From Clostridia bacterium (GTDB lineage: Bacteria > Bacillota > Clostridia > Oscillospirales > Acutalibacteraceae): a DNA stretch of 64,000 nucleotides. Below the pieces are notes generated by a model that was not told where the DNA came from, searched no databases, and worked only from the letters and a program-made list of their open reading frames with translations. A program made the position numbers and the translations under genes. Where the stretch lies: the NCBI GenBank assembly GCA_017516485.1, contig JAFXCH010000008.1:31571-95570 (forward strand), given 5' to 3'. This document shows positions 1 to 64,000 of this stretch, piece after piece; position 1 is the first letter of the stretch; each line of letters starts with the position of its first letter.

Positions 1-1106
1 ACAAATGCAGAAAGGTCAATTATCTCTTCATCATATTCTTTATCGGGGTCGGGATTGATTGTAAGCACATGAATATCGTTATTCTCAAATTCGCCGTAAA
101 TTTCGCCCTTTGTACCGACGATTTCAATTCTTCTGAGCGGTCTTGCAGCACCGGCAATCATATTGTGTGTGCCTGTTGCACCGCTTTCGAAGTTAACCAT
201 AACACTCTGATGGTCAACAACATCGTTACCGCTTTTATAAATACACTTTCCGTATGGGCTGTCACCCTTGAGAAGATTAATTTTATCTTCAATAGTTGCA
301 TTCTCCATATCTTCAAGAGCTGACCAGACATAGAATTCCCATCTGTCAGGATGGTCGATATATATACGTTTTGCGGAATAAAGGCATGAATTGATGTGAG
401 GACAATCAACAAGGCACCTTGTACCTGCACCCTCAGGAGCCATTTCCGGCTTAAACTGAAAAATAGAACCGCAGCTCGAAACAGTTTTCGGCTTGGTGGA
501 ATTCATCATCCACATCATTATATCAAGGTCGTGACAGCACTTTGCAAGAAGCATGGAGGTTTTACACTCTTCACTTCTGCCCCACTTACCTCTTACATAG
601 GATGTTGAAGCATGGTGATAGCTGACATGCTCAAAAGTATTTATGCTTATAATATCGCCGATTTCACCTGCAAGCAAACGCTCTTTAATAGCAATATAAA
701 ACGGGGTATAGCGGAGCACATGGCAAATCATAACTTTGTTACCGTACTCTTCAACAGTAGCTACAAGCTTTTCAAGTTCTTCCATATTAACGGCAAAAGG
801 CTTTTCGAGAAGCATATCGTAGCCTGCTTTAAGCAAAGGAATAGCTGTTTCAACATGCTGATGATCCATAGTGCCGTTTATTACGGCATCAGCAAACTTT
901 GGCACAGATGCAAGTTCCTCAGCACTTGAAAAGCAATTCTCCTTTGGAAATCCGAACATTTTGCGAGCCTTTTCACATCTGAAAGGGTTAGGGTCGGCAA
1001 TACCGACAATCTTAAGTTTTTCAGGTGATTGAAGTGCAAGTTCAGCATAAGTAAAGGCACGGTGACCTCCGCCCACTATAACAGCTGTTATGGGATTAGT
1101 GCTCAT
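1..1106 (-). CDS. Gfo/Idh/MocA family oxidoreductase (3' end cut by window edge)
   Basis: NAD(P)-dependent sugar dehydrogenase family; the substrate cannot be read from sequence. Read from an ATG at 1106, the protein begins MSTNPITAVIVGGGHRAFTY, a Rossmann-type GGGHR turn (family consensus GxGxxG), and continues to the window edge without a stop, so roughly 368 residues are visible. The family signature EKP (LLEKPFAVN) is present, as is a Cys-rich stretch (CLVDCPHINSC) seen in one branch of these oxidoreductases. A second Gfo/Idh domain occurs in the fusion protein at 31.9-34.0 kb. It is followed upstream (plus-strand right) by secG in the same direction, but the secG terminator lies between them, so it is probably transcribed separately. 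Confidence 0.88.
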   Translation of the reverse strand, partial: MSTNPITAVIVGGGHRAFTYAELALQSPEKLKIVGIADPNPFRCEKARKMFGFPKENCFSSAEELASVPKFADAVINGTMDHQHVETAIPLLKAGYDMLLEKPFAVNMEELEKLVATVEEYGNKVMICHVLRYTPFYIAIKERLLAGEIGDIISINTFEHVSYHHASTSYVRGKWGRSEECKTSMLLAKCCHDLDIMMWMMNSTKPKTVSSCGSIFQFKPEMAPEGAGTRCLVDCPHINSCLYSAKRIYIDHPDRWEFYVWSALEDMENATIEDKINLLKGDSPYGKCIYKSGNDVVDHQSVMVNFESGATGTHNMIAGAARPLRRIEIVGTKGEIYGEFENNDIHVLTINPDPDKEYDEEIIDLSAF

Positions 1107-1180
1107 AATTAAAGACCTCTGATCATAAAAAACATACAAGGAAATAATAGCATAATAAATTAATTAGTCAAGATAAAAAA

Positions 1181-1213
1181 TAAAAAAACAACCAAGGCTT
1201 AACACCTTGGTTG
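1181..1213 (-). terminator. Rho-independent terminator of secG
   Basis: Perfect 9-bp stem (1189-1197 with 1205-1213) and a 7-nt loop. On the minus strand it is followed by an uninterrupted T-run, 23 nt past the secG stop. Confidence 0.85.
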
Positions 1214-1235
1214 CTTGATTGAATTTTGATAAAAA

Positions 1236-1484
1236 TCAGAATATTGTTGTAAGAACCTTTGCAGCAAAAGCAATTACAAAGAAGCCGATACCGACAATCT
1301 TTGTGAGCTTAACAAGCTTAGCTTCCATTGTGCGGCCCTTGTTCTTACCAAAGAAAGTTTCAGCACCGCCGGCAATAGTACCGGAAAGGCCCTGAGAGTT
1401 ACCCTCCTGAAGAAGAACGAGAGCTGTGATTGTGATTGAGAGAACAATAAGAACTACACCGAAAACGATTTCAAACCATAACAT
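1236..1484 (-). CDS. secG: SecG preprotein translocase subunit
   Basis: 82-residue protein with the SecG layout: an N-terminal membrane helix (residues about 3-24), the conserved LLQEGNSQGLSG loop followed by an FFGK segment, and a second helix at the C terminus (about 62-80). SecG associates with SecYE in the membrane and aids SecA-driven protein export. It stands alone between two intergenic regions, with its own candidate promoter upstream and a strong terminator downstream, so it looks monocistronic. The length is typical of the family. Confidence 0.93.
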   Translation of the reverse strand: MLWFEIVFGVVLIVLSITITALVLLQEGNSQGLSGTIAGGAETFFGKNKGRTMEAKLVKLTKIVGIGFFVIAFAAKVLTTIF

Positions 1485-1571
1485 AATAATTCACCTTAAC
1501 GCCTGCTTTTAAAGCAAGACTATTACCCTTTCTTTTGAAAATATATACAATTTCCGTTTTTATACTCGAAT

Positions 1572-1600
1572 ATTCTACCACATAGTTTTATATTTTGCAA
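1572..1600 (-). promoter_or_regulatory. Candidate sigma-A promoter for secG
   Basis: Minus-strand TTGCAA, 17-nt spacer, TAGAAT, about 90 nt upstream of the secG start. The rest of the 1485-1767 gap is AT-rich, and I see no gene or RNA in it. Confidence 0.5.
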
Positions 1601-1767
1601 TAGTTTTTTAAAAAAACTGCAAATATCCAGGAAAAAATTTCAACACATATAAAATCAAACTTGTGTCAAAATACTGTAGACGGACAAAGGATGTTATTTA
1701 ATGCGTTTGCTTCGTGCTTTCTCCGTCGGCTGTTAACGGCGGGGAAGCCTGCACTAACAGCTACATA

Positions 1768-4005
1768 TTATATAAGCGTCATCTGCTCGCCGCTGTCTTC
1801 GGCACTGAGCAAAGCACCGGTTGAGGGAAGATTCTTTGTACGGTAACGGTAAGGCTTTGCAAACTCGCCCTCGTTATAGGGACGCACAGTCATAAGACGT
1901 TGACCTTTTTTGAGGGTAAAGACAGCAACACCCTGCGTATCTTTAGTAGTTTTGGATGAGATTGCGGCAGTATTGAAAAGCAGATGTCTGCCTGCACTTG
2001 AAACAAGTACAAGTTCTGTATCCTGTGTGATATAGAGTGCGGCAACAAGCGGGGATTTGTCACTGTATGCTTTTATGAGCTTCTTTCGGTTGGTCTTTGT
2101 TGCATATGCCGACATATCGACCTTGGCAACCTTACCGTTTTCAAAGAAGAATATCATATAGCCGTTATAATCCTTGAGCAGAGCCATATAAGCAACGGTC
2201 TCTTCCGGCTCCATATCAAGCTTTGAGGGCACATAATCACCGAGTGCGCTTGCCTTTGTAAAATCGAAGTCATCCGCCTTGGCTTTGTAAACCTGCTGTT
2301 TATTGGTAAAGAAAAGAAGCTCGACATCGTTTGTTGTATCGTAAGTTACAATTATTTCGTCGTTTTCCTTTACCTTCTGCTCACCGCTCATACGAAGTGA
2401 AAGCGGAGTAATTTTTTTGAAATAGCCTTCACGTGAAAGGAAGATATGAACAGGCTCGTTTGATACAGGCTCTTCTGTTTCCTCTTCGGCAATTTCAGCC
2501 TGATAGATAATCTCACTTCTGCGGGGCTTGCCGTACTTTTTGACTACATTCTGCAGCTCTGCAATAATTATCTTCTTTACACGCTGACCCTTTGCAAGGA
2601 TTTCTTCAAGGTCTTTGATTGTGTCTTTAAGGCTTTCAATATCCTTTGTATGCTTGAGAATATACTCACGGTTGAGGTGACGGAGTTTGATTTCCGCTAC
2701 ATACTCAGCCTGAATTTCATCAATACCAAAGCCTATCATAAGGTTTGTGACAACCTCTTTTTCCTCTTCGGTATTGCGGATTATCTTAATAGCCTTATCG
2801 ATATCAAGAAGTATCTTCTGCAGACCTTCTAACAGATGAAGTCTGTTGCGGCACTTCTGAAGTTCGAAGAATGTTCTTCTGCGTACACACTCGGTACGGA
2901 ATGCAATCCACTCATTAAGGAGTTGTTTTACACCAAGCACCTGAGGCATACCTGCAATAAGCACATTGAAGTTGCAGGAGAAAGTATCCTCCATCGGAGT
3001 CTGCTTATAAAGCTTGAGCATCAGCTTATCCGGGTCAGTACCGCGCTTAAGGTCAATTGTAATCTTGAGGCCGTTTTTATCGGTTTCATCACGGACGTCA
3101 CTGATTTCTTTAAGTGAGCCTGCTTTGAACTTTTCAATAATCTTATCGATTATAGCTTCAGCCGTAGTTGTAGGCGGAATTTCGTATATATCTATGCAGT
3201 TATTTGATTTATCGTAATTATATTTTGCTCTTACCTTGATACTGCCGCGACCGCTGTTAATAACATTCATCATTTCGTCACGGTTGTATATTATCTGACC
3301 GCCGCCGATAAAATCGGGAGCCTTTATTATCTCGGACACATCGTAATCAGGGTCTTTAATAAGCTCGATTGTGGTGTTACAGATTTCTTCAAGATTGAAC
3401 GAGCAGATAGAACTTGCCATACCTACGGCAATACCTGTATTTGCATTTACAAGCACGCTCGGGAAAGATACGGGAAGAAGAGTAGGCTCCTTCATTGTGT
3501 TGTCGTAGTTATCGACAAAATCAACGGTATCCTTATCAATATCACCGAAAAGCTCGGAGCAGATAGACTCAAGCTTCGCCTCTGTATAACGGGATGCCGC
3601 CCACATCATATCACGTGAATAAGCCTTACCGAAGTTACCCTTTGAGTCTACAAGCGGATGAAGCAGAGCTTCGTAACCGCGTGAAAGACGCACCATAGTA
3701 TCGTAAATTGCGGCATCACCATGAGGGTTGAGCTGCATTGTACGGCCGACAATATTAGCCGACTTTACTCTTGAGCCATTCAGCAGACCCATCTTGTACA
3801 TTGTATAGAGGAGTTTACGGTGAGCAGGCTTGAGACCGTCTATTTCAGGAATCGCACGGGACATAATGACACTCATCGCATATGGCATATAGTTGACCTC
3901 AAGCGTATCGGTAATACGCTGGTTAACAACTTCACCTGCACCTAAAATATGTGCATTGGGGTTGATATCAGCCTTCGGCTTTTTTTCTGTCTTTTTCTTT
4001 GCCAA
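1768..4005 (-). CDS. parC: Type IIA topoisomerase subunit A (ParC/GyrA-like)
   Basis: 745-residue DNA breakage-reunion subunit. The region MPYAMSVIMSRAIPEIDGLK (about residues 40-59) is the family N-terminal signature; the catalytic tyrosine is Y140 in AASRYTEAKL; a long helical tower (about 385-490) is followed by a C-terminal beta-pinwheel-like region. The spacing GNFGKAYSRDMMWAASRYTE differs from canonical gyrase, and the C-terminal domain has no obvious GyrA box, so a topoisomerase IV-like decatenating role is more likely than supercoiling. It follows the partner subunit after 17 nt and is surely co-transcribed with it. The parC name is by inference; Clostridia carry several divergent pairs of this kind. 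Confidence 0.9.
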   Translation of the reverse strand: MAKKKTEKKPKADINPNAHILGAGEVVNQRITDTLEVNYMPYAMSVIMSRAIPEIDGLKPAHRKLLYTMYKMGLLNGSRVKSANIVGRTMQLNPHGDAAIYDTMVRLSRGYEALLHPLVDSKGNFGKAYSRDMMWAASRYTEAKLESICSELFGDIDKDTVDFVDNYDNTMKEPTLLPVSFPSVLVNANTGIAVGMASSICSFNLEEICNTTIELIKDPDYDVSEIIKAPDFIGGGQIIYNRDEMMNVINSGRGSIKVRAKYNYDKSNNCIDIYEIPPTTTAEAIIDKIIEKFKAGSLKEISDVRDETDKNGLKITIDLKRGTDPDKLMLKLYKQTPMEDTFSCNFNVLIAGMPQVLGVKQLLNEWIAFRTECVRRRTFFELQKCRNRLHLLEGLQKILLDIDKAIKIIRNTEEEKEVVTNLMIGFGIDEIQAEYVAEIKLRHLNREYILKHTKDIESLKDTIKDLEEILAKGQRVKKIIIAELQNVVKKYGKPRRSEIIYQAEIAEEETEEPVSNEPVHIFLSREGYFKKITPLSLRMSGEQKVKENDEIIVTYDTTNDVELLFFTNKQQVYKAKADDFDFTKASALGDYVPSKLDMEPEETVAYMALLKDYNGYMIFFFENGKVAKVDMSAYATKTNRKKLIKAYSDKSPLVAALYITQDTELVLVSSAGRHLLFNTAAISSKTTKDTQGVAVFTLKKGQRLMTVRPYNEGEFAKPYRYRTKNLPSTGALLSAEDSGEQMTLI

Positions 4006-4022
4006 TTAATATCTCCCCTTTC

Positions 4023-6008
4023 TCAGCTCACGTCAGCCATATCAATATAGAGGTGGCCGTTTTCTGCAATATACTGTTTTCTGCCTGCAAGGTTATCGCC
4101 AAGCAGCAGATCGAATTTTTCTGCCATAGCCTCGGCAAAATCAGGCTCAATTTTGATAAGGCGGCGTGTTGCGGGATTCATTGTGGTAAGCCACATCATA
4201 TCCGCATCGTTTTCACCAAGACCTTTTGAGCGCTGGATTGTAAACTTCTTACCCTCAAGCTCAGCGAGCACGTCTGCCTTCTCCTTTTCGGTATAAGCAA
4301 ACCAGGTTTCGTCTTTATACGAAATTTCGTAGAGCGGAGACTCCGCAATAAAAACATAACCGTTTTCAATAAGAGTCGGCATCAGACGGTAAATCATAGT
4401 AAGAATAAGAGTTCTTATTTGGAAGCCGTCGACATCGGCATCGGTACAGATAATAACTTTATTCCATCTGAGGTTATCGAGATTGAATGTAGCAAGGTCT
4501 TTTGCATGTTTTCCCTTAACCTCGATACCGCAACCGAGCACCTTAATAAGGTCGGTAATAATGTCGCTTTTAAAAATCTTATCGTACTCAGATTTAAGGC
4601 AGTTAAGAATCTTACCTCTGACAGGAATAATCGCCTGAAATTCAGAGTCACGTGACTGTTTACAAGCACCAAGAGCAGAGTCACCCTCAACGATAAACAG
4701 TTCTCGCATACTGACGTCACGGCTTCTGCAATCAACAAACTTCTGCACTCTGTTTGCCATATCATTACTGCTCTGCAGATTTTTCTTGATTGTCTGCCTT
4801 GTGGTTTCAGCCTTTACTCGGCTGCGCATATTAATAAGCACCTGGTCGCAGATTTTTTCTGCTTCAAGCTTATTTTCGATAAAGTATATTTCAAGCTGTT
4901 TACGCAGGAAGTCTGTCATAGCCTCCTGAATAAACTTGTTTGTGATTGATTTCTTTGTCTGGTTTTCATAGGAAGTCTGAGTAGAGAAAGATGAAATAAC
5001 AAGAATCAGACAGTCCTCAACATCCTGGAAGCTGATTTTGGAGTCAGCCTTTGTATATTTATTGTTCTGCTTAAGATAAGCATCAATCTGTGAAACAAAC
5101 GCACTTCTTGCAGCCTTATCAGGTGCACCGCCGTGCTCAAGCCAGCTTGAGTTGTGATAATACTCCTTAAGCTGTTTTTTGTTTGAAAAGCGGAGTGCGA
5201 CATTTATCTTAAGCTTGTAATCCTTCTGGTCCTCTCTGTCGCGGCCTATACGCTCTGCCGACCAGAGCTGAGTCTGACTGATTGAAGAATCACCGCCAAG
5301 CTCATCAACATAATCTTTTATACCGTTTTCGTAAAGGTATTCGTATGTTTCAAAAGAGTTTGCATTACCCTTCTGATTACGGAGCACAAAACGCACACCG
5401 GGATTTACAATAGACTGGCGCTTGAGAGTTGACTGAAAATACTCAAGCGGTACATTTATATCGGTGAATACCTCAAGATCCGGCTTCCAACGGATGCGTG
5501 TACCCGTATCCTTCTTGGGATACTCCTCTTTGAGCATCTTACCTACGGGCTTACCTTTTTTAAATTTAAGTTCGTAACGGTAGCCGCCTGTTTTGATTTC
5601 TGCTGCCATATATTCGGATGCATATTGAGTTGAGCATAGACCCAAACCGTTAAGACCGAGCGAATATTCATAGCTGCCGCCGTCGTTGGTATCGTACTTA
5701 CCTCCTGCATAAAGCTCACAGAATACAAGCTCCCAGTTAAATTTCTTCTCCTTGGGGTTGTAATCTACAGGAATACCTCTGCCGAAATCCTGCACCTCAA
5801 CAGAGCCATCCGAAAAACGGGTGACTATAATCTTATCGCCGTGACCTTCACGAGCTTCATCTATTGAGTTTGAGATAATTTCAAAAATAGAATGCTCACA
5901 GCCCTCAAGACCGTCAGAGCCGAATATAACGCCCGGACGCTTACGCACACGGTCGGCACCTTTGAGGGAGGTTATACTTTCTACTCCGTATTCTGCTTTT
6001 TTCGGCAT
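4023..6008 (-). CDS. parE: Type IIA topoisomerase ATPase subunit B (ParE/GyrB-like)
   Basis: 661-residue ATPase subunit. GHKL motifs are RKRPGVIFGS, IISNSIDEAREG (Mg-binding Asn), QDFGRGIPVD and GLNGLGLCSTQYAS in the first 130 residues; the transducer follows. The TOPRIM domain shows LFIVEGDSALG with its acidic Glu, CTDADVDGFQIRTL with the Asp pair, and RSKGLGENDADMMWLTTMNP. It pairs with the downstream A subunit to form the heterotetramer that passes DNA duplexes. The length fits ParE better than the ~800-residue Proteobacterial GyrB. It sits directly downstream of ftsH at the end of a long housekeeping run. Confidence 0.9.
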   Translation of the reverse strand: MPKKAEYGVESITSLKGADRVRKRPGVIFGSDGLEGCEHSIFEIISNSIDEAREGHGDKIIVTRFSDGSVEVQDFGRGIPVDYNPKEKKFNWELVFCELYAGGKYDTNDGGSYEYSLGLNGLGLCSTQYASEYMAAEIKTGGYRYELKFKKGKPVGKMLKEEYPKKDTGTRIRWKPDLEVFTDINVPLEYFQSTLKRQSIVNPGVRFVLRNQKGNANSFETYEYLYENGIKDYVDELGGDSSISQTQLWSAERIGRDREDQKDYKLKINVALRFSNKKQLKEYYHNSSWLEHGGAPDKAARSAFVSQIDAYLKQNNKYTKADSKISFQDVEDCLILVISSFSTQTSYENQTKKSITNKFIQEAMTDFLRKQLEIYFIENKLEAEKICDQVLINMRSRVKAETTRQTIKKNLQSSNDMANRVQKFVDCRSRDVSMRELFIVEGDSALGACKQSRDSEFQAIIPVRGKILNCLKSEYDKIFKSDIITDLIKVLGCGIEVKGKHAKDLATFNLDNLRWNKVIICTDADVDGFQIRTLILTMIYRLMPTLIENGYVFIAESPLYEISYKDETWFAYTEKEKADVLAELEGKKFTIQRSKGLGENDADMMWLTTMNPATRRLIKIEPDFAEAMAEKFDLLLGDNLAGRKQYIAENGHLYIDMADVS

Positions 6009-6034
6009 TTGTTTTACCTCTCTTTATACCACAG

Positions 6035-6067
6035 TTTGCCGACACCACCAAAAGTTGTGCCGGCAAA
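6035..6067. repeat. Inverted repeat between ftsH and parE
   Basis: Imperfect 14-bp inverted repeat (TTTGCCG core pairing with CGGCAAA, two mismatches, 5-nt loop). No T-run follows on either side, so it is more likely an mRNA processing or stability stem than a terminator. Confidence 0.5.
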
Positions 6068-6079
6068 TAATTGGTTTTA

Positions 6080-7993
6080 TTATTCTGTTTCTTCGGTAGC
6101 TTCTGATACAGTGCTATCATCAACCTGTTCTTCCGCCTGAAAAGCACCTGTCATAATATCCTTGAAAGTTTCACCGTTCATCTTCTCGTGCTCAACGAGA
6201 TACTTTGCAACAGCGTGAAGCTTATCGATATCGGTTGTAAGAATATCCTCACAGCGCTTATATGCACCGGTGATAATCGAATTAATTTCGGAATCAATCG
6301 AGCTTGCAATGTTTTCGGAATAGTTACGTGTCTGACCGTAATCTCTGCCGAGGAAAACTTCATTGTGGCCTGAGGTGAAAGAAATCGGACCGAGCTCATC
6401 GCTCATACCGTACTTTGTAATCATACCTCTTGCAATCTCAGTTGCACGCTGAATATCGTTTGATGCACCCGTTGAGATATCACCGAGAACAATAGCCTCT
6501 GCAACTCGACCGCCAAGCAGAGTAACGATATTATCGAGCATATCGGTTTTGGTTGTATAGCTCTTATCCTCAGTAGGAACAGACATTGTATATCCGCCTG
6601 CCATACCTCTGGGGATAATGGAAATTTCGTGAACGGGATCCTGTGACTCGAGATTAAATGTAGCAACAGCGTGACCTGCTTCGTGGTAAGCTGTAAGCCT
6701 CTTCTCCTTGTCGGTCATTTTATGAGATTTCTTCTCTGTACCGACAACAACCTTGATTGTGGCTTCTTCGATTTCTCTCATTGTGATAGCCTTTTTATTC
6801 TGCCTTGCAGCAAGAAGAGCAGCTTCGTTGAGGAGATTTTCAAGGTCAGCACCCGTAAATCCTGCTGTTGAGCGTGCAATTACACCGAGGTCAACATCAG
6901 GAGCAAGAGGCTTGCCTTTTGCGTGCACCTTAAGCACGGCTTCTCTGCCCTTGAGGTCGGGATAGTTAACCGTAATCTGGCGGTCAAATCTGCCGGGACG
7001 AAGAAGAGCAGGGTCAAGGATATCGGGGCGGTTTGTTGCGGCGATGATAATTACGCCTTCGTTTGCACCGAAACCGTCCATCTCAACAAGGAGCTGGTTA
7101 AGAGTCTGCTCACGCTCATCGTGACCGCCGCCCATACCTGCACCTCTGTGACGGCCTACGGCATCGATTTCGTCAATAAATATAATTGAGGGAGAATTCT
7201 TCTTTGCCTGGTCAAAAAGGTCACGCACACGCGAAGCACCGACACCGACATACATCTCAACAAAATCGGAACCTGAAATTGAGAAGAAAGGAACATCTGC
7301 CTCACCTGCAACGGCACGTGCAAGCAATGTTTTACCTGTACCGGGAGGGCCTACAAGAAGCACACCTTTGGGAATTCTTGCACCGAGGTCATTGAACTTA
7401 GTCGGGTCTTTAAGGAAATCGACAATTTCTGCAAGCTCTTCCTTCTCTTCATCAGCACCTGCAACGTCTTCAAACTTTGCCTTACGCTTTTCATCCTTGG
7501 CATTTTTGATTCTTGCCTTACCGAAGCTGAGTGTTTTATTTGTTTCGTTATTGAAGCTCTGGCCCATACGGCGCACCATAATAAACATAACCACGCCGAG
7601 GACTACCATAAGAATTATGGTTGGCATAATATTGAGCAACCAGGAATTTTCTCCTCCGCGCTCATAATCGTACTTGATCGGAGACTCCGGGTTAGCCCTG
7701 TTATGCTCTGACACAAGCGGATGTACATCGTCAATAAAAATTGATACATTGGGTACGGTATAATTCTTAACCGCATCACTGCCCTTTTCTTTGTACTCAA
7801 GGGCACCTGAGCTGAGATTGAGGCTGTACTCTGTAACAGTACCCTTCTCAAACTTCGCTATTATCTGATAGTACTGTGTTTTTTCACTTTGCATTGATGA
7901 GCTTGCAAAGTAAAACACAATGCCTATGATAAGCAGCGGCACGGTAACGTATATGAGCACCGTCCTCAGCTTTTTCTTCTTGTTTGCGTCCAT
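6080..7993 (-). CDS. ftsH: ATP-dependent zinc metalloprotease FtsH
   Basis: Membrane-anchored AAA+ protease of 637 residues that degrades unassembled or regulatory membrane and cytosolic proteins as a hexamer. Two membrane helices (about 10-30 and 122-140) bracket an extracytoplasmic domain. The AAA module has Walker A GPPGTGKT (215-222), Walker B IIFIDEID (270-277) and the pore [10 protein letters not shown]. The zinc protease motif HEAGH is at 437-441. It follows tilS after 68 nt, the common tilS-ftsH order of Firmicutes (hpt, often between them, is absent). Confidence 0.97.
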
Positions 7994-8061
7994 TTCATAA
8001 CTCCTTCATTTTTTGTTTTCACTGAATATACATAATTTAATTTTGTCGTCATTACAAGACT

Positions 8062-9390
8062 TTATGCTGTAGTTACGATAACAAAGCTATCGGTACCGTT
8101 ATCGACAGCTGCTCTGTCGGCAACACCGACTCCGCACACCCAGACAACACCGTCATCATCGCGAAGTACAGGTATACTGCGACGAAGCTCGGGCTCAATA
8201 TGCATTTCGCTGAATATGCGTCTGAGTTGTTTTGTAACGCCCCTGCCGCGAAGACGGATTTTATCGCCCTCACGGATAGAGCCGAAAAACAGCTTACCAT
8301 TTATTTTATCATAATTAAGCGCATTATCCAATAGTTGTTTGTTAAAATTTTGTATATTTATTTTGTTATTTTTGTCAAAAAGTTCAAGTTTTATGTCACC
8401 GTACGGCAATTTATTCAAACCAAAGTTTGCTTCACAGCACCATTCGTCGCTTTTTGCCTTTACTCTACGAAGCGCACCTGAGCTGACACGAAGTGAAAAA
8501 CCACCCGAAACCTGAGTATCGCCGCCGTTTTCGATTATATCACAGACAGCTTCAATATGGTGAAGCTGAGGTTTATTACCGGTCATTTCTTCAATAATAA
8601 CTGCCACCGCTCTGCGTTTGAGTGACGGATGAAGCAAAGCTATCGGCTCGGTAAGGAATCCGTCTGCAAGTCTTGCACGCTCAACAGCTGCCACACTGAG
8701 CAGTGTCAAAAGCTCTTCATCCTCACGCAGAGAATTAATACAGCGTGAAAACGCAGCATCAAAAGACGGATTTATATTCTTGAGTTCAGGCACCGCTCTG
8801 TGTCTGATTCGATTGCGAGTGTACTCATCTTGCAGATTTGTGCTGTCTGTAACAAACTCTATATTATTCTGCTCGCAGTAGCACTCAACTTCAGCTCTCG
8901 AACAATTGATAAGCGGGCGGATAATATTACCTCTGACAGGAGGAATTGAAGTGAGACCCTTTAGCGAAGCACCTCTTGCCAGATTGAAAAGGAAAGTTTC
9001 CTCACAGTCCGACAAAGTATGTGCGGTTGCGACCTTTGCTGTCGGAGCAACGCGCTCAAAGAAAGCGTATCTCTCCTGCCTGCCGCATTCTTCTTCTCCG
9101 ATGCCTCTCTGCTTTGAAAGTGCAGGAATATCCTCACTTCCTACAAACAGTTCAATCCCCATTTCACGGCAGATTTCAACGCAAAAATTCTCGTCACGCT
9201 TTGCCTCTTCGCCACGGATTCCGTGGTTGAAGTGAGCTGCACAGAGGGTAAGAGAGTATTCATCTTTTAAGCTGTATAAAACATTAAGGAGCGCCATCGA
9301 GTCAGCTCCGCCCGAGAGGGCTACCAGAACGGTATCCCCCGGGTTAAGCATATGATGACGCTCAATTGTTTGCTTTACTTTAAGGTTCAT
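8062..9390 (-). CDS. tilS: tRNA(Ile)-lysidine synthase TilS
   Basis: Makes lysidine at C34 of tRNA-Ile(CAU), switching it from Met to Ile decoding. The N-type ATP pyrophosphatase loop SGGADSM lies near residue 27, followed by HFNHGIRGEEA; the C-terminal substrate-binding domain carries KIRLRGRGVTKQLRRIF. I place the start at the ATG at 9390, which gives MNLKVKQTIERH and has GGAG at good spacing; the open frame extends 30 codons further without a ribosome site. This start lies 11 nt inside the 3' end of dnaB, so the two genes overlap and are probably translationally coupled. Confidence 0.93.
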   Translation of the reverse strand: MNLKVKQTIERHHMLNPGDTVLVALSGGADSMALLNVLYSLKDEYSLTLCAAHFNHGIRGEEAKRDENFCVEICREMGIELFVGSEDIPALSKQRGIGEEECGRQERYAFFERVAPTAKVATAHTLSDCEETFLFNLARGASLKGLTSIPPVRGNIIRPLINCSRAEVECYCEQNNIEFVTDSTNLQDEYTRNRIRHRAVPELKNINPSFDAAFSRCINSLREDEELLTLLSVAAVERARLADGFLTEPIALLHPSLKRRAVAVIIEEMTGNKPQLHHIEAVCDIIENGGDTQVSGGFSLRVSSGALRRVKAKSDEWCCEANFGLNKLPYGDIKLELFDKNNKINIQNFNKQLLDNALNYDKINGKLFFGSIREGDKIRLRGRGVTKQLRRIFSEMHIEPELRRSIPVLRDDDGVVWVCGVGVADRAAVDNGTDSFVIVTTA

Positions 9391-10768
9391 TACGAGTTTT
9401 CTCCGCATTTGAGAAGAGAGTGAACGCACCGTTCCAATGAAGCGGCACTGTTTCGAGAGGACCGTGTCTGTTCTTTGCAACTATAAGCTCTGCCTCGTTT
9501 TTCTTTGCAAGGTCCTCTTCCGTAAGAGGTCCGTCTTTTTCGTTTATATAGTAGAACGGACGATAGAGCATAAGAACTATATCGGCATCCTGCTCGATTG
9601 AGCCTGAATCACGCAGGTCAGACAGCATCGGGCGGTGAGATTTACCTCTGCCCTCTGTAACTCTGGCAAGCTGTGAACAGGCAACTACGGGAATATTGAG
9701 GTCTTTTGCCATAAGCTTGAGGTTTCGGGTAATGTCGGAAACCTCCTGCACACGCTGACCCTCAAAATTCTTATCGGATTTGAGAAGGCCGAGGTAGTCA
9801 ACTACAACTGCATCGACATCACGCATACGGCGTATGCGTGCTTTCATCTCGGGTACCGTTATTGTAGAAGTATCGTCAAAATAAAGGTTACAGTTTGCAA
9901 GTGAGCCTACGGCAACACCGATACGCTGCCAATCGTTATCGTCAAATTCGCCTGAACGCATCTTCTTGACATCAACTCTCGCTTCGGTTGCAAGCACACG
10001 CTCTGCAAGCTGACCCTTTGTCATTTCGAGTGAGAACATTATAACCTTTTTGCCGCCTACTACAGCAATATTACGTGCAAGGTTGAGTGCAAAGCTCGTT
10101 TTACCCATACCGGGACGGGCACCGATGATAATAAGGTCGGATTTATTAAGACCCGAAATATATTTATCGAGAAGCGAGAAGCCCGTAGGTACACCCTTGT
10201 GCTTTTCACGCTCAACAGGGTTTGATATAACCTTAAGTCGCTCAAGCACTTCGTTATTGATAACATCATCAATTCTTGAAGGAGCGTCACTGCTGCGACC
10301 CTGACGGATATTGTAAATCTTCTGCTCTGCCGAATCAAGAAGCAAATCGGCAGAATTATCCTCATTCATAGAGCTGTCGATAATATCACGTGCAGTAGTA
10401 ATAAGAGTACGCTTCATAAATTTCTCGCGTACTATTCTTGCATAGGTATCGACATTCTGTACCGAGGGTACAGCCTGAGCAAGCTGATAGAGATAATTCT
10501 TACCGCTTGCATCATCATAAACGCCCTCCTGCTTGAGATGCTCAAGCACAACAAGAGGATCAATCGGCTGAGCATTTGCATCAAGCAACACCATTATCGA
10601 ATAAATCGACCTGTGCTGCGGCATATAAAAATGCTCTGCCTTTAGTAAAGTCTGAACGATAGGCATGCAGCGTGGGTCCTTAAGGACAGAACCGAGCACT
10701 GCCTGCTCCGCTTCAAGACTGTAGGGCATATTCATACCATCATAGTTGGTCTGAGTGCTGATATCCAC
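9380..10768 (-). CDS. dnaB: Replicative DNA helicase DnaB
   Basis: 462-residue hexameric fork helicase. The N-terminal primase-interacting domain (MPYSLEAEQAVLGSVL) is followed by a linker and a RecA-type motor with Walker A GARPGMGKT (216-224), SLEMTKGQLAERVLA, VVVDYLGLL (Walker B) and the QDADIVLMLYRP segment. The order rplI-dnaB is conserved widely in bacteria and supports the call. In DnaB of this length no intein is present. Confidence 0.96.
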   Translation of the reverse strand: MDISTQTNYDGMNMPYSLEAEQAVLGSVLKDPRCMPIVQTLLKAEHFYMPQHRSIYSIMVLLDANAQPIDPLVVLEHLKQEGVYDDASGKNYLYQLAQAVPSVQNVDTYARIVREKFMKRTLITTARDIIDSSMNEDNSADLLLDSAEQKIYNIRQGRSSDAPSRIDDVINNEVLERLKVISNPVEREKHKGVPTGFSLLDKYISGLNKSDLIIIGARPGMGKTSFALNLARNIAVVGGKKVIMFSLEMTKGQLAERVLATEARVDVKKMRSGEFDDNDWQRIGVAVGSLANCNLYFDDTSTITVPEMKARIRRMRDVDAVVVDYLGLLKSDKNFEGQRVQEVSDITRNLKLMAKDLNIPVVACSQLARVTEGRGKSHRPMLSDLRDSGSIEQDADIVLMLYRPFYYINEKDGPLTEEDLAKKNEAELIVAKNRHGPLETVPLHWNGAFTLFSNAEKTRNEP

Positions 10769-10796
10769 ACCGCAACCCCCTTTCTGATTTTAAGTC

Positions 10797-11237
10797 TTAT
10801 TCGCAAACCTGAACGTAGAATGAAGCCTTTACGCCATGGTTGAATTTCACATTGACAGTATATGTGCCAAATGTCTTGATATCTTCTGCATCAAGACGCT
10901 TCTTATCAACCTTTACACCGTAAGCCTTCTGAAGCTCAGCTGCGATTTCTTTAGCAGTAACAGAGCCGAAAAGCTTGCCGTTCTGGCCGGCTTTTGCAAC
11001 AATCTTGAGTGTTTTACCCTCAATTTTTGCCGCGTCTGCCTTTGCTGCCGCAGTCTCAGTTTCGATGCGGTATTTTTCAGCCTGCTCTTTATTTTTAAGT
11101 TCGGACATTGCCTGTGCGTTTGCCTCTGATGCGAGATTTCTCGGGAAGAGGAAGTTTCTTGCGTAGCCGTCTGATGCGTTTACAAGCTCACCCTTCTTAC
11201 CAAGACCCTTGACATCTGCTTTAAGAACAACCTTCAT
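10797..11237 (-). CDS. rplI: 50S ribosomal protein L9
   Basis: 146-residue large-subunit protein. The N-terminal RNA-binding domain has the family signature [20 protein letters not shown], then the long connecting helix rich in Lys, Glu and Ala, and the C-terminal domain [16 protein letters not shown]. It lies 28 nt upstream of dnaB in the same direction. Confidence 0.97.
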
Positions 11238-11279
11238 TGTCCGTACACCTTCCTTTCGTGAAATAACATAAAATATATC

Positions 11280-11723
11280 TTAGTTTTCGTTTTCTATCTG
11301 TGTGATAAGGTCTACCCTGCGTGCGTGTCTGCCGCCCTCAAACTCTGTTTCGAGGAAGGTATCAACCATCATCAGCGCGAGACCTGCACCGATAACTCTG
11401 CCGCCCATTGCAAGGATATTGGCATCGTTATGAAGTCTTGTGTAATGTGCACTGAAGCAATCCGAACAGCAAGCACAACGGATACCCTTGACCTTGTTTG
11501 CTGCAATTGAAATGCCTACGCCTGTGCCGCAGCAAAGGATACCGCGCTCACACTCACCGCTCGTTATTGAGAGTGCAACCTGCTTTGCGATAATAGGATA
11601 GTCAATTGCCTCACCGGTATAAGTACCGAAATCTTTATACTCAACACCTTTTTCGTCGAGGTGCTTTTTAATTGCCTCTTTAAGTTCGTAACCGCCGTGG
11701 TCAGCTCCCAAAGCTATCATCAT
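11280..11723 (-). CDS. rpiB: Ribose 5-phosphate isomerase B
   Basis: 147-residue RpiB/LacAB family isomerase interconverting ribose 5-phosphate and ribulose 5-phosphate. The N terminus ALGADHGGYELKEAIKKHL supplies the phosphate-binding Asp/His, and RGILCCGTGVGISIAANKV contains the catalytic Cys loop. The start overlaps the tsaB stop by 4 nt, so the genes are coupled. LacA/LacB subunits are related, but a lone copy in a housekeeping run argues for RpiB. Confidence 0.94.
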   Translation of the reverse strand: MMIALGADHGGYELKEAIKKHLDEKGVEYKDFGTYTGEAIDYPIIAKQVALSITSGECERGILCCGTGVGISIAANKVKGIRCACCSDCFSAHYTRLHNDANILAMGGRVIGAGLALMMVDTFLETEFEGGRHARRVDLITQIENEN

Positions 11724-12418
11724 TCAGCTCTCCTTTTCTTTAATTCTCTCTCCGCCTGCGGTACACGCAGGTATACGGGAGTAAGCTCATCTGCCGAAAC
11801 ACGCTTGCCCGCACCGCATTCTGCCGCAAGAGCAACGCTTGAAGCACGCTGATACCTGCTGAGTACAGAAGCAAGACGTACATTATCGCAGACAGTTTTC
11901 AGATAATTATAACACAACTCTGCTCCGTCGCCAAGTATAATTACATCTTTTTTGAAATTCTTTATCATTTCAGGAATTTCGGCTATCATAACAGCCTTAT
12001 CTTCACAGAGCCTTTCAACATCATTGCCGCAATCAAACATAGCCATATAAACCTGTGAGCAGCGCGCATCCATAGCACAAAGAGCAACGCAGTCAACACC
12101 CTTGAGGTTATAAGCCATAGCTTCAAGAGTAGAAACTCCGCAGCAAGCCTTACCGCCGAATGCAATGCCCTTAACAGCCGCTATACCTATACGCACACCC
12201 GTAAATGAACCGGGACCGTGAGCTACCGCAACAAGGTCGATATCGTCGAGCGTTACACCTGCGGTATCAATACAATTTTTAACCATAGGCATAAGAGTCT
12301 GCGAATGGGTCAGACCTGCATTGATATAATTCTCGCTAATAATTCTGCCGTTGTCGCAAACCGCAACGCTTGCACATACAGCTGAGCTTTCAACAGCCAA
12401 TATTTTCAAGCCTGTCAT
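11720..12418 (-). CDS. tsaB: tRNA threonylcarbamoyladenosine biosynthesis protein TsaB
   Basis: Non-catalytic Hsp70-fold partner of TsaD and TsaE in t6A37 formation on ANN-decoding tRNAs. Signature blocks are LAVESSAVCASVAV, HSQTLMPM and VAVAHGPGSFTGVRIG. The ATG at 12418 has a GAGGGGG only 2-3 nt before it. A TTG at 12409 would give the canonical MKILAVESSA start with the same purine stretch at ideal distance, so TTG may be the true start. The 5' end overlaps tsaE, as usual for the pair. TsaD is not in this window. Confidence 0.93.
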   Translation of the reverse strand: MTGLKILAVESSAVCASVAVCDNGRIISENYINAGLTHSQTLMPMVKNCIDTAGVTLDDIDLVAVAHGPGSFTGVRIGIAAVKGIAFGGKACCGVSTLEAMAYNLKGVDCVALCAMDARCSQVYMAMFDCGNDVERLCEDKAVMIAEIPEMIKNFKKDVIILGDGAELCYNYLKTVCDNVRLASVLSRYQRASSVALAAECGAGKRVSADELTPVYLRVPQAERELKKRRAE

Positions 12419-12836
12419 CCCCCTCAAAAGTAAAAATTCTGTCGCACTCGTTTTCGCCCTTCTCTATCATAACGAAAAGCGTATTATCAGGCAAAACATT
12501 TTCTATATTCTCACTCCACTCTACCGCAAGCACCGCATCGTCATCGAGATATTCGAAGAAGCCTGTAGTGCAAAGGTCATCCCAACCGTCAATACGGTAC
12601 ATATCAAAATGGCAAAGTTTCGGAGAGCCGTCATAAACATTTACAATAGCAAAAGTAGGGCTGCTGACGTGACAGTCAAGCCCCATACCCTCGGCAATAC
12701 CGCGTGTAAATGCTGTTTTACCCATACCCAAGCCGCCGAAATACGCCACAACATCACCCCGATGCAGAATTGCACCGAGAGATTTACCGAGCTGATGTGT
12801 AGCCTCGGGGGTATTTGTAGTTACAGTTTTTTTCAT
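12390..12836 (-). CDS. tsaE: tRNA threonylcarbamoyladenosine biosynthesis ATPase TsaE
   Basis: P-loop ATPase that drives turnover of the TsaBD complex. Walker A reads GGLGMGKTAFTRGIAEG; SSPTFAIVNVY and HFDMYRIDGWDDL are family blocks, the latter with the conserved Asp; LAVEWSENI is the conserved Trp-containing segment. The ATG at 12836 has GGGTGAG seven nt upstream; a GTG three codons further out is less well placed. First gene of the long minus-strand run through tsaB, rpiB, rplI, dnaB, tilS, ftsH, parE and parC. Confidence 0.94.
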   Translation of the reverse strand: MKKTVTTNTPEATHQLGKSLGAILHRGDVVAYFGGLGMGKTAFTRGIAEGMGLDCHVSSPTFAIVNVYDGSPKLCHFDMYRIDGWDDLCTTGFFEYLDDDAVLAVEWSENIENVLPDNTLFVMIEKGENECDRIFTFEGDDRLENIGC

Positions 12837-12859
12837 AATGCTCACCCTTTATCTAAAGG

Positions 12860-12888
12860 ATTATAACACAATATGTCAAATATATAAA
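12860..12888 (-). promoter_or_regulatory. Candidate promoter for the tsaE-led operon
   Basis: Extended -10 TGTTATAAT on the minus strand (-10 hexamer at 12860-12865) about 25 nt upstream of the tsaE start. The -35 is weak. Confidence 0.45.
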
Positions 12889-12895
12889 GTATTAC

Positions 12896-12924
12896 TTGTA
12901 ATTTTTTTTGAGCTGAGATATAAT
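12896..12924 (+). promoter_or_regulatory. Candidate sigma-A promoter for rodA/ftsW
   Basis: TTGTAA, 17-nt spacer, TATAAT, 38 nt upstream of the start codon. It overlaps the control region of the divergent tsaE operon. Confidence 0.6.
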
Positions 12925-12962
12925 AACATAAATCGTTCCTTTATTTATGGAGGTGAAAGCCT

Positions 12963-14135
12963 ATGAGTAAGGCAGGAAAATTCCTGCGTGAAACTGATAT
13001 TTATATGCTCTTTCTTTGTATTGCCGCTTCAGTCGCAGGCATAATTGCTGTTTACAGTGCGACGCGCTTCAGTCTTGAGCCGGGCGAAAAAATATCGCGT
13101 GATGCTATAGTTATGACAGCCGCCGTAGTATTGGGATTTGTTATCTGCCTTATAATTTCGGCAATAGATTACGAAGTAATCCTGAAGCTCTGGCCGTTTG
13201 TTGCAGGTGCTTCCGTAGCATTAATGCTGGCACTGTTTATATGGGGTACGGGCCCTACAGAGCGAAGTGACGTTATAACCTGGCTTCCTTTTAAAATAGG
13301 CAGCTTCAGTATTTACTTCCAGCCATCGGAACTGCTGAAAATCGCATTTATAATTACATTTTCCGTACACCTTGAGCTTGCAGGTGACAAACTTGATAAT
13401 ATAGTTAACATACTGTTGCTTTGTGCACACGGTGCAGCACCTACTCTGCTCGTCGTAATCACGGGTGATATGGGCTCCGCGCTTGTATTCATTATGATTT
13501 TTGCAGTTATGATGTTTATGGCGGGTATTAAGCTGAGATATTTTATAGCAGCACTGCTGACCGTTGTTGCCGCTTTTCCTCTTGTATGGATAAAAGTTTT
13601 CAACGACATTCAGCGTGACCGATTTCTTGCTCTGATATATCCCGAATCATATTCGGATATCATTTATCAACAGCTTCAGGGTAAAAACGCAATAGGCTCA
13701 GGACAACTGACAGGCAAAGGCCTCTTCAAAGGTCCTTTCACACAAAACGGAATCGTGCCCGAAGCCGAAAACGATATGATACTCAGCGTATTCGGCGAAG
13801 AGCTCGGATTTATCGGCTGCATGGCTGTTATGCTGCTGTTTTTGCTACTTGTTTTCAGAGTAATCAAGGTAGCACAAATGGCAAACGACAACCCCGGCAA
13901 AACAATATGCATAGGCGTTGCGGCTATGATTGCATCGCAGGTTATAGTCAACGTAGGTATGTGTCTTATGCTTCTGCCTTGTATCGGTATCACCTTGCCG
14001 TTTATGAGTGCAGGCGGCTCGTCAAACCTCTGTATTTATATTGCAATGGGCGTTGTATTCAGTGTATACCGATTCAACAAAGATCACAAGCCCGTCGATT
14101 TCAGAATGATAAATGTCAGGACACCGTACAGATAA
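12963..14135 (+). CDS. rodA: SEDS-family peptidoglycan glycosyltransferase (RodA/FtsW/SpoVE-like)
   Basis: 390-residue polytopic SEDS protein, a lipid II polymerase working with a class B PBP. About ten membrane helices are visible. Diagnostic blocks are WLPFKIGSFSIYFQPSELLK (the QPSE motif), the acidic ITGDMGSALVF containing the catalytic-site Asp, and the C-terminal PFMSAGGSSNLCIYIAMGVV. RBS GGAGGTG sits 7 nt before the ATG. GSSNL rather than the FtsW GGTS form favours RodA, but a sporulation SpoVE role cannot be excluded. No transpeptidase gene is adjacent. Confidence 0.88.
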   Translation: MSKAGKFLRETDIYMLFLCIAASVAGIIAVYSATRFSLEPGEKISRDAIVMTAAVVLGFVICLIISAIDYEVILKLWPFVAGASVALMLALFIWGTGPTERSDVITWLPFKIGSFSIYFQPSELLKIAFIITFSVHLELAGDKLDNIVNILLLCAHGAAPTLLVVITGDMGSALVFIMIFAVMMFMAGIKLRYFIAALLTVVAAFPLVWIKVFNDIQRDRFLALIYPESYSDIIYQQLQGKNAIGSGQLTGKGLFKGPFTQNGIVPEAENDMILSVFGEELGFIGCMAVMLLFLLLVFRVIKVAQMANDNPGKTICIGVAAMIASQVIVNVGMCLMLLPCIGITLPFMSAGGSSNLCIYIAMGVVFSVYRFNKDHKPVDFRMINVRTPYR

Positions 14136-14185
14136 ATCAGAACTGTCACAATAATCGAAGAACAAAAGAAACAAATATAAGCCAA

Positions 14186-14218
14186 AAGGATAGCAATGCT
14201 AAAAGCACTGCTATCCTT
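14186..14218. terminator. Intrinsic terminator hairpin between rodA and fprA
   Basis: 10-bp perfect stem (14186-14195 with 14209-14218) extended by a mismatched upper stem, U-rich on the plus side and placed between convergent genes. Its GGATAGC...GCTATCC stem core matches that of the rubrerythrin terminator at 16048. Confidence 0.75.
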
Positions 14219-14237
14219 CTTAATTTTACAATATTTA

Positions 14238-15392
14238 TTATCTGCAAAGCTCGTCTGCAAGTGCTTCAATCTGTGCAACGGATCCTTCGCTGAGTGCAGA
14301 CTTTACGCTCACTTTATTCTCGGCAAAAGTTATACCTTTAAATTCGGCAAATCTCTTCTCCATAAGTCTTGCGGCAACGGGAGCCCATGAACCATTCTCA
14401 ATCATAGCTACGGTTCTGTTTTTGTAGCCGCGCTCTGCAAGCATATCCATAAACGCTCTTACAGGCGGAAACAACTCAGAATTATAAGTTGGCGAAGCAA
14501 GCACAAGCTTTGACAAACGGAAAGCCTGAGCAAGAGCCTCGTATTTATCGGCACGTGCAAGGTCAAATACCTTGACATTTTCGCATCCGTTTTCTTTGAG
14601 ATTCTCTGCAAGCAGAAGAGCAGCTTTTTTGGTATTACCGTAGATGCTTGCATAAGCAATAACCACGCCGTCATCTTCGGGAGTATATGATGACCACTTA
14701 TCGTAAAGAGAGATATAATGGCCGAGGTTTTCTTTGAGCACGGGACCGTGAAGCGGGCAAATCATACTTATATCAAGCGTTGCAGCTTTTTTGAGCAGAG
14801 TCTGCACCTGAGCACCGTACTTACCTACGATGCCGATATAATAGCGTCTTGCTTCGTCATCCCAATCTTCAACCGAATCGGATGAGCCGAATTTGCCGAA
14901 TGCATCAGCAGAGAAAAGAATTTTATCGGTAGTATCATAAGCAATCATAACCTCGGGCCAGTGCACCATAGGTGCGGCAACAAACTTAAAGTTATGTCTG
15001 CCTGTGCAAAGTTCATCACCCTCTTTGATTTCGAGTTTTTCAAATTTTATATCATTACCGAAAAACTGAGTCATCATTTTAAATGCTTTTGTTTCAGATA
15101 CAACAACAGCATCGGGATACTCGGATACAAACTTTGCAATGCTTGCAGAATGGTCAGGCTCCATATGCTCAACAACAAGATAATCGGGCTGTCTGCCGTC
15201 AAGCACTGATTTCAGGTTGGCGAGCCACTCATCAGAAAAGCGAGCATCAGCAGTGTCAAAAACGGTAATTTTATCATCAATTACAACATATGAATTATAC
15301 AAAACACCGTCGGGCACGATATAGAGCCCCTCAAACAAATCGATATCTTTATCAGTTACTCCGATATTGTAAATTCCCTTAGCAATTTCCAT
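14238..15392 (-). CDS. fprA: Flavodiiron protein (A-type flavoprotein, FprA/ROO family)
   Basis: 384-residue cytosolic enzyme reducing O2 to water (or NO to N2O) with electrons from rubredoxin-like donors. The metallo-beta-lactamase-like domain has the di-iron ligands H76-x-E78-x-D80-H81 (EHMEPDHSAS), a His in PMVHWPEV, an Asp in SADAFGKFG and a His in CPLHGPVL. The flavodoxin domain begins near 250 with the FMN loop ASIYGNTKKAA. It is divergent from rubrerythrin across a 99-bp shared control region, a coherent oxygen-defence pair. No fused rubredoxin or flavin reductase domain is present. Confidence 0.94.
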   Translation of the reverse strand: MEIAKGIYNIGVTDKDIDLFEGLYIVPDGVLYNSYVVIDDKITVFDTADARFSDEWLANLKSVLDGRQPDYLVVEHMEPDHSASIAKFVSEYPDAVVVSETKAFKMMTQFFGNDIKFEKLEIKEGDELCTGRHNFKFVAAPMVHWPEVMIAYDTTDKILFSADAFGKFGSSDSVEDWDDEARRYYIGIVGKYGAQVQTLLKKAATLDISMICPLHGPVLKENLGHYISLYDKWSSYTPEDDGVVIAYASIYGNTKKAALLLAENLKENGCENVKVFDLARADKYEALAQAFRLSKLVLASPTYNSELFPPVRAFMDMLAERGYKNRTVAMIENGSWAPVAARLMEKRFAEFKGITFAENKVSVKSALSEGSVAQIEALADELCR

Positions 15393-15422
15393 TTTAATCT
15401 CCTTAAAACTTCTTGAAAATTA

Positions 15423-15439
15423 TTATTTACAAATGATAA
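15423..15439. promoter_or_regulatory. Candidate operator (PerR-like inverted repeat) between fprA and rubrerythrin
   Basis: TTATTTACAAATGATAA is an imperfect AT-rich palindrome in the 99-bp divergent promoter region. It resembles the PerR box (TTATAATNATTATAA) in half-site sequence but is 2 nt longer. The regulator is inferred, not shown. Confidence 0.3.
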
Positions 15440-15491
15440 GATTAATAGTATTATTAACTTACCGAATATATTATACAGGAGGAATTGAAAA

Positions 15492-16028
15492 ATGGCAAAC
15501 CTTAAAGGCACAAAAACCGAAAAAAATTTAATGGAAGCTTTTGCAGGCGAAAGTCAGGCAAGAAATAAGTATACATATTTCGCTTCAAAAGCAAAAAAGG
15601 AAGGCTATCAGCAGATTGCCGCACTGTTTGAAGAAACAGCAAACAACGAAAAAGAGCACGCAAAAATCTGGTTCAAACTTCTGAACGGTATCGGCACAAC
15701 AGAAGAAAACCTCAAAGCTGCTGCCGCAGGCGAAAACGAAGAGTGGACAGATATGTACGCACGTATGGCACGTGAGGCAAAAGAAGAAGGCTTTGACGAT
15801 ATCGCAGCACTTTTCACAGGCGTAGCAGCAATCGAAAAAGAGCACGAGGAAAGATACCTCAAGCTTCTTGCAAACGTTGAGAAGGACGAAGTTTTCAAGA
15901 AGAACGAAAAGACAGTATGGATCTGCCGTAACTGCGGTCACATTGTCGACAGCGAATCCGCTCCCGAGCTCTGCCCCGTATGTGCACATCCTCAAGGCTA
16001 TTTTGAGCTTAGAGTTATTAACTATTAA
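15492..16028 (+). CDS. rbr: Rubrerythrin
   Basis: 178-residue peroxide reductase of anaerobes. The N-terminal ferritin-like four-helix domain carries the di-iron EExxH-type ligands in [25 protein letters not shown] and [11 protein letters not shown]. The C-terminal rubredoxin-like Fe(Cys)4 knuckles are WICRNCGH and CPVCAHP. RBS AGGAGGA lies 8 nt before the ATG. It ends in a strong terminator, so it is monocistronic and divergent from the flavodiiron gene. Confidence 0.97.
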
Positions 16029-16047
16029 TTATATCGAACAAACAATT

Positions 16048-16086
16048 AAACGGATAGCGTTCATTACGAATGCTATCCGTTTTTTT
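16048..16086 (+). terminator. Rho-independent terminator of rubrerythrin
   Basis: 11-bp perfect stem (16048-16058 with 16072-16082) running into a T-tract. Confidence 0.88.
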
Positions 16087-16087
16087 A

Positions 16088-16549
16088 TTATGCAATATAA
16101 TATTTATCTTCCGACCATTTGGCAGGATTATTCTCTATGTATTGCAAATGATTCAAATAGTCCTCTTCGTCACGGATTATATGGTCGTGATATGAACGTT
16201 GCCAGATACTCTGACCTATTTCTTTTGAAACCAGTACTTTAAATGAGCGAATAAGGTTAGGCACAGAAATTGTAGGGGTCGATGCCTTCATCGGCCCATC
16301 TATTGCAATTAATAAATGTATGTGATTCGGCATTATCACATATTTGTCTATTCCTGGCATAGACTCAATATATTTTCTCGCAATCTCTCCGCAGTGAGTG
16401 AGATTTGTTTGTGGGGCGATGAGGGCATCGCCCCCTACAATATGGCTTAATATACATTTGCGGTCAAGGGTACAAATCGTAATAAAATATGCACCACGAC
16501 TGCTGTAATCGTAACCGTTTAATCTGTTAGGTTTTCTGCTGAATTTCAT
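16088..16549 (-). CDS. REP-associated tyrosine transposase (RAYT, TnpA_REP/IS200-like Y1 family)
   Basis: 153-residue single-strand DNA transposase-like protein. The HUH motif is H76-x-H78 in VIMPNHIHLLI, and the C-terminal helix EEDYLNHLQYIENNP carries the conserved Tyr (Y131) of RAYTs. No IS200-type ends flank it. Its coding sequence contains two palindromic REP-like elements in opposite orientation, in frame, encoding VGGDALIAP and DGPMKASTP (see repeat entries). The ATG overlaps the NUDIX stop by 4 nt (ATGA), so it may be translated with that gene. Such proteins are domesticated, usually single-copy enzymes thought to mobilise REP sequences; activity here is inferred. Confidence 0.87.
   Translation of the reverse strand: MKFSRKPNRLNGYDYSSRGAYFITICTLDRKCILSHIVGGDALIAPQTNLTHCGEIARKYIESMPGIDKYVIMPNHIHLLIAIDGPMKASTPTISVPNLIRSFKVLVSKEIGQSIWQRSYHDHIIRDEEDYLNHLQYIENNPAKWSEDKYYIA
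16271..16300 (+). repeat. REP-like palindrome inside the RAYT gene (copy A)
   Basis: TTGTAGGGG start and a 9-bp stem (16276-16284 with 16289-16297, one G-T wobble) with a 4-nt loop. It encodes part of the RAYT protein when read on the minus strand. Confidence 0.65.
16411..16440 (-). repeat. REP-like palindrome inside the RAYT gene (copy B, inverted)
   Basis: Perfect 9-bp stem (16413-16421 with 16426-16434) and the same TTGTAGGGG-type edge, in opposite orientation to copy A. The two copies flank the segment encoding the HUH motif. Confidence 0.65.
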
Positions 16550-17091
16550 TTCGCATTTCGCTCGATAAGAGCAGCAAACTTGAGGACTGCTGCCTGGGTT
16601 TTGCCGTCCTTAATTTCGTTACCCAGCACCATATCAACCGCTTTGTCGAGAGGAATGTACTCAACATTGAGAAACTCATCCTCGTCAAGTTCCTGCTCGA
16701 GCTGAGTCAGGTCGCGTGCACCGTATAGGTAAATAACCTCGTTTGTATAACCGGGTGATGGATAAAACTCACCGAGGTTGATATACTGCGAAGCTGAAAC
16801 ACCTGCTTCTTCAAGAAGCTCTCTTTTGCCTGCTTCAAGAGGATTTTCACCCTTTTCCAGCTTACCTGCAGGAAGCTCAAGCACCTCTTCCATATACGGA
16901 TAACGGAACTGACGGACAAAAATCAGCTGAGCATCATCTGTAAGTGCCGCAACAGTTACACCGCCGTTATGCTCTACAAATTCACGTGGTGCCTCCTTGC
17001 CGTTAGGCAGACCTGCGGTATCGACACGCAGATTGAGAATCTTACCTGTGTATATTGTATTTTTAAATAAAGTAACTTCTCTTGTTTCCAT
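16546..17091 (-). CDS. NUDIX hydrolase, ADP-ribose pyrophosphatase type
   Basis: 181-residue NUDIX enzyme. The Nudix box begins GKLEKGENPLEAGKRELLEE and ends AG, with the metal-binding REXXEE glutamates, and the Pro-containing segment about 15-17 residues beyond (FYPSPGYTNE) is typical of the ADP-sugar/ADP-ribose pyrophosphatase group (NudF-like). The N-terminal beta strands (VTLFKNTIYTGKILNLRVD) fit that group. Substrate is inferred. It has its own promoter and a perfect inverted repeat in the leader, and its stop overlaps the RAYT start. Confidence 0.92.
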   Translation of the reverse strand: METREVTLFKNTIYTGKILNLRVDTAGLPNGKEAPREFVEHNGGVTVAALTDDAQLIFVRQFRYPYMEEVLELPAGKLEKGENPLEAGKRELLEEAGVSASQYINLGEFYPSPGYTNEVIYLYGARDLTQLEQELDEDEFLNVEYIPLDKAVDMVLGNEIKDGKTQAAVLKFAALIERNAK

Positions 17092-17103
17092 AGTTATCCC
17101 CTT

Positions 17104-17127
17104 AACACAATTACTTGAAATTGTGTT
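17104..17127. promoter_or_regulatory. Perfect inverted repeat in the NUDIX gene leader
   Basis: AACACAATT, 6 nt, AATTGTGTT. It lies between the -10 hexamer and the start codon, 13 nt upstream of the ATG, where a bound repressor or an RNA stem would control expression. Confidence 0.5.
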
Positions 17128-17128
17128 T

Positions 17129-17157
17129 ATTATAGCATCTCATTGTATTAATCGCAA
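17129..17157 (-). promoter_or_regulatory. Candidate sigma-A promoter for the NUDIX-RAYT unit
   Basis: TTGCGA, 17-nt spacer, TATAAT on the minus strand. Confidence 0.6.
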
Positions 17158-17359
17158 TATAAAAAACTAAAAGCAATTATTACGGCAAAAAATTCTTCAA
17201 AGGTTATTCTTTACACTTTTGTAATATTTTGTTACAACTTTGACACAATTGGCCGATAAGAGTAACAAAGCTGTATTTTATTGTAATAGATTTGTGGTAA
17301 TATTTTCAGACTGTAACACCTATAATTGGTACAAAGGAAGAACAAAGGAGAAACAAATC

Positions 17360-17485
17360 ATGAAAAATTACATTTCAAAAAACAAAGACACTGCTTTCGC
17401 CCTTGGCTTTGCCGGCGCATTTATGAGCATTATAACCGCAACCGCCCTCCTGCTCAGCGAAATCTCTCCTGCAGCAATTTTCTGA
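17360..17485 (+). CDS. Small single-span membrane protein, unknown
   Basis: 41-residue ORF with an AAAGGAG ribosome site 9 nt before the ATG and a terminator just after the stop. A basic, polar N terminus (MKNYISKNKDTA) precedes one hydrophobic helix (FALGFAGAFMSIITATALLL). The upstream 130 bp is AT-rich with a TATAAT about 30 nt before the start. No family is recognised. The RBS, helix and terminator together argue for a real gene. Confidence 0.6.
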   Translation: MKNYISKNKDTAFALGFAGAFMSIITATALLLSEISPAAIF

Positions 17486-17503
17486 TATTGCAAAGGTAAA
17501 TTT

Positions 17504-17545
17504 AAAAATCAGTGACAATTCATTTTGAATTATCACTGATTTTTG
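17504..17545. terminator. Bidirectional intrinsic terminator
   Basis: Long near-perfect hairpin (AAAAATCAGTG...CACTGATTTTT) with a T-rich exit on both strands, between the small membrane protein and the convergent DUF6472 gene. Its core resembles the hairpin at 20334-20365. Confidence 0.85.
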
Positions 17546-17553
17546 TTTTGTAT

Positions 17554-17727
17554 TCAGTTTTGCTTTCGGACGATTGCATATTCGTCGTTAATCATAAAAT
17601 AAGGGCAACTTCTCATACCGCCGCCGATATAACGCTCAGTATCATCCATATCCATATCGACGATGCATTCACACTCGCCTGTTTCTTCGTTATATTCGTA
17701 ATTAAGGCAGTCTTCACACATTTTCAT
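17554..17727 (-). CDS. DUF6472-like small Cys-rich protein
   Basis: 57 residues from the ATG at 17727 (AGGAGG nine nt upstream). It has the pattern C-x2-C-x-NYEYNEETGECEC, then VDMDMDD and a late Cys in RSCPYFMINDEYAIVRKQ. Four or more Cys suggest a small metal- or disulfide-stabilised fold. I recognise the pattern as a clostridial conserved family (DUF6472) of unknown function. The open frame extends 11 codons upstream without an RBS. Confidence 0.7.
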   Translation of the reverse strand: MKMCEDCLNYEYNEETGECECIVDMDMDDTERYIGGGMRSCPYFMINDEYAIVRKQN

Positions 17728-17929
17728 ACAGCTTCGCCTCCTATCGAAACAGTATATCACAAACTCAGAGCAAGGTCAAATTTCAATCAGATTTGCAATA
17801 TTGTCGTTTTGCACAAATCGTGAACAAAATCTTAAAGAATGTACATAAGGATTGACGAAAACAAAAGAAAGTAGTATAGTAATATAAACCATACCACTTT
17901 TACTACAATCCGAAAGGAACGTGAAACAT

Positions 17930-18865
17930 TTGAAAGGCATCGTCCTTGCCGGTGGTTCCGGCACACGACTTTACCCGCTTACTATGGTTACAAGTAAACA
18001 GCTTCTCCCTGTTTATGATAAGCCAATGATATATTATCCGCTCTCAACTCTTATGCTCGCAGGCATCCGCGAGATACTTATTATCTCCACACCTGCTGAT
18101 ACTCCGAAATTCGAAGCACTTATGGGTGACGGCTCAAAGTTCGGCCTTCATCTTTCATACGCAGTTCAGGAAAAACCCGAAGGCCTTGCACAGGCATTCA
18201 TCATCGCTGAAGATTTCATCGGCGACGACGATGTTGCAATGGTACTCGGTGACAATATTTTCTATGGCAACGGTCTCGGTTCACTTCTTCGCGGTGCTGC
18301 CGCCAACAATAAGCGTGCAACAATTTTCGGCTACTATGTCGAAAACCCCAATGCATTCGGCGTTGTAGAGTTTGACCAAAACGGCAAACCGATATCAATC
18401 GAAGAAAAGCCCGAGAATCCCAAATCAAACTATGCAGTAACAGGTCTTTATTTCTACGATAACCGCGTTGTCGAATATGCGAAATCGCTCAAGCCTTCTA
18501 AACGCGGTGAGCTTGAGATTACAGATATCAACCGCATATACCTCGAAAACGGTGAGCTTGATGTCAAGCTCATGGGTCGAGGCTTTGCATGGCTTGATAC
18601 AGGTACGGTTGACTCACTTATTGAAGCATCAAACTTCATCCGAAGCATCGAAAAGCTTCAAGGTATTCAGATTTCCGCACTTGAAGAAATCGCATACAAT
18701 ATGCGTTGGATTTCAAAAGAGCAGCTTCTCGAATCTGTTGAGAAATACGGTAAATCACCCTATGGTCAGCATCTTCTCAGAGTTGCTGAGGGTAAGATAC
18801 TTTACTCCAAAACAAATGAAAGACCTATATGGGGCAGAGGAGAAAACTTATATGACTCAGAGTAA
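17930..18865 (+). CDS. rmlA: Glucose-1-phosphate thymidylyltransferase RmlA
   Basis: First enzyme of dTDP-L-rhamnose synthesis: dTTP + glucose 1-phosphate to dTDP-glucose. The nucleotide-binding start [16 protein letters not shown] is complete, followed by [24 protein letters not shown], the acidic site [20 protein letters not shown], and FAWLDTGT. I choose the TTG at 17930, giving MKGIVLAGG with AAGGAA 10 nt upstream; a GTG three codons earlier has its RBS too close. The 3' end overlaps rmlC by 14 nt. Confidence 0.95.
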
Positions 18866-19421
18866 CGCGCTTGCGGCAGTGCGTACAAAGCTCGACGGTG
18901 TTATTATTGTCGAGCCGCTTGTTCACGGTGACAGCCGCGGATGGTTTTACGAAAGCTTCTCCAAACGCAAATATGAAGAGCTTGGAATCAAAGCAGACTT
19001 TGTGCAGGACAACCGCTCATACTCATCCCAAAAAGGTATAATCAGAGGTCTGCACTGCCAGCTTGAACCGTATGCACAGGCAAAGCTCATCACCTGCACA
19101 AGGGGTGCAATACTCGACGTTGCAGTCGATATCCGCAAGGGCTCACCTACATATATGCAGTGGGTAAGCGTTGAACTTACTGCAGAAAACAAGCGTCAGC
19201 TCTTCATCCCCCGAGGCTTTTTACACGGTTTCCTTACCTTGACAGACGATGTAGAGGTAATGTACAAAACCGATAATTATTATGAGCCTACTGCCGACAG
19301 AAGTATCAGGTTTGATGACCCTGCTTTCGGCATAGAATGGGGAATTGACACACCTCAGCTGTCTGCAAAAGACAGCAACGCTCCACTTTATGAACAAAGT
19401 GATGTAACATTTACATATTAA
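18852..19421 (+). CDS. rmlC: dTDP-4-dehydrorhamnose 3,5-epimerase RmlC
   Basis: 189-residue cupin-fold epimerase. Family blocks are [30 protein letters not shown] with the catalytic His, [28 protein letters not shown], and the [20 protein letters not shown] region with the active-site Tyr. The ATG at 18852 (GGAG upstream) overlaps the rmlA stop; an open frame runs far upstream but is only rmlA read in another frame. Confidence 0.95.
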
Positions 19422-19437
19422 ACACATTAAATCAAAC

Positions 19438-19457
19438 GGCAGGGGCAAGCCCCTGCC
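19438..19457 (-). repeat. REP-like palindrome between rmlC and rmlD
   Basis: Perfect 9-bp stem GGCAGGGGC/GCCCCTGCC with a 2-nt loop. It is nearly identical to the element at 24126-24145 in the opposite orientation, differing by one compensated base pair. Confidence 0.7.
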
Positions 19458-19480
19458 CTACTTATGTGAGGGAAAGATAA

Positions 19481-20326
19481 ATGAAGGTTTTGGTAACAGG
19501 TTTTGCAGGTCAGCTCGGTCACGATGTAGCCGCTGAGCTTGCAGGCAGAGGAATAAGCTGTATAGCCGCAGACAAAGCAGATTTTGACCTGACAAACAAA
19601 GAATCCGTTAACGGATTTGTCGGTGCATGTAACCCGGACGTAATAATTCACTGTGCCGCATACACTGCAGTTGACAAAGCAGAGGAAGACAGTGCAAACT
19701 GCTACAATGTAAACATAAATGGCACACGTTATCTTTGCGAGGCCGCATCAAAGAATCAGGCAAAGTTTATATATATCAGCACCGATTATGTATTTGACGG
19801 TGAGAAAAATGAGCCTTATGAGGTTGATGATGCGACTTCTCCGCAATCCGTTTACGGTGCCACAAAGCTCGAGGGCGAGCACATTGTAAGAAGCAGCACA
19901 GCAAAGCATTTCATTGTGCGTACAGCCTGGGTTTTCGGTGCAAACGGCAACAACTTTGTAAAAACGATGCTACGCCTGGGTGCCGAACGCGAAACGCTCA
20001 CCGTAGTTTGTGACCAATTCGGTTCACCAACTTACACCAAAGACCTTGCAAGACTTCTGTGCGATATGGCACTCAGCGACAAATACGGCACATACCACGC
20101 TACAAACGAAGGTTTCTGCTCATGGGCAGACTTTGCTTGTGCAATAATGCATGGTGCAGGTCTTAGCGCAAGAGTTGTACCTATACCTTCATCGCAGTAT
20201 CCCGCAAAAGCCAAAAGGCCGATGAACAGCAGACTTTCGAAGCAAAAGCTGATTGACAACGGCTTCACTCCCCTGCCCGATTGGCAGGATGCGCTCGGCA
20301 GATACCTTGAAGAATTAAAGCAATAA
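19481..20326 (+). CDS. rmlD: dTDP-4-dehydrorhamnose reductase RmlD
   Basis: 281-residue SDR-fold reductase completing dTDP-L-rhamnose. NAD(P) loop VTGFAGQLGHDV (family GxxGxxG), then DVIIHCAAYTAVDKAE, FIYISTDYVFDG with the catalytic Tyr/Thr, and YGATKLEGE with the YxxxK-type Lys. The late block RPMNSRLSKQKL is specific for RmlD. RBS GAGGGAAAG precedes the ATG. RmlB (the 4,6-dehydratase between RmlA and RmlC) is missing from the cluster. Confidence 0.95.
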   Translation: MKVLVTGFAGQLGHDVAAELAGRGISCIAADKADFDLTNKESVNGFVGACNPDVIIHCAAYTAVDKAEEDSANCYNVNINGTRYLCEAASKNQAKFIYISTDYVFDGEKNEPYEVDDATSPQSVYGATKLEGEHIVRSSTAKHFIVRTAWVFGANGNNFVKTMLRLGAERETLTVVCDQFGSPTYTKDLARLLCDMALSDKYGTYHATNEGFCSWADFACAIMHGAGLSARVVPIPSSQYPAKAKRPMNSRLSKQKLIDNGFTPLPDWQDALGRYLEELKQ

Positions 20327-20373
20327 AATTAAAAGCAGTGATAATTTGTTTGAATTATCACTGCTTAATTTTT
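20327..20373. terminator. Bidirectional intrinsic terminator between rmlD and sigF
   Basis: 13-bp perfect stem (20334-20346 with 20353-20365), A-rich before and T-rich after, serving two convergent genes. Confidence 0.85.
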
Positions 20374-21038
20374 TATACCAGCTTTTGTCGCAAATCGAGT
20401 AAAATTGCTTTTTCTCGCCTTGAAACCTGAACCTGCGACATTCCGAGCTGCTCGGCGGTTTTACTCTGTGTCATACCTTTGAAATATCTCAATTCGATTA
20501 TCCTGCGGTCACGCTCGGGCAGTGTAACCATCACCTGTTGTAAAGCTATACTGTCGGATATTTCCGCATCATAAGACTCCACGGGTATATCAAATTGCGA
20601 ATTACGAGATTCATCATCAGCTGTAAGAGAAAACGCAGGCATAGCGGCATTGAGTATATGTGCCGTCTCCTGAATATCAAGCCCCAACGAATCTGCAAGC
20701 TCGCTCATTGTAGGCTCACGGTCATTAATTCTTGTCAGCCGCTCACGTTCAAGCATTGCAAGGCGCGATTTTTCCTTGAGCATTCTGCCAACCTTCACCG
20801 TACCGCCATCGCGAAAAATTCTGCGAATTTCGCCAAGTATTACCGGAACCGCATAGGTTGAAAACGCAAAGCCACGCTCAGGCTCAAAGCCATCAGCCGC
20901 CTTTACAAGCCCTACACAACCTGCCTGAAAAAGGTCATCATACTCGACACCTTTACCTTTGAATTTGCCTGCACACGAATGCACCAGACCCATATTTTCC
21001 GTTATGATTTTTTCGCGCTCGGCTTTATCTGTCGGCAA
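20373..21038 (-). CDS. sigF: Forespore RNA polymerase sigma factor SigF
   Basis: 221-residue sigma-70 family factor directing early forespore transcription. Region 2 reads DDLFQAGCVGLVKAADGF and FSTYAVPVILGEIRRIFRD; region 3 REPTMSELADSLGL; region 4 LPERDRRIIELRYFKGMTQ followed by an HTH with SQVQVSRREK. The start is a TTG (21038) with AAAGGG eight nt upstream. It overlaps spoIIAB by 14 nt. The SigF identity, rather than SigG, rests on the spoIIAA-spoIIAB context. Confidence 0.95.
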   Translation of the reverse strand: MPTDKAEREKIITENMGLVHSCAGKFKGKGVEYDDLFQAGCVGLVKAADGFEPERGFAFSTYAVPVILGEIRRIFRDGGTVKVGRMLKEKSRLAMLERERLTRINDREPTMSELADSLGLDIQETAHILNAAMPAFSLTADDESRNSQFDIPVESYDAEISDSIALQQVMVTLPERDRRIIELRYFKGMTQSKTAEQLGMSQVQVSRREKAILLDLRQKLV

Positions 21039-21468
21039 GTGCTTTGCCCTTTATGTATTTATCAAGCGTAACACAAGTACCTTTACCAAGAGTTGAGCGC
21101 ACACTTAACTTATCGCAAAAGCTCTCCATAACCGCAAAGCCAAGCCCTGCTCTTTCACCGCCAAGGCTTGAATAAAGCGGCTCCTTAGCCTTTTCCACAT
21201 CCTCAATTCCGCAGCCTCTGTCGCGGATTTTGATTTTAAACAGCCCCGATTCATAGATAGCGGCAGATATATAAATATTGCCGACACCGTCAGGATATGC
21301 ATGCACAATACAGTTTGTAACAGCCTCACTGACTGCTGTTTTAATATCGCAAAGTTCCTCAACCGTAGGGTCAAGAAGTGCCGCGAAGCCGGAGGCCACA
21401 AGGCGTGCAAAGCCCTCATTTGCAGAGCGGCTGTCAAAAGTCATTGTAAATCTATTTATCGGTTTCAT
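21025..21468 (-). CDS. spoIIAB: Anti-sigma F factor SpoIIAB
   Basis: 147-residue GHKL-family kinase/anti-sigma factor that holds SigF inactive and phosphorylates SpoIIAA. ATP-site motifs are the N box AVSEAVTNCIVHAYPD, the G1 box IRDRGCGIED and the G2 segment GGERAGLGFAVMESF. The ATG overlaps the spoIIAA stop by 4 nt (ATGA), and the RBS GGGAGG is inside spoIIAA. Confidence 0.96.
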   Translation of the reverse strand: MKPINRFTMTFDSRSANEGFARLVASGFAALLDPTVEELCDIKTAVSEAVTNCIVHAYPDGVGNIYISAAIYESGLFKIKIRDRGCGIEDVEKAKEPLYSSLGGERAGLGFAVMESFCDKLSVRSTLGKGTCVTLDKYIKGKALADR

Positions 21469-21782
21469 TGTTTACCTCCCGTCATACGGATTCTTGCAAT
21501 TTTTTCAAGACCGGACATTTTCATAATCTTATAACACCATGGCGGCAGATTCACTGCCTCCAGCCTGCCTCCGTGTGCACTGACATTCCGATACCTCCCC
21601 ATTACAAGTCCGACTCCCGAACTGTCCATAAAAGTAACACCGCTGAAATCCAGCACAAGCACCTGCGGCATTAGCTTGTCCGTTTCTTCATCAATCACTT
21701 TTCGTATGCTTGCGGCATTATGGTGGTCAATCTCGCCCGAAAGAAAAAACGTCATACATTTGCCTGATGTGATCATTTCCAT
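21465..21782 (-). CDS. spoIIAA: Anti-anti-sigma factor SpoIIAA
   Basis: 105-residue STAS-domain protein; in its unphosphorylated form it frees SigF from SpoIIAB. The phosphorylatable Ser is S55 in FMDSSGVGLVMGR, preceded by VLVLDFSGV, and LSGEIDHHNA is the N-terminal family block. It is the first gene of the operon; AAAGGA lies 11 nt before the ATG. In relatives the operon is under sigma-H and Spo0A control, but I see no clear promoter here because a terminator lies only 19 nt upstream of the gene. Confidence 0.96.
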   Translation of the reverse strand: MEMITSGKCMTFFLSGEIDHHNAASIRKVIDEETDKLMPQVLVLDFSGVTFMDSSGVGLVMGRYRNVSAHGGRLEAVNLPPWCYKIMKMSGLEKIARIRMTGGKQ

Positions 21783-21800
21783 AGTTTTCTTTGTCCTTTC

Positions 21801-21845
21801 AAAAAAATAAAACCTCCGTGCCGTTTAAGCATAGAGGTTTTTTTA
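21801..21845 (-). terminator. Rho-independent terminator of folC
   Basis: 8-bp stem (21809-21816 with 21834-21841) and a long T-run on the minus strand, between folC and spoIIAA. Confidence 0.8.
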
Positions 21846-21874
21846 TGAAAAGTATGTCACTTTTTAGTATATGA

Positions 21875-23143
21875 TTATAATTTTTCAATCAGCTTCATTC
21901 TCACTTCACCTGCAAGATAAAGCGAGCCGCAGACTAGCATACAGTCGTAGCTGTCAATTTCACCGAGTGCCGAATCAACAGCCTCACCTGCATCGCTTAT
22001 GGCAATACAGTCAGCACAATAGCGTGAAGCAAGTGCACATAAATCGTCAGCACTCATTGTCCTGGGATTATCTGCAACACTGCAGGTTATAATTTTACTG
22101 CAAAGCGGAGCCACATAAGATAGGTATGCGTCAACGTTTTTATCTGCCATCATACCGACAACGGCAATTATGCGCTTTTTATGTTGTAAAGTATTTATAC
22201 TTGTCGCAACAGCCTTTCCGCCGTCGTCATTATGACCGCCGTCAAGAAGCACAAGAGGAGATGAAGAAATCACTTCCATTCTTGCCGCAACCTTTGCAGA
22301 TTCAACGCCGATTTTAATACTTTCTTCGTCAACACCAGCAATACGGCAGATTTCTATAGCAGTTAAAGCATTGTACACCTGATATTCACCGCTCATTGAG
22401 AGTTTATACGGTACACACTGATATTCAAAGCTGACACCGTCAATACGGTTGACAATATTTCTGACTGCAGTTACATCGGGCAAAGTAAAGCTATTACACT
22501 TTACATTGCAAGTTTCTTGGATAATGTCCAAAACAGCATTCTGTTGCATCGGATAGCATACAGTTTTACCACCATCTTTGATAATTCCGCATTTTTCTGC
22601 GGCAATCTGTTCAACAGTATCACCAAGAATTGCTGTGTGGTCAAGCGAAATAGAAACGATCGCACTCACAAGCGGAGTGGGAATAACATTTGTCGAATCA
22701 AGCCTTCCGCCAAGACCGACTTCAAGCACACATATATCACAGCCACTGCGTTCAAAAATCATAAAAGCAGCGGCGGTAATAACTTCAAACTCAGTAGGCT
22801 GCATATTGTCTTCTGCAAGCCGTGAAACTATCGGCACAAGCTCAGTCACAACAGAAGCAAAAAGTGATTTGTTAACCATTTCGCCGTTGATGCAAATACG
22901 CTCTCTGAAATCGGTAACGAACGGTGATGTAAAAAGACCCGTTTTTTTGCCGCTTGCCTGCAGAGCACGTGCAACCATAGTAGAAGTTGAGCCTTTACCG
23001 TTAGTGCCCGCTATATGGATGAATTTCAGTTTTTTTTCGGGGTTACCGACTGCAGCACAAAGTGCCTCAATTCGCTCAAGGCCGGGATTGATACCAAAAC
23101 GGCTAAGCGAATGAATATATTCCAAAGACTGTTCGTAGGTCAT
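21875..23143 (-). CDS. folC: Bifunctional folylpolyglutamate / dihydrofolate synthase FolC
   Basis: 422-residue Mur-ligase-family enzyme adding glutamate to folates. Start block YIHSLSRFGINPGLERI; P-loop HIAGTNGKGSTSTMVARAL; FTSPFVTDFRERI; LEVGLGGRLDSTNVI; ISLDHTAILGDTVEQIAAEK; and LLDGGHNDDGGKA in the C-terminal domain (usual consensus DGAHNP, here GGHND). The ATG follows the stop codon of the upstream unknown gene with no intervening base, so translation is probably coupled. Confidence 0.95.
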   Translation of the reverse strand: MTYEQSLEYIHSLSRFGINPGLERIEALCAAVGNPEKKLKFIHIAGTNGKGSTSTMVARALQASGKKTGLFTSPFVTDFRERICINGEMVNKSLFASVVTELVPIVSRLAEDNMQPTEFEVITAAAFMIFERSGCDICVLEVGLGGRLDSTNVIPTPLVSAIVSISLDHTAILGDTVEQIAAEKCGIIKDGGKTVCYPMQQNAVLDIIQETCNVKCNSFTLPDVTAVRNIVNRIDGVSFEYQCVPYKLSMSGEYQVYNALTAIEICRIAGVDEESIKIGVESAKVAARMEVISSSPLVLLDGGHNDDGGKAVATSINTLQHKKRIIAVVGMMADKNVDAYLSYVAPLCSKIITCSVADNPRTMSADDLCALASRYCADCIAISDAGEAVDSALGEIDSYDCMLVCGSLYLAGEVRMKLIEKL

Positions 23144-23695
23144 TTACTTCACATCCCATATATGCGGAAAATTAGTTTTTATAAAAATGCTCATTTCGTT
23201 ATCAGGCTTATTTCTCAAATCATATTTTTGTATGTAATTCTCAAAATCATCAGTAACAATTTTCATTTCGTTTGCAAATATATTTTCAAAAGGCTTTATC
23301 CTGAATAATCCCTGATTTTCATATTCTTTAAACTGTTCATAACAATCTGCTATTTCGGTAACTCTGTTTATTTCAACAGGTTCTGTAACCGTATATGCAC
23401 AGCTTATCTGTGTCGGATTTCCGGTATCGTTTACATTATCACACTCATAAAGATATCCGACTTTACCTTTATAAATTTTCTCAAATGCATTTTTGTAATA
23501 TTCAGAGTAAACTACCGTACCGTCACTGTCAAACCCGTAAGGATAGAAGCTGAATGGCTTCGGCACAGGCTTCACCGCATACAGCAGTGCAACAACAGGA
23601 TTAGCAGAAAAATAAATGTACGGCTTGTTATGCTCCGATAAAGAAGGCATAAGCTGAGTCAGACCCTCCGTCGGACTGCCGTGATATAAGGTCAT
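23144..23695 (-). CDS. Conserved unknown protein, possible ADP-ribosyltransferase-like fold
   Basis: 183 residues, RBS GGTGAG before the ATG. I do not recognise a named family. The N terminus LYHGSPTEGLTQLMPS followed by YIYFSANPVVALLYA resembles the YHGS and YxS blocks of the small ADP-ribosyltransferase-fold domains in Firmicutes (DUF3990-like), but no clear catalytic Glu can be assigned. Its stop directly abuts the folC start, so they share a transcript. It is cytosolic (no signal peptide). The function is open. Confidence 0.6.
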   Translation of the reverse strand: MTLYHGSPTEGLTQLMPSLSEHNKPYIYFSANPVVALLYAVKPVPKPFSFYPYGFDSDGTVVYSEYYKNAFEKIYKGKVGYLYECDNVNDTGNPTQISCAYTVTEPVEINRVTEIADCYEQFKEYENQGLFRIKPFENIFANEMKIVTDDFENYIQKYDLRNKPDNEMSIFIKTNFPHIWDVK

Positions 23696-23784
23696 TTATT
23701 CTCACCTCTCCAACCGTTTAACTTTTCGCCATTGTCTTTTGAAAACCCCTACTGAATTTTCAGTGAAAAGTAAAGTTAACAGTA

Positions 23785-23825
23785 AATAAGTAAAAATCCC
23801 GAGAACTGATGTCCTCGGGATTTTT
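23785..23825 (-). terminator. Rho-independent terminator of tRNA-Lys
   Basis: 12-bp perfect stem (23792-23803 with 23814-23825) directly abutting the encoded CCA end, T-run within the 3' arm on the minus strand. Confidence 0.9.
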
Positions 23826-23900
23826 GGTGATCCATCGGAGATTCGAACTCCGGACACCTTGATTAAAAGTCAAGTGCTCTGCCAACTGAGCTAATGGATC
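23825..23900 (-). tRNA. trnK: tRNA-Lys (anticodon UUU), CCA encoded
   Basis: 76 nt. Acceptor stem GATCCAT/ATGGATC with discriminator A and genomic CCA; D arm TAGCTCAGTTGGCAGAGC; anticodon stem CTTGA/TCAAG with loop CTTTTAA (UUU); T arm GGAGTTCGAATCTCC. All four stems pair. Confidence 0.98.
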
Positions 23901-24024
23901 AAGATTTTCGTTGATATAGAGCCATTCTTGAAGCTCAAGACCTTGATTTTTCAGGAAGTTGAGCCCTTGATTACCATACTTTAATATCATTTCAGTAAAG
24001 TGTAGTTTGCTCAAACATTTTGAA

Positions 24025-24053
24025 ATTATAAACTATTATTAGTAATTTGTCAA
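24025..24053 (-). promoter_or_regulatory. Consensus sigma-A promoter for tRNA-Lys
   Basis: TTGACA, 17-nt spacer, TATAAT: an exact match on the minus strand. Transcription would begin about 118 nt before the mature 5' end, leaving a long leader to be removed by RNase P. Confidence 0.8.
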
Positions 24054-24125
24054 GTGTTTTACCCAAATTTTTCTCACCAAAAACATCAATCAAAATCCGC
24101 ACTCACATTTTCCGATGTGTTGTAG

Positions 24126-24145
24126 GGCAGAGGCTTGCCTCTGCC
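24126..24145 (+). repeat. REP-like palindrome in the tRNA-Lys / regulator intergenic region
   Basis: Perfect 9-bp stem GGCAGAGGC/GCCTCTGCC with a TT loop, preceded by TTGTAG. It lies in the 446-bp gap 23901-24346, which otherwise holds only the tRNA promoter and the regulator's promoter. Confidence 0.7.
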
Positions 24146-24275
24146 GTCAAATTCAATAGAACTTTGCGGAATGGTCAAGACCGTTTTCTACACTGCTGAC
24201 TAAATAATTTTTCACTAACCGAGAATAACATTGTTTTATATTGCTATCGTTTAGTTCATATCACAGTATTGTTTA

Positions 24276-24304
24276 TTGATTATCAAACACAAGTCATATA
24301 TAAT
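24276..24304 (+). promoter_or_regulatory. Candidate promoter of the XRE regulator gene
   Basis: TTGATT, 17-nt spacer, TATAAT, 43 nt before the start codon. Confidence 0.6.
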
Positions 24305-24346
24305 AAATTTATCGGTACCGAAAGAACAAACAAAGGAGTTGAATTT

Positions 24347-25387
24347 ATGGAAATAGGCAAAAAAATAAAACAGCTACGACAAAACAAAGGTATAACTCAA
24401 GAAGCACTTGCCAATGTTCTCGGTGTCACATATCAAGCTGTTTCCCGTTGGGAAAACGAAACAACAACACCCGACATAGCTTTATTGCCGCAAATATCGA
24501 TTTTTTTCGGTATAAGTATTGATGAATTATTTGAGTTTACAGAAGAATCACAATATGAAAGAATAAGTAATATGCTTAACGAAAAGGCTGAACTTACAAA
24601 TGCAGAATTTGAAAGCACAAAACAGTTTCTCGAGAAGCAAATACAAAACAACCGTGTTAATTTATCGGCTGTCAAATTGCTTGCTCAGCTGTATGCACAC
24701 TGTGCAAAAGCTTTGAGCGTTAAGGCGACAGACTATGCCAAACTTACATTAGAGCTCGGAGATAACAGCAAAGACATACACAATATTCTACGTGATTTTT
24801 ACGGTTCACCTCACACTGACTGGAATTTTCGCAACCGTCACGAGCTGATTAAATTTTATTATAGTTACCTTGAACAATCCCCTGAAAATATGAGAGCATA
24901 CAGATATATGCTTCCTGCACTTATAGCAGACGGAAGAACAGATGAGGCACAAACTTTCATCAATAAAATAAAAGTCAAAGAAAAACCGGAGCTTATTTTT
25001 GTGTTTGAAGCAATGCTTTTACGTAGAAAAGGAAAAACTTACGAATCCGAAATGCTTTTGCAAAATATGAGCAAACAATTTCCGCAAAGCTGGTACACTT
25101 GGTCAATAATCGCAGATTTCAAAGCGGATGATTGCAAATACGAAGAAGCTATCCTCTGCTACAAAAAATCGTTTGAGCTTCAACCTTCACCTAAGTATAC
25201 CGATGCACTTGAAGCAATCGCTCATATCTACGAAATACAAGAAAAATACGAAGAAGCGATATTAACTTACCAAAAGATTATTGAGCTTTTGAAAAATGAT
25301 TGGAACTTAACATTTGGAGCAACAGTTAACAAATATAAGCGAAAAATTGCTAACCTAAATTCTATTAGTACAACATTTTACCAATAA
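24347..25387 (+). CDS. XRE-family regulator with C-terminal TPR-like repeats
   Basis: 346 residues from the ATG at 24347 (AAAGGAG nine nt upstream). N-terminal helix-turn-helix (residues 1-60: KIKQLRQNKGITQEALANVL, YQAVSRWENETTTPDIALLP), then alpha-helical repeats to the end resembling tetratricopeptide units (for example YEEAILCYKKSFELQPSPKY and YEEAILTYQKII). This layout is common in clostridial regulators that sense a peptide or protein partner. It converges on the kinase/GRE operon, but nothing shows it controls that operon. No membrane segment. Confidence 0.85.
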   Translation: MEIGKKIKQLRQNKGITQEALANVLGVTYQAVSRWENETTTPDIALLPQISIFFGISIDELFEFTEESQYERISNMLNEKAELTNAEFESTKQFLEKQIQNNRVNLSAVKLLAQLYAHCAKALSVKATDYAKLTLELGDNSKDIHNILRDFYGSPHTDWNFRNRHELIKFYYSYLEQSPENMRAYRYMLPALIADGRTDEAQTFINKIKVKEKPELIFVFEAMLLRRKGKTYESEMLLQNMSKQFPQSWYTWSIIADFKADDCKYEEAILCYKKSFELQPSPKYTDALEAIAHIYEIQEKYEEAILTYQKIIELLKNDWNLTFGATVNKYKRKIANLNSISTTFYQ

Positions 25388-25389
25388 GA

Positions 25390-25436
25390 TAAAAATGAGC
25401 AGACTTGTAAAATACGCAAGCCTGCTCGTTATTTTA
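25390..25436. terminator. Bidirectional terminator between the regulator and the kinase gene
   Basis: Stem 25397-25407 with 25417-25427 containing one internal mismatch; A-rich on one side, T-rich on the other, between convergent genes. Confidence 0.75.
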
Positions 25437-26771
25437 TATCTCATAACTTATGAGTTTCTGTGCCTGTTCAAGGCTTTCTTTTGCCTTGCAAGCAACCAAA
25501 GCAGTTAATACTGCACCGTAAGCCGCCTCTTCACGGTGGAGCGGAATCTGCATTTCAGCACCAAGTGCCGCAGAAAAACGCTTTTGAAGCGGAAGATTCT
25601 TACGCAGGCCGTTACCCGAGCCGACGAGAGAAGTTGCCTTAAATCCCGTAGGCTCAATCATTTCAATAATCTCGCTTACCATTCCGCCGAGGAATCCGTT
25701 CATAAGTGCAACAGGAGTGAAATTATCTATACCGAGATTTGTTATACTGCCGCGTATAGTCGGGTCAGCCCTTGTACCGCTGAGCTTAGTAGAAACAACA
25801 AGAAAATCATCATCTGCCGACTCAAGTGCGGCATCCATATATTTATAGATACTGCCATCACACTCACAGCCTGCCATCTCAAGACAGCTCTTGAAGAAAT
25901 CTGCAAGCACCGCAAATGCTCTGCCGCCGCAGAGTGAACAGCCGACAAGTATATTCTTGCCCGAACACAGTGGTCTTATTTCCATATTATCAGGAGCTTT
26001 TGTAAGGTCGGTCAGCACAGATATCTGACCGCCCGTACCCATATTGACAAGGGCACAGCCCTCCATATCACGCACAGAGCCTATAAAGCTTGCCTGATTG
26101 TCGCCAATAGCAACACATACGGGTACACCGTTGTATTCACCTACCGCATCAAAATCGCAGGTAACATCGGGAAAGAAGCTGAAATCCATACCCGATTTCT
26201 CAATTGCGGCTTTATCAAAGCAACCGTTTGAAATATTGAAAAGGCTGAATGATGCAGCATCGGATGAATGAGTCAGCGGAGCTTTTCTGCCTGTGAGCAC
26301 CATTGCGGCATAATCGTGAATTGTACAGATTTTAACGGCAGACTCAGGCACAAGGTTATTTTTGCTGTGATAATAATACGTTGTACCGCCAAATCCGCTT
26401 GCTGTATTATAGCCCGTAATATCCGACAAAACGGATGCATACGTGCCGTTTTCATATGGCTGATTGCCGCTTTCATCCTGCCATGTATAGAGAGGGCTTA
26501 CAGCCTTACCGTCGGCATCGATATAAACTATACCGTGCATCTGACCCGTAATACCTACGGCACATACAGGTGAAAACTCATTAAAAAGCTGAGCCGCAAG
26601 TGACGTAACCTTGCTTATTATTGCTTCGGGCGACTGTATTTTTTCAAACGGCTTACCGTCGATAAAGCTGTCGTTATCAAGCGTAACCGATTTGAGCAGT
26701 TTACCCGAATCGGCATCAACGGCGATACCGCAGATTGTTGTAGTACCTATATCAAGACCTATTACATTCAT
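25434..26771 (-). CDS. FGGY-family carbohydrate kinase, sedoheptulokinase-like
   Basis: 445 residues from the ATG at 26771, GAGGATG upstream; the open frame extends 30 codons further only because it overlaps the upstream gene. ATP-grasping actin-like fold: VIGLDIGTTTICGIAVD, ITGQMHGIVYID, YTWQDESG, CVAIGDNQASFIGSV, VNMGTGGQISVL and VGSGNGLRKN. The TGQMHG, TWQD and GSGxxLxKN blocks resemble sedoheptulokinase (SHPK) more than xylulose or glycerol kinases. Third gene of the activase-GRE-kinase operon (10 nt after the GRE stop), so its sugar is probably substrate or product of the radical enzyme. Confidence 0.85.
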   Translation of the reverse strand: MNVIGLDIGTTTICGIAVDADSGKLLKSVTLDNDSFIDGKPFEKIQSPEAIISKVTSLAAQLFNEFSPVCAVGITGQMHGIVYIDADGKAVSPLYTWQDESGNQPYENGTYASVLSDITGYNTASGFGGTTYYYHSKNNLVPESAVKICTIHDYAAMVLTGRKAPLTHSSDAASFSLFNISNGCFDKAAIEKSGMDFSFFPDVTCDFDAVGEYNGVPVCVAIGDNQASFIGSVRDMEGCALVNMGTGGQISVLTDLTKAPDNMEIRPLCSGKNILVGCSLCGGRAFAVLADFFKSCLEMAGCECDGSIYKYMDAALESADDDFLVVSTKLSGTRADPTIRGSITNLGIDNFTPVALMNGFLGGMVSEIIEMIEPTGFKATSLVGSGNGLRKNLPLQKRFSAALGAEMQIPLHREEAAYGAVLTALVACKAKESLEQAQKLISYEI

Positions 26772-26781
26772 AGTTTCATCC

Positions 26782-29157
26782 TCAGATTTTTGTGGATTCA
26801 AGGTCAAGACGGGTAATAATATCATTTTGAATTGCCGGTGAAAGGTCAAGGAAATTGACAAACGTACCGTGAATTCTCATAATGTAAACACCGCTCGGAG
26901 CATACTTCTCGGGCTCTGCGAGCACCTTACGGAGAGTATCGGGAGTAGTAATATTAAAGTAGAGATAAGAGGGCGAAAGATTTTCATTCTTCTCATTGAA
27001 GAAGATAGGCTTAAGCACCTTATCGCGAAATTCTACGCCCTTCTCTTCATAATCGGCACCCTTGAAATACTTGGGGTCGATACCGAGATGTGAAGCGTAA
27101 CCGCCGTTGAATTTGCCGTAGGGCAGCTTCATAGCAGAGAGTGTACGGAAACCGAGGCCGTTGCCTGCCTCACCGTAGAGCGGATCTGTACCGTAGCCGA
27201 GCATATCTCTTGCACCTCTGCCGTCGGGTGTTGCACCTACCCAATAGCCATAGAGAAGATGTGTTGACGGGCTGGACCAATCAGCGCGGAAGGGATTGCC
27301 GAGGTAGTTTTTCTGTGAGCGTACGATATCGGAAATTCTGTTTGCAATTTCAGCAGCCTCGTTATCAACTGACTCGATACCGTTGCCGAATTTAGGTGCA
27401 GACTTGAGGAAAGCACGAAGCTCCTCATAGCCCTCAAAATTAACCTTAAGCGCCTCAATCAGCTTATCGCAATCCTCAGGACGCTCCTCAAGAAGCTTGT
27501 CGATAGCAATAAACGAATCGGCAATAACGGAAAGACCGTGGATAAGGCAACCGCTGCCGTTGTACTTTGTACCCTGCTTTTCGGGGTGACGTGTATCTAC
27601 AGCACTCTCACAGCCGCCCATAAATGCACTCAGGAAAGGTACACGAAGGTGTGAAAGTGCGACGGAAGCACCGTTTGCGGCATCAGCCATAATACTTGCG
27701 TAAACCTCGGCATTTTTATAAAAAGCCGTACGGATATTCTTAAGCAGCTCCTTGCTGCTCGGATAATCAACAAATGTGCCGATTTTTTCACCTGTGATTG
27801 TTGAGTTACCGCCATTGAGGGTAAGTTCAAGAATCTTGGGCAGGTTAAACCAGCTGTTTGTTGTGTTGCCGTTATCCTTACCCATTATCAGAGGCTCCTG
27901 ACAGCCTGCTACGGAGTAATCGGGCAAGTCACATTCCTCAACACCGCTTGCACGGAGAACTTCAAAAACAGTATCGTCGTTGAAGAATGAGGGTGTAAGC
28001 ACACCGGGAGTAAACATAAACTTACCGATTTCACGGTATAAGTTTTCGGGAGTATTTTTGTGAAGCTTGACAGAAAGGATGGGCTGAGGTAGGTTCATAT
28101 CGTAATATGCATCCATAATAGCATAGCTCATCTCGTTTGAAAGGTCGTTGCCCTCAACATCTCTGCCACCGACAAGAACATTCTGTGAAATAGCCCAGCT
28201 TCTGTCACCAACATTGAAGAATACGAGGAAGTGACGGAAGAGCTCTGCAGCCTCTTCGCGTGTTTCGCCTGACATTGCTCTGTAGGGCTCAAAAATTCTG
28301 TCAGCATTACCTACCGAGAAAGCAAAGGGATTGGGAGCCTGCTCAAGAGTCATAACCTCCCAGAGAATAAGGAAGGACTGTATTGCTTCGTAAAGTGACT
28401 CTGCACCGTTTGCAGGCACCTTACGAAGTGTCTTCTCCATAAGTTCAAGCTGAGCAGCACGCTCAGGTGAAGCAGATTCCTTCTGTTTTGCGGCAATATC
28501 TGCATAGCGGTTAGCAAGAGTAATTGTAGCCTCAAGCACCATTCTGATATCCTCGAGAGTATCCTTACGCTCATCGTTCTTTTCACTGTTAATTTTCTTG
28601 GTAAGGTCGGAAATCATCTTGTTAAGACCAACAGAAAGTGCCTTACGAAAATCGGGAATAAGGTGACCTGTTACCTGCTCGATAAAGAAAGCAACCTCGC
28701 CTGTGTATTTAGAATACTTCTCATAAACAGCACTAAGATCACGTACATAATCACTGCGCTTTGTACGATCGCGCATTGTATCGATGCGCTCCTGAGTAAA
28801 CTCCTCATTTGCCTCGATATCGCCGAAAACAGCTGTCGGGTCGCAATAACCGGAGAATGTCTCAACCTGGAAAGCAGGGTTGATAAGAGCGTAGCTTCGT
28901 GCAAAAGAATCGCTCTGTGTACCTGCAAATACATTATTATCGCTGATTGAAAGCGGAAGTTTTTCGAGAATCATCTTGAGCTCACGTGCAGCACGGAGTT
29001 CTTCACTCATACCGTTGCCGCTAAAGCCTGTTGCTTTATATGCAAGCTCACGTGAAAGGAACCAACCGTCGAGCCTTTTTTTTGCCCTCTCCTCACGGAA
29101 AAGGTCCTTCGCCATCTTTGTTATTTCGCCTTTAGCGTATATGTTTTTTACTGACAT
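26782..29157 (-). CDS. Glycyl radical enzyme, PFL/dehydratase superfamily, unassigned subgroup
   Basis: 791-residue radical enzyme. The catalytic Cys is C419 in SVAGCQEPLIMGKD; GCxEP with the adjacent Glu is the pattern of eliminases such as choline TMA-lyase and diol dehydratases, not of pyruvate formate-lyase, which has two adjacent Cys. The radical-bearing Gly is predicted at G764 near the C terminus in MRIHGTFVNFLDLSP, where the usual block is RV(S/A)GY. His before and Thr after the Gly are unusual. Encoded 17 nt after its activase and followed by an FGGY kinase, with no shell-protein genes nearby. The substrate is unknown; a polyol or sugar is an inference. Confidence 0.9.
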   Translation of the reverse strand: MSVKNIYAKGEITKMAKDLFREERAKKRLDGWFLSRELAYKATGFSGNGMSEELRAARELKMILEKLPLSISDNNVFAGTQSDSFARSYALINPAFQVETFSGYCDPTAVFGDIEANEEFTQERIDTMRDRTKRSDYVRDLSAVYEKYSKYTGEVAFFIEQVTGHLIPDFRKALSVGLNKMISDLTKKINSEKNDERKDTLEDIRMVLEATITLANRYADIAAKQKESASPERAAQLELMEKTLRKVPANGAESLYEAIQSFLILWEVMTLEQAPNPFAFSVGNADRIFEPYRAMSGETREEAAELFRHFLVFFNVGDRSWAISQNVLVGGRDVEGNDLSNEMSYAIMDAYYDMNLPQPILSVKLHKNTPENLYREIGKFMFTPGVLTPSFFNDDTVFEVLRASGVEECDLPDYSVAGCQEPLIMGKDNGNTTNSWFNLPKILELTLNGGNSTITGEKIGTFVDYPSSKELLKNIRTAFYKNAEVYASIMADAANGASVALSHLRVPFLSAFMGGCESAVDTRHPEKQGTKYNGSGCLIHGLSVIADSFIAIDKLLEERPEDCDKLIEALKVNFEGYEELRAFLKSAPKFGNGIESVDNEAAEIANRISDIVRSQKNYLGNPFRADWSSPSTHLLYGYWVGATPDGRGARDMLGYGTDPLYGEAGNGLGFRTLSAMKLPYGKFNGGYASHLGIDPKYFKGADYEEKGVEFRDKVLKPIFFNEKNENLSPSYLYFNITTPDTLRKVLAEPEKYAPSGVYIMRIHGTFVNFLDLSPAIQNDIITRLDLESTKI

Positions 29158-29174
29158 AATATGTAATCCCCCAT

Positions 29175-29885
29175 TCAGGTTCTGACTAATCTGATTGAAT
29201 TATTTTTAAGAATTTCGCAAAACTCACCAAACTGAGTTTCACTGACAAATGCATCATGCATTGTGTAGCTCATACCGTTTTGTTCCCATTTGTCTTTGCC
29301 GTACTCGTGGTAGCTGAGCACCTCGAGTGCAAAGCCTTCCTTTTTCATAACATGAGATAAGACACGGGCAAAACCCTCGGCATCCGACTTATCGGCATTG
29401 AAGCCGTTGATAAGCGGAATTCGCAGAAGAAGCTGACTTCGACATTCAAATGCCGCTTTGATATTGGAGATAACGGTTTCGTTGCCTACACCTGTGTACT
29501 CTTTTAACTTTATGCTGTCGTAATGCTTGAAATCCATAATAAGGAAATCAACAAGTTCAAACAATTCCGGCAAGCGAGGATTTGTGCCGTTAGTTTCGAT
29601 TGCGGTACTGATACCGTTTTCTTTAAGAATCATAAGGAGCTCTTTGAGCGCATCAAACTGAAGCGTAGGCTCGCCGCCCGTAAAGGTAACACCGCCACCG
29701 TCGAAAAACATAGGCTCAGCGGCAATAATCTGCTTTGCAATATCCTCAACCGATATTCCGCCGTCTTTAACAACCCTCATACTTTCGGGATTTGAACACC
29801 ACGGGCAGTGAAGATTGCACCCCTGAAGGTGGTAAACCAGGCGGTTACCCGGACCATCCTGCGAATAGTTGAAGCCCTTGTGCAA
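29175..29885 (-). CDS. Radical SAM glycyl-radical-enzyme activase
   Basis: 236 residues. The [4Fe-4S] site is C23-x3-C27-x2-C30 (QGCNLHCPWC), with GNRLVYHL just before and the SAM-binding FTGGEPTLQF at about 68-77. Only about 40 residues separate the cluster from GGEP, with no extra Cys, so the ferredoxin-like insert of CutD/PflD-type activases is absent and the protein is PFL-activase-like in size. No ATG is available: the frame starts at TTG (29885) about 19 nt from GAGGTGG, while an in-frame ATT three codons upstream is better spaced (IKVLHKG). First gene of the operon. Confidence 0.92.
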   Translation of the reverse strand: MHKGFNYSQDGPGNRLVYHLQGCNLHCPWCSNPESMRVVKDGGISVEDIAKQIIAAEPMFFDGGGVTFTGGEPTLQFDALKELLMILKENGISTAIETNGTNPRLPELFELVDFLIMDFKHYDSIKLKEYTGVGNETVISNIKAAFECRSQLLLRIPLINGFNADKSDAEGFARVLSHVMKKEGFALEVLSYHEYGKDKWEQNGMSYTMHDAFVSETQFGEFCEILKNNSIRLVRT

Positions 29886-29933
29886 AACTTTAATATCCGT
29901 AAAACCACCTCTTTCACCTATAGTTATTATTGT

Positions 29934-29962
29934 ATTTTACCATAAGCGAAAATATGAGTCAA
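29934..29962 (-). promoter_or_regulatory. Sigma-A-like promoter for the activase-GRE-kinase operon
   Basis: TTGACT, 17-nt spacer, TAAAAT on the minus strand. The expected transcript begins about 40 nt before the coding region, which limits the possible start codons of the activase. Confidence 0.65.
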
Positions 29963-29994
29963 TAATAATTAATAATTTTATTATTATATAATGC

Positions 29995-30348
29995 TTACTT
30001 TTCTTTAGGTGTTGCTATAAAAGAAACGACCAACCCGCAGAGCACTGCCGCAGTGATTCCGGCTGCTCCCGATGTCAAAGGTCCCGTAAGTGCGCCAAGC
30101 AAGCCTTGATTTTCAACAGCCTGTTTTGTGCCTTTTGCAAGCGTATAACCGAAACCCGTAAGCGGTACGGTTGCACCTGCCCCGGCCCATTCAACAAGAG
30201 GCTTGTAAAGCCCTAATGCACCGAGTGCAACGCCAACAACAACGAAAGAAACAAGAATCCTCGCAGGGGTAAGTTTGGTTGTATCCATAATCACCTGCCC
30301 TATCATACAGATAAGACCGCCTATAACAAACGCTTTTAAAAACTCCAT
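29995..30348 (-). CDS. spoVAE: Stage V sporulation protein AE (SpoVAE/SpoVAEb)
   Basis: 117 residues, four membrane helices (about 3-22, 28-50, 60-75 region and 92-110), with GGLICMIGQVIMD, TPARILVSFVVVGVALGALG and LTGFGYTLAKG, the SpoVAE family blocks. SpoVA proteins move calcium dipicolinate across the spore inner membrane. It stands alone, without SpoVAC or SpoVAD here. Its ribosome site lies within the 3' arm of the upstream terminator. Confidence 0.93.
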   Translation of the reverse strand: MEFLKAFVIGGLICMIGQVIMDTTKLTPARILVSFVVVGVALGALGLYKPLVEWAGAGATVPLTGFGYTLAKGTKQAVENQGLLGALTGPLTSGAAGITAAVLCGLVVSFIATPKEK

Positions 30349-30350
30349 AA

Positions 30351-30397
30351 AAAAATCCGCTCCTTCTCAGCTATTTTCAGCCAAAAGAAGCGGATTT
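30351..30397 (-). terminator. Terminator of the acyltransferase gene, overlapping the spoVAE RBS
   Basis: Stem GCGGATTT/AAATCCGC extended by weaker pairs, ending in T7 on the minus strand. The AAGGAG of spoVAE is in the 3' arm and the ATG follows the T-run directly. Confidence 0.75.
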
Positions 30398-30402
30398 ATA
30401 CA

Positions 30403-31470
30403 TCACATTATATATTTGTTGAGCACAGGGATTCTGCCGATAACCCAAGTAATAACAAGACTTATCAGGAAAGTTACGACAGCAACAATCGGTACGGAAA
30501 AAACAGGATTAAACGAATAACAGTCAAAGAACAGATATGTTCTGACCACTACATGGACAAGATAAACACCAAAGCTGTATTTCGAAAGAAGAACAATACC
30601 CTTTGTAGTTTTTTCTCCGAAATTTCTGCCCGCAAACAAATCCTTGAACAAAACAAAAGTACCTAACGACAGCACACCTATAAAAGGCGACTCAAAGCCG
30701 TATAAAATCAAATAATTCGCACCGATAGTTGATGAATAGTAGTAAGTACCGAGGGGAATAGCAACCAGACTGACAAGGCTGCCGAAATAAAGAAGTGACT
30801 TCAACTTACGGCTCGGTGAATAAAACCTGAAATAACAGCCCGCCACATAATAGAATGTGTAGCCGAAAACAAACTGCATATTCAGTTTCTGATTCACGTA
30901 ATAAAAAACTTCATCTACTGTAGGGTTGAGTGAATATGCGCTTATATTCGGAATCACAAACATAAACACACCGCACACCAACAAAAAGTATTCCGTTATT
31001 TTCTTGTCTGCAGTTATTTTGCGGATAATAGGTGTCAGTATATAAAGGCCAGCTATCGTAAACATAAACCAGAGGTGAAATTCACCTTTGATAAAATCCT
31101 TACCAAACGCAATAACAAACTCTTTACCAAAAGGAAGCTTTCTGTGGAATGCTTTCAGTGAAGCATAGACGAAAGACCAGAAAACAAACGCAGTAACAAT
31201 ACGCAATATTTTTACTTTGTACAGCTTTTCCAAAGGATATTCCTTTTGTGGATCTAACAAAAAGGCACCCGAAATCATAATAAACACAGGCACACAAATA
31301 TGTGTTATACCGTCATAAACATTGCAAACATGCCAGGTAAATGTGCCTATTTCTCCGCCGTCCAGACCGACGCTTGCGGCATGGAGCATAATCATACAAA
31401 AAGTAATCACTACCCTAAGCAAATCAAGATACATAAGGCGTTGATTACTGACAGGCTTTATTTTACTCAT
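30403..31470 (-). CDS. Acyltransferase 3 family membrane protein
   Basis: 355 residues with about ten membrane helices. The N terminus YLDLLRVVITFCMIMLHAAS holds the conserved Arg and His of this family (OatA/WecH/NodX type), followed by ICVPVFIMISGAFLL. These enzymes O-acetylate or O-succinylate sugars of envelope glycans. There is no extracytoplasmic SGNH domain. The acceptor cannot be told from sequence. It is monocistronic, with its terminator just downstream. Confidence 0.85.
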   Translation of the reverse strand: MSKIKPVSNQRLMYLDLLRVVITFCMIMLHAASVGLDGGEIGTFTWHVCNVYDGITHICVPVFIMISGAFLLDPQKEYPLEKLYKVKILRIVTAFVFWSFVYASLKAFHRKLPFGKEFVIAFGKDFIKGEFHLWFMFTIAGLYILTPIIRKITADKKITEYFLLVCGVFMFVIPNISAYSLNPTVDEVFYYVNQKLNMQFVFGYTFYYVAGCYFRFYSPSRKLKSLLYFGSLVSLVAIPLGTYYYSSTIGANYLILYGFESPFIGVLSLGTFVLFKDLFAGRNFGEKTTKGIVLLSKYSFGVYLVHVVVRTYLFFDCYSFNPVFSVPIVAVVTFLISLVITWVIGRIPVLNKYIM

Positions 31471-31539
31471 AACAGCCTCCTATCGAATATATCGTTAAAA
31501 ATTTTAGCATATACAAAATATAATCGTCAAGCAAAATTA

Positions 31540-31577
31540 ATAAAAAGAGCGTCGCAGTAAAAACCGCAACGCTCTTT
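31540..31577 (-). terminator. Rho-independent terminator of acpP
   Basis: 9-bp stem AAAGAGCGT/ACGCTCTTT (31544-31552 with 31569-31577), T-run on the minus strand. Confidence 0.85.
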
Positions 31578-31589
31578 AATACATATTGA

Positions 31590-31814
31590 TTAAAGCTCTT
31601 CAATGTATCTTACGATATCGCCGACTGTCTCGAACTTCTCGAGAGCATTGTCAGGGACTTCGACTTCGAACTCGTCCTCAAGGCTGATTGCAAGGTCAAC
31701 AAGGTCAAGGCTGTCTGCACCAAGATCGTCTTTAATATTAGTATCCATGGTGACATCGCTTTCCTCAAGCTCAAGCTGCTTGCAGATGATTTCGCGTATC
31801 TGCTCAAAAGGCAT
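31590..31814 (-). CDS. acpP: Acyl carrier protein
   Basis: 74 residues, acidic. Phosphopantetheine attachment Ser is S35 in GADSLDLVDLA. The helix I and III patterns and length fit fatty-acid ACP. RBS AGGAGG is 9 nt before the ATG. It stands alone, away from fab genes, so a specialised carrier is possible, though sequence favours the ordinary one. Confidence 0.95.
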   Translation of the reverse strand: MPFEQIREIICKQLELEESDVTMDTNIKDDLGADSLDLVDLAISLEDEFEVEVPDNALEKFETVGDIVRYIEEL

Positions 31815-31877
31815 AATATTTTCCTCCTTACTTTATTAACTGTGAATAACTTATTAACATAGATTGATTGCGCTTTT

Positions 31878-31906
31878 ATCTTATAGGGTATAAGTTAGTT
31901 TGTCAA
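31878..31906 (-). promoter_or_regulatory. Candidate sigma-A promoter for acpP
   Basis: TTGACA, 17-nt spacer, TAAGAT on the minus strand, about 65 nt before the start. Confidence 0.55.
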
Positions 31907-31932
31907 GTGTTTTACAAAAAATTATTTTAAAA

Positions 31933-33969
31933 TCAGTTTCCGAAGGTCGAGCTCATATCAGCCTGAACAACCTCTCTTGTGACTTTAACAAACTTCGAAC
32001 CTGCTATTTTTTCCTGAAGCAGTTTGAAATAAAGCTCCTTATCTATAGGCAGCTCAACGGTTTTATCAAGCCAGCTTGAAAGGTGTGCACAGTTGGAAAT
32101 TGTAAGGCCGTTGATACCCTCTTCGCCTCTGCCGACAAGGTCACCGCCGCGGAGAATGTTATCGCCGAACTGTGTCATTACCTGAACGTGCTGTGACCAC
32201 GGTGCGGGGTCGGGAGTAATTGTATATGTTGTTGTATCGATTCTGCCGAAGCCCTCATCTGCTGTATCGCAGAACTCCTGACAAGACTGAGCAAGCTCAA
32301 TAACCTCAAGCTTGTTGTTCATACATACAATCTTTGCTTTATCAAGAGTAATCTCAAGACGGTTTGTGCCCGGATAGTCACCTGTTGTGGTGATGAACAC
32401 ACCTGTTGCACCGTTGGGATAATCGACATAAATTGTTACATCGTCCTCAACCTCAATGTTGTGCCACTTACCTTCGTGGAGGAAACCGCGTACCTTACAA
32501 GGCATACCGCAGAGCCACTGCCAGAGGTCGAGCTGGTGGGGACACTGATTGAGAAGCACACCGCCGCCTTCACCTGACCAGGTTGCACGCCAGTCGCCTG
32601 AATCGTAATAGGACTGTGTTCTGTACCAATCGGTAATAATCCAGTTAACACGCTTGATTTCGCCGTACTGACCTCCCTGAAGCATCTCACGAAGCTTGAT
32701 ATAGCAGGGATTTGTACGCTGATTGAACATAATTGCAAATGACTTGTCGCTCTTTGCGGCAACCTCATTCATCTCTTCAACCTGCTTTGTGTATACGCCT
32801 GCAGGCTTTTCAATCATAACGTGAAGGCCTGCATTAAGACCTTCGATTGCGTATGTAGGATGCAGATAGTGAGGTGTCGCAACAAGAATTGCATCAACTT
32901 CACCTGAAGCAATAAGCTCACTGCCGTCGTTGTAAACCTTTACATTCGGGAACATTTCGAGAGCTGCCTGACGGCGTGACTCTTTAAGGTCGGCAACAGC
33001 GGTAAGCTCAAACTCGGGCATACAGCCTGAAAGAATATTCTGCATATGGCTTGTACCCATATTACCGCAACCGATAACACCAAGGCGGATACTGCCCTTT
33101 GAAAGAGATTCGAGTATCTCCTTGAGTGCGTTTACGGCTGCATCAAAGGATTCATCGGAGCTTGCATATACGTAGCTCTTTTTCTTTTCGATTGACTTGA
33201 TTGTGCCGTTGTCGGGTTCAAGATTCTCAAGGCCGTCAAATACTGTAAGATGCGGTTCAAGAGAAAGGAATTTATCGCCGTGGTTACGTGCAAAGCGCTT
33301 GATAATTTCAGCAACGCTGCCGTCACCTTTACCTGCAGGCACAACCTCACCGTTTTCAAAATAAGCATCCTTGACGTGAAGATATTTTACAAAGCCTGCA
33401 ACCTTTTCATAAGCAACAAGCGGGTCAACACCGCATTGAATATAGTTTGCAGGGTCAACAATCGCATAGAGATTGGGAGCACAATAACGGAGCACCTCAA
33501 GATTTCTGTCGTCAGTGTCACCGTAAATCTCCTTCTCATTTTCAAGGCAGCAATAAATACCGTGCTGTGCCGAATAATCTGCAAGAGCCTTTACTCTGCG
33601 GAGTACTTCTTCACGGTTATCCTCATAGCTCTGACCCTTTGTGAAGAAGAAACTGAACATACGGATATATTTTGTCTCAAGAATTTTTGCAACCTCAACA
33701 GTGTTCTTGAATTTTTCAAAATGAGGCTCAAAATCATCATCAATTTCGATTTTGCCGTAAGGAGAACCGATTGAAGAAACCTTGATGCCCTCTGCATCAA
33801 GCTTTGCCTTCAGCTCTTTTGCCTCTTCAACGGTAAAATCAGCTATATTCTTGCCGTTGATACCTCTGGGTTCAAAATAAGACATATTGTTACGCTTGAG
33901 TGCCGCAATCTGACCGTCAAGCTCCTTGGAGGCTTCGTCTGCAAAGCCGGAGAGAATAAAATTCAACAT
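31933..33969 (-). CDS. Fusion: xylose isomerase-like TIM barrel + Gfo/Idh/MocA dehydrogenase
   Basis: 678 residues in one uninterrupted frame. Residues 1-280 are a sugar phosphate isomerase/epimerase (AP endonuclease 2 fold): FILSGFADEASKELDGQIAA, CCLENEKEIYGDT with a metal-binding Glu, YAIVDPANYIQCG with Asp, YLHVKDAYF with His, and FLSLEPHL with Glu. Residues about 293-678 are an NAD-dependent dehydrogenase: LGVIGCGNMGTSHMQNIL, ILVATPHYLHP and VMIEKPAGVYTKQ. Separate neighbouring genes for such pairs are common in inositol and keto-sugar pathways; a fusion suggests consecutive steps on one substrate. No frameshift separates the domains. Confidence 0.9.
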   Translation of the reverse strand: MLNFILSGFADEASKELDGQIAALKRNNMSYFEPRGINGKNIADFTVEEAKELKAKLDAEGIKVSSIGSPYGKIEIDDDFEPHFEKFKNTVEVAKILETKYIRMFSFFFTKGQSYEDNREEVLRRVKALADYSAQHGIYCCLENEKEIYGDTDDRNLEVLRYCAPNLYAIVDPANYIQCGVDPLVAYEKVAGFVKYLHVKDAYFENGEVVPAGKGDGSVAEIIKRFARNHGDKFLSLEPHLTVFDGLENLEPDNGTIKSIEKKKSYVYASSDESFDAAVNALKEILESLSKGSIRLGVIGCGNMGTSHMQNILSGCMPEFELTAVADLKESRRQAALEMFPNVKVYNDGSELIASGEVDAILVATPHYLHPTYAIEGLNAGLHVMIEKPAGVYTKQVEEMNEVAAKSDKSFAIMFNQRTNPCYIKLREMLQGGQYGEIKRVNWIITDWYRTQSYYDSGDWRATWSGEGGGVLLNQCPHQLDLWQWLCGMPCKVRGFLHEGKWHNIEVEDDVTIYVDYPNGATGVFITTTGDYPGTNRLEITLDKAKIVCMNNKLEVIELAQSCQEFCDTADEGFGRIDTTTYTITPDPAPWSQHVQVMTQFGDNILRGGDLVGRGEEGINGLTISNCAHLSSWLDKTVELPIDKELYFKLLQEKIAGSKFVKVTREVVQADMSSTFGN

Positions 33970-34011
33970 TGTTATACACTCCTTATATTTGGATTATTAT
34001 ATAAATCAAAT

Positions 34012-35499
34012 TTATTTTTTTCTGTAAAGTTTCTGATCCTGATGCTCAGGCTCGCTTGTAAGGTTTATGCCAAGCTTTTTGAGAAGGCTCTCATCAACAT
34101 GAGAAAGCATAACGCTGACGTGCATCTCGCAACCTTTGAGGCGTTTGAGCTGTGCCATAGCCTTTGCCGCATTTTCGTCTGTTGCGGCACAGATTGAAAG
34201 AGCAAGCAGAATTTCGTCTGTATGAAGTCGAGGATTCTTACTGCCCATATGCTCAACCTTGAGCTGCTGAATGGGAGTTATGACCTCAGGAGAGATAAGG
34301 TGAAGACCGTCTTCAATACCTGCATAAGCCTTGAGGGCGTTCAGAAGCATTGCCGCACTGCAGCCAAGCAGAGATGATGTTTTACCCGTAATAATTCTGC
34401 CGTCATCAAGCTCGATTGCAGCTGCAGGAGAGCCTGATCCCTTTGCTTTTGCAAGTGCCGCAGAAACAACAGGACGATCTTCTTTGCTGATTTTTGCGTT
34501 ACGCATAAGCAGTTCAAGTTTATAAATAACATTCTGGTCAACCTTGCCGTCACGACGCTCGCAAAGTCCGGTATAATAGCGGCGGATAATCTCGTTTTTA
34601 GCTGCCTGGCATACAGCCTCATCATCAAATATGCAGTAACCTGCCATATTAACACCCATATCAGTCGGTGACTTATAGGGAGACGAACCGTAGATGCTCT
34701 CAAAAATAGCATTAAGCACAGGGAATATTTCAACATCACGGTTGTAGTTGACAGTTGTTTCACCATAAGCTTGAAGATGGAACGGGTCAATCATATTAAC
34801 ATCGTTAAGGTCAGCCGTTGCAGCCTCGTATGCAAGATTAACGGGATGATTGAGAGGAAGATTCCATATCGGGAAAGTCTCAAACTTGGCATAGCCTGAT
34901 TTGATTCCCCTCTTATTTTCGTGATAAAGCTGAGAAAGGCATGTAGCCATCTTGCCGCTGCCGGGACCGGGTGCGGTAATAATAACAAGCTCACGCTGAG
35001 TTTCTATATACTCATTCTTACCGTAACCTTCATCGCTTACTATAAGCGGAATATTTGACGGATAGCCCGGAATTTTATAGTGACGGTAGACTTTCACACC
35101 GAGACTCTTCATTCTTTCGGTAAATATTTCTGCCGAAGGCTGACCCGAAAACTGTGACACAACAATACTGCCGACAAACAGACCTATCTCACGGAATTCG
35201 TCGATAAGCCTGAGCACATCAACATCGTAAGTGATGCCGTAGTCACCTCGGATTTTATTGTTTTCAATATCTGCCGCATTGATTACAATAACGACCTCAG
35301 CCTGGTCCTTAAGCTCAAGCAACATCTTAAGCTTACTGTCGGGCTTGAAGCCGGGCAGTACTCTTGCGGCATGATAATCATCAAAGAGCTTGCCGCCGAA
35401 TTCAAGGTAAAGCTTGCCGCCAAACTGGTCGATACGCTTTCTGATACATTCAGACTGCATTTTCAGGTATTTTTCGTTGTCAAATCCTATCCTGTCCAT
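34012..35499 (-). CDS. DUF1846 / UPF0371 family protein
   Basis: 495 residues from the ATG at 35499 (GGAG nine nt upstream), giving MDRIGFDNEKYLKMQSE, the family's usual start; the frame reaches back to 35523. A P-loop-like ITAPGPGSGKMATCLSQLYH occurs near residue 175, and SSLLGCSAAMLLNALK near 375. This is a widespread Firmicute family of unknown function; the nucleotide-binding idea rests only on the Gly-rich loop. It is a monocistron with its own promoter, facing away from nagA. Confidence 0.88.
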   Translation of the reverse strand: MDRIGFDNEKYLKMQSECIRKRIDQFGGKLYLEFGGKLFDDYHAARVLPGFKPDSKLKMLLELKDQAEVVIVINAADIENNKIRGDYGITYDVDVLRLIDEFREIGLFVGSIVVSQFSGQPSAEIFTERMKSLGVKVYRHYKIPGYPSNIPLIVSDEGYGKNEYIETQRELVIITAPGPGSGKMATCLSQLYHENKRGIKSGYAKFETFPIWNLPLNHPVNLAYEAATADLNDVNMIDPFHLQAYGETTVNYNRDVEIFPVLNAIFESIYGSSPYKSPTDMGVNMAGYCIFDDEAVCQAAKNEIIRRYYTGLCERRDGKVDQNVIYKLELLMRNAKISKEDRPVVSAALAKAKGSGSPAAAIELDDGRIITGKTSSLLGCSAAMLLNALKAYAGIEDGLHLISPEVITPIQQLKVEHMGSKNPRLHTDEILLALSICAATDENAAKAMAQLKRLKGCEMHVSVMLSHVDESLLKKLGINLTSEPEHQDQKLYRKK

Positions 35500-35567
35500 C
35501 TGCATATTCTCCGTCCTGCCCATTGCCCGGAAGCATAGAGCAATATTATCACAATATTAACTATCGC

Positions 35568-35596
35568 ATTATAACACAACTGTGCAACAAGTTAAA
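35568..35596 (-). promoter_or_regulatory. Candidate promoter of the DUF1846 gene
   Basis: TTTAAC, 17-nt spacer, TATAAT on the minus strand. Confidence 0.45.
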
Positions 35597-35644
35597 GGGT
35601 ATAAATATAAAATTTTACAGAAATTCTAAAAATTATTATATCTA

Positions 35645-35673
35645 TTGAAATAGTAATAGAAAAGAAGTATAAT
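35645..35673 (+). promoter_or_regulatory. Sigma-A promoter of nagA
   Basis: TTGAAA, 17-nt spacer, TATAAT, about 50 nt before the nagA start. Confidence 0.75.
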
Positions 35674-35686
35674 AAGGGTTACCCTT
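35674..35686. promoter_or_regulatory. Palindrome at the nagA transcription start, candidate operator
   Basis: AAGGGTTACCCTT, a perfect 6+1+6 palindrome abutting the -10 hexamer, the position expected of a repressor site. Confidence 0.45.
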
Positions 35687-35723
35687 GATAATGGGTTAAA
35701 AGGTTTAAATCGAGGTAAAAGCT

Positions 35724-36836
35724 ATGATTATTAAAAACGCTACTGTTTACGGTGCTGATTTTGAGCCTGCCGTAACAGATATAGAAATTGAAAACGGCAC
35801 AATCAAAGCAATAGGCAAAACTGAAAAAGACGGTGAAGACTACACAGGTCTTACCGTGCTTCCGGGTTTTATCGATATACACATTCACGGTACAAGGCTT
35901 GCTGACAGCTCATCAGGTAACACCGATGAAATAGCAACAATCAGTAAAGCACTCGCCGAGCACGGCATAACTTCATTTTGCCCTACTACCATGACTCTGC
36001 CTGCAGACACACTCGAAAAAGCATTCAACGCAGTTGCAGATTATATGGGCAACGAAGAGGGCGCATATATACACGGCATCAATATGGAAGGTCCGTATAT
36101 ATCACTTGCAAAAAAAGGTACTCAGGCGGCAGAGCATGTCCGCGCTGCAGACTTTGATGAATTCAGTAAGCTCAACTCAATATGCCCGATTAAGCTCGTC
36201 GATATAGCTCCCGAAACCGACGGTGCAGTAGACTTTGCGAAAAAGGCAAGTGAAATCTGCACAGTTTCCGCAGCACATACAGCAGCAACCTTCGCCCAAG
36301 CAAAGTGCGGATTTGAAAACGGATTTACTCATGCAACACACCTTTTCAATGCTATGACACCAATACAAAACCGTGAGCCGGGTGTGCCGACTGCTGTATT
36401 TGACTCCGAAGGTGTTACGGCAGAGCTTATATGTGACGGTTTCCATAATCACCCTGCAATCATCCGCATGGCATTCCGTGAGCTTGGTGAAAACAGAGTG
36501 TGCGTCATAAGCGACTCGATGTCTGCGGCAGACAACGGAGACGGCGAATATGAGCTCGGCGGTCAGACAGTATATGTAAAAGACGGCAAGGCAACGCTTG
36601 CCGACGGTACGATTGCTGCAAGTACAACAAACGTGTTTGACGAATTCAAAAACCTTATACGTTTCGGAATTGATTTTAAGTCGGCCCTCAAAGCCTGCAC
36701 GGCTAACCCTGCAAAGGCTATAGATGTGTTTGACGTTACCGGCTCGGTCGAGGTTGGCAAGAGAGCAGACCTCACCGTTATTGACAGCGATGCTCAGCTC
36801 AGGCACGTATTTATTAAAGGCAAACAAGTGCTCTGA
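35724..36836 (+). CDS. nagA: N-acetylglucosamine-6-phosphate deacetylase
   Basis: 370-residue amidohydrolase converting GlcNAc-6-P to GlcN-6-P plus acetate in amino-sugar use and peptidoglycan recycling. Metal ligands are in PGFIDIHIHG (H53, H55), the Glu in INMEGPYIS, and His in TVSAAHTAA and FTHATHLFNAM; the catalytic Asp is in VCVISDSMSA. ELICDGFHNHPAI is another family block. NagB is not adjacent. The start has a weak GAGG RBS. Confidence 0.95.
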   Translation: MIIKNATVYGADFEPAVTDIEIENGTIKAIGKTEKDGEDYTGLTVLPGFIDIHIHGTRLADSSSGNTDEIATISKALAEHGITSFCPTTMTLPADTLEKAFNAVADYMGNEEGAYIHGINMEGPYISLAKKGTQAAEHVRAADFDEFSKLNSICPIKLVDIAPETDGAVDFAKKASEICTVSAAHTAATFAQAKCGFENGFTHATHLFNAMTPIQNREPGVPTAVFDSEGVTAELICDGFHNHPAIIRMAFRELGENRVCVISDSMSAADNGDGEYELGGQTVYVKDGKATLADGTIAASTTNVFDEFKNLIRFGIDFKSALKACTANPAKAIDVFDVTGSVEVGKRADLTVIDSDAQLRHVFIKGKQVL

Positions 36837-36858
36837 TACCGAGCACGCTATATATAAA

Positions 36859-36972
36859 GCGGTGCAACAGTCTGCGGCTCCCCGTGGACGGCAAAATCCG
36901 CCACCGCACACCTTTAATCACCGCGTTTTTTGAGAGGTCGCTCTCACAACCATACTATGCCGCAAGGGCATA
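36859..36972 (+). other. Structured intergenic region upstream of the nucleosidase gene
   Basis: A GCGGTG at 36859 can pair with CACCGC at 36902 or with CACCGC at 36919, the latter followed by T6 as in a terminator. Inside lies a stem with a bulged A (GTGGACGG at 36884 with CCGCCAC at 36898). A second hairpin, TATGCC/GGCATA, lies at about 36956-36972 just before the RBS. It looks like a nagA terminator or an attenuator; it does not match a riboswitch class I know. Confidence 0.4.
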
Positions 36973-37000
36973 AATTGACAAAGAAAAAGGATGACAGATA

Positions 37001-37684
37001 ATGAAAACAATAGGCGTACTTATAGCAGACATACACGAATACAATCCTTTCTGCAAATGGGCAACAGCAAACGGTGCACGCACATTTACCGAAAACGGTA
37101 TGAATATGCTCGAGGGTGAGCTTTTCGGCGTAAAACTAATTGCAATGCTTACTAACATCGGCAAGGTAAATGCCGCTATAGCTGCAACACACCTTGTACT
37201 CAGATACGGTGTTGAAGAAATATACAATATCGGCTTCTCAGGTGCAGTCAAGGGTGTGCGCAGAGGTGATCTTGTAGCAGGCACAAGCTGCACAGAATGC
37301 GATTTTGACCTCACTCCTCTCGGTCTTGAGCTTGGCGTAAAACCCGACCAGAAGTATGTATATGAAACTGATGCAGAGCTTGTCGAGCAGTGCAAGAGTC
37401 TCGGCATTAAAGTCGGAGCACTCGGCACAGGAGATATGTTCCTTACAAGCAGCGAGAAGAAGGCTGATTTCCATAGCCGTTTCGGCATTGTTGCATTCGA
37501 CATGGAATCCGGTGCAATTGCAAGCGTATGCGACAGATACGGCATAAAGAGCTTAAGCATACGCAAAATTTCCGACGACAGCGAAGAAACCGCTTGTGAG
37601 GATTACAGAGAGATGAACAAGAGCGAAGAAATGGGTCTGACCGACACACTTATTTCTCTTCTCAAGGTACGCTTCGATGGATAA
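37001..37684 (+). CDS. Phosphorylase superfamily nucleosidase (MTA/SAH nucleosidase-like)
   Basis: 227 residues of the purine-nucleoside phosphorylase/nucleosidase fold. IGVLIADIHEYNPF at the start, MLTNIGKVNAAIAATHLV, IYNIGFSGAVKGVRRGDLV, ALGTGDMFLTS, and VAFDMESGAIASVCDRYGI with the Met-Glu-Ser substrate block typical of MtnN. The expected role is hydrolysis of methylthioadenosine and S-adenosylhomocysteine, which suits a gene coupled to a radical SAM protein whose by-product is 5'-deoxyadenosine. Its stop overlaps the next start by 8 nt. Confidence 0.88.
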   Translation: MKTIGVLIADIHEYNPFCKWATANGARTFTENGMNMLEGELFGVKLIAMLTNIGKVNAAIAATHLVLRYGVEEIYNIGFSGAVKGVRRGDLVAGTSCTECDFDLTPLGLELGVKPDQKYVYETDAELVEQCKSLGIKVGALGTGDMFLTSSEKKADFHSRFGIVAFDMESGAIASVCDRYGIKSLSIRKISDDSEETACEDYREMNKSEEMGLTDTLISLLKVRFDG

Positions 37685-38552
37685 CTGTACGCTTTGCCCC
37701 CGTATGTGCGGCGCCGAAAGGCCGCTCACGGGTAAAGGTAACGGCTTCTGCGGCTTGCCTGCCCTGCCCGGTATCTGCCGTGCGGACAAGCATATGTGGG
37801 AAGAGCCCGACATCAGCGGTGAAAAAGGCTCGGGTACCGTATTTTTCAGCGGTTGCGTTCTAAGATGTGAATTCTGCCAGAACAGTGTAATATCAAGACA
37901 AAGCTGCGGCAAAACAGTTGACGCGCAAGAGCTTGCCGAGATTTTCAAAAGGCTTGAGAGTAAGGGTGTACACAACATAAATCTTGTCAGCCCCACCCCC
38001 TACTATCCCGTAATCACAGAGGCTCTCGACATTTACAGACCCGCTATTCCGATAATCTGCAACACATCCGGCTACGAGAGGGTTGAAACGCTCAAAATGC
38101 TCGAAGGATATATTGATATATATCTTCCCGATTTCAAATATTCATCAGCCGAGGCGGCAAAGAAATATTCCGCCGCCCCCGACTATTCCGATGTCGCTCT
38201 TGCGGCAATCAAAGAGATGGTAAGGCAGGTCGGTATACCCGTACACGGTGACGACGGTATAATGAAAAAAGGCGTTATGATAAGACATCTTATTCTGCCG
38301 GACAACGTCGAAAATTCGCTCGGTGTACTCGATATGATTGCGGACGAATTACCGCTAGATATATACGTTAGCCTTATGGCACAGTATTTCCCGACAGGTA
38401 ACGAAAAGCACAGCGAGCTTAAAAGGAAAATCACAAAAGAAGAATACGATACAGTCAGCAGCTATATGATGCTGCTCGGACTTGAAAACGGATATATGCA
38501 GGAGCACGAATCTGCCGACAGCAGCTATGTGCCCGACTGGAATATGTTATAG
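37677..38552 (+). CDS. Radical SAM protein, PflA-like (COG1313 type)
   Basis: 291 residues. The [4Fe-4S] SAM cluster is C-x3-C-x2-C in FFSGCVLRCEFCQN; the N terminus carries further Cys (CTLCPRMC and NGFCGL) that could hold a second centre. INLVSPTPYY, PIICNTSGYE and DIYLPDFKYSS are family blocks. Annotated relatives are called putative pyruvate formate-lyase activases, but no GRE is adjacent, so its partner is unknown. It overlaps the nucleosidase gene, probably coupled. Confidence 0.88.
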   Translation: MDNCTLCPRMCGAERPLTGKGNGFCGLPALPGICRADKHMWEEPDISGEKGSGTVFFSGCVLRCEFCQNSVISRQSCGKTVDAQELAEIFKRLESKGVHNINLVSPTPYYPVITEALDIYRPAIPIICNTSGYERVETLKMLEGYIDIYLPDFKYSSAEAAKKYSAAPDYSDVALAAIKEMVRQVGIPVHGDDGIMKKGVMIRHLILPDNVENSLGVLDMIADELPLDIYVSLMAQYFPTGNEKHSELKRKITKEEYDTVSSYMMLLGLENGYMQEHESADSSYVPDWNML

Positions 38553-38566
38553 TAAGGAATGATAAT

Positions 38567-39037
38567 ATGAAACTTAACCTCACACCCGAAGAATACTCAG
38601 CAAAGGCAAAAGCTCTGTTTGAACAAGGCTACAACTGTGCTCAGGCAGTATTGCTTGCTTTTGAAGATATAACTAACCTCGATATTAAAACAGCCGCTGC
38701 ACTTTCCTCCTCTTTCGGCGGAGGTATGGGCAGGCTACGTGAAGTATGCGGTGCCGTAAGCGGTATGTTTATGGTTTCAGGTATTGTCCGCGGTTACAAC
38801 AACCCTGACGCAACAGACGAAAAAGCAAAACACTACGCATTCATCCAAAATCTTGCCGCAGAATACAAAAAAGAAAACGGCAGCATTATCTGCCGCGAAT
38901 TACTAAAATTACCGGGTGCTGAATCTCCCATACCCGAAGAGCGTACGGCAGAATATTACCGCCGCCGTCCCTGCGGTGAATACGTTGCACACGCAGCCCT
39001 TCTGCTTGCAAGAACTCTTGAAGCCGACGAAGGCTGA
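38567..39037 (+). CDS. C_GCAxxG_C_C family protein
   Basis: 156 residues with the pattern that names the family: YNCAQAVLLAF, SSFGGGMGRLREVCGAVSGM, SIICRELL and RRPCGEYVAHAAL. Four conserved Cys in a helical protein suggest a redox or metal-binding role; the function is not established. It follows the radical SAM gene by 14 nt, and that pairing is common in Clostridia. Confidence 0.9.
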   Translation: MKLNLTPEEYSAKAKALFEQGYNCAQAVLLAFEDITNLDIKTAAALSSSFGGGMGRLREVCGAVSGMFMVSGIVRGYNNPDATDEKAKHYAFIQNLAAEYKKENGSIICRELLKLPGAESPIPEERTAEYYRRRPCGEYVAHAALLLARTLEADEG

Positions 39038-39084
39038 TATAAAACAAAATTAAAACTGTATTCCTTCAAAGGTGGAACAAAACA

Positions 39085-39852
39085 ATGGGTAAAATAATAG
39101 CTATAGTAAACCAAAAAGGCGGTGTAGGTAAAACAACTACAGCCGTAAATCTCACAGCCGCAGTCGGTGCACACGGCAAAAAAGTGTTACTTGTAGACAT
39201 TGACCCGCAGGGTAATGCAACCAGCGGACTTGGTATCAACAAGCGTGATGTAAGACTTTCATCGTACGACAACATAATCAACTCAACGCCTGCTTCACAG
39301 ACCATAATACATTCTCCTTTCAAGAATGTTGACGTTATTCCGTCCACAATGGACCTTGCAGGCGCAGAGCTTGAGCTTGTAGATGTTGAAAGACGCGAGG
39401 CAAAGCTTCGCACCTGCCTTGCACTTGTAAAGTCACAGTATGACTTTATTTTCCTTGACTGTCCGCCCTCACTCGGTCTTATTACACTCAACGGTCTGTG
39501 TGCGGCTGACACATTACTTGTACCGATACAGTGTGAATACTATGCACTTGAGGGCCTTTCACAGCTTATTTCAACAGTACGCAATATCAAGCGCCTTTAC
39601 AATCCGCTCATTGATATTGAAGGTGTACTGCTTACAATGTACGACGGCAGACTCAACCTCACACAGCAGGTTGTTGACGAAGTAAAAAAATTCTTCCCCA
39701 AAAAGGTATTCAACACGGTTATTCCCCGTACAGTAAGACTTTCCGAAGCACCCAGCTTCGGTCAGCCGGTTATGTACTACGACCGCAATTCAAAGGGTAC
39801 CATAGCCTACGATAATCTTGCAGCTGAACTTATCAGCAAAAGCTCTACATAA
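39085..39852 (+). CDS. parA: Chromosome partitioning ATPase ParA/Soj
   Basis: 255 residues. The deviant Walker A is NQKGGVGKTTTAVNLTAAV, Walker B FIFLDCPPSLGLIT. Partners with ParB in origin segregation and, in sporeformers, acts on DnaA and sporulation timing (Soj). Ends 14 nt before parB. RBS AAAGGTGG lies 9 nt before the ATG. Confidence 0.96.
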   Translation: MGKIIAIVNQKGGVGKTTTAVNLTAAVGAHGKKVLLVDIDPQGNATSGLGINKRDVRLSSYDNIINSTPASQTIIHSPFKNVDVIPSTMDLAGAELELVDVERREAKLRTCLALVKSQYDFIFLDCPPSLGLITLNGLCAADTLLVPIQCEYYALEGLSQLISTVRNIKRLYNPLIDIEGVLLTMYDGRLNLTQQVVDEVKKFFPKKVFNTVIPRTVRLSEAPSFGQPVMYYDRNSKGTIAYDNLAAELISKSST

Positions 39853-39866
39853 GGAGGACAAACACA

Positions 39867-40721
39867 ATGGCAGTTAAAAAAGGCGGACTCGGACGCGGAC
39901 TCGACGCGCTCCTTGTAGACAACTCAATCGAGAACACCTCATCATCCTCCGCAGTAAAACTTAAGCTCAACGAAATTGAACCGAATAAAAACCAGCCCCG
40001 TAAGTATTTCGATGACGAAGCTCTTTCGGAGCTTGCCGCAAGCATTGAAAAGCACGGTGTCATACAGCCGCTTCTTGTCAGACCTCTTCCCGGCGGCACT
40101 TATCAGCTTGTCGCAGGCGAAAGACGCTGGCGTGCATCACGAATGGCAGGTCTTACGGAAGTACCCGTTGTAATAAAAGAGCTGAGCGATGCTGATGCAA
40201 GTGCACTTGCACTTATTGAAAACCTGCAGCGTGAGGACCTCGACCCGATTGAAGAGGCAGAGGGCTATAAATACCTTATGGAAACATACGGTGTAACGCA
40301 GGAAGAAGCCGCTCAGAAAGTCGGTAAATCTCGCTCTGCCGTTGCTAATCTTATGCGTCTGCTTGCCCTCCCCAAAGACGTGCTTGAGCTTGTAAGAAGC
40401 AAGACTCTCTCTGCAGGTCACGCCAGAACTCTTCTTCCGCTTGAGGATGCAGCGCTTATATCACAGTTTGCAAAAGAAGTTATAGAAAAAGGACTTTCCG
40501 TAAGAGAGACAGAAAAATGGGTAAAGGATTTCCTTAAACCCAAGAAGCCTGCAAAGCCCGCAGCTGAAAAAGACAAGTATTTCACAGAGGTTGAGCTTTC
40601 ACTCTGCGAAACACTTGCGAGAAAAGTAAGCGTTACAGGCGGCGAAAAAGGCGGTTCAATCACAATAGAATTCTTTGACAAAGATGACCTTATGAAAATC
40701 GCAAAGCTTTTTGAGGAATAA
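39867..40721 (+). CDS. parB: Chromosome partitioning protein ParB/Spo0J
   Basis: 284 residues. Start block KKGGLGRGLDALL; CTPase/nuclease-like domain with LKLNEIEPNKNQPRKYFDDE, GVIQPLLVRP and AGERRWRASRMAG; HTH with GVTQEEAAQKVGKSRSAVANLMRLL; C-terminal dimerisation. It binds parS and spreads as a clamp. No full parS palindrome is seen in the window. Confidence 0.96.
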   Translation: MAVKKGGLGRGLDALLVDNSIENTSSSSAVKLKLNEIEPNKNQPRKYFDDEALSELAASIEKHGVIQPLLVRPLPGGTYQLVAGERRWRASRMAGLTEVPVVIKELSDADASALALIENLQREDLDPIEEAEGYKYLMETYGVTQEEAAQKVGKSRSAVANLMRLLALPKDVLELVRSKTLSAGHARTLLPLEDAALISQFAKEVIEKGLSVRETEKWVKDFLKPKKPAKPAAEKDKYFTEVELSLCETLARKVSVTGGEKGGSITIEFFDKDDLMKIAKLFEE

Positions 40722-40723
40722 TA

Positions 40724-42460
40724 ATGGCACTTGACGGACTTACCCTTAATTTTTTAAGAAAAGAAATTACAGACACGGCAGTAGGTTGCCGTGTTGAAAA
40801 GGTGCACCAACCCTCCCGCGAGGAGTTGGTGCTTGTTTTGCGCGGCAGAAACGGAGCACATAAGCTGCTTCTGAACGCAGGTGCAAACTCACCTAAGATA
40901 CATTTTACGGCATTTCCGCCCGAAAACCCTGCAAAACCGCCTATGCTTTGTATGCTTCTTCGTAAACATCTGACTTCGGCACTGCTGACAAACGTCAGAC
41001 AAGAAGGCCTCGAGCGTGCACTTTTCCTTGATTTTGATGCAACAAATGAAATCGGCAATCCCGTAAAATTCACTCTTTGCATTGAAATTATGGCACAGTA
41101 CAGCAATATAATTCTTATAAATGAAGAAGGAATAATACTTGATGCCGTAAAGCGTGTAGACAGCGAAACATCTTCACTCAGGCAGATTCTGCCGGGTATG
41201 CTGTACAAAATGCCGCCAAAGCAAAACAAGCCCGACCTTACGGAAATAAGCTCATTTGATGCATCTGTCAGTGCATCGGAAAAAGACGGCAAAACCGCAA
41301 GTAGTGCTATCCTTGCAAGCGTACAGGGTCTCTCCCCTATCGTCTGCCGCGAGGTTGTAAGCAGAGCAATCGGCGAGGATAAACGTGCAGAACTGCTGAC
41401 TGAAAACGATATTGAGCTCATTGCCGCGGAGCTTGACGCACTCAAATCCTGTGAAGCGAAGCCCTGTGCAGTAATTGACCCAAGCGGTAAACCGCTGGAT
41501 TTTTCATTCAGAGAAATCACACAGTACGGCGATAATGTGCAGCTTAAGTTCTTTGACACATTTTCTGCTTTGCTCGATGACTTCTACTATGAAAAGGATA
41601 GAATTGAACGCACAAAACAGAACTCATCCGAGCTTCAGAAGCTTGTCGCAAACCTAATACAGCGCACAGCCCGAAAGCTCGACCTTCAGCGTGCGGAGCT
41701 AAGCCAGTGTGCCGACCGTGAGCAGCTGAAAATCAATGCTGAGCTTATTGCAGCCAATATTTATCAGCTTCAAAAGGGCGCACCTTTCTATGAGGTGTAT
41801 AACTACTATACAAATGAAATGATAAGAATCAACGTTAACCCTGCACTGACTCCCAACGAAAACTCACAGCGGTATTACAAAGAGTACCGCAAGGCTAAAA
41901 CCGCGGAGCAGATGCTGACAAGGCTTATTGCTCAGGGTGAAGACGAATTAGCTTATCTTGACACCGTTGCCGATACCCTCTCACGTGCCGAAAGCACGGC
42001 ACAGATTGCTGAAATCCGCGCAGAATTAAGCCATACAGGTTATCTGAAATTCAAACAAAAGCCGGGCACCAAAGCTCCCAAACCTTTAAGTCCAATGGAA
42101 TACGAATCATCTGACGGATTTATGATTCTTGTAGGCAGAAACAACGAACAGAACGATAGACTTTCACTCAAATCAGCCTCAAAAAATGACCTGTGGCTTC
42201 ATACGCAGAATTTTCCAGGCTCGCATACAATAATAGTAACCGAAGGCCGAGAAGTGCCCGAAGATACGCTTATTGAAGCAGCTATAATCGCTGCATATCA
42301 CAGCAGAGCAAGACAAAGCTCGGGCGTACCTGTCGATTATACACCGGTGAGAAACCTTAAAAAGCCGCAAGGTGCAAAACCCGGCAAGGTTATATACCAC
42401 GTATACAATACGCTTTATGTCACACCTGACCGAGATATTGTAAACAAGTTAAGCAAATAA
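40724..42460 (+). CDS. rqcH: Rqc2-like ribosome quality control protein RqcH (NFACT family)
   Basis: 578 residues. NFACT-N start MALDGLTLNFLRKEI, RVEKVHQPSREELVLVLRG and the SPKIHFT motif; coiled-coil/HhH middle; the NFACT-R domain at the C terminus has SPMEYESSDGFMILVGRNN, DLWLHTQNFPGSH and YHSRARQSSGVPVDYT. It binds stalled 50S subunits carrying peptidyl-tRNA and adds C-terminal alanine tails. Older names are fibronectin/fibrinogen-binding protein. It begins 2 nt after parB, so it is co-transcribed with parAB. Confidence 0.94.
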   Translation: MALDGLTLNFLRKEITDTAVGCRVEKVHQPSREELVLVLRGRNGAHKLLLNAGANSPKIHFTAFPPENPAKPPMLCMLLRKHLTSALLTNVRQEGLERALFLDFDATNEIGNPVKFTLCIEIMAQYSNIILINEEGIILDAVKRVDSETSSLRQILPGMLYKMPPKQNKPDLTEISSFDASVSASEKDGKTASSAILASVQGLSPIVCREVVSRAIGEDKRAELLTENDIELIAAELDALKSCEAKPCAVIDPSGKPLDFSFREITQYGDNVQLKFFDTFSALLDDFYYEKDRIERTKQNSSELQKLVANLIQRTARKLDLQRAELSQCADREQLKINAELIAANIYQLQKGAPFYEVYNYYTNEMIRINVNPALTPNENSQRYYKEYRKAKTAEQMLTRLIAQGEDELAYLDTVADTLSRAESTAQIAEIRAELSHTGYLKFKQKPGTKAPKPLSPMEYESSDGFMILVGRNNEQNDRLSLKSASKNDLWLHTQNFPGSHTIIVTEGREVPEDTLIEAAIIAAYHSRARQSSGVPVDYTPVRNLKKPQGAKPGKVIYHVYNTLYVTPDRDIVNKLSK

Positions 42461-42463
42461 CAA

Positions 42464-42500
42464 AACGGCTTGCCCGGGTCAAAAACCTGAGCAAGCCGTT
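42464..42500. terminator. Bidirectional terminator between rqcH and the S41 peptidase
   Basis: 10-bp stem AACGGCTTGC/GCAAGCCGTT (42464-42473 with 42491-42500), between convergent genes. Confidence 0.75.
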
Positions 42501-42516
42501 CGAATTTTATTTGATT

Positions 42517-43722
42517 TTACTGTGTAAGATCTGAGTAAGCATCCTTAAGCTGCGAATCTTTTTCAAGCTCATCAAGTGAAATTGCAAGCTTTACCGAAGA
42601 ATCGATTTCGGATACAACGTCGGGCTCTATACCCTTACCGTCACAGTATGTGTTACCAGAATAGGAAACAACCTTGGCAACAGTAAGCGATATTGCACTG
42701 CCGTCCTCAAGTGTATAAATCTCCTGAATGGTCATTTCACCGGCAGTTGTTGTACCGACAATCTTTGCTTTTGAGAAATCCCTGAGCTGTGCCGCAATAA
42801 GCTCTGCACCGCCTGAAGTACCGCCGTTGACAAGTACGATGACTCCGCCCGGGAATGTAAGCGCCTTTGTATCGGAAGTGAAGTTTTTATAGTTAGTACC
42901 GTCTTTCTTTACAGCGCTTGCAATTGCTTCTGCGCTCTCAACGCCGCTTGGTAACAGCTGGTCTGCAACAGCAGAAGCGTAATCGACAGAACCGTCTTTA
43001 CAGTCGCGCACATCGATTATAAGCGATGTAACGCCTTGCGCATTAAGGGCATCCATTTCATACGCAAATTGCTCGGCAGTGTTTTCGTAAAAGCCTGTAA
43101 TTCTTACATAACCTACATCGCCTAAGAATGACGAGCTGACTGTTTTTGCAAAGCCACGCATTACGGTTACCGTTTTTTCGGCACCATCACGCAAATAAGT
43201 AAGACTTACCGACTCAAAACGTCTGCCGAAACGAAGCGAATCTATAACGGTTGCAGCATTTTCAGCAGTAACACTCTCACCGTCGACCTCAGTAATTACA
43301 TCATCTTTCTTAAGCTCGGCATTTTCTGCAGAAGAACCGCTGTAAACCTCGGTTATTATGAGCTTACCTTTTTCAGCATTGTACGCTGCATCGATACCTA
43401 TACCGCCCTCACCTTTCATACGGCGTGTATACTCGATATACTCCTGAGGAGTCATATAGAAGCTGCCCGCATCGTCGAGAGCCTTAAGATATCCGCGTGC
43501 ACTGCTTGCAAGCAAAGCATCGTCATCAAATTCACCGTAGAAGTTTGTTCGGACATAGTTATCAATCGCAGAAAAGCCGTCATAAAGCTCAAATCGGTTG
43601 GAAAGCCTCGAGATAAGACCGTTGTAAATATTCTGCGAAACAGTCATAGTAATCGCAAAGGTTGCAGTAATGCTGATAAATATGAGGGCGATTGTAAGCC
43701 CTAAAGAAATCTTTTTGTTCAT
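42517..43722 (-). CDS. S41-family C-terminal processing peptidase-like protein, catalytic Lys replaced
   Basis: 401 residues. N-terminal membrane anchor (8-28), PDZ domain (about 105-190, GGIGIDAAYNAEKGKLIITE, DVITEVDGESV), and tail-specific protease domain. The nucleophile Ser is S303 in VNGGTSGGAELIA. The general-base Lys, expected 4 residues before a conserved Gln (KxxxQ), is E329 (AGEMTIQE) with Q333 retained. It may be a pseudoprotease or use a shifted base. Last gene of the ftsE-ftsX-M23-S41 run, 37 nt after the M23 gene. CtpA/CtpB homologues are often placed there. Confidence 0.88.
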   Translation of the reverse strand: MNKKISLGLTIALIFISITATFAITMTVSQNIYNGLISRLSNRFELYDGFSAIDNYVRTNFYGEFDDDALLASSARGYLKALDDAGSFYMTPQEYIEYTRRMKGEGGIGIDAAYNAEKGKLIITEVYSGSSAENAELKKDDVITEVDGESVTAENAATVIDSLRFGRRFESVSLTYLRDGAEKTVTVMRGFAKTVSSSFLGDVGYVRITGFYENTAEQFAYEMDALNAQGVTSLIIDVRDCKDGSVDYASAVADQLLPSGVESAEAIASAVKKDGTNYKNFTSDTKALTFPGGVIVLVNGGTSGGAELIAAQLRDFSKAKIVGTTTAGEMTIQEIYTLEDGSAISLTVAKVVSYSGNTYCDGKGIEPDVVSEIDSSVKLAISLDELEKDSQLKDAYSDLTQ

Positions 43723-43759
43723 TCGCCGTCACACCGGCCTTTCTGCATGGGATTTATCA

Positions 43760-45229
43760 TCAAGGAAGCTTGATATATCCGTTCATCGGGTTGGTCGTTG
43801 AACCGTCGATACGAATTTCAAAATGAAGATGCGGAGCGGTTGAATAACCTGTATCGCCAACCTTACCTATAGGCTGACCCTGCAGCACTTTATCACCGAC
43901 AGAAACTTTCATAGAACCGTCCTGCATATGTGCATAACAGGATGAAACACCGTTGCCGTGGTCAATAATAACAAAGTTACCGTATGCCTTGTGCTTCTGA
44001 GCATAGATTACCTTGCCGTCTTTTACAGCGTAAACAGTCTTGCCGTTGATTCCCGAAGCACAGAAATCTGTACCTGTATGAAGTTTGTAGACACCTGTTA
44101 CAGGATGAGTACGCATACCGTAAGGTGAAGAAATATATACACCGCTGCACTTGAGCGGGAATATCATTCCGCTGGAGAATACTGTTTCAGTACCGTCAAG
44201 GTAAGGATTATCCTTCGGCTTTTCTTCTTCGCCGTCAGTCTCTCCGCCTTCTGGCTTGTCTGTATCGGTTGAAGGCTTGTCTGTATCGGTTGAAGGCTTG
44301 TCTGTAGTTGAAGAACCGTTGTTTTTGATGAATTCTTCCATCTGTGCAGAGAGTGCAATAAGCTCATCTTCCTGTTTGCTTATTATAGCCTTGTACTCGT
44401 CACTCTCTTTATCGAGATTGGCGAGTTCTTTCTCCGCTTTATTCATCTCTTTCTCAAGCTCCGCCTGCTTCTCTGCAAGCTTTTTGCCGTTTTCCTCAAT
44501 ATCAGCCTTGTTCTTTTCAAGGTTCTGAGTCTTGGTATCAAGCTCGTCACGCTTCTTTTTTTCTGCAGCTATATCAGCTGAAAGCTCTTTTTCAAGCTGA
44601 GCAAGAACATCAATTTCAGAGGAAAGAGAATTCATAAGATCATTATCGTGCTTTGCTACACGAACAAGAAGCTCTGCCCTTGTAAGCAGCGTTGAAAAAT
44701 CCTCCGACGTAAGCAGAAACTCAAGTGTTGAGCCGTTACCTGCCATATACATTGCACGGATTCGCATCTTGAGCAGGTCGTAAGTTGCATCAAGCAAAGC
44801 CTGCTTTTCTTTGATATAATTCTCGGTGGATTCAATCTCTTCAGACAAAGAAGTAAGCTGAGAAGAGATAACACCAATCTGCTTTTCTGCATTATTTATT
44901 TCGTTATTGAGATAATTCTGCTGTGTAAGAAGAAGATTCACTTGACTCTGTGTGTCGTCGATTTTATTGCCCAAATCATCGACAACTTCTTCCTGAGCAT
45001 CCATATCATCCTGCACCTGGTCGAGCTTTTCCTGATTCTGCGACATCTCTTCCTCGAGCTTATCGTACTGACTCTGCAGCTCATCAAGCGACTCGGTTGC
45101 AGGTGCAGCTTTAGTCGCACCGTCTTCTGCATAAGCTGTAACGCCAAAAACCGTAGAAACGGCAATTATAAGCGCAATTACTTTAAGCAGGCGGCGGCGC
45201 AAATCATTCACTGACATTGTCACTGTCAT
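43760..45229 (-). CDS. Secreted coiled-coil M23 peptidase, FtsX-partner type
   Basis: 489 residues. Signal peptide/anchor (about 12-33, ending VTAYAEDG), a long coiled coil (about 45-310), a Ser/Thr/Asp/Pro linker with a tandem DKPSTDT repeat, and a C-terminal LytM domain with zinc ligands HTGTDF and HLHFEIR and the active-site YAHM. Unlike EnvC, the catalytic residues are kept, so it is probably a septal peptidoglycan endopeptidase activated by FtsEX. The ATG (AAGGAG upstream) lies 26 nt inside the ftsX 3' end. Confidence 0.92.
   Translation of the reverse strand: MTVTMSVNDLRRRLLKVIALIIAVSTVFGVTAYAEDGATKAAPATESLDELQSQYDKLEEEMSQNQEKLDQVQDDMDAQEEVVDDLGNKIDDTQSQVNLLLTQQNYLNNEINNAEKQIGVISSQLTSLSEEIESTENYIKEKQALLDATYDLLKMRIRAMYMAGNGSTLEFLLTSEDFSTLLTRAELLVRVAKHDNDLMNSLSSEIDVLAQLEKELSADIAAEKKKRDELDTKTQNLEKNKADIEENGKKLAEKQAELEKEMNKAEKELANLDKESDEYKAIISKQEDELIALSAQMEEFIKNNGSSTTDKPSTDTDKPSTDTDKPEGGETDGEEEKPKDNPYLDGTETVFSSGMIFPLKCSGVYISSPYGMRTHPVTGVYKLHTGTDFCASGINGKTVYAVKDGKVIYAQKHKAYGNFVIIDHGNGVSSCYAHMQDGSMKVSVGDKVLQGQPIGKVGDTGYSTAPHLHFEIRIDGSTTNPMNGYIKLP
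44253..44303 (-). repeat. 21-nt tandem repeat in the M23 linker
   Basis: Two exact 21-nt units (44253-44273 and 44274-44294) plus a partial third, encoding DKPSTDT repeats; in frame and probably variable in number between strains. Confidence 0.8.
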
Positions 45230-46145
45230 AATCCTGCTCCTTCAAATATTTATTCATTGAAACTATACTGCCGAATGCACCCGTAATAACACCTGTAGCA
45301 ACGAATGCCGCCAGCATAACAAGCACATAATCTTTAAAAGGTACGGGCTTTACTGCAAATACGCCGCTGATATCGGCAACAGCATCTGATGCAAAAAAGT
45401 AAATTACAAAGACTATGCCAAGAGAAATCAGGCCGGAAATAACGCCGAGCACGATACCCTCGACAATAAATGGCCAGCGGATAAACCACTTTGTTGCGCC
45501 AACTGATTTCATAATCTTTATTTCAAGGCGGCGGTTATACATTGTAACCTTAACCGTATTTGAAATAATAAAGAGTGAAACGACAAGCAGCATCAGTATA
45601 ACTGCAATACTGATATATCCGCCTGTTGTACGGATATTGGTAAGCTGACTTGCAAACTCACGGTTATGTCTGAGCTGTATGACGTTGTCAAGTTTCTCAA
45701 GCTCCTTGACACTTGCATCATATTTTTCCATATCGTTCAGCGTGATTTCGTAAGCATCAGGAAGCAAATCAGACTCCATTCCCTCAAAAAGAGCAGCAGC
45801 AGAGCCTATGGATTCCATAACCTCAGGGAAAGCCTCTTCTTTAGGAACAAACACAGCTTCTTGAACATTCTCTATATCACGGATTTTGCGACCCATTTCG
45901 ACAATTTCATCGTCAGTCGCATCATCTTCAATAAAGACCATAATGACATTTTCCTGAGAGATATCGCCAAGCATACTGTCGATATTTACGAAGAGAAGAA
46001 ATGCAACACCAATCATAATAAGACATGACATCAATACGCCGACAGACGCAAGTGACATCAGGCTGTTTGAACGGATATTGCGAAAACCTTCTTTAGTAAG
46101 GTACGTGAGGCTCGCTGAGCCTCCTCTTTCGGATTTATTGCTCAT
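45204..46145 (-). CDS. ftsX: Cell division ABC transporter permease FtsX
   Basis: 313 residues from the ATG at 46145 (start MSNKSERGGSASLTYLTKEG); the frame extends 44 codons upstream only across ftsE. Four membrane helices: one near residue 35, then a large extracytoplasmic loop (about 60-180), and three at the C terminus. NTVKVTMYNRRLEIKIMKSV is the family block after helix 2. The loop would contact the M23 protein. It overlaps ftsE by 11 nt and the M23 gene by 26 nt. Confidence 0.95.
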   Translation of the reverse strand: MSNKSERGGSASLTYLTKEGFRNIRSNSLMSLASVGVLMSCLIMIGVAFLLFVNIDSMLGDISQENVIMVFIEDDATDDEIVEMGRKIRDIENVQEAVFVPKEEAFPEVMESIGSAAALFEGMESDLLPDAYEITLNDMEKYDASVKELEKLDNVIQLRHNREFASQLTNIRTTGGYISIAVILMLLVVSLFIISNTVKVTMYNRRLEIKIMKSVGATKWFIRWPFIVEGIVLGVISGLISLGIVFVIYFFASDAVADISGVFAVKPVPFKDYVLVMLAAFVATGVITGAFGSIVSMNKYLKEQDYDSDNVSE

Positions 46146-46959
46146 CGGTCTCACCTCCCTGCTGTTCAGGTGTGCTGTCTTCAATTGTGCTGTTATAACT
46201 GCGTATAAACTCATCCGCCTCGCGGATCGCGCGCTTACCTGCGATATCCAGATCACCGAACACCTGAGAATCGGCAACCGGCTCTACACTGATATTCGAA
46301 ATATCGTCAGACACAATCTTGCCGTCTTTTATTGTGATTATTCTGCGGCCGAAACGGCGCACAAGCTCCTCAGAATGGGTAACCATAATAACGGTTGTAC
46401 CTGATGCGTTGATCTGATTGAGCATTTCAACGATTTCAAAAGAGCGCTTTGTATCGACATTACCGGTCGGCTCATCGGCGATAATAATATCGGCGTTATT
46501 TACAATTGCACGCGCTAAAGCGACCCTCTGCTGTTCACCACCCGAAAGCTCGTTGGGAAGGCACTTCGCCTTCTCCGCCAAGCCGACGCGGCCGAGAACA
46601 TGAGGGACTCTGTTAGTGATTTTTTTCTCTTTTGCACCTATAACACGCATTGCAAACGCAACGTTGTCATAAACTGTCATATTAGGTATCAGCCTGAAAT
46701 CCTGAAAAACGATTCCGAGGTGACGCCTGAAATAAGGGATATCGCGTTTTTTCATCGTGTTGAGTGAACGGTTTTTGATAACAACACTGCCTTCGGAAGC
46801 AACTTCTTCGCGCATCATTATCTTGAGCAAGGTACTTTTACCTGCACCCGAATCACCAACAATAAACACAAATTCGCCCTGCTCGATACGCAGATTTACT
46901 CCATCGAGGGCTTTTGTGCCGTTACTGTAACTTTTAGATACATTTTTGAATTCGATCAA
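46135..46959 (-). CDS. ftsE: Cell division ATP-binding protein FtsE
   Basis: 274-residue ABC ATPase. Walker A GDSGAGKSTLLK, Q-loop VFQDFRLIPNMTVYDNVA, signature LSGGEQQRVALARAI, Walker B IIIADEPTGN, and H-loop VTHS. Canonical FtsE is about 220-230 residues. This one has a tail of about 50 residues after ITIKDGKIV that is acidic (IEDSTPEQQGGETDEQ). First gene of the ftsEX-M23-S41 set. Confidence 0.95.
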   Translation of the reverse strand: MIEFKNVSKSYSNGTKALDGVNLRIEQGEFVFIVGDSGAGKSTLLKIMMREEVASEGSVVIKNRSLNTMKKRDIPYFRRHLGIVFQDFRLIPNMTVYDNVAFAMRVIGAKEKKITNRVPHVLGRVGLAEKAKCLPNELSGGEQQRVALARAIVNNADIIIADEPTGNVDTKRSFEIVEMLNQINASGTTVIMVTHSEELVRRFGRRIITIKDGKIVSDDISNISVEPVADSQVFGDLDIAGKRAIREADEFIRSYNSTIEDSTPEQQGGETDEQ

Positions 46960-47024
46960 AGTATTTTCCTATCCTTTTTGCGTGCCGACATCTTCGCGTG
47001 CCGCTTCGCAGATTCGGCTGAGAA

Positions 47025-48110
47025 TCAATACTTGACGGGGTTAGCGTCAAGGTACTTCTTAACCATCAGAGCTACTTTGAATACGATAGCATCATCAAAC
47101 TCACGAAGGTCAAGACCTGTGAGCTTATTTATCTTTTCAAGGCGGTATACCAGTGTATTTCTGTGAACGAAAAGCTTACGTGATGTTTCGGAAACATTGA
47201 GGTTGTTTTCGAAGAACTTCTGAATTGTGAAAAGTGTTTCGTGGTCGAGCGTGTCAATAGAGCCGCGCTTGAACACTTCACGCAAGAACATTTCGCACAG
47301 TGTGGTGGGAAGCTGGTATATAAGGCGAGCTATACCAAGATTATCGTAGCTGACAATCTCCTTCTCTGTATCGAATACCTTACCTACCTCAAGAGCAACC
47401 TGAGCATCCTTGAATGAGCCTGCAAGCTCCTTGATACCGTCAACAACGGTACCGATACCGATAAGGCAGTGGATAAATGCTTCACTGTTGAGAGAATCGG
47501 CAATAGAGCGCGCGAGCTTTTCAAGGTCACGTGTTTCAATATTAGATCTGACCTCTTTGACAAGAGCTATATCTGTTTCGTTGATATTTATAACGAAATC
47601 CTTATTCTTGTCGGGGAAGAGATTCTGAATAATATCAAATATAGAGATATCATTATGCTCGGGAATGCGGATAAGAAGGACAACACGGGAAGTATCGGTA
47701 GTAAAACGAAGTTCCCTTGCCTTGAGATAAATATCGCCGGGCAGGATATTGTCGAGCACGACGTTTTTGATGAAATTACCTCTGTCGTATTTCTCGTCAT
47801 AGAGTGTCTTGACGCTGCCGAGAGAAAGAGCGATAACATCGACATATTTCCTTGAAAGCTCGTCGTTACCGTCGACAAAGACAACATACTCAGGGTGAAG
47901 TGCAGAGCCGAAGGGCTTATAAGTCTGACTGTCCACCGTGAAAATTTCGTTGCGCGCAAGATATTCCTCAAGTGAGAACGAGCAAACCTCGCCAATTCTG
48001 CCAAGGTCGCTGCAGGAAATAATTGTGCCTGTTTCGTCTATAACGCCTACGGACCTGCCGATAGCGTCACGCATTTGGTGAATCATACCCTGAAAAAGTC
48101 TGTTTGACAT
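47025..48110 (-). CDS. CdaR/PucR-type transcriptional regulator
   Basis: 361 residues from the ATG at 48110 (GAGG eight nt upstream; a further ATG is at 48125). N-terminal sugar-diacid-recognition-like domain (GMIHQMRDAIGRSVGVIDET), central GGDEF-like fold, and C-terminal PucR HTH: FFENNLNVSETSRKLFVHRN then TLVYRLEKI. Regulators of this build sense small carboxylates in other species; the ligand is unknown here. It is upstream of ftsE by 65 nt in the same direction, but nothing shows it belongs functionally. Confidence 0.85.
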   Translation of the reverse strand: MSNRLFQGMIHQMRDAIGRSVGVIDETGTIISCSDLGRIGEVCSFSLEEYLARNEIFTVDSQTYKPFGSALHPEYVVFVDGNDELSRKYVDVIALSLGSVKTLYDEKYDRGNFIKNVVLDNILPGDIYLKARELRFTTDTSRVVLLIRIPEHNDISIFDIIQNLFPDKNKDFVININETDIALVKEVRSNIETRDLEKLARSIADSLNSEAFIHCLIGIGTVVDGIKELAGSFKDAQVALEVGKVFDTEKEIVSYDNLGIARLIYQLPTTLCEMFLREVFKRGSIDTLDHETLFTIQKFFENNLNVSETSRKLFVHRNTLVYRLEKINKLTGLDLREFDDAIVFKVALMVKKYLDANPVKY

Positions 48111-48164
48111 CCGGAAAACCTCCATAACGATGTTTTGGCTAAAGTGCCCATAATGACAATGTAC

Positions 48165-48193
48165 ATTTTACACAATTTTTTATCTTTTTGCAA
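48165..48193 (-). promoter_or_regulatory. Candidate promoter of the CdaR-like gene
   Basis: TTGCAA, 17-nt spacer, TAAAAT on the minus strand, within the 337-bp divergent gap 48111-48447. Confidence 0.5.
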
Positions 48194-48355
48194 TAGTTTT
48201 TGCGATATTTTTTGTCTTTTTTCGTAAAGTTGCAAAAAAACAAATGTCTGATTTGTATTTATTGCTTAAAAGTACAGCAAAAAACGAGAACAAATCCATT
48301 GGCAATTTGCACAAGTGCAATATGCACAGTTAAGGTATATATAAGGTAAAATCAG

Positions 48356-48384
48356 TTGACTTTATCATAAAATATTGGTATTAT
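48356..48384 (+). promoter_or_regulatory. Sigma-A promoter of the Ig-like surface protein
   Basis: TTGACT, 17-nt spacer, TATTAT. The leader (48396-48422) can form a 7-bp hairpin GGTGGCA/TGCTACC ahead of the GGGAGGA RBS, possibly stabilising the message. Confidence 0.7.
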
Positions 48385-48447
48385 ACTATACATACGGTGG
48401 CAAGCGGCTAATCTGCTACCAAAAATATTTTTACGGGAGGAACCGAA

Positions 48448-49860
48448 ATGAAAAAACTCATATCCATCATTATGGCTGTTGTTCTTGCAATGAGCGTTTG
48501 TTCAGTTATGGCAACAGCTGCTGATTCCGATGTCTCACTCACTGACGGCAAGCTCATCCTTGCAACAGGCTCCGAAAAAGGTACTGCTGCCAAATTTGCT
48601 TTCGGCGAAACAGTATACGGCGAAATCGCAGAAGACGAAATCGCTTGCTACTCAATCTTTGCTGAAGAAGCTGAAAACACCAAGATTTCACTCAGATCAA
48701 GTGAAAAGGTTGAAATCACAATTGAAAATTCCGACGGAACTTATTCAACAACCTTAACAAACAACACTTCATTTGATGCACCCGTTATCCTCAGCGACGG
48801 TTACTACTTCATCACAATTAAAAACTATGTTGAAGCACCTGCAGATAACGAAGGCGAAAATGAAGGCGAAGGCACTCCCGAAGGCGCTGCAGCTGATGCA
48901 GATACAGTTACCGAATTCTATTTCAGCATAACATGTGACGAGATGCCCGAGCTTTTCGTAAACATCAACAAGAAAGAAGCAGAGCTCACATCCGGTGAAA
49001 GTGTCCAGCTTGAGCTTTCCGATTGCACAGTTGAAAACCTCAACTATTACTGGAGAGTATTTGACGACCCTGCAACCAAGATTGACGAAAACAAAGTTGC
49101 TTCCGTCACACCCGATGGTCTTGTTACAATCAAGATGACAAACCCCTCCTTCACAAGCGATACAACCATCAAGGTACAGGCTGTTATCTATTACGGCAAC
49201 GCAGAGCTTACAAAATCCTGCACAATCAAGGCTATCCCTGCTAACATCTTCCTTAACCCCTATTTCGATACAAGCGACGAATACTGCCTCAAGCTTGGCG
49301 TAGGCGCATACAGAGGTATCGAGGCTACAACAAACCTTGCTGACGGCATACTTAAATGGGAAAACGGCGACGAAGCTGTTGCAACAGTATCTGAGGCCGG
49401 TAAAATTACCGCAACAGGTATCAGCACAACAACCGTTAAGGTTACACTTTACGATAAAGATGGTAATAAGATTCTCTCCAACTCAATCAAAGTTGTAGTC
49501 AGCGACAACTACACATCTGTTATGGGTGTTACACTTGATGCTCACACAGCAAGCGTAAGAGCAAACGAGAGCTTTGCACTCACATACAAGTTTGAAACTC
49601 TTCCCGACAACGGTAAGGCTCCTTCAAACAGCAAGGTAACATTCATTTCCAGCAACCCCGAAATCGCAACAGTTGATGTTGACGGTAACGTTACAGGTGT
49701 TGCTGAAGGTACTGCAACAATCACTATCGTAACTGAAGACGGCAGCTACACCGACGAGTGTAAGGTAACCGTTACAAAGGGTATTCCCAACTGGCTTATG
49801 GTTATCGTTGCTCCTCTCAGACTTATCTACAACCTCATTCTTATGATTCTCGGTAAATAA
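48448..49860 (+). CDS. Secreted protein with bacterial Ig-like (Big_2) domains and C-terminal membrane segment
   Basis: 470 residues. Signal peptide about 1-25 (MKKLISIIMAVVLAMSVCSV, cut after ATAAD). A beta-rich N-terminal part with an acidic linker (residues about 131-152) precedes two Ig-like modules, each ending in the ATVS/ATVD and GTATITI pattern (about 285-355 and 360-445). After GIPNW the last 25 residues are hydrophobic (LMVIVAPLRLIYNLILMILG) with no LPXTG, so it may be held in the membrane by its C terminus. Strong promoter and RBS suggest high expression. Ligand unknown. Confidence 0.82.
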   Translation: MKKLISIIMAVVLAMSVCSVMATAADSDVSLTDGKLILATGSEKGTAAKFAFGETVYGEIAEDEIACYSIFAEEAENTKISLRSSEKVEITIENSDGTYSTTLTNNTSFDAPVILSDGYYFITIKNYVEAPADNEGENEGEGTPEGAAADADTVTEFYFSITCDEMPELFVNINKKEAELTSGESVQLELSDCTVENLNYYWRVFDDPATKIDENKVASVTPDGLVTIKMTNPSFTSDTTIKVQAVIYYGNAELTKSCTIKAIPANIFLNPYFDTSDEYCLKLGVGAYRGIEATTNLADGILKWENGDEAVATVSEAGKITATGISTTTVKVTLYDKDGNKILSNSIKVVVSDNYTSVMGVTLDAHTASVRANESFALTYKFETLPDNGKAPSNSKVTFISSNPEIATVDVDGNVTGVAEGTATITIVTEDGSYTDECKVTVTKGIPNWLMVIVAPLRLIYNLILMILGK

Positions 49861-49871
49861 GTAACATACGC

Positions 49872-49906
49872 AAAAGGGATGTATCCTGACGGATACATCC
49901 CTTTTT
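49872..49906 (+). terminator. Rho-independent terminator after the Ig-like protein
   Basis: Perfect 14-bp or longer stem (GGGATGTATCC/GGATACATCCC) with a 4-nt loop and T5. Confidence 0.9.
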
Positions 49907-49947
49907 AAATGACCGATGCGGCTTAAAACTCGGTCAGTACAACTGAA

Positions 49948-51168
49948 TCAGGCTGCTTTATCGGCAAGTTCACTCTCAAGGTTTTCGGCGGTTTCAATCA
50001 TAGTCTCGGCAAATATAGCGTAGCCCTGCTGCGGGTCATTGACGAAAACGTGCGTCACAGCTCCCACAAGCATACCGTTCTGTACAATAGGGCTTCCGCT
50101 CATACCTTGCACAATACCGCCTGTTTTTTTAATCAAATCTTCATCAGTAACTTTTATTACCATATTTTTCTCGCCATCATCGCTACGGTGTATTTTTGTT
50201 ATTTCGATATCAAAATATTCAGGTCCGTTACCGTTCACCGTAGAAACAATCTGTGCCTTGCCCGTTTCAACCTCGCTGCTCAGTGCAACGGGGATTTTTT
50301 TCGCTGTGCTGTCCTTTTCGGTTATAACACCATATACTCCGTCAGAACCGTTCACATACAGCTCTCCGAGCTTTTGGTTGCCGAAAACTCCGCACAATTC
50401 ACCCGGCGTTCCGGATGTTCCTTTAACGCAGCCTCTGATACTTACGTTCAACATATCACCGTTTTTAATCGGAATTATATCGCCCGTATCTGCATCGCAT
50501 ATCGCATGGCCAAGGCCTGCGACCGTACCGGTATTGTTGTCAACAAAGGTAATGGTGCCTACACCTGCAGATGAATCACGAACCCACATACCAAGCTTGT
50601 ATTTACCGTCTGCAGTATCCTTTGCAGGTACAACTTCAACCGTTTTTGTTTTACCGTCACGAACAAGTTTCACGCTGAGCTTTGCACCGTTACTTTCTTC
50701 TATCGTGCGTGAAACATCATGATTGGAGGTTACTGTCGTACCGTTAATTTCTTTGATTACATCGCCTTGCTTAATGCCTGCTTTTTTTGCAGGTGCAACA
50801 GTTGTACCGCCTGAAGCGAGTGTACCTACACCTGCCACAATCACACCGTCTGCAAAAATGCGCAGACCGAATACGTTTCCGCCAAGGGTAACATACCGTC
50901 GGTGTACCACCGTTACAGTCGAATTTTTGACGGGTATTGTGCCCCAAAGCTTGATTTCGGCAGGATAACTCCGCGCAAAATCATTGTCAACAGCAGACAC
51001 AACTTCATCGCATTCACAGGTAAACAGCAAATTACCCGTGTCTGCATACCGAGCATCTGTAGTAACAAATGACTCGGGAAGATATGCCGCACCGTAACCG
51101 ACAAAGCCAAAAACCAAAGCACAAAGCAAAGAAACAACGACACTGACAGATTTAATTGCTTTTTGCAT
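49948..51168 (-). CDS. spoIVB: SpoIVB peptidase
   Basis: 406-residue S55 serine peptidase that is secreted from the forespore and triggers SpoIVFA cleavage, leading to pro-sigma-K processing. Membrane segment about 5-28; PDZ domain with AGIKQGDVIKEINGTTV; the peptidase domain shows GMWVRDSSAGVGTITFVD, GLGHAI with the catalytic His, and GGIVQGMSGSPIVQNG with the nucleophile Ser. GAGGTG precedes the ATG. spo0A, the usual downstream neighbour, is not here. Confidence 0.95.
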   Translation of the reverse strand: MQKAIKSVSVVVSLLCALVFGFVGYGAAYLPESFVTTDARYADTGNLLFTCECDEVVSAVDNDFARSYPAEIKLWGTIPVKNSTVTVVHRRYVTLGGNVFGLRIFADGVIVAGVGTLASGGTTVAPAKKAGIKQGDVIKEINGTTVTSNHDVSRTIEESNGAKLSVKLVRDGKTKTVEVVPAKDTADGKYKLGMWVRDSSAGVGTITFVDNNTGTVAGLGHAICDADTGDIIPIKNGDMLNVSIRGCVKGTSGTPGELCGVFGNQKLGELYVNGSDGVYGVITEKDSTAKKIPVALSSEVETGKAQIVSTVNGNGPEYFDIEITKIHRSDDGEKNMVIKVTDEDLIKKTGGIVQGMSGSPIVQNGMLVGAVTHVFVNDPQQGYAIFAETMIETAENLESELADKAA

Positions 51169-51357
51169 AACTCACCTCCAAAAAAGGAGAAAAAGTAAGC
51201 CGCAGATATAATTTGTGCCGTCAGATTGAAAATAACAATGGTAATTAAAAGAAAAATATCAGTTATGCATCTAAATGCCGCTTTAAAAAACACGGACGCC
51301 CGATTGGCATCCGTACACAGGGCAACATACAAAGCCGTCATATGTTAATTTCGCCTT

Positions 51358-51546
51358 TTATTTCACTTCACAATTCTCAATAGCAAACTCCAGTAAAGCA
51401 TTTATCAATTCATTTCTTGAACGGTTAGATAGTCTTGAAAGCTCATCAAGTCGTTCTACAGTATCATTTTTTATTCGTATTGAAAAAGTTTTGTAACCAT
51501 CTTCCCCTTTCAATCCTTTTTTATTAATGACAAGTTTCTCGCTCAT
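51358..51546 (-). CDS. Ribbon-helix-helix (CopG-like) DNA-binding protein
   Basis: 62 residues from the ATG at 51546 (GAGGTG six nt upstream). The beta strand YKTFSIRIKN and the two helices TVERLDELSRLSNRSRNELI and NALLEFAIEN match the RHH fold of small repressors and antitoxins. No toxin gene is adjacent on the same strand. It is divergent from the Cys-rich protein gene, so it could regulate that promoter. Confidence 0.75.
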   Translation of the reverse strand: MSEKLVINKKGLKGEDGYKTFSIRIKNDTVERLDELSRLSNRSRNELINALLEFAIENCEVK

Positions 51547-51652
51547 CTCATTCACCTCACCATTATTATGGCTTGACAAATGTTATAAATATATGTTATA
51601 GTTTGTAACATAGGCGATAACATCGTCTAAATACACATCAGGAGGTCAACAA

Positions 51653-51856
51653 ATGGCTGAAAGCTATTTTGGAATGTGCGGAATGTGTACATTTTGCGAT
51701 CTTTATAACAAAAACGGAAATCATTTTAAATGTGTTGAAGTAAGCGGAAGATGGGTTCTCGCTACCGAAAAAGCCTGTAGTCGATTCAAACCGGACAGCA
51801 GGAGAACTCCCAGAGATATCGACTATGCTCGTGAGCATTCGAAAGGCTTGGCATAA
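51653..51856 (+). CDS. Small Cys-rich protein, unknown
   Basis: 67 residues, RBS AGGAGG nine nt before the ATG. Cys at 9, 12, 15, 27 and 42 (CGMCTFCDLY, FKCVEV, ACSRF) suggest a zinc or iron site. No family recognised beyond a general clostridial occurrence. Followed 19 nt later by a second small gene, so a two-gene unit divergent from the RHH gene. Confidence 0.65.
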   Translation: MAESYFGMCGMCTFCDLYNKNGNHFKCVEVSGRWVLATEKACSRFKPDSRRTPRDIDYAREHSKGLA

Positions 51857-51875
51857 TATTAAGGAGATAATAGAA

Positions 51876-52295
51876 ATGGGACTTTTCAGCAGACAACCTA
51901 AAGAATCTTTTGAAGAAATCCAAAACAGAATAAATAATAGTGAAGCAAGCGAAGCTTTTCTTAATGAATTTATAAATCATTTAAACATCGGCAGTGATTG
52001 GTGCAATTTTCTGCTTGGCAATTCAAAAAAGCGTTCAGTTTTCCTAAAAGTTGAAAAAAGAGGCATTGTTGTAGAATTTCTTGACTTTTCTAATAGAAAC
52101 AACTATACCGTAGATAAACAAAGTTACGGATTTGGTGTAAGTGGATTTGCAGATTTGCCCAACTTAAACTACGTAATTGCCCTAAAAGAATATCTTGTTT
52201 ACGGATTAGAAAAAAACTGTCCATATCTTGAAGTTAGACTTTCCAATCCCGATATAATAATCAAAATTAAAGAAACTGCAAAAGCAAGTTGGTAA
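51876..52295 (+). CDS. Small soluble protein, unknown
   Basis: 139 residues from the ATG at 51876 (AAGGAG nine nt upstream); the open frame extends 17 codons upstream. Start MGLFSRQPKESFEEIQNRIN, mixed alpha/beta, no signal peptide or membrane segment. Not recognised. It is co-directional with the Cys-rich gene and AT-richer than the neighbouring groEL. Another small transferred set is possible but unproved. Confidence 0.6.
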   Translation: MGLFSRQPKESFEEIQNRINNSEASEAFLNEFINHLNIGSDWCNFLLGNSKKRSVFLKVEKRGIVVEFLDFSNRNNYTVDKQSYGFGVSGFADLPNLNYVIALKEYLVYGLEKNCPYLEVRLSNPDIIIKIKETAKASW

Positions 52296-52357
52296 AAAAG
52301 CAACGATAATTCCTTTAATTTTTTCAACAAACAATCAAACCTTAACATATTTTCAGC

Positions 52358-52398
52358 AAAAAAACCGGCTAAGACAGTTTTAACTGTCTTAGCCGGTT
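52358..52398. terminator. Terminator of groEL (bidirectional)
   Basis: 17-bp perfect stem (52363-52379 with 52382-52398), 2-nt loop as drawn, T-run on the minus strand. Confidence 0.9.
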
Positions 52399-52419
52399 AA
52401 ATATTTCGATTTTATTTAA

Positions 52420-54063
<1,644 letters not shown>

Positions 54064-54077
54064 TCATTTCCTCCTTA

Positions 54078-54362
54078 TTATTCGATAACTGCGAGGATAT
54101 CGCTCTGACGTACGATTGTGTACTCTTCTTTACCGAGCTTAACCTCTGTACCTGCATACTTGCCGACGATTACCTTCTCGCCGACCTTAACGTACATTTC
54201 TACTGTTTTGCCGTCTACTTCACCGCCGGGGCCTACAGCAACGATTTCTGCATACTGAGGCTTCTCCTGTGCGGATGCAGCAAGAATGATTCCGCTCTTT
54301 GTTGTTTCTTCAACAGCTGATGCCTTTACGACAACTCTGTCTGCAAGGGGTCTGATAGTCAT
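54078..54362 (-). CDS. groS: Co-chaperonin GroES
   Basis: 94 residues: IRPLADRVVVKASAVEE start, TTKSGIILAASAQEKPQ mobile loop, KYAGTEVKLGKEEYTIVRQS end. Full length. RBS AGGAGGA. First gene of the groESL operon. Confidence 0.98.
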   Translation of the reverse strand: MTIRPLADRVVVKASAVEETTKSGIILAASAQEKPQYAEIVAVGPGGEVDGKTVEMYVKVGEKVIVGKYAGTEVKLGKEEYTIVRQSDILAVIE

Positions 54363-54398
54363 TTATTTCTCCTCCTGAAAAGTATTAACAAATTCGTT

Positions 54399-54425
54399 TT
54401 AGCACTCGACACTCTCAAGTGCTAA
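54399..54425. promoter_or_regulatory. CIRCE operator (HrcA binding site)
   Basis: TTAGCACTC, 9 nt, AAGTGCTAA: the HrcA consensus with one changed base in the right arm (A for G). It lies between the groES promoter and start. Confidence 0.92.
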
Positions 54426-54430
54426 AATCT

Positions 54431-54458
54431 ATTTTAACGCTTTTTTTATAAATTTCAA
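54431..54458 (-). promoter_or_regulatory. Sigma-A promoter of groESL
   Basis: TTGAAA, 16-nt spacer, TAAAAT on the minus strand, immediately upstream of CIRCE. Confidence 0.65.
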
Positions 54459-54512
54459 GCCCTTTATGCAAATTTATGTAAATATTCTATCTTTTTACAA
54501 TTCATTAATATT

Positions 54513-55151
54513 TCATTTCTGTGTCATTTCACCGTAGGCAAGCGGCACCTTTCCTACTATTATTGTCTCCGCAACGAGCATATTCATTGTATATGCGGTT
54601 GTAACGGTAGCCGTAGGAAACACTATAAGAAGCGTTACTGTTGTTTTGAGAAAAATCTGATGACGTGTCTGATTGACGCCTGCACTGCTGAATTCATTGA
54701 TAAACTGCGTCTGTGCACTACCCGTAAGGCTTATTATTACATTCAGCCTCGGACCTCTGCCGTTGAGCAAAGCCAGACCCGTAAGCGAACCAAGCGGTAT
54801 GCCGAGCTCTTTACCGTCGAGATTGGAAAGTGCGGAAGCAACAGCCGTATTGATACCTGATTTTATCTGATTGATACGCATCGCATCAGTTTGTATCGAA
54901 ACAATATTTCCGCTTGCATCGCGCACGATTTCAACAAGCGAAGAATAATCTGCACCAGCTTTATGTAAAACATCAGGTACAGCGGCACCTGCAACGGTTG
55001 CCGCATAATTCTGTGCCTGCACCGTTGCGGTGTTGCGCACAAACGGCCTCAGCCTTGCATCAAGAAGCAAAAAAACAGTCAATCCTGCCATAAAACAGCT
55101 TATAGTAATGAATATATATTTTCTGTACCTTCTCGGCTTATAATAACGCAA
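54513..55151 (-). CDS. yunB: Sporulation protein YunB
   Basis: 212 residues with one N-terminal membrane helix (about 12-30) and an extracytoplasmic domain. The family blocks are LRPFVRNTATVQAQNYA, NLDGKELGIPLGSLTGLALLNGRGP and MNMLVAETIIVGKVP. In Bacillus the gene is sporulation-induced, and its role is poorly defined. Single gene. Confidence 0.9.
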   Translation of the reverse strand: MRYYKPRRYRKYIFITISCFMAGLTVFLLLDARLRPFVRNTATVQAQNYAATVAGAAVPDVLHKAGADYSSLVEIVRDASGNIVSIQTDAMRINQIKSGINTAVASALSNLDGKELGIPLGSLTGLALLNGRGPRLNVIISLTGSAQTQFINEFSSAGVNQTRHQIFLKTTVTLLIVFPTATVTTAYTMNMLVAETIIVGKVPLAYGEMTQK

Positions 55152-55286
55152 AGCCGCACCCCCGAAAGTATTATATGCACAGCTGATAATAAATGTAACT
55201 ATTTAACACGCTATCTCTCTTGACTAATCGGCAAAATCAATGTAAAATAAAAAGCATAAATGAAAAGAAACGGAGAAACAATAATT

Positions 55287-55592
55287 ATGAGCAAACAGTA
55301 CGATCCCGATATAGTAAGCGTAATTGACGAAGACGGTAAGGAGCACACCTTTGAAGAGCTCGACAGAATTGAGACCGACAAAGGCAGGTATGTTGCTCTG
55401 CTTCCTATTTTTGACGACGCAGAAGAACAGCTTGAGGACAGCGGTGAAATAATCATCCTCAAGGTCAGCGAAGAAAAAGGCGAAACCTACCTTTCAGCTA
55501 TCGAAGACGATGCCGAGTTTGAAGAAGTAGGCAACCTTTTTGAAGACAGACTTATCGACCTTTTCGAGGTTGACGAAGAAGTCGAAGAATAA
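55287..55592 (+). CDS. DUF1292 family protein
   Basis: 101 residues from the ATG at 55287 (GGAG upstream); a further ATG at 55260 is less well placed. Highly acidic: SVIDEDGKEHTFEELDRIET, YVALLPIFDDAEE, EIIILKVSEEKGETYLSAIE. The family is usually found with yrzL/ruvX in Firmicutes; its function is unknown. It is followed closely by the 6S RNA. Confidence 0.85.
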   Translation: MSKQYDPDIVSVIDEDGKEHTFEELDRIETDKGRYVALLPIFDDAEEQLEDSGEIIILKVSEEKGETYLSAIEDDAEFEEVGNLFEDRLIDLFEVDEEVEE

Positions 55593-55604
55593 TAAAACTA
55601 AATA

Positions 55605-55797
55605 CACACCCTGCCTTGTGCGATAAAATTACGGCAATACTAACCCAACACTCATATCTTAGGGAAGCCGTCTCCGTTCAGCGGATTGCAGACCTCCCGT
55701 CTTTAAGACGGACGAAGGGAGCGTGAACCTGCGGGAGGCCACCCACCTGCTTTAGACGCAGGTTATTATTCGCCGTATGACGGCTTGGCGGGGTTTT
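55605..55797 (+). ncRNA. ssrS: 6S RNA (SsrS)
   Basis: About 190 nt, the usual size. The ends pair as a closing stem (CCCTGCC at 55609-55615 with GGCGGGG at 55787-55793, then ACGGC at 55631 with GCCGT at 55772). Inside is a long rod of broken stems with an open middle (GACCTCCCG/GGGAG and an ACCTGC/GCAGGT hairpin at 55745-55763), and the CCACCCACCT block near the 3' end is characteristic of 6S RNA. A T4 tail follows. It mimics an open promoter and binds sigma-A RNA polymerase. Identified by structure and motif recall, not by a covariance search. Confidence 0.78.
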
Positions 55798-55818
55798 AAT
55801 AAATAAGGTGAGAAGATT

Positions 55819-56490
55819 TTGAAAAAGATTACTGATTCCAAAATATTCGGTTTACTGCCGGTTAACGGCGGATTCCTTTACATAAAACCGGAGGTTATGC
55901 CCGACGGCAGAACAAGAGCAGATTTTTTCGGCTACGAAGCAGCTACAAAGCGCACAATGCCGATTACAAAATGGACATATTTCGAAGGCAAATTCGGCCC
56001 CGCTTATAAAGAGATATGCTCGCAGATTAAAGACTATGTCAACTGCGAAACAGGCACACTTGCAAACAATCACACTGTGCTGATTTATCCTGACGGCGAT
56101 GTAGGCGTTTTCAATGCACGAGGTGTCGCTGTATGGACAGGCAACCTCAAATATAACGATTGCCCTGCAAAAGGTATTGCACCCGACGGTAAAAATTTCT
56201 GGAGCGTAGTCCCCGAGCTTAACGCAATCATCTGCTATGCCGTAGACGAAAGACGTGTACAGATGCGTATAGGCGGCGGCAACTCAACAGCATTTGTCGA
56301 CCCCGTATCCATAATCAGATATAACGACAGACTTTTTGTATGCAACAAAGGCTCCAACAAAGTACGCACAATTACTCTTGGCAACTACGCAGTAAGCGAT
56401 TACCTTGAATTTGACGAGCCTGTTTTACAGTATTTTATCGCAGGCGAAAACGAGTTTGTAAAGCTCGAATCAGGTCTTTATCAGCTTTAA
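55819..56490 (+). CDS. Unknown protein, beta-propeller-like
   Basis: 223 residues from a TTG (GGTGAG upstream). MKKITDSKIFGLLPVNGGFL start, then repeating beta patterns such as DGRTRADFFGYEA, YPDGDVGVFNARG, APDGKNFWSVVPELNAIICY and YNDRLFVCNKGSNKVRTITL, which recall NHL or SMP-30-like blades. No signal peptide. No family name can be given. Own terminator downstream. Confidence 0.65.
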   Translation: MKKITDSKIFGLLPVNGGFLYIKPEVMPDGRTRADFFGYEAATKRTMPITKWTYFEGKFGPAYKEICSQIKDYVNCETGTLANNHTVLIYPDGDVGVFNARGVAVWTGNLKYNDCPAKGIAPDGKNFWSVVPELNAIICYAVDERRVQMRIGGGNSTAFVDPVSIIRYNDRLFVCNKGSNKVRTITLGNYAVSDYLEFDEPVLQYFIAGENEFVKLESGLYQL

Positions 56491-56511
56491 TAAGAATTCA
56501 GACGATATGCA

Positions 56512-56551
56512 AAATCAGCCGCTCTTCCGATGAAGAGCGGCTGATTTGTTT
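56512..56551. terminator. Bidirectional terminator between the propeller-like gene and the GPH transporter
   Basis: 15-bp perfect stem (56512-56526 with 56533-56547), T-rich exit. Confidence 0.9.
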
Positions 56552-56560
56552 TGCCGTGAA

Positions 56561-58069
56561 TTATTCTTCTATATTGACGCCTCTTTCCTCTCTGAGCTCA
56601 GCAAGCTCTCTGAATACCCTGTTCTTCTTTTCACCTGTAAGGTCGTAGAAGAAGAGCGGAATTGCACAGAGAAGAAGGCTAAGACCGGGAACGATTGTTA
56701 CGAGTGAGAACATCGCAAAGTTCTGTGTTGATGACATACTGTTAACAGCCTGAACAACTGCATCACCGCTGCCGACGTTGAGCTTTGAAACATCAATGTT
56801 AACGATGACATACATAACAATAATCATAACAGTTGCAAATGCGTTACCAATCTTGTTAACAAATGACTGGCAGGCTGAACCGAGACCTGTGTTTCTGAAG
56901 CCTGTTTTCCACTCGATAAAGTCAAGACAGTCGCAAACCATAGCAAAGGAAACGTTGTTGATAACACCGAGAGGAATTGCGGAGATAAGCATAAACGGAA
57001 TACAGATAAGAAGGTTCTTTGTAGTCCAGCCGACAATAAGTGTAAGGCAGGTTGCAACGAAACCGCCGAGGCAGGAAACAATCATAATATGCTTATACTC
57101 AAACTTCTTGTAAAGTTTGGGGAGAACAAGCATTGCGCCAAACATACCGATAGCTGCACAAACCTGGATAACAAGAGCAACGTTTGAAATGTTCTTGTTG
57201 ATCTCTTCAACTGTCTGGGGAGCTTTAGAACCGAGATAGAAGCCGGAATAACGTGCAACGTGAGGTGCTGCAGCCTGAAGCATATATCTGCCGAAAGAAA
57301 GAACACCCGAAAGAACTACAAGCATAAGGGGCTTGCAGGTGAAGATTCTCTTAAGTGTGGAAGGCTCGCCGGGATCTCTCTTCTTTGCATCGGGCAGCTG
57401 AATTCTTTCCTTGGTTTTGAAAGAAGCTATCGAGAAGAGCGGCATACCTATAACAGCCATTGTTATAGCCATAATAGCGTATTTGAGTATATTAGCACGC
57501 TCGATAGCCATGTCGGCAACAAAATAACCTACAATAATGGGAAGCGCAACCGTAACAGCAGAACCGATACCGCCGACAGTCTTACCGTAAGAGATAATTT
57601 TGCCGCGCTCCTTGGCATTGGGAGTCATAACATTTGGTAAGCTCCAGAAAGGAACGTCACTTGCAGTATAAATCATACCCCAGGCAACATATACAACCGA
57701 AACGAAAACATAAAGCCAGATTGACTGATTCTTCGTATCAAAGCCGGGATTTACAAACATAAGTATTGTAAGTGCGGCAATCGGAAGTGCTGTCCATATC
57801 GGATACGGCTTCATTCTGCCCTTCTTTGTTGTTTTTCTGTCCATAATCATACCCATCATCGGGTCATTTATTGCGTCCCATACACGAGCAAGGAGCATGA
57901 GCAGAATAACAAAAATTGCATCGAGGTAAAGAACATTCATGTAGTAGTCTGTTATGTAGCTGGACATACAGCTGTAAACCAGACCCTGACCCAAAGCAGC
58001 TATTGCATAAGCCCTGGATTCGCTTTTGGGCACATAATTCTTCATTTCTTCTTGTTTTACTTTCGCCAT
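56561..58069 (-). CDS. GPH-family (MelB-like) sugar transporter
   Basis: 502 residues, about twelve membrane helices. The family block DAINDPMMGMIMDRKTTKKG lies after helix 2, with the charged MelB-like loop and WSLPNVMTPNAKERGKIISY. These carriers move oligosaccharides, glucuronides or pentosides with Na+ or H+. The substrate is not readable. It is not in an operon with a hydrolase, although a GH3 gene lies 3 kb away on the other strand. Confidence 0.9.
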   Translation of the reverse strand: MAKVKQEEMKNYVPKSESRAYAIAALGQGLVYSCMSSYITDYYMNVLYLDAIFVILLMLLARVWDAINDPMMGMIMDRKTTKKGRMKPYPIWTALPIAALTILMFVNPGFDTKNQSIWLYVFVSVVYVAWGMIYTASDVPFWSLPNVMTPNAKERGKIISYGKTVGGIGSAVTVALPIIVGYFVADMAIERANILKYAIMAITMAVIGMPLFSIASFKTKERIQLPDAKKRDPGEPSTLKRIFTCKPLMLVVLSGVLSFGRYMLQAAAPHVARYSGFYLGSKAPQTVEEINKNISNVALVIQVCAAIGMFGAMLVLPKLYKKFEYKHIMIVSCLGGFVATCLTLIVGWTTKNLLICIPFMLISAIPLGVINNVSFAMVCDCLDFIEWKTGFRNTGLGSACQSFVNKIGNAFATVMIIVMYVIVNIDVSKLNVGSGDAVVQAVNSMSSTQNFAMFSLVTIVPGLSLLLCAIPLFFYDLTGEKKNRVFRELAELREERGVNIEE

Positions 58070-58102
58070 AATTAACCTCCGTAATATTATGGATACTTTG
58101 TA

Positions 58103-58131
58103 ATAATATCATAAACACAGCGGATTTTCAA
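58103..58131 (-). promoter_or_regulatory. Sigma-A promoter of the GPH transporter
   Basis: TTGAAA, 17-nt spacer, TATTAT on the minus strand. Confidence 0.65.
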
Positions 58132-58195
58132 TTTAATTTGATATTATTCAATATAGAAAAAAGAAAAAAATTTTTGTGCCTTTTAACAATAAAAA

Positions 58196-58230
58196 ATCGC
58201 TCTGACGGATTTTTTATCAGTCAGAGCGAT
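58196..58230 (-). terminator. Terminator of the lysozyme-like protein gene
   Basis: 11-bp perfect stem ATCGCTCTGAC/GTCAGAGCGAT with T6 on the minus strand. Confidence 0.88.
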
Positions 58231-58236
58231 ATATAA

Positions 58237-59328
58237 TCAAGCAAAAATGGTTGTAAAAAAGCTGATTATCATCTCAAAAAACATAATAACAGCTTCAAAA
58301 AAAGAAACAATCAAGCTCGGCTCGGAATCGGGATTATCGGGAAGTTCTGTATCAGGCTCACCGATATCAGGGCTATCAGGTTCATTGGGATCGGGATTTT
58401 CCGGAATATCCGTACCGGGTTCATCGGGAAGCTCGGGATCGGGTGTAAGAACACCGCCTGCCGCAACATACATCTCAAGTGCCTCTGCAGGCTCTCTTAC
58501 GGCAACTCTTCTGTAAACGGAAACCTGAATATCAGAGGTATTTCGGCTGTGATAGTAAAGATATTTGCCCGTTACAACTTCGGGATCAATGCCGTATTTT
58601 TCGGCAGAACTTTTTACTATAACTACCGAATCTTCGGTTGGCGGCTCATCAACAAGCTTGCTTGCCTGTCTGTAAATTGCTCGTATAAGCACATCCTCGG
58701 GTTGATTTTTAAATCCGCCGAGACCATCTATAGCGGCTGTGATAACATCACTGTTCACACCGTTATGTACGGCACGCGACCAGATTACGTTTTTGAGTGC
58801 TATAGTGTAATTATCAACATCAAAGCCTTCATAACGCTTCTCGAGTTTTTCTACAACAACATCATAAAAACGAGCTTTTGTAAAGCCGTGCTGAAGAGAA
58901 AGAAAAGTATCGGGAGACTCTTCGGCAATTTTCTTCCACTCTGCAATAAAGTTTTCACCGTATGTATTTTCGTCAAGCTCGTAAGCAGCCTTGAGTCGGT
59001 TACCGATTTCAACGCCCTTGCCTGAAGAAACGCACCAGTTAAAAAAGGTCTTCGGCACATCAAAACGGCTTGAAAACTGGTAAGCACCGAATGAAACTCC
59101 GCCGTAGTCACCGCCGCCCGAAACAGTACCGGGGTTACCGCTTGACTCATACTTTGCAGAAAGGCTGCCAAGCTGCGAATCCTCGTCCGTTCTGTTGAGC
59201 ATAATAAGGTAATCCTCATCAAGCCCGTCAAGAACATATCTGCCTCCGAAAGCCTGAGCACCAAAAGTAAAGCTTGATGCCAAAAGCGAGACGATAAGCA
59301 GCAATGTAAGAATTTTTTTCATTTTCAT
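58237..59328 (-). CDS. Secreted lysozyme-like protein with Pro/Asp/Glu-rich tail and C-terminal membrane helix
   Basis: 363 residues. Signal peptide about 1-26 (LLLIVSLLASSFTFGAQAFG). The segment SAKYESSGNPGTVSGGGDYG followed by GVSFGAYQFSS resembles the KYE...GGxSxGxYQ pattern of lysozyme-fold peptidoglycan hydrolases, with E61 as a possible catalytic acid. Then helices, a low-complexity linker of P, D and E (about 300-340), and a Phe-rich final helix (SLIVSFFEAVIMFFEMIISF). Unassigned family; peptidoglycan hydrolysis is an inference. Monocistronic. Confidence 0.65.
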   Translation of the reverse strand: MKMKKILTLLLIVSLLASSFTFGAQAFGGRYVLDGLDEDYLIMLNRTDEDSQLGSLSAKYESSGNPGTVSGGGDYGGVSFGAYQFSSRFDVPKTFFNWCVSSGKGVEIGNRLKAAYELDENTYGENFIAEWKKIAEESPDTFLSLQHGFTKARFYDVVVEKLEKRYEGFDVDNYTIALKNVIWSRAVHNGVNSDVITAAIDGLGGFKNQPEDVLIRAIYRQASKLVDEPPTEDSVVIVKSSAEKYGIDPEVVTGKYLYYHSRNTSDIQVSVYRRVAVREPAEALEMYVAAGGVLTPDPELPDEPGTDIPENPDPNEPDSPDIGEPDTELPDNPDSEPSLIVSFFEAVIMFFEMIISFFTTIFA

Positions 59329-59346
59329 ATCACTCCTTTAAAGTTT

Positions 59347-59376
59347 ATTTTACAACTTTTCACTGTTTCTTGTCAA
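59347..59376 (-). promoter_or_regulatory. Candidate promoter of the lysozyme-like gene
   Basis: TTGACA, 18-nt spacer, TAAAAT on the minus strand. Confidence 0.6.
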
Positions 59377-59432
59377 CCTTAACATCTGACGAAACGGTAT
59401 GCAAAATTTGGAATAATTTTTGAAAATAACAC

Positions 59433-59461
59433 TTGTTAAATTGTAGTAATTTTGTTATAAT
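59433..59461 (+). promoter_or_regulatory. Candidate sigma-A promoter of rmuC-GH3
   Basis: TTGTTA, 17-nt spacer, TATAAT, 33 nt before the GTG. Confidence 0.6.
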
Positions 59462-59494
59462 ACAATTAATTATAATAAAATGGGGATATAGGAG

Positions 59495-60817
59495 GTGTTT
59501 TCAACGGAAGATTTGACATTTATCCTTTTATTGCTGACTACTGCCCTGCTGATAGTAGCTGTTACGGCGATTTTTATTCTGATAAAAAAGAGTAATAACA
59601 ATCAGCAACACGATGACAGCGAAAAGTTACAGCGTCTGCTTGCCGATGAGTTTGAGCGAAGCAGAAGAGAGATGTCACTCGGTCAGAACGATATGCGTGC
59701 ACAGACTGCACAGAGTATCGGCGAAATGGCAAAGAAGCTTGACGAAATGACAAAAGCAAACTTCGAAAGTCAACAGCGTATGACTACTACACTCAGCGAA
59801 TCGCTCGGCACAATCAGAAACAATAATGCAGAGCAAAACGAAAGACTGGCAAGAAATGTTTCCGAAGCAATAGGAAAGATGCAGGAGAGCAATGAAAAGA
59901 AGCTCGACCAGATGCGTGAAACCGTTGATGAAAAGCTGAACGCAACACTAAACGAAAGGCTGACAAGCTCATTCCGTACAGTATCCGACCAACTTGAAAA
60001 CGTAAACAAGTCACTCGGCGAAATGAAAGAGCTTTCAACGGGTGTTACCGCAAACGTATCTTCTCTTAACAAGGTGCTTACAAATGTTAAGGCACGCGGT
60101 ACGTGGGCTGAGGTTCACCTCGAAAACATCCTCGACCAGACAATTCCCGGAATGTACGTCAAAAACTATGCTCCGATAGAAGGCAGTCAGGCAAAGGTTG
60201 AGTTTGCAGTAAAAATCCCTTCGGGTGACGGCAGCGGCAACGTTACATATCTGCCTATCGACTCAAAATTCCCGATGGAAGACTATGTCAGACTTTGCAC
60301 TGCAGCCGAAAATGCTGACCCTGTTGCACTTGCAGCAGCAAGAAAAGCGCTTGAAGCAAGAGTCAAGGACGAAGCAAAGCTCATCACAAAATACATCGTT
60401 GTACCGCAGACAACACCCTATGCAATAATGTACCTCGCAACCGAAGGTCTTTATGCGGAGATTGCTGCATCACCCGACGGTCTGCCCGAAAAACTCAGAA
60501 GCGAGTACAACATAATGATTGCAGGACCAACCACCATAACTGCCCTGCTTTCCTCTCTGTCAATGGGCTTCAAAGCCGTAGCAATAAACGAAAAAGCAAA
60601 CGAAGTCCGCCAGATGCTGGCAGTCGCAAAGACGCAGTATGACAAATTCGGTGACCTGCTCGAAAAAGCAAGATGCCGCATAGACGATGCCGGAAAGGCA
60701 CTCAGCGAAGCACAAAACCGCAACCGCATTATCCAGAAAAAGCTCAAGGGTGTTGAGGCTATCGATTCAGCCGAAGACGCCGCTATGTTAGAAGAAAAAT
60801 TTTTTGAAGGGGAATAA
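59495..60817 (+). CDS. rmuC: DNA recombination protein RmuC
   Basis: 440 residues. N-terminal membrane helix (about 6-29), coiled coil (about 40-170), and the RmuC nuclease-like core: ARGTWAEVHLENILDQTIPG, YLPIDSKFPMEDYVRLC, YIVVPQTTPYAIMYLATEGL and AGPTTITALLSSLSMGFKAV. Limits inversions or rearrangements in E. coli; function here is by family. Start uncertain: GTG at 59495 overlaps its own GGAGG, and a TTG at 59513 is 17 nt away from it; no ATG fits. Confidence 0.9.
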   Translation: MFSTEDLTFILLLLTTALLIVAVTAIFILIKKSNNNQQHDDSEKLQRLLADEFERSRREMSLGQNDMRAQTAQSIGEMAKKLDEMTKANFESQQRMTTTLSESLGTIRNNNAEQNERLARNVSEAIGKMQESNEKKLDQMRETVDEKLNATLNERLTSSFRTVSDQLENVNKSLGEMKELSTGVTANVSSLNKVLTNVKARGTWAEVHLENILDQTIPGMYVKNYAPIEGSQAKVEFAVKIPSGDGSGNVTYLPIDSKFPMEDYVRLCTAAENADPVALAAARKALEARVKDEAKLITKYIVVPQTTPYAIMYLATEGLYAEIAASPDGLPEKLRSEYNIMIAGPTTITALLSSLSMGFKAVAINEKANEVRQMLAVAKTQYDKFGDLLEKARCRIDDAGKALSEAQNRNRIIQKKLKGVEAIDSAEDAAMLEEKFFEGE

Positions 60818-60820
60818 ATT

Positions 60821-63238
60821 ATGGCAAAATACGAAGAACTTCTCAACCAGCTTACTCTCGAAGAAAAGGCTGCACTTTGTGACGGTGCAGATTTCTGGCA
60901 CCTGAAAGGTCTCGAGAGATTCAACATTCCTTCTTATATGGTATGCGACGGCCCTCACGGCCTTCGTAAGAAGGATTACAGCAAAACAGGCGACAGCCTG
61001 AGCAACAGCGTACCTGCAATCAGTTATCCTACAGCCGCCACAACAGCATCTTCATGGGATCCCGAGCTGCTTTACAAAATGGGTGTTGCACTCGGAAAGA
61101 AATGTCTTAAAGAAGAAGTCGGCGTACTTCTCGGCCCCGGCATCAATATGAAGCGTTCTCCCCTGTGCGGCAGAAACTTCGAATACTTTGCAGAAGACCC
61201 GATCCTCGCAGGTGAGCTTGCAGCAGGCTTCATCAACGGCGTTCAGTCAATGGGTGTCGGCACATCACTCAAGCATTTCTGTGCAAACAGCCAGGAAACA
61301 CGCAGAATGACTTGCGACTCTGTTGTTGACGAAAGAGCTCTGCGTGAGATTTACCTTACAGCATTTGAAATAGCAGTTAAGAAGGCTCAGCCCTGGACTG
61401 TTATGAACTCGTATAACAAAATCAACGGCTCCCATGGCTCTGAAAACAAGCACACACAGCTTGATATTCTGCGCAAAGAGTGGGGCTTTGACGGCGTAGT
61501 TGTCAGTGACTGGGGCGCAGTAAACAACAGAGTACTCGGCCTCAAGAACGGTAACGATCTTGAAATGCCTTCATCAGCCGGAGCAGGTGCAAAGAAGATT
61601 GTTGATGCAGTCAGGAGCGGTGAGCTCAGCGAAGAAGTAGTAAACGAAAGAGCCGGCAACATTCTTAAGCTCATAGGCAAAATTGCCGACGGCGCACAGA
61701 AGAACTATGCTTACAACGATTTTGACGATCAGAGCTTTGCAAGAGAAATCGCCGCAAACTCAATGGTACTTCTCAAGAACAACGGTATTCTTCCTCTTGG
61801 CAAAGACAAGAAGATTGCCGTTATCGGCGAGCTCGCAAGAACTCCCAGATACCAGGGTGCAGGCAGCTCTCACATCAACCCCACAAAGCTCGACAACGCT
61901 CTTGAAGAAATCCAGAAACTCGGTTACGCAGTTGAATTTGCTCAGGGCTACGAACTTTCCAACAAGAAAGCAAAGAAGAACGAAGCACTTATCGCACAGG
62001 CTGCTTCACTTGCAGCAACAAGCGAAGTTGTCGTACTCTTCATCGGTCTTACAGATGAATACGAGGCAGAGGGCTTTGACAGAAGCCATATGAATCTTCC
62101 TGCAGCTCACGACAAACTCGTTGAAGAGATTGCAAAAGTCAACAAAAATGTAGTTGTTGTACTTGCAGGCGGCTCACCCGTTGCAATGCCCTGGAACGAT
62201 TCAGTTTCCGCAATTCTCAACTCTTATCTCGGCGGTCAGGCAGGCGCAGGCGCGGTTGCCGACATCATCAGCGGTAAAGTTAACCCCAGCGGTAAGCTTC
62301 CCGAAACATATCCGATGATATATGCAGACACACCTGCAGTTAAAAACTTCCCCGGCAACCCTGCAAGCGTTGAATACCGCGAGAGTATTTACATCGGCTA
62401 CAGATACTACGAAAAGGCAGGCAAAGCTGTTCGCTATCCCTTCGGTTTCGGCCTTTCATACACAACCTTTGAGTATTCCGACATCAAGCTTGACAAAACA
62501 TCAATGAACGATGACGAAACTCTTAAGGTCACATTTACAGTTAAAAACACCGGTGCTGTTGCAGGTTACGAAATTGCACAGCTTTATGTTGCTGATAAAG
62601 AGAGTACAATCTACCGTCCCGTCAAGGAGCTTAAAGGCTTCAAGAAGATATGGCTTGAGCCCGGCGAGAGCAAGGAAGTTGAAATTGAGCTTTGCAAGCG
62701 TGCATTTGCTTTCTACAACATAAACATCAATGACTGGTGTGTTGAAACAGGTGAATTTGATATTCTCGTAGGTGCTTCCAGTGCCGATATCAAGCTCAAA
62801 GCAACAGTTACAGTCAACGGCACAACAGAAAATATCCCTGACTACTCACAGGTAGCTCCTCTCTACTACACAGGTAATGTTCAGGATGTTCCCACAGAGC
62901 AGTTTGTTGCAGTGCTCGGCAGAGAGCTTCCGCCCACAAACTACGATCCCAACAGAGAGCTCGGCATTCAGGATACATTCGAAAGCTGTGCACACACAAA
63001 GAACGGTAAACGCTTCTACAAACTTCTCACAACACTTATTCCTGCAGGCTTTGCTCAGGCAATCGCAATGCAGACACCGTTCCGTGATTTCATCAGCATG
63101 AGCGGCGGCGTATTCAGCGAGCAGATGGCTGAAGGTCTTGTAAAATGGCTCAGCGGCAAAAAGGGCGGCATCCGTCTTATTGTCAAGGATATCCCCAGAG
63201 CAATCAAGGGCATCGGTCCGCTTCTTAAGCAGATCTAA
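60821..63238 (+). CDS. Glycoside hydrolase family 3, beta-glucosidase-like
   Basis: 805 residues, no signal peptide, so intracellular. The GH3 N-domain has DGPHGLRK, GRNFEYFAEDP, LKHFCANSQE and the nucleophile D230 in GVVVSDWGAV. The GH3 C-domain follows (VLLKNNGILPL, ADTPAVKNFPGNP), then a fibronectin III-like domain (GYEIAQLYV, RPVKELKGFKKIWLEPGES). About 110 extra residues after that end in amphipathic helices, an unusual tail. Acts on beta-glucosides or xylosides, exact sugar unknown. Starts 3 nt after rmuC. Confidence 0.92.
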   Translation: MAKYEELLNQLTLEEKAALCDGADFWHLKGLERFNIPSYMVCDGPHGLRKKDYSKTGDSLSNSVPAISYPTAATTASSWDPELLYKMGVALGKKCLKEEVGVLLGPGINMKRSPLCGRNFEYFAEDPILAGELAAGFINGVQSMGVGTSLKHFCANSQETRRMTCDSVVDERALREIYLTAFEIAVKKAQPWTVMNSYNKINGSHGSENKHTQLDILRKEWGFDGVVVSDWGAVNNRVLGLKNGNDLEMPSSAGAGAKKIVDAVRSGELSEEVVNERAGNILKLIGKIADGAQKNYAYNDFDDQSFAREIAANSMVLLKNNGILPLGKDKKIAVIGELARTPRYQGAGSSHINPTKLDNALEEIQKLGYAVEFAQGYELSNKKAKKNEALIAQAASLAATSEVVVLFIGLTDEYEAEGFDRSHMNLPAAHDKLVEEIAKVNKNVVVVLAGGSPVAMPWNDSVSAILNSYLGGQAGAGAVADIISGKVNPSGKLPETYPMIYADTPAVKNFPGNPASVEYRESIYIGYRYYEKAGKAVRYPFGFGLSYTTFEYSDIKLDKTSMNDDETLKVTFTVKNTGAVAGYEIAQLYVADKESTIYRPVKELKGFKKIWLEPGESKEVEIELCKRAFAFYNININDWCVETGEFDILVGASSADIKLKATVTVNGTTENIPDYSQVAPLYYTGNVQDVPTEQFVAVLGRELPPTNYDPNRELGIQDTFESCAHTKNGKRFYKLLTTLIPAGFAQAIAMQTPFRDFISMSGGVFSEQMAEGLVKWLSGKKGGIRLIVKDIPRAIKGIGPLLKQI

Positions 63239-63299
63239 AGGTTTAGCAAAATAAACCAAAATTTGCCGGAATTACCACAAATGTTTGGCGTATTTTAGA

Positions 63300-63328
63300 T
63301 TGCAGTTTCGGCAAAAATAATATATATT
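63300..63328 (+). promoter_or_regulatory. Candidate promoter of the PEP carboxykinase gene
   Basis: TTGCAG, 17-nt spacer, TATATT, about 50 nt before the start. Confidence 0.45.
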
Positions 63329-63377
63329 TATAAAGGATTTTAATTTCAAGTGCAATATCGAAAGGAGTCAACAAACT

Positions 63378-64000
63378 ATGGCAAATCTCACAACAAATAA
63401 AAGCGTTCTCTCCTGGATTGAGGAAAAGGTCGAGCTTGTAAAGCCCGACAAAATCGTCTGGATTGACGGTTCTCAGGAGCAGATCGATGCACTCAGAGCA
63501 GAAGCTTGCTCCACAGGCGAAATGATCAAGCTCAACCAGGATCTTCTTCCCGATTGCTACCTTCACAGAACAGCTGTCAACGACGTTGCTCGTGTTGAAG
63601 GCAGAACATTCATCTGTGCTCCCACAAAGGAGCTTGCAGGCCCCACAAACAACTGGATGGATCCCGCTGAAGCATACGAGATGCTTTACAGCATTGCAAA
63701 GGATTCATACAAGGGCAGAACAATGTACGTTATCCCCTACTCAATGGGCCCCGTAGGCAGCCGTTTCTCCAAGATCGGTATCGAGCTTACAGACTCTATC
63801 TATGTTGTTCTCAACATGGTTATCATGACAAGAGTAGGCACAAAGGTTCTCGAGGCACTTGGCGACAGCAACGACTGGGTACGCGGTCTCCACTGCAAGT
63901 GTGAAATCGACGAAGAGAAGAGATATATCTGCCAGTTCCCGCAGGACAACACAATCATCTCCGTTAACTCAGGTTACGGCGGAAACGTTCTTCTCGGTAA
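63378..64000 (+). CDS. pckG: Phosphoenolpyruvate carboxykinase (GTP), 3' end cut by window edge
   Basis: About 207 N-terminal residues of a roughly 600-residue enzyme. VKPDKIVWIDGSQEQIDALR, DPAEAYEMLYS, YVIPYSMGPVGSRFSKIGIE and QFPQDNTIISVNSGYGGNVL (the last being the start of the phosphate-binding region) are GTP-type PEPCK blocks, not ATP-type. Converts oxaloacetate and PEP; in fermenting anaerobes it often runs in the carboxylating direction. RBS AAAGGAG is 11 nt before the ATG. No stop before the edge. Confidence 0.95.
   Translation, partial: MANLTTNKSVLSWIEEKVELVKPDKIVWIDGSQEQIDALRAEACSTGEMIKLNQDLLPDCYLHRTAVNDVARVEGRTFICAPTKELAGPTNNWMDPAEAYEMLYSIAKDSYKGRTMYVIPYSMGPVGSRFSKIGIELTDSIYVVLNMVIMTRVGTKVLEALGDSNDWVRGLHCKCEIDEEKRYICQFPQDNTIISVNSGYGGNVLLG

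Follow-up and report, generated by a model that had tools for sequence, protein, structure and literature searches.

Glycyl radical enzymes (GREs) catalyze reactions that are difficult for other enzymes. Anhydroglycolysis through two E. coli members, YbiW and PflD, was reportedly described by Ma et al. in 2024, and in E. coli the FsaA/FsaB genes adjoin ybiW and pflD. According to a review, YbiW and PflD open 1,5-anhydroglucitol- and 1,5-anhydromannitol-6-phosphate, the phosphorylation being carried out by the PTS (PMC12441222). Newly studied GRE clusters have given new anaerobic pathways, sulfonate lyase being one example (PMC6453916). Searches of open-licence PubMed Central papers brought up none describing a GRE-FGGY kinase pair. 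A sequence-only reading of the locus described here had held that no such pathway was known; the claim of novelty is only partly right, since the E. coli anhydroglycitol pathway is a precedent for GREs acting on sugars.

The locus lies in a 64,000-nucleotide stretch of DNA from a Clostridia bacterium (the window). On the minus strand, an activase gene is followed by genes for a GRE and an FGGY-family kinase. All three are open and collinear, with intergenic gaps of 17 and 10 bases and Pfam matches to their products, so the gene unit that had been claimed is real (Table 1). Isomerase and aldolase genes are absent from this unit. The sequence-only reading also assigned it one promoter. A promoter-like site does stand just upstream of the activase, but the promoter evidence is weak, since a scan of the region found 12 sites versus 8.2 expected; a single candidate promoter for the whole unit is plausible. 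The hairpin 3′ of the kinase gene was found separately, its loop of 9 placing it beyond the limits of the regional scan.

Table 1. Features of the activase-GRE-kinase locus, in window coordinates.
Feature	Position	Strand	Description
Promoter-like site, TTGACT-17-TAAAAT with TG	29934..29962	-	Upstream of activase; consensus scan, 10/12 match, weak
Activase gene	29175..29885	-	Short GRE activase, 236 aa from TTG
GRE gene	26782..29157	-	791 aa, divergent clade member
H165 codon	28663..28665	-	Aligns with glycerol dehydratase His164 (1r8w)
C419-Q420-E421 codons	27895..27903	-	Align with Cys433 and Glu435 of glycerol dehydratase (1r8w)
Atypical glycyl-radical loop YAPSGVYIMRIHGTFVNFL	26848..26904	-	From alignment; G764 codon 26866-26868
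FGGY-family sugar kinase gene	25434..26771	-	445 aa, ATG start
Intrinsic-terminator-like hairpin, 3′ of kinase	25393..25433	-	11 pairs, -17.4 kcal/mol, T tail

The activase is a radical SAM protein (Pfam Radical_SAM, 76 bits) whose CX3CX2C motif reads CNLHCPWC, and it scores 176.8 bits against NCBIfam TIGR02494 (cut-off, 174.35). There is no ATG at its conserved N terminus; the start is a non-ATG codon (TTG) whose true position is uncertain. The kinase matches FGGY_N with 72 bits, while FGGY_C falls just under its cut-off (25.6 versus 27). Its best named model is XylB, at 113.7 bits far under the 380.25-bit cut-off; the same scan brought up no sedoheptulokinase model, and the sedoheptulokinase-like label of the sequence-only reading is putative. 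The motifs previously read from the two larger proteins are present: TGQMHG, TWQD, and VGSGNGLRKN in the kinase and GCQEP in the GRE. A longer kinase open reading frame from a TTG reaches position 26861 and overlaps the GRE gene; Table 1 lists the ATG version.

The catalytic domain of the GRE matches the Pfam PFL-like family (PF02901; 382 bits, E = 6.7e-114), and identity to the 43 other GREs compared is about 30% or less. We scanned nine NCBIfam GRE models (PFL2-3, CutC, HypD, HpsG, HpfG, indoleacetate decarboxylase, HPAD, PflB, and PRK09983), and the GRE reached the curated cut-off of none of them. The top score, 258.5 bits versus a cut-off of 678.2, was to the broad PFL2-3 model; the eight equivalogs scored lower. 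In a 53-row tree, the GRE family groups with none of six named references. The tree was built by a quick search, with SH-aLRT as its only branch support, and long branches meet in it, which leaves the family's point of attachment uncertain but not its separateness. Judged from these comparisons, the family is a separate clade outside the named GRE families and does not fall within a characterized cluster.

When aligned to glycerol dehydratase (1r8w), the GRE keeps the catalytic Cys, Glu, His, and Gly of that enzyme, G764 standing opposite Gly763 in a C-terminal loop (RIHGT) of the R-x-x-G form. C419-Q420-E421 is invariant across 16-row and 13-row alignments, C419 taking the position of the catalytic Cys at the tip of the Cys loop. 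The equivalent of His165 is common to the Pdu-type GRE, PflD, YbiW, and HypD; CutC has Asp there, and PflB has Arg. The catalytic residues thus support a probable eliminase-type GRE, as proposed earlier. In the same alignment, F278, A279, and T433 take the place of His281, Ser282, and Asp447, which we take to be the substrate-contact (diol-binding) residues of glycerol dehydratase.

The glycyl-radical loop is atypical. In its core, RIHGTFVNF, RIHGT stands where RVAGY is canonical. With E up to 5 allowed, the Pfam Gly_radical model (PF01228) matched none of the six GRE family members scanned; it did match two other GREs. We read this miss as divergence of the loop because G764 still aligns; since the model fails in all six members, we infer radical formation from the aligned glycine and the activase. 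The altered loop raises the question of how much a radical-bearing motif can vary with the activase still working.

To describe the surroundings of the family, the best 80 of 326 GRE relatives (E up to 1e-3) were examined. Two named strains are among them: Sporanaerobium hydrogeniformans XHS1971 (L080), which has the kinase and an isomerase-like gene, and Bacterium 1XD8-76 (L071), which is without the kinase. An activase adjoins the GRE in 78 of the 80 loci. The kinase is conserved beside the GRE, standing directly downstream in 71 of the 80 loci and in 66/73 of those with more than 1.3 kb of downstream DNA. In four of these 73 (L069, L071, L072, and L117), no sugar kinase was seen by eye beside the GRE. 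The usual kinase is replaced in L087 and L111 by a xylulokinase above cut-off (495 and 488 versus 380 bits), and a PfkB kinase stands in for it in L109.

Besides activase and kinase, one more partner recurs: a gene for a type I mannose-6-phosphate-isomerase-like (ManA-like) protein comes after the kinase in 37 of the 80 loci (37/69 where more than 2.7 kb of downstream DNA is available). All five isomerase-like proteins scanned fall short of the ManA cut-off (TIGR00218, 116 bits), scoring 67 to 93 bits. The QxHP, KxE, and HA motifs, presumably the Zn ligand positions of ManA, are kept in 11/11 proteins aligned to E. coli ManA, and the Arg in the NSDNxxRAGLTPK stretch of the E. coli protein is not. 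The sequence-only reading, sound as to GRE type and sugar context, lacked this partner and the unusual loop.

Gene content was also compared among 150 genomes of the same family. The kinase is present in 18/19 GRE carriers versus 3/131 other genomes, and in one of those three it lies at a contig end. The isomerase-like gene is found in 17/19 carriers versus 3/131 others; in 8 of the 17 it is a more distant homolog (36 to 41% identity) located away from the GRE. Of the isomerases tested, RhaA co-occurs most strongly (19/19 versus 47/131 at E up to 1e-3; 15/19 versus 32/131 above cut-off), with Fisher values that overstate the association because the genomes are not independent. Part of any co-occurrence may reflect lifestyle, since XylA (8/19 versus 17/131) and IolD over cut-off (13/19 versus 19/131) are enriched in carriers too. 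In a phylum-wide sample of 398 genomes, only the window's own yielded a family member (E up to 1e-150); absences there are not firm, as scoring was limited to two candidates per genome. Plasmid and phage collections hold no close relative (best rows about 27 to 30% identity), and a mobile origin was rejected.

Within 8 kb of the 80 GREs, ROK repressors lie near 14, GH38 genes near 5 (in one case on the opposite strand), GH51-type arabinofuranosidase genes near 3, and GH32 genes near 2. In L100 and L109, the module continues with genes for a class II aldolase and for aldo/keto reductase(s). The sugar context claimed earlier is borne out by these glycoside hydrolases, ROK repressors, isomerases, and aldolase, and the sugars suggested by the neighbors are several (mannosides, arabinosides, fructans, and rhamnose). 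By eye, no microcompartment shell genes were noticed among the neighbors, consistent with their previously reported absence, and a microcompartment pathway was dropped.

Overall, these results point to an oxygen-sensitive GRE branch in some rumen and gut Clostridia that, with its activator and a sugar kinase and often an isomerase-like gene, would provide a radical step in sugar breakdown. The reading we favor, to which we give somewhat less than an even chance, is an anaerobic sugar-catabolic module in which a C–O-cleaving GRE would act on a sugar-derived substrate and feed an isomerase, the kinase, and an aldolase. The activase would install a radical on G764 that then moves to C419, and the C419 thiyl radical would abstract hydrogen from a C–OH carbon of a substrate derived from a sugar (a polyol, an anhydro-sugar, or the like). 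E421 would take the hydroxyl proton and the adjacent C–O bond would leave, with H165 as the acid, to give a (deoxy)ketose or aldose. The ManA-like isomerase, possibly aided by RhaA, and the FGGY kinase could convert this product to a ketose phosphate, which an aldolase could then split; GRE and kinase would thus act on consecutive intermediates, probably in that order. More tentatively, the family may be a new isofunctional GRE class with a non-canonical RIHGT loop and an unphosphorylated, sugar-type substrate; once a C–O bond of this substrate is cleaved, an isomerase and an ATP-dependent ketose kinase would take up the product. In ruminant and gut Clostridia it would then open a second radical route into glycolysis, independent of the first and dispensing with the PTS, a microcompartment, and FSA aldolase. 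The module is compact, is conserved both as a gene pair and in genome-level co-occurrence, and offers a defined set of enzymes.

Phosphorylation might instead come first, the FGGY kinase acting on a 1,5-anhydro-alditol and the GRE opening the ring as YbiW/PflD do to yield 1-deoxyfructose-6-phosphate. A sugar GRE of this kind exists, according to the review cited (PMC12441222), it has the catalytic Cys-Glu-His set in common with the present family, and the kinase could substitute for the PTS step. We nevertheless regard this order as unlikely: the family lies outside the YbiW and PflD clades, the anhydroglycitol pathway offers no obvious place for the isomerase-like partner, and the window's genome yielded no fructose-6-phosphate aldolase. 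Anhydroglycolysis with FSA was rejected on a negative co-occurrence test, TIGR00875 being detected in 2/19 GRE genomes (both under cut-off) versus 15/131 others. Next in rank, and improbable too, is a role in L-rhamnose breakdown, with the kinase as rhamnulokinase and the GRE as a shell-less 1,2-propanediol dehydratase disposing of the lactaldehyde half. It would account for RhaA in every GRE genome and for L106, where the row reads activase-GRE-kinase-isomerase-like-RhaA-RhaD, the L-rhamnose isomerase and the rhamnulose-1-phosphate aldolase each passing their cut-off; G015 has isomerase-like-MFS-GH3-RhaA, and G145 has RhaA-RhaD-FucO-like genes. However, 18/19 GRE genomes already have a RhaB-like kinase elsewhere (E up to 1e-60; 17 under cut-off, only that of G023 passing), which weakens the case for a missing rhamnulokinase. 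RhaD (E up to 1e-30) is present in only 12/19, with none found in the window's genome, the diol-binding residues are replaced, and with XylA and IolD also enriched, the signal is partly one of saccharolytic lifestyle.

Ranking behind these, and doubtful, is a route in which the kinase and the isomerase-like protein take mannoside through mannose and fructose to fructose-6-phosphate, while the GRE is co-regulated and acts elsewhere in fermentation. L096, L102, L107, and L120 do carry same-strand GH38 alpha-mannosidase genes downstream of the module, GH32-like genes adjoin the kinase without GRE in L151 and L152, and in L183 a PfkB kinase, fructokinase-like but under cut-off, comes after the isomerase-like gene. 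Yet genomes with the kinase but no GRE are rare, the GRE sits between activase and kinase with gaps of 10 to 17 bases, and other kinases take the usual kinase's place beside it. An inositol pathway, with the ManA-like isomerase and the kinase replacing IolB and IolC and the GRE dehydrating an inositol, is the least probable by far. It is suggested by the window's genome and two others of its genus, where the isomerase homolog lies behind iolG-iolD-iolE and a PHP-like gene, and by the frequency of IolD in GRE genomes. We reject it because the carrier G108 has its own IolC (above cut-off), IolB-like protein (below cut-off), and class II aldolase beside IolD, and because 6/19 carriers show no IolD over cut-off; G056 resembles G108 by eye, and no iol gene was noticed beside any GRE.

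Compared with known systems, the module favored here resembles YbiW/PflD anhydroglycolysis in its catalytic Cys, Glu, and His and in joining sugar catabolism with phosphorylation and an aldolase. It differs in a GRE of a separate clade (25% and 27% identity) with a different glycyl loop, an ATP kinase in place of the PTS, an isomerase-like partner, and no FSA aldolase association. Glycerol/1,2-propanediol dehydratase (1r8w; Pdu-type) is the best PDB match (230 bits), with the Cys433, Glu435, His164, and Gly763 positions kept, but three pocket residues are replaced, the GRE is not in the Pdu-type clade, and microcompartment genes were not noticed. CutC, HypD, and the sulfopropanediol dehydratases share the GRE eliminase architecture, whereas all NCBIfam equivalog scores are far under cut-off and CutC has Asp opposite His165. 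The kinase has the FGGY fold of xylulokinase/sedoheptulokinase, XylB is its best named model, and a true XylB takes its place at two loci; unlike xylulokinase, it has 445 aa and scores 114 bits against the 380-bit cut-off. The isomerase-like partner is under the ManA family cut-off and is missing the Arg of the NSDNxxRAGLTPK stretch, but it has the QxHP, KxE, and HA motifs of ManA. Finally, although the module adds a GRE and a ManA-like protein to the L-rhamnose pathway and RhaD was not found in 7/19 carriers, it shares with RhaA-RhaB-RhaD the logic of isomerase, FGGY kinase, and aldolase, and one locus joins RhaA and RhaD directly to it.

The activase, glycyl radical enzyme (GRE) and FGGY-family sugar kinase genes that the sequence-only reading had joined in one operon are real, collinear and all on the minus strand, as the ORFs of the window confirm. 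In the mechanical ORF list, the kinase has a longer ORF with a TTG start within the GRE gene (26861); the homologous start is ATG 26771. The conserved N-terminus of the activase has no ATG in the window, and translation would start at a TTG or farther 5′. This non-ATG start (window 29885–29895) recurs in the close relatives L024 and L042, with a ribosome-binding–like site preceding ATT or TTG. Since a promoter-like site lies upstream of the unit and a strong terminator-like hairpin lies 3′ of the kinase, transcription of the three genes as a single message is plausible.

Coordinates of the three-gene unit in the window
Feature	Position	Strand	Note
Activase	29175–29885	−	ORF, collinear with GRE and kinase
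GRE	26782–29157	−	ORF
Kinase	25434–26771	−	Start assigned by homology

A scan of genome contigs returned 326 GRE relatives at E up to 1e-3, of which the best 80 (63 to 97% identity) were analyzed, so that the sample leans to close relatives. Of these best 80 loci, 78 have the activase next to the GRE and 71 have the same kinase downstream of it; where more than 1.3 kb of downstream DNA is available (73 loci), the kinase is present in 66. A gene for a type I mannose-6-phosphate-isomerase–like (ManA-like) protein follows the kinase in 37 of 80 (37 of 69 with more than 2.7 kb). Seven loci have room downstream without the usual kinase: L087 and L111 instead encode a xylulokinase above the NCBIfam cutoff and also carry a GH32 gene 5′ of the activase; in L109, the kinase is of the PfkB type; and inspection of the neighbors by eye revealed no sugar kinase in L069, L071, L072, and L117. 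Retention of the kinase beside close GRE homologs, which had been proposed as a check on the operon, thus held in 71 of 80 loci; the original finding is sound, and its conservation is stronger than the window sequence alone could reveal.

The co-occurrence survey covered 150 same-family genomes, the window’s own included. The GRE was matched at E up to 1e-60 in 21, 19 of them at 61 to 100% identity (hereafter, carriers, compared with 131 others) and two at 31 to 32%. In the counts that follow, several carrier genomes are incomplete, and Fisher tests presume an independence that related genomes lack. The kinase was found in 18/19 carriers versus 3/131 others and the ManA-like protein in 17/19 versus 3/131. 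The sole carrier without the kinase is G014, whose contig ends 241 bases past the GRE; in G048 and G144, kinase and GRE are on different contigs, and the G048 kinase has one internal TAG. Of the three kinase-only genomes, G049 and G132 have GH32-like genes next to the kinase, and in G028 the kinase sits close to the end of a contig. For eight carriers, the ManA-like count refers to a 36 to 41% homolog that does not adjoin the GRE; in the window’s genome, this homolog is beside iolG, iolD, and iolE. L-Rhamnose isomerase (RhaA) was present in 19/19 versus 47/131 genomes (above cutoff, 15/19 versus 32/131), a RhaB-like kinase in 18/19 versus 58/131 (above cutoff among carriers only in G023), and the aldolase RhaD in 12/19 versus 32/131. 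Above cutoff, IolD was found in 13/19 versus 19/131 and XylA in 8/19 versus 17/131. Fructose-6-phosphate aldolase (FSA) was found in 2/19 versus 15/131.

By sequence, the best Protein Data Bank match of the GRE is B12-independent glycerol dehydratase (230 bits). In an alignment to this structure (1r8w, chain numbering), C419, E421, H165, and G764 correspond to Cys433, Glu435, His164, and Gly763, while His281, Ser282, and Asp447 are aligned with F278, A279, and T433. In a wider alignment, the H165 position is His in the Pdu-type GRE, PflD, YbiW, and HypD, Asp in CutC, and Arg in PflB, a pattern that favors C–O cleavage by the GRE. In the glycyl-radical loop, the family has RIHGTFVNF preceded by a three-residue insertion, where these six references have RV(A/S)GY, and the string IHGTFVNF is found in 80 of 80 loci. 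The Pfam Gly_radical model matched none of the six family members scanned (E up to 5); it does match two other GREs scanned.

The GRE scores below the cutoffs of all nine NCBIfam GRE models matched. A maximum-likelihood tree was built by a quick search from 53 sequences (10 family members, the six references, and 37 other GREs) and carries a long-branch warning; in it, the family forms one clade (100% SH-aLRT) grouped with no reference, on a stem of 2.48 changes per column exceeded only by that of the PflB pair (2.73). Blastp identity to the other 43 tree members is about 30% or less, and the best matches in plasmid and phage collections are about 27 to 30% identical. A paper on the GRE isethionate lyase gives >~60% identity as a threshold separating characterized GREs of distinct activity (PMC6453916); the family members seen are at about this level of identity to the window GRE, and every other GRE compared is at about 30% or less.

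The QxHP, KxE, and HA motifs, presumably zinc ligands, are kept in 11 of 11 ManA-like proteins aligned. Because the Arg of the Escherichia coli ManA NSDNxxRAGLTPK stretch is not kept and all five proteins scanned score 67 to 93 bits against a cutoff of 116, the substrate may be a different, perhaps unphosphorylated, aldose/ketose pair. In L174 (G000:C38:43000–61000), L175, and L176, from the window’s genus, iolG-iolD-iolE are followed by a PHP-like gene and then a ManA-like homolog; no IolB, IolC, or aldolase gene was noticed by eye beside them.

The extended operons agree in suggesting sugar breakdown by way of a ketose phosphate and an aldolase, with no single sugar in common. L100 carries, on one strand, activase, GRE, kinase, PfkB kinase, class II aldolase, and two aldo/keto reductases; L109 has GRE, PfkB kinase, class II aldolase, and aldo/keto reductase; and L106 has activase, GRE, kinase, ManA-like protein, RhaA, and RhaD. 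Glycosidase genes assigned by similarity come next in some loci: GH38 after the module in L096, L102, L107, and L120, and α-L-arabinofuranosidase after the kinase in L055, L063, and L068; a Pfam check of these neighbors covered L102, L063, and the L107 counterpart.

Several further gene arrangements were observed. The L100 run (5131–17443) begins with an aldo/keto reductase, a second activase, and a second GRE (688 aa), and so holds two GREs. The L102 GH38 α-mannosidase ORF (6334–9732) is a glycosidase-reductase fusion, with a C-terminal aldo/keto reductase domain at residues 927 to 1121. In L070, 66 bases after the GRE, kinase, and isomerase-like genes, a different GRE of 874 aa (14873–17497) has an AraC-type helix-turn-helix fused N-terminally (PF12833, PF02901, and PF01228 all matched); a DNA-binding domain on a GRE would be unusual. 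L225:1492–4098 (−) and L230:667–3321 (+) cluster with it and have, by eye, a similar N-terminal stretch. In three GRE genomes (L187, L188, and L189), two transketolase-half genes directly precede RhaA, both halves being Pfam-confirmed in L187 and assigned by eye in the others. In the window, a 678-aa ORF (31933–33969, −) joins a xylose-isomerase–like TIM barrel to a GFO/IDH/MocA oxidoreductase; relative L025 has two distinct ORFs (297 and 377 aa) that match this fused ORF. The dTDP-4-dehydrorhamnose reductase RmlD (19481–20326, +; 324 bits versus a cutoff of 224) has a homolog in L027 that, with two neighbors, also lies a few kilobases from the GRE locus.

Our best reading, a tentative one that could well prove wrong, is a C–O-cleaving sugar GRE feeding an isomerase and a kinase. 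The initial view that no such chemistry had been described holds only in part, since sugar-acting GREs are already known: according to a 2025 review (PMC12441222; original work, Ma et al. 2024), E. coli YbiW and PflD cleave two products of PTS phosphorylation, 1,5-anhydroglucitol- and 1,5-anhydromannitol-6-phosphate, yielding 1-deoxyfructose-6-phosphate. Compared to that system as outlined there, the present GRE family falls in another clade of the 53-GRE tree, and its module has an ATP-dependent kinase rather than PTS phosphorylation, lacks an association with FSA, and includes an isomerase-like partner.
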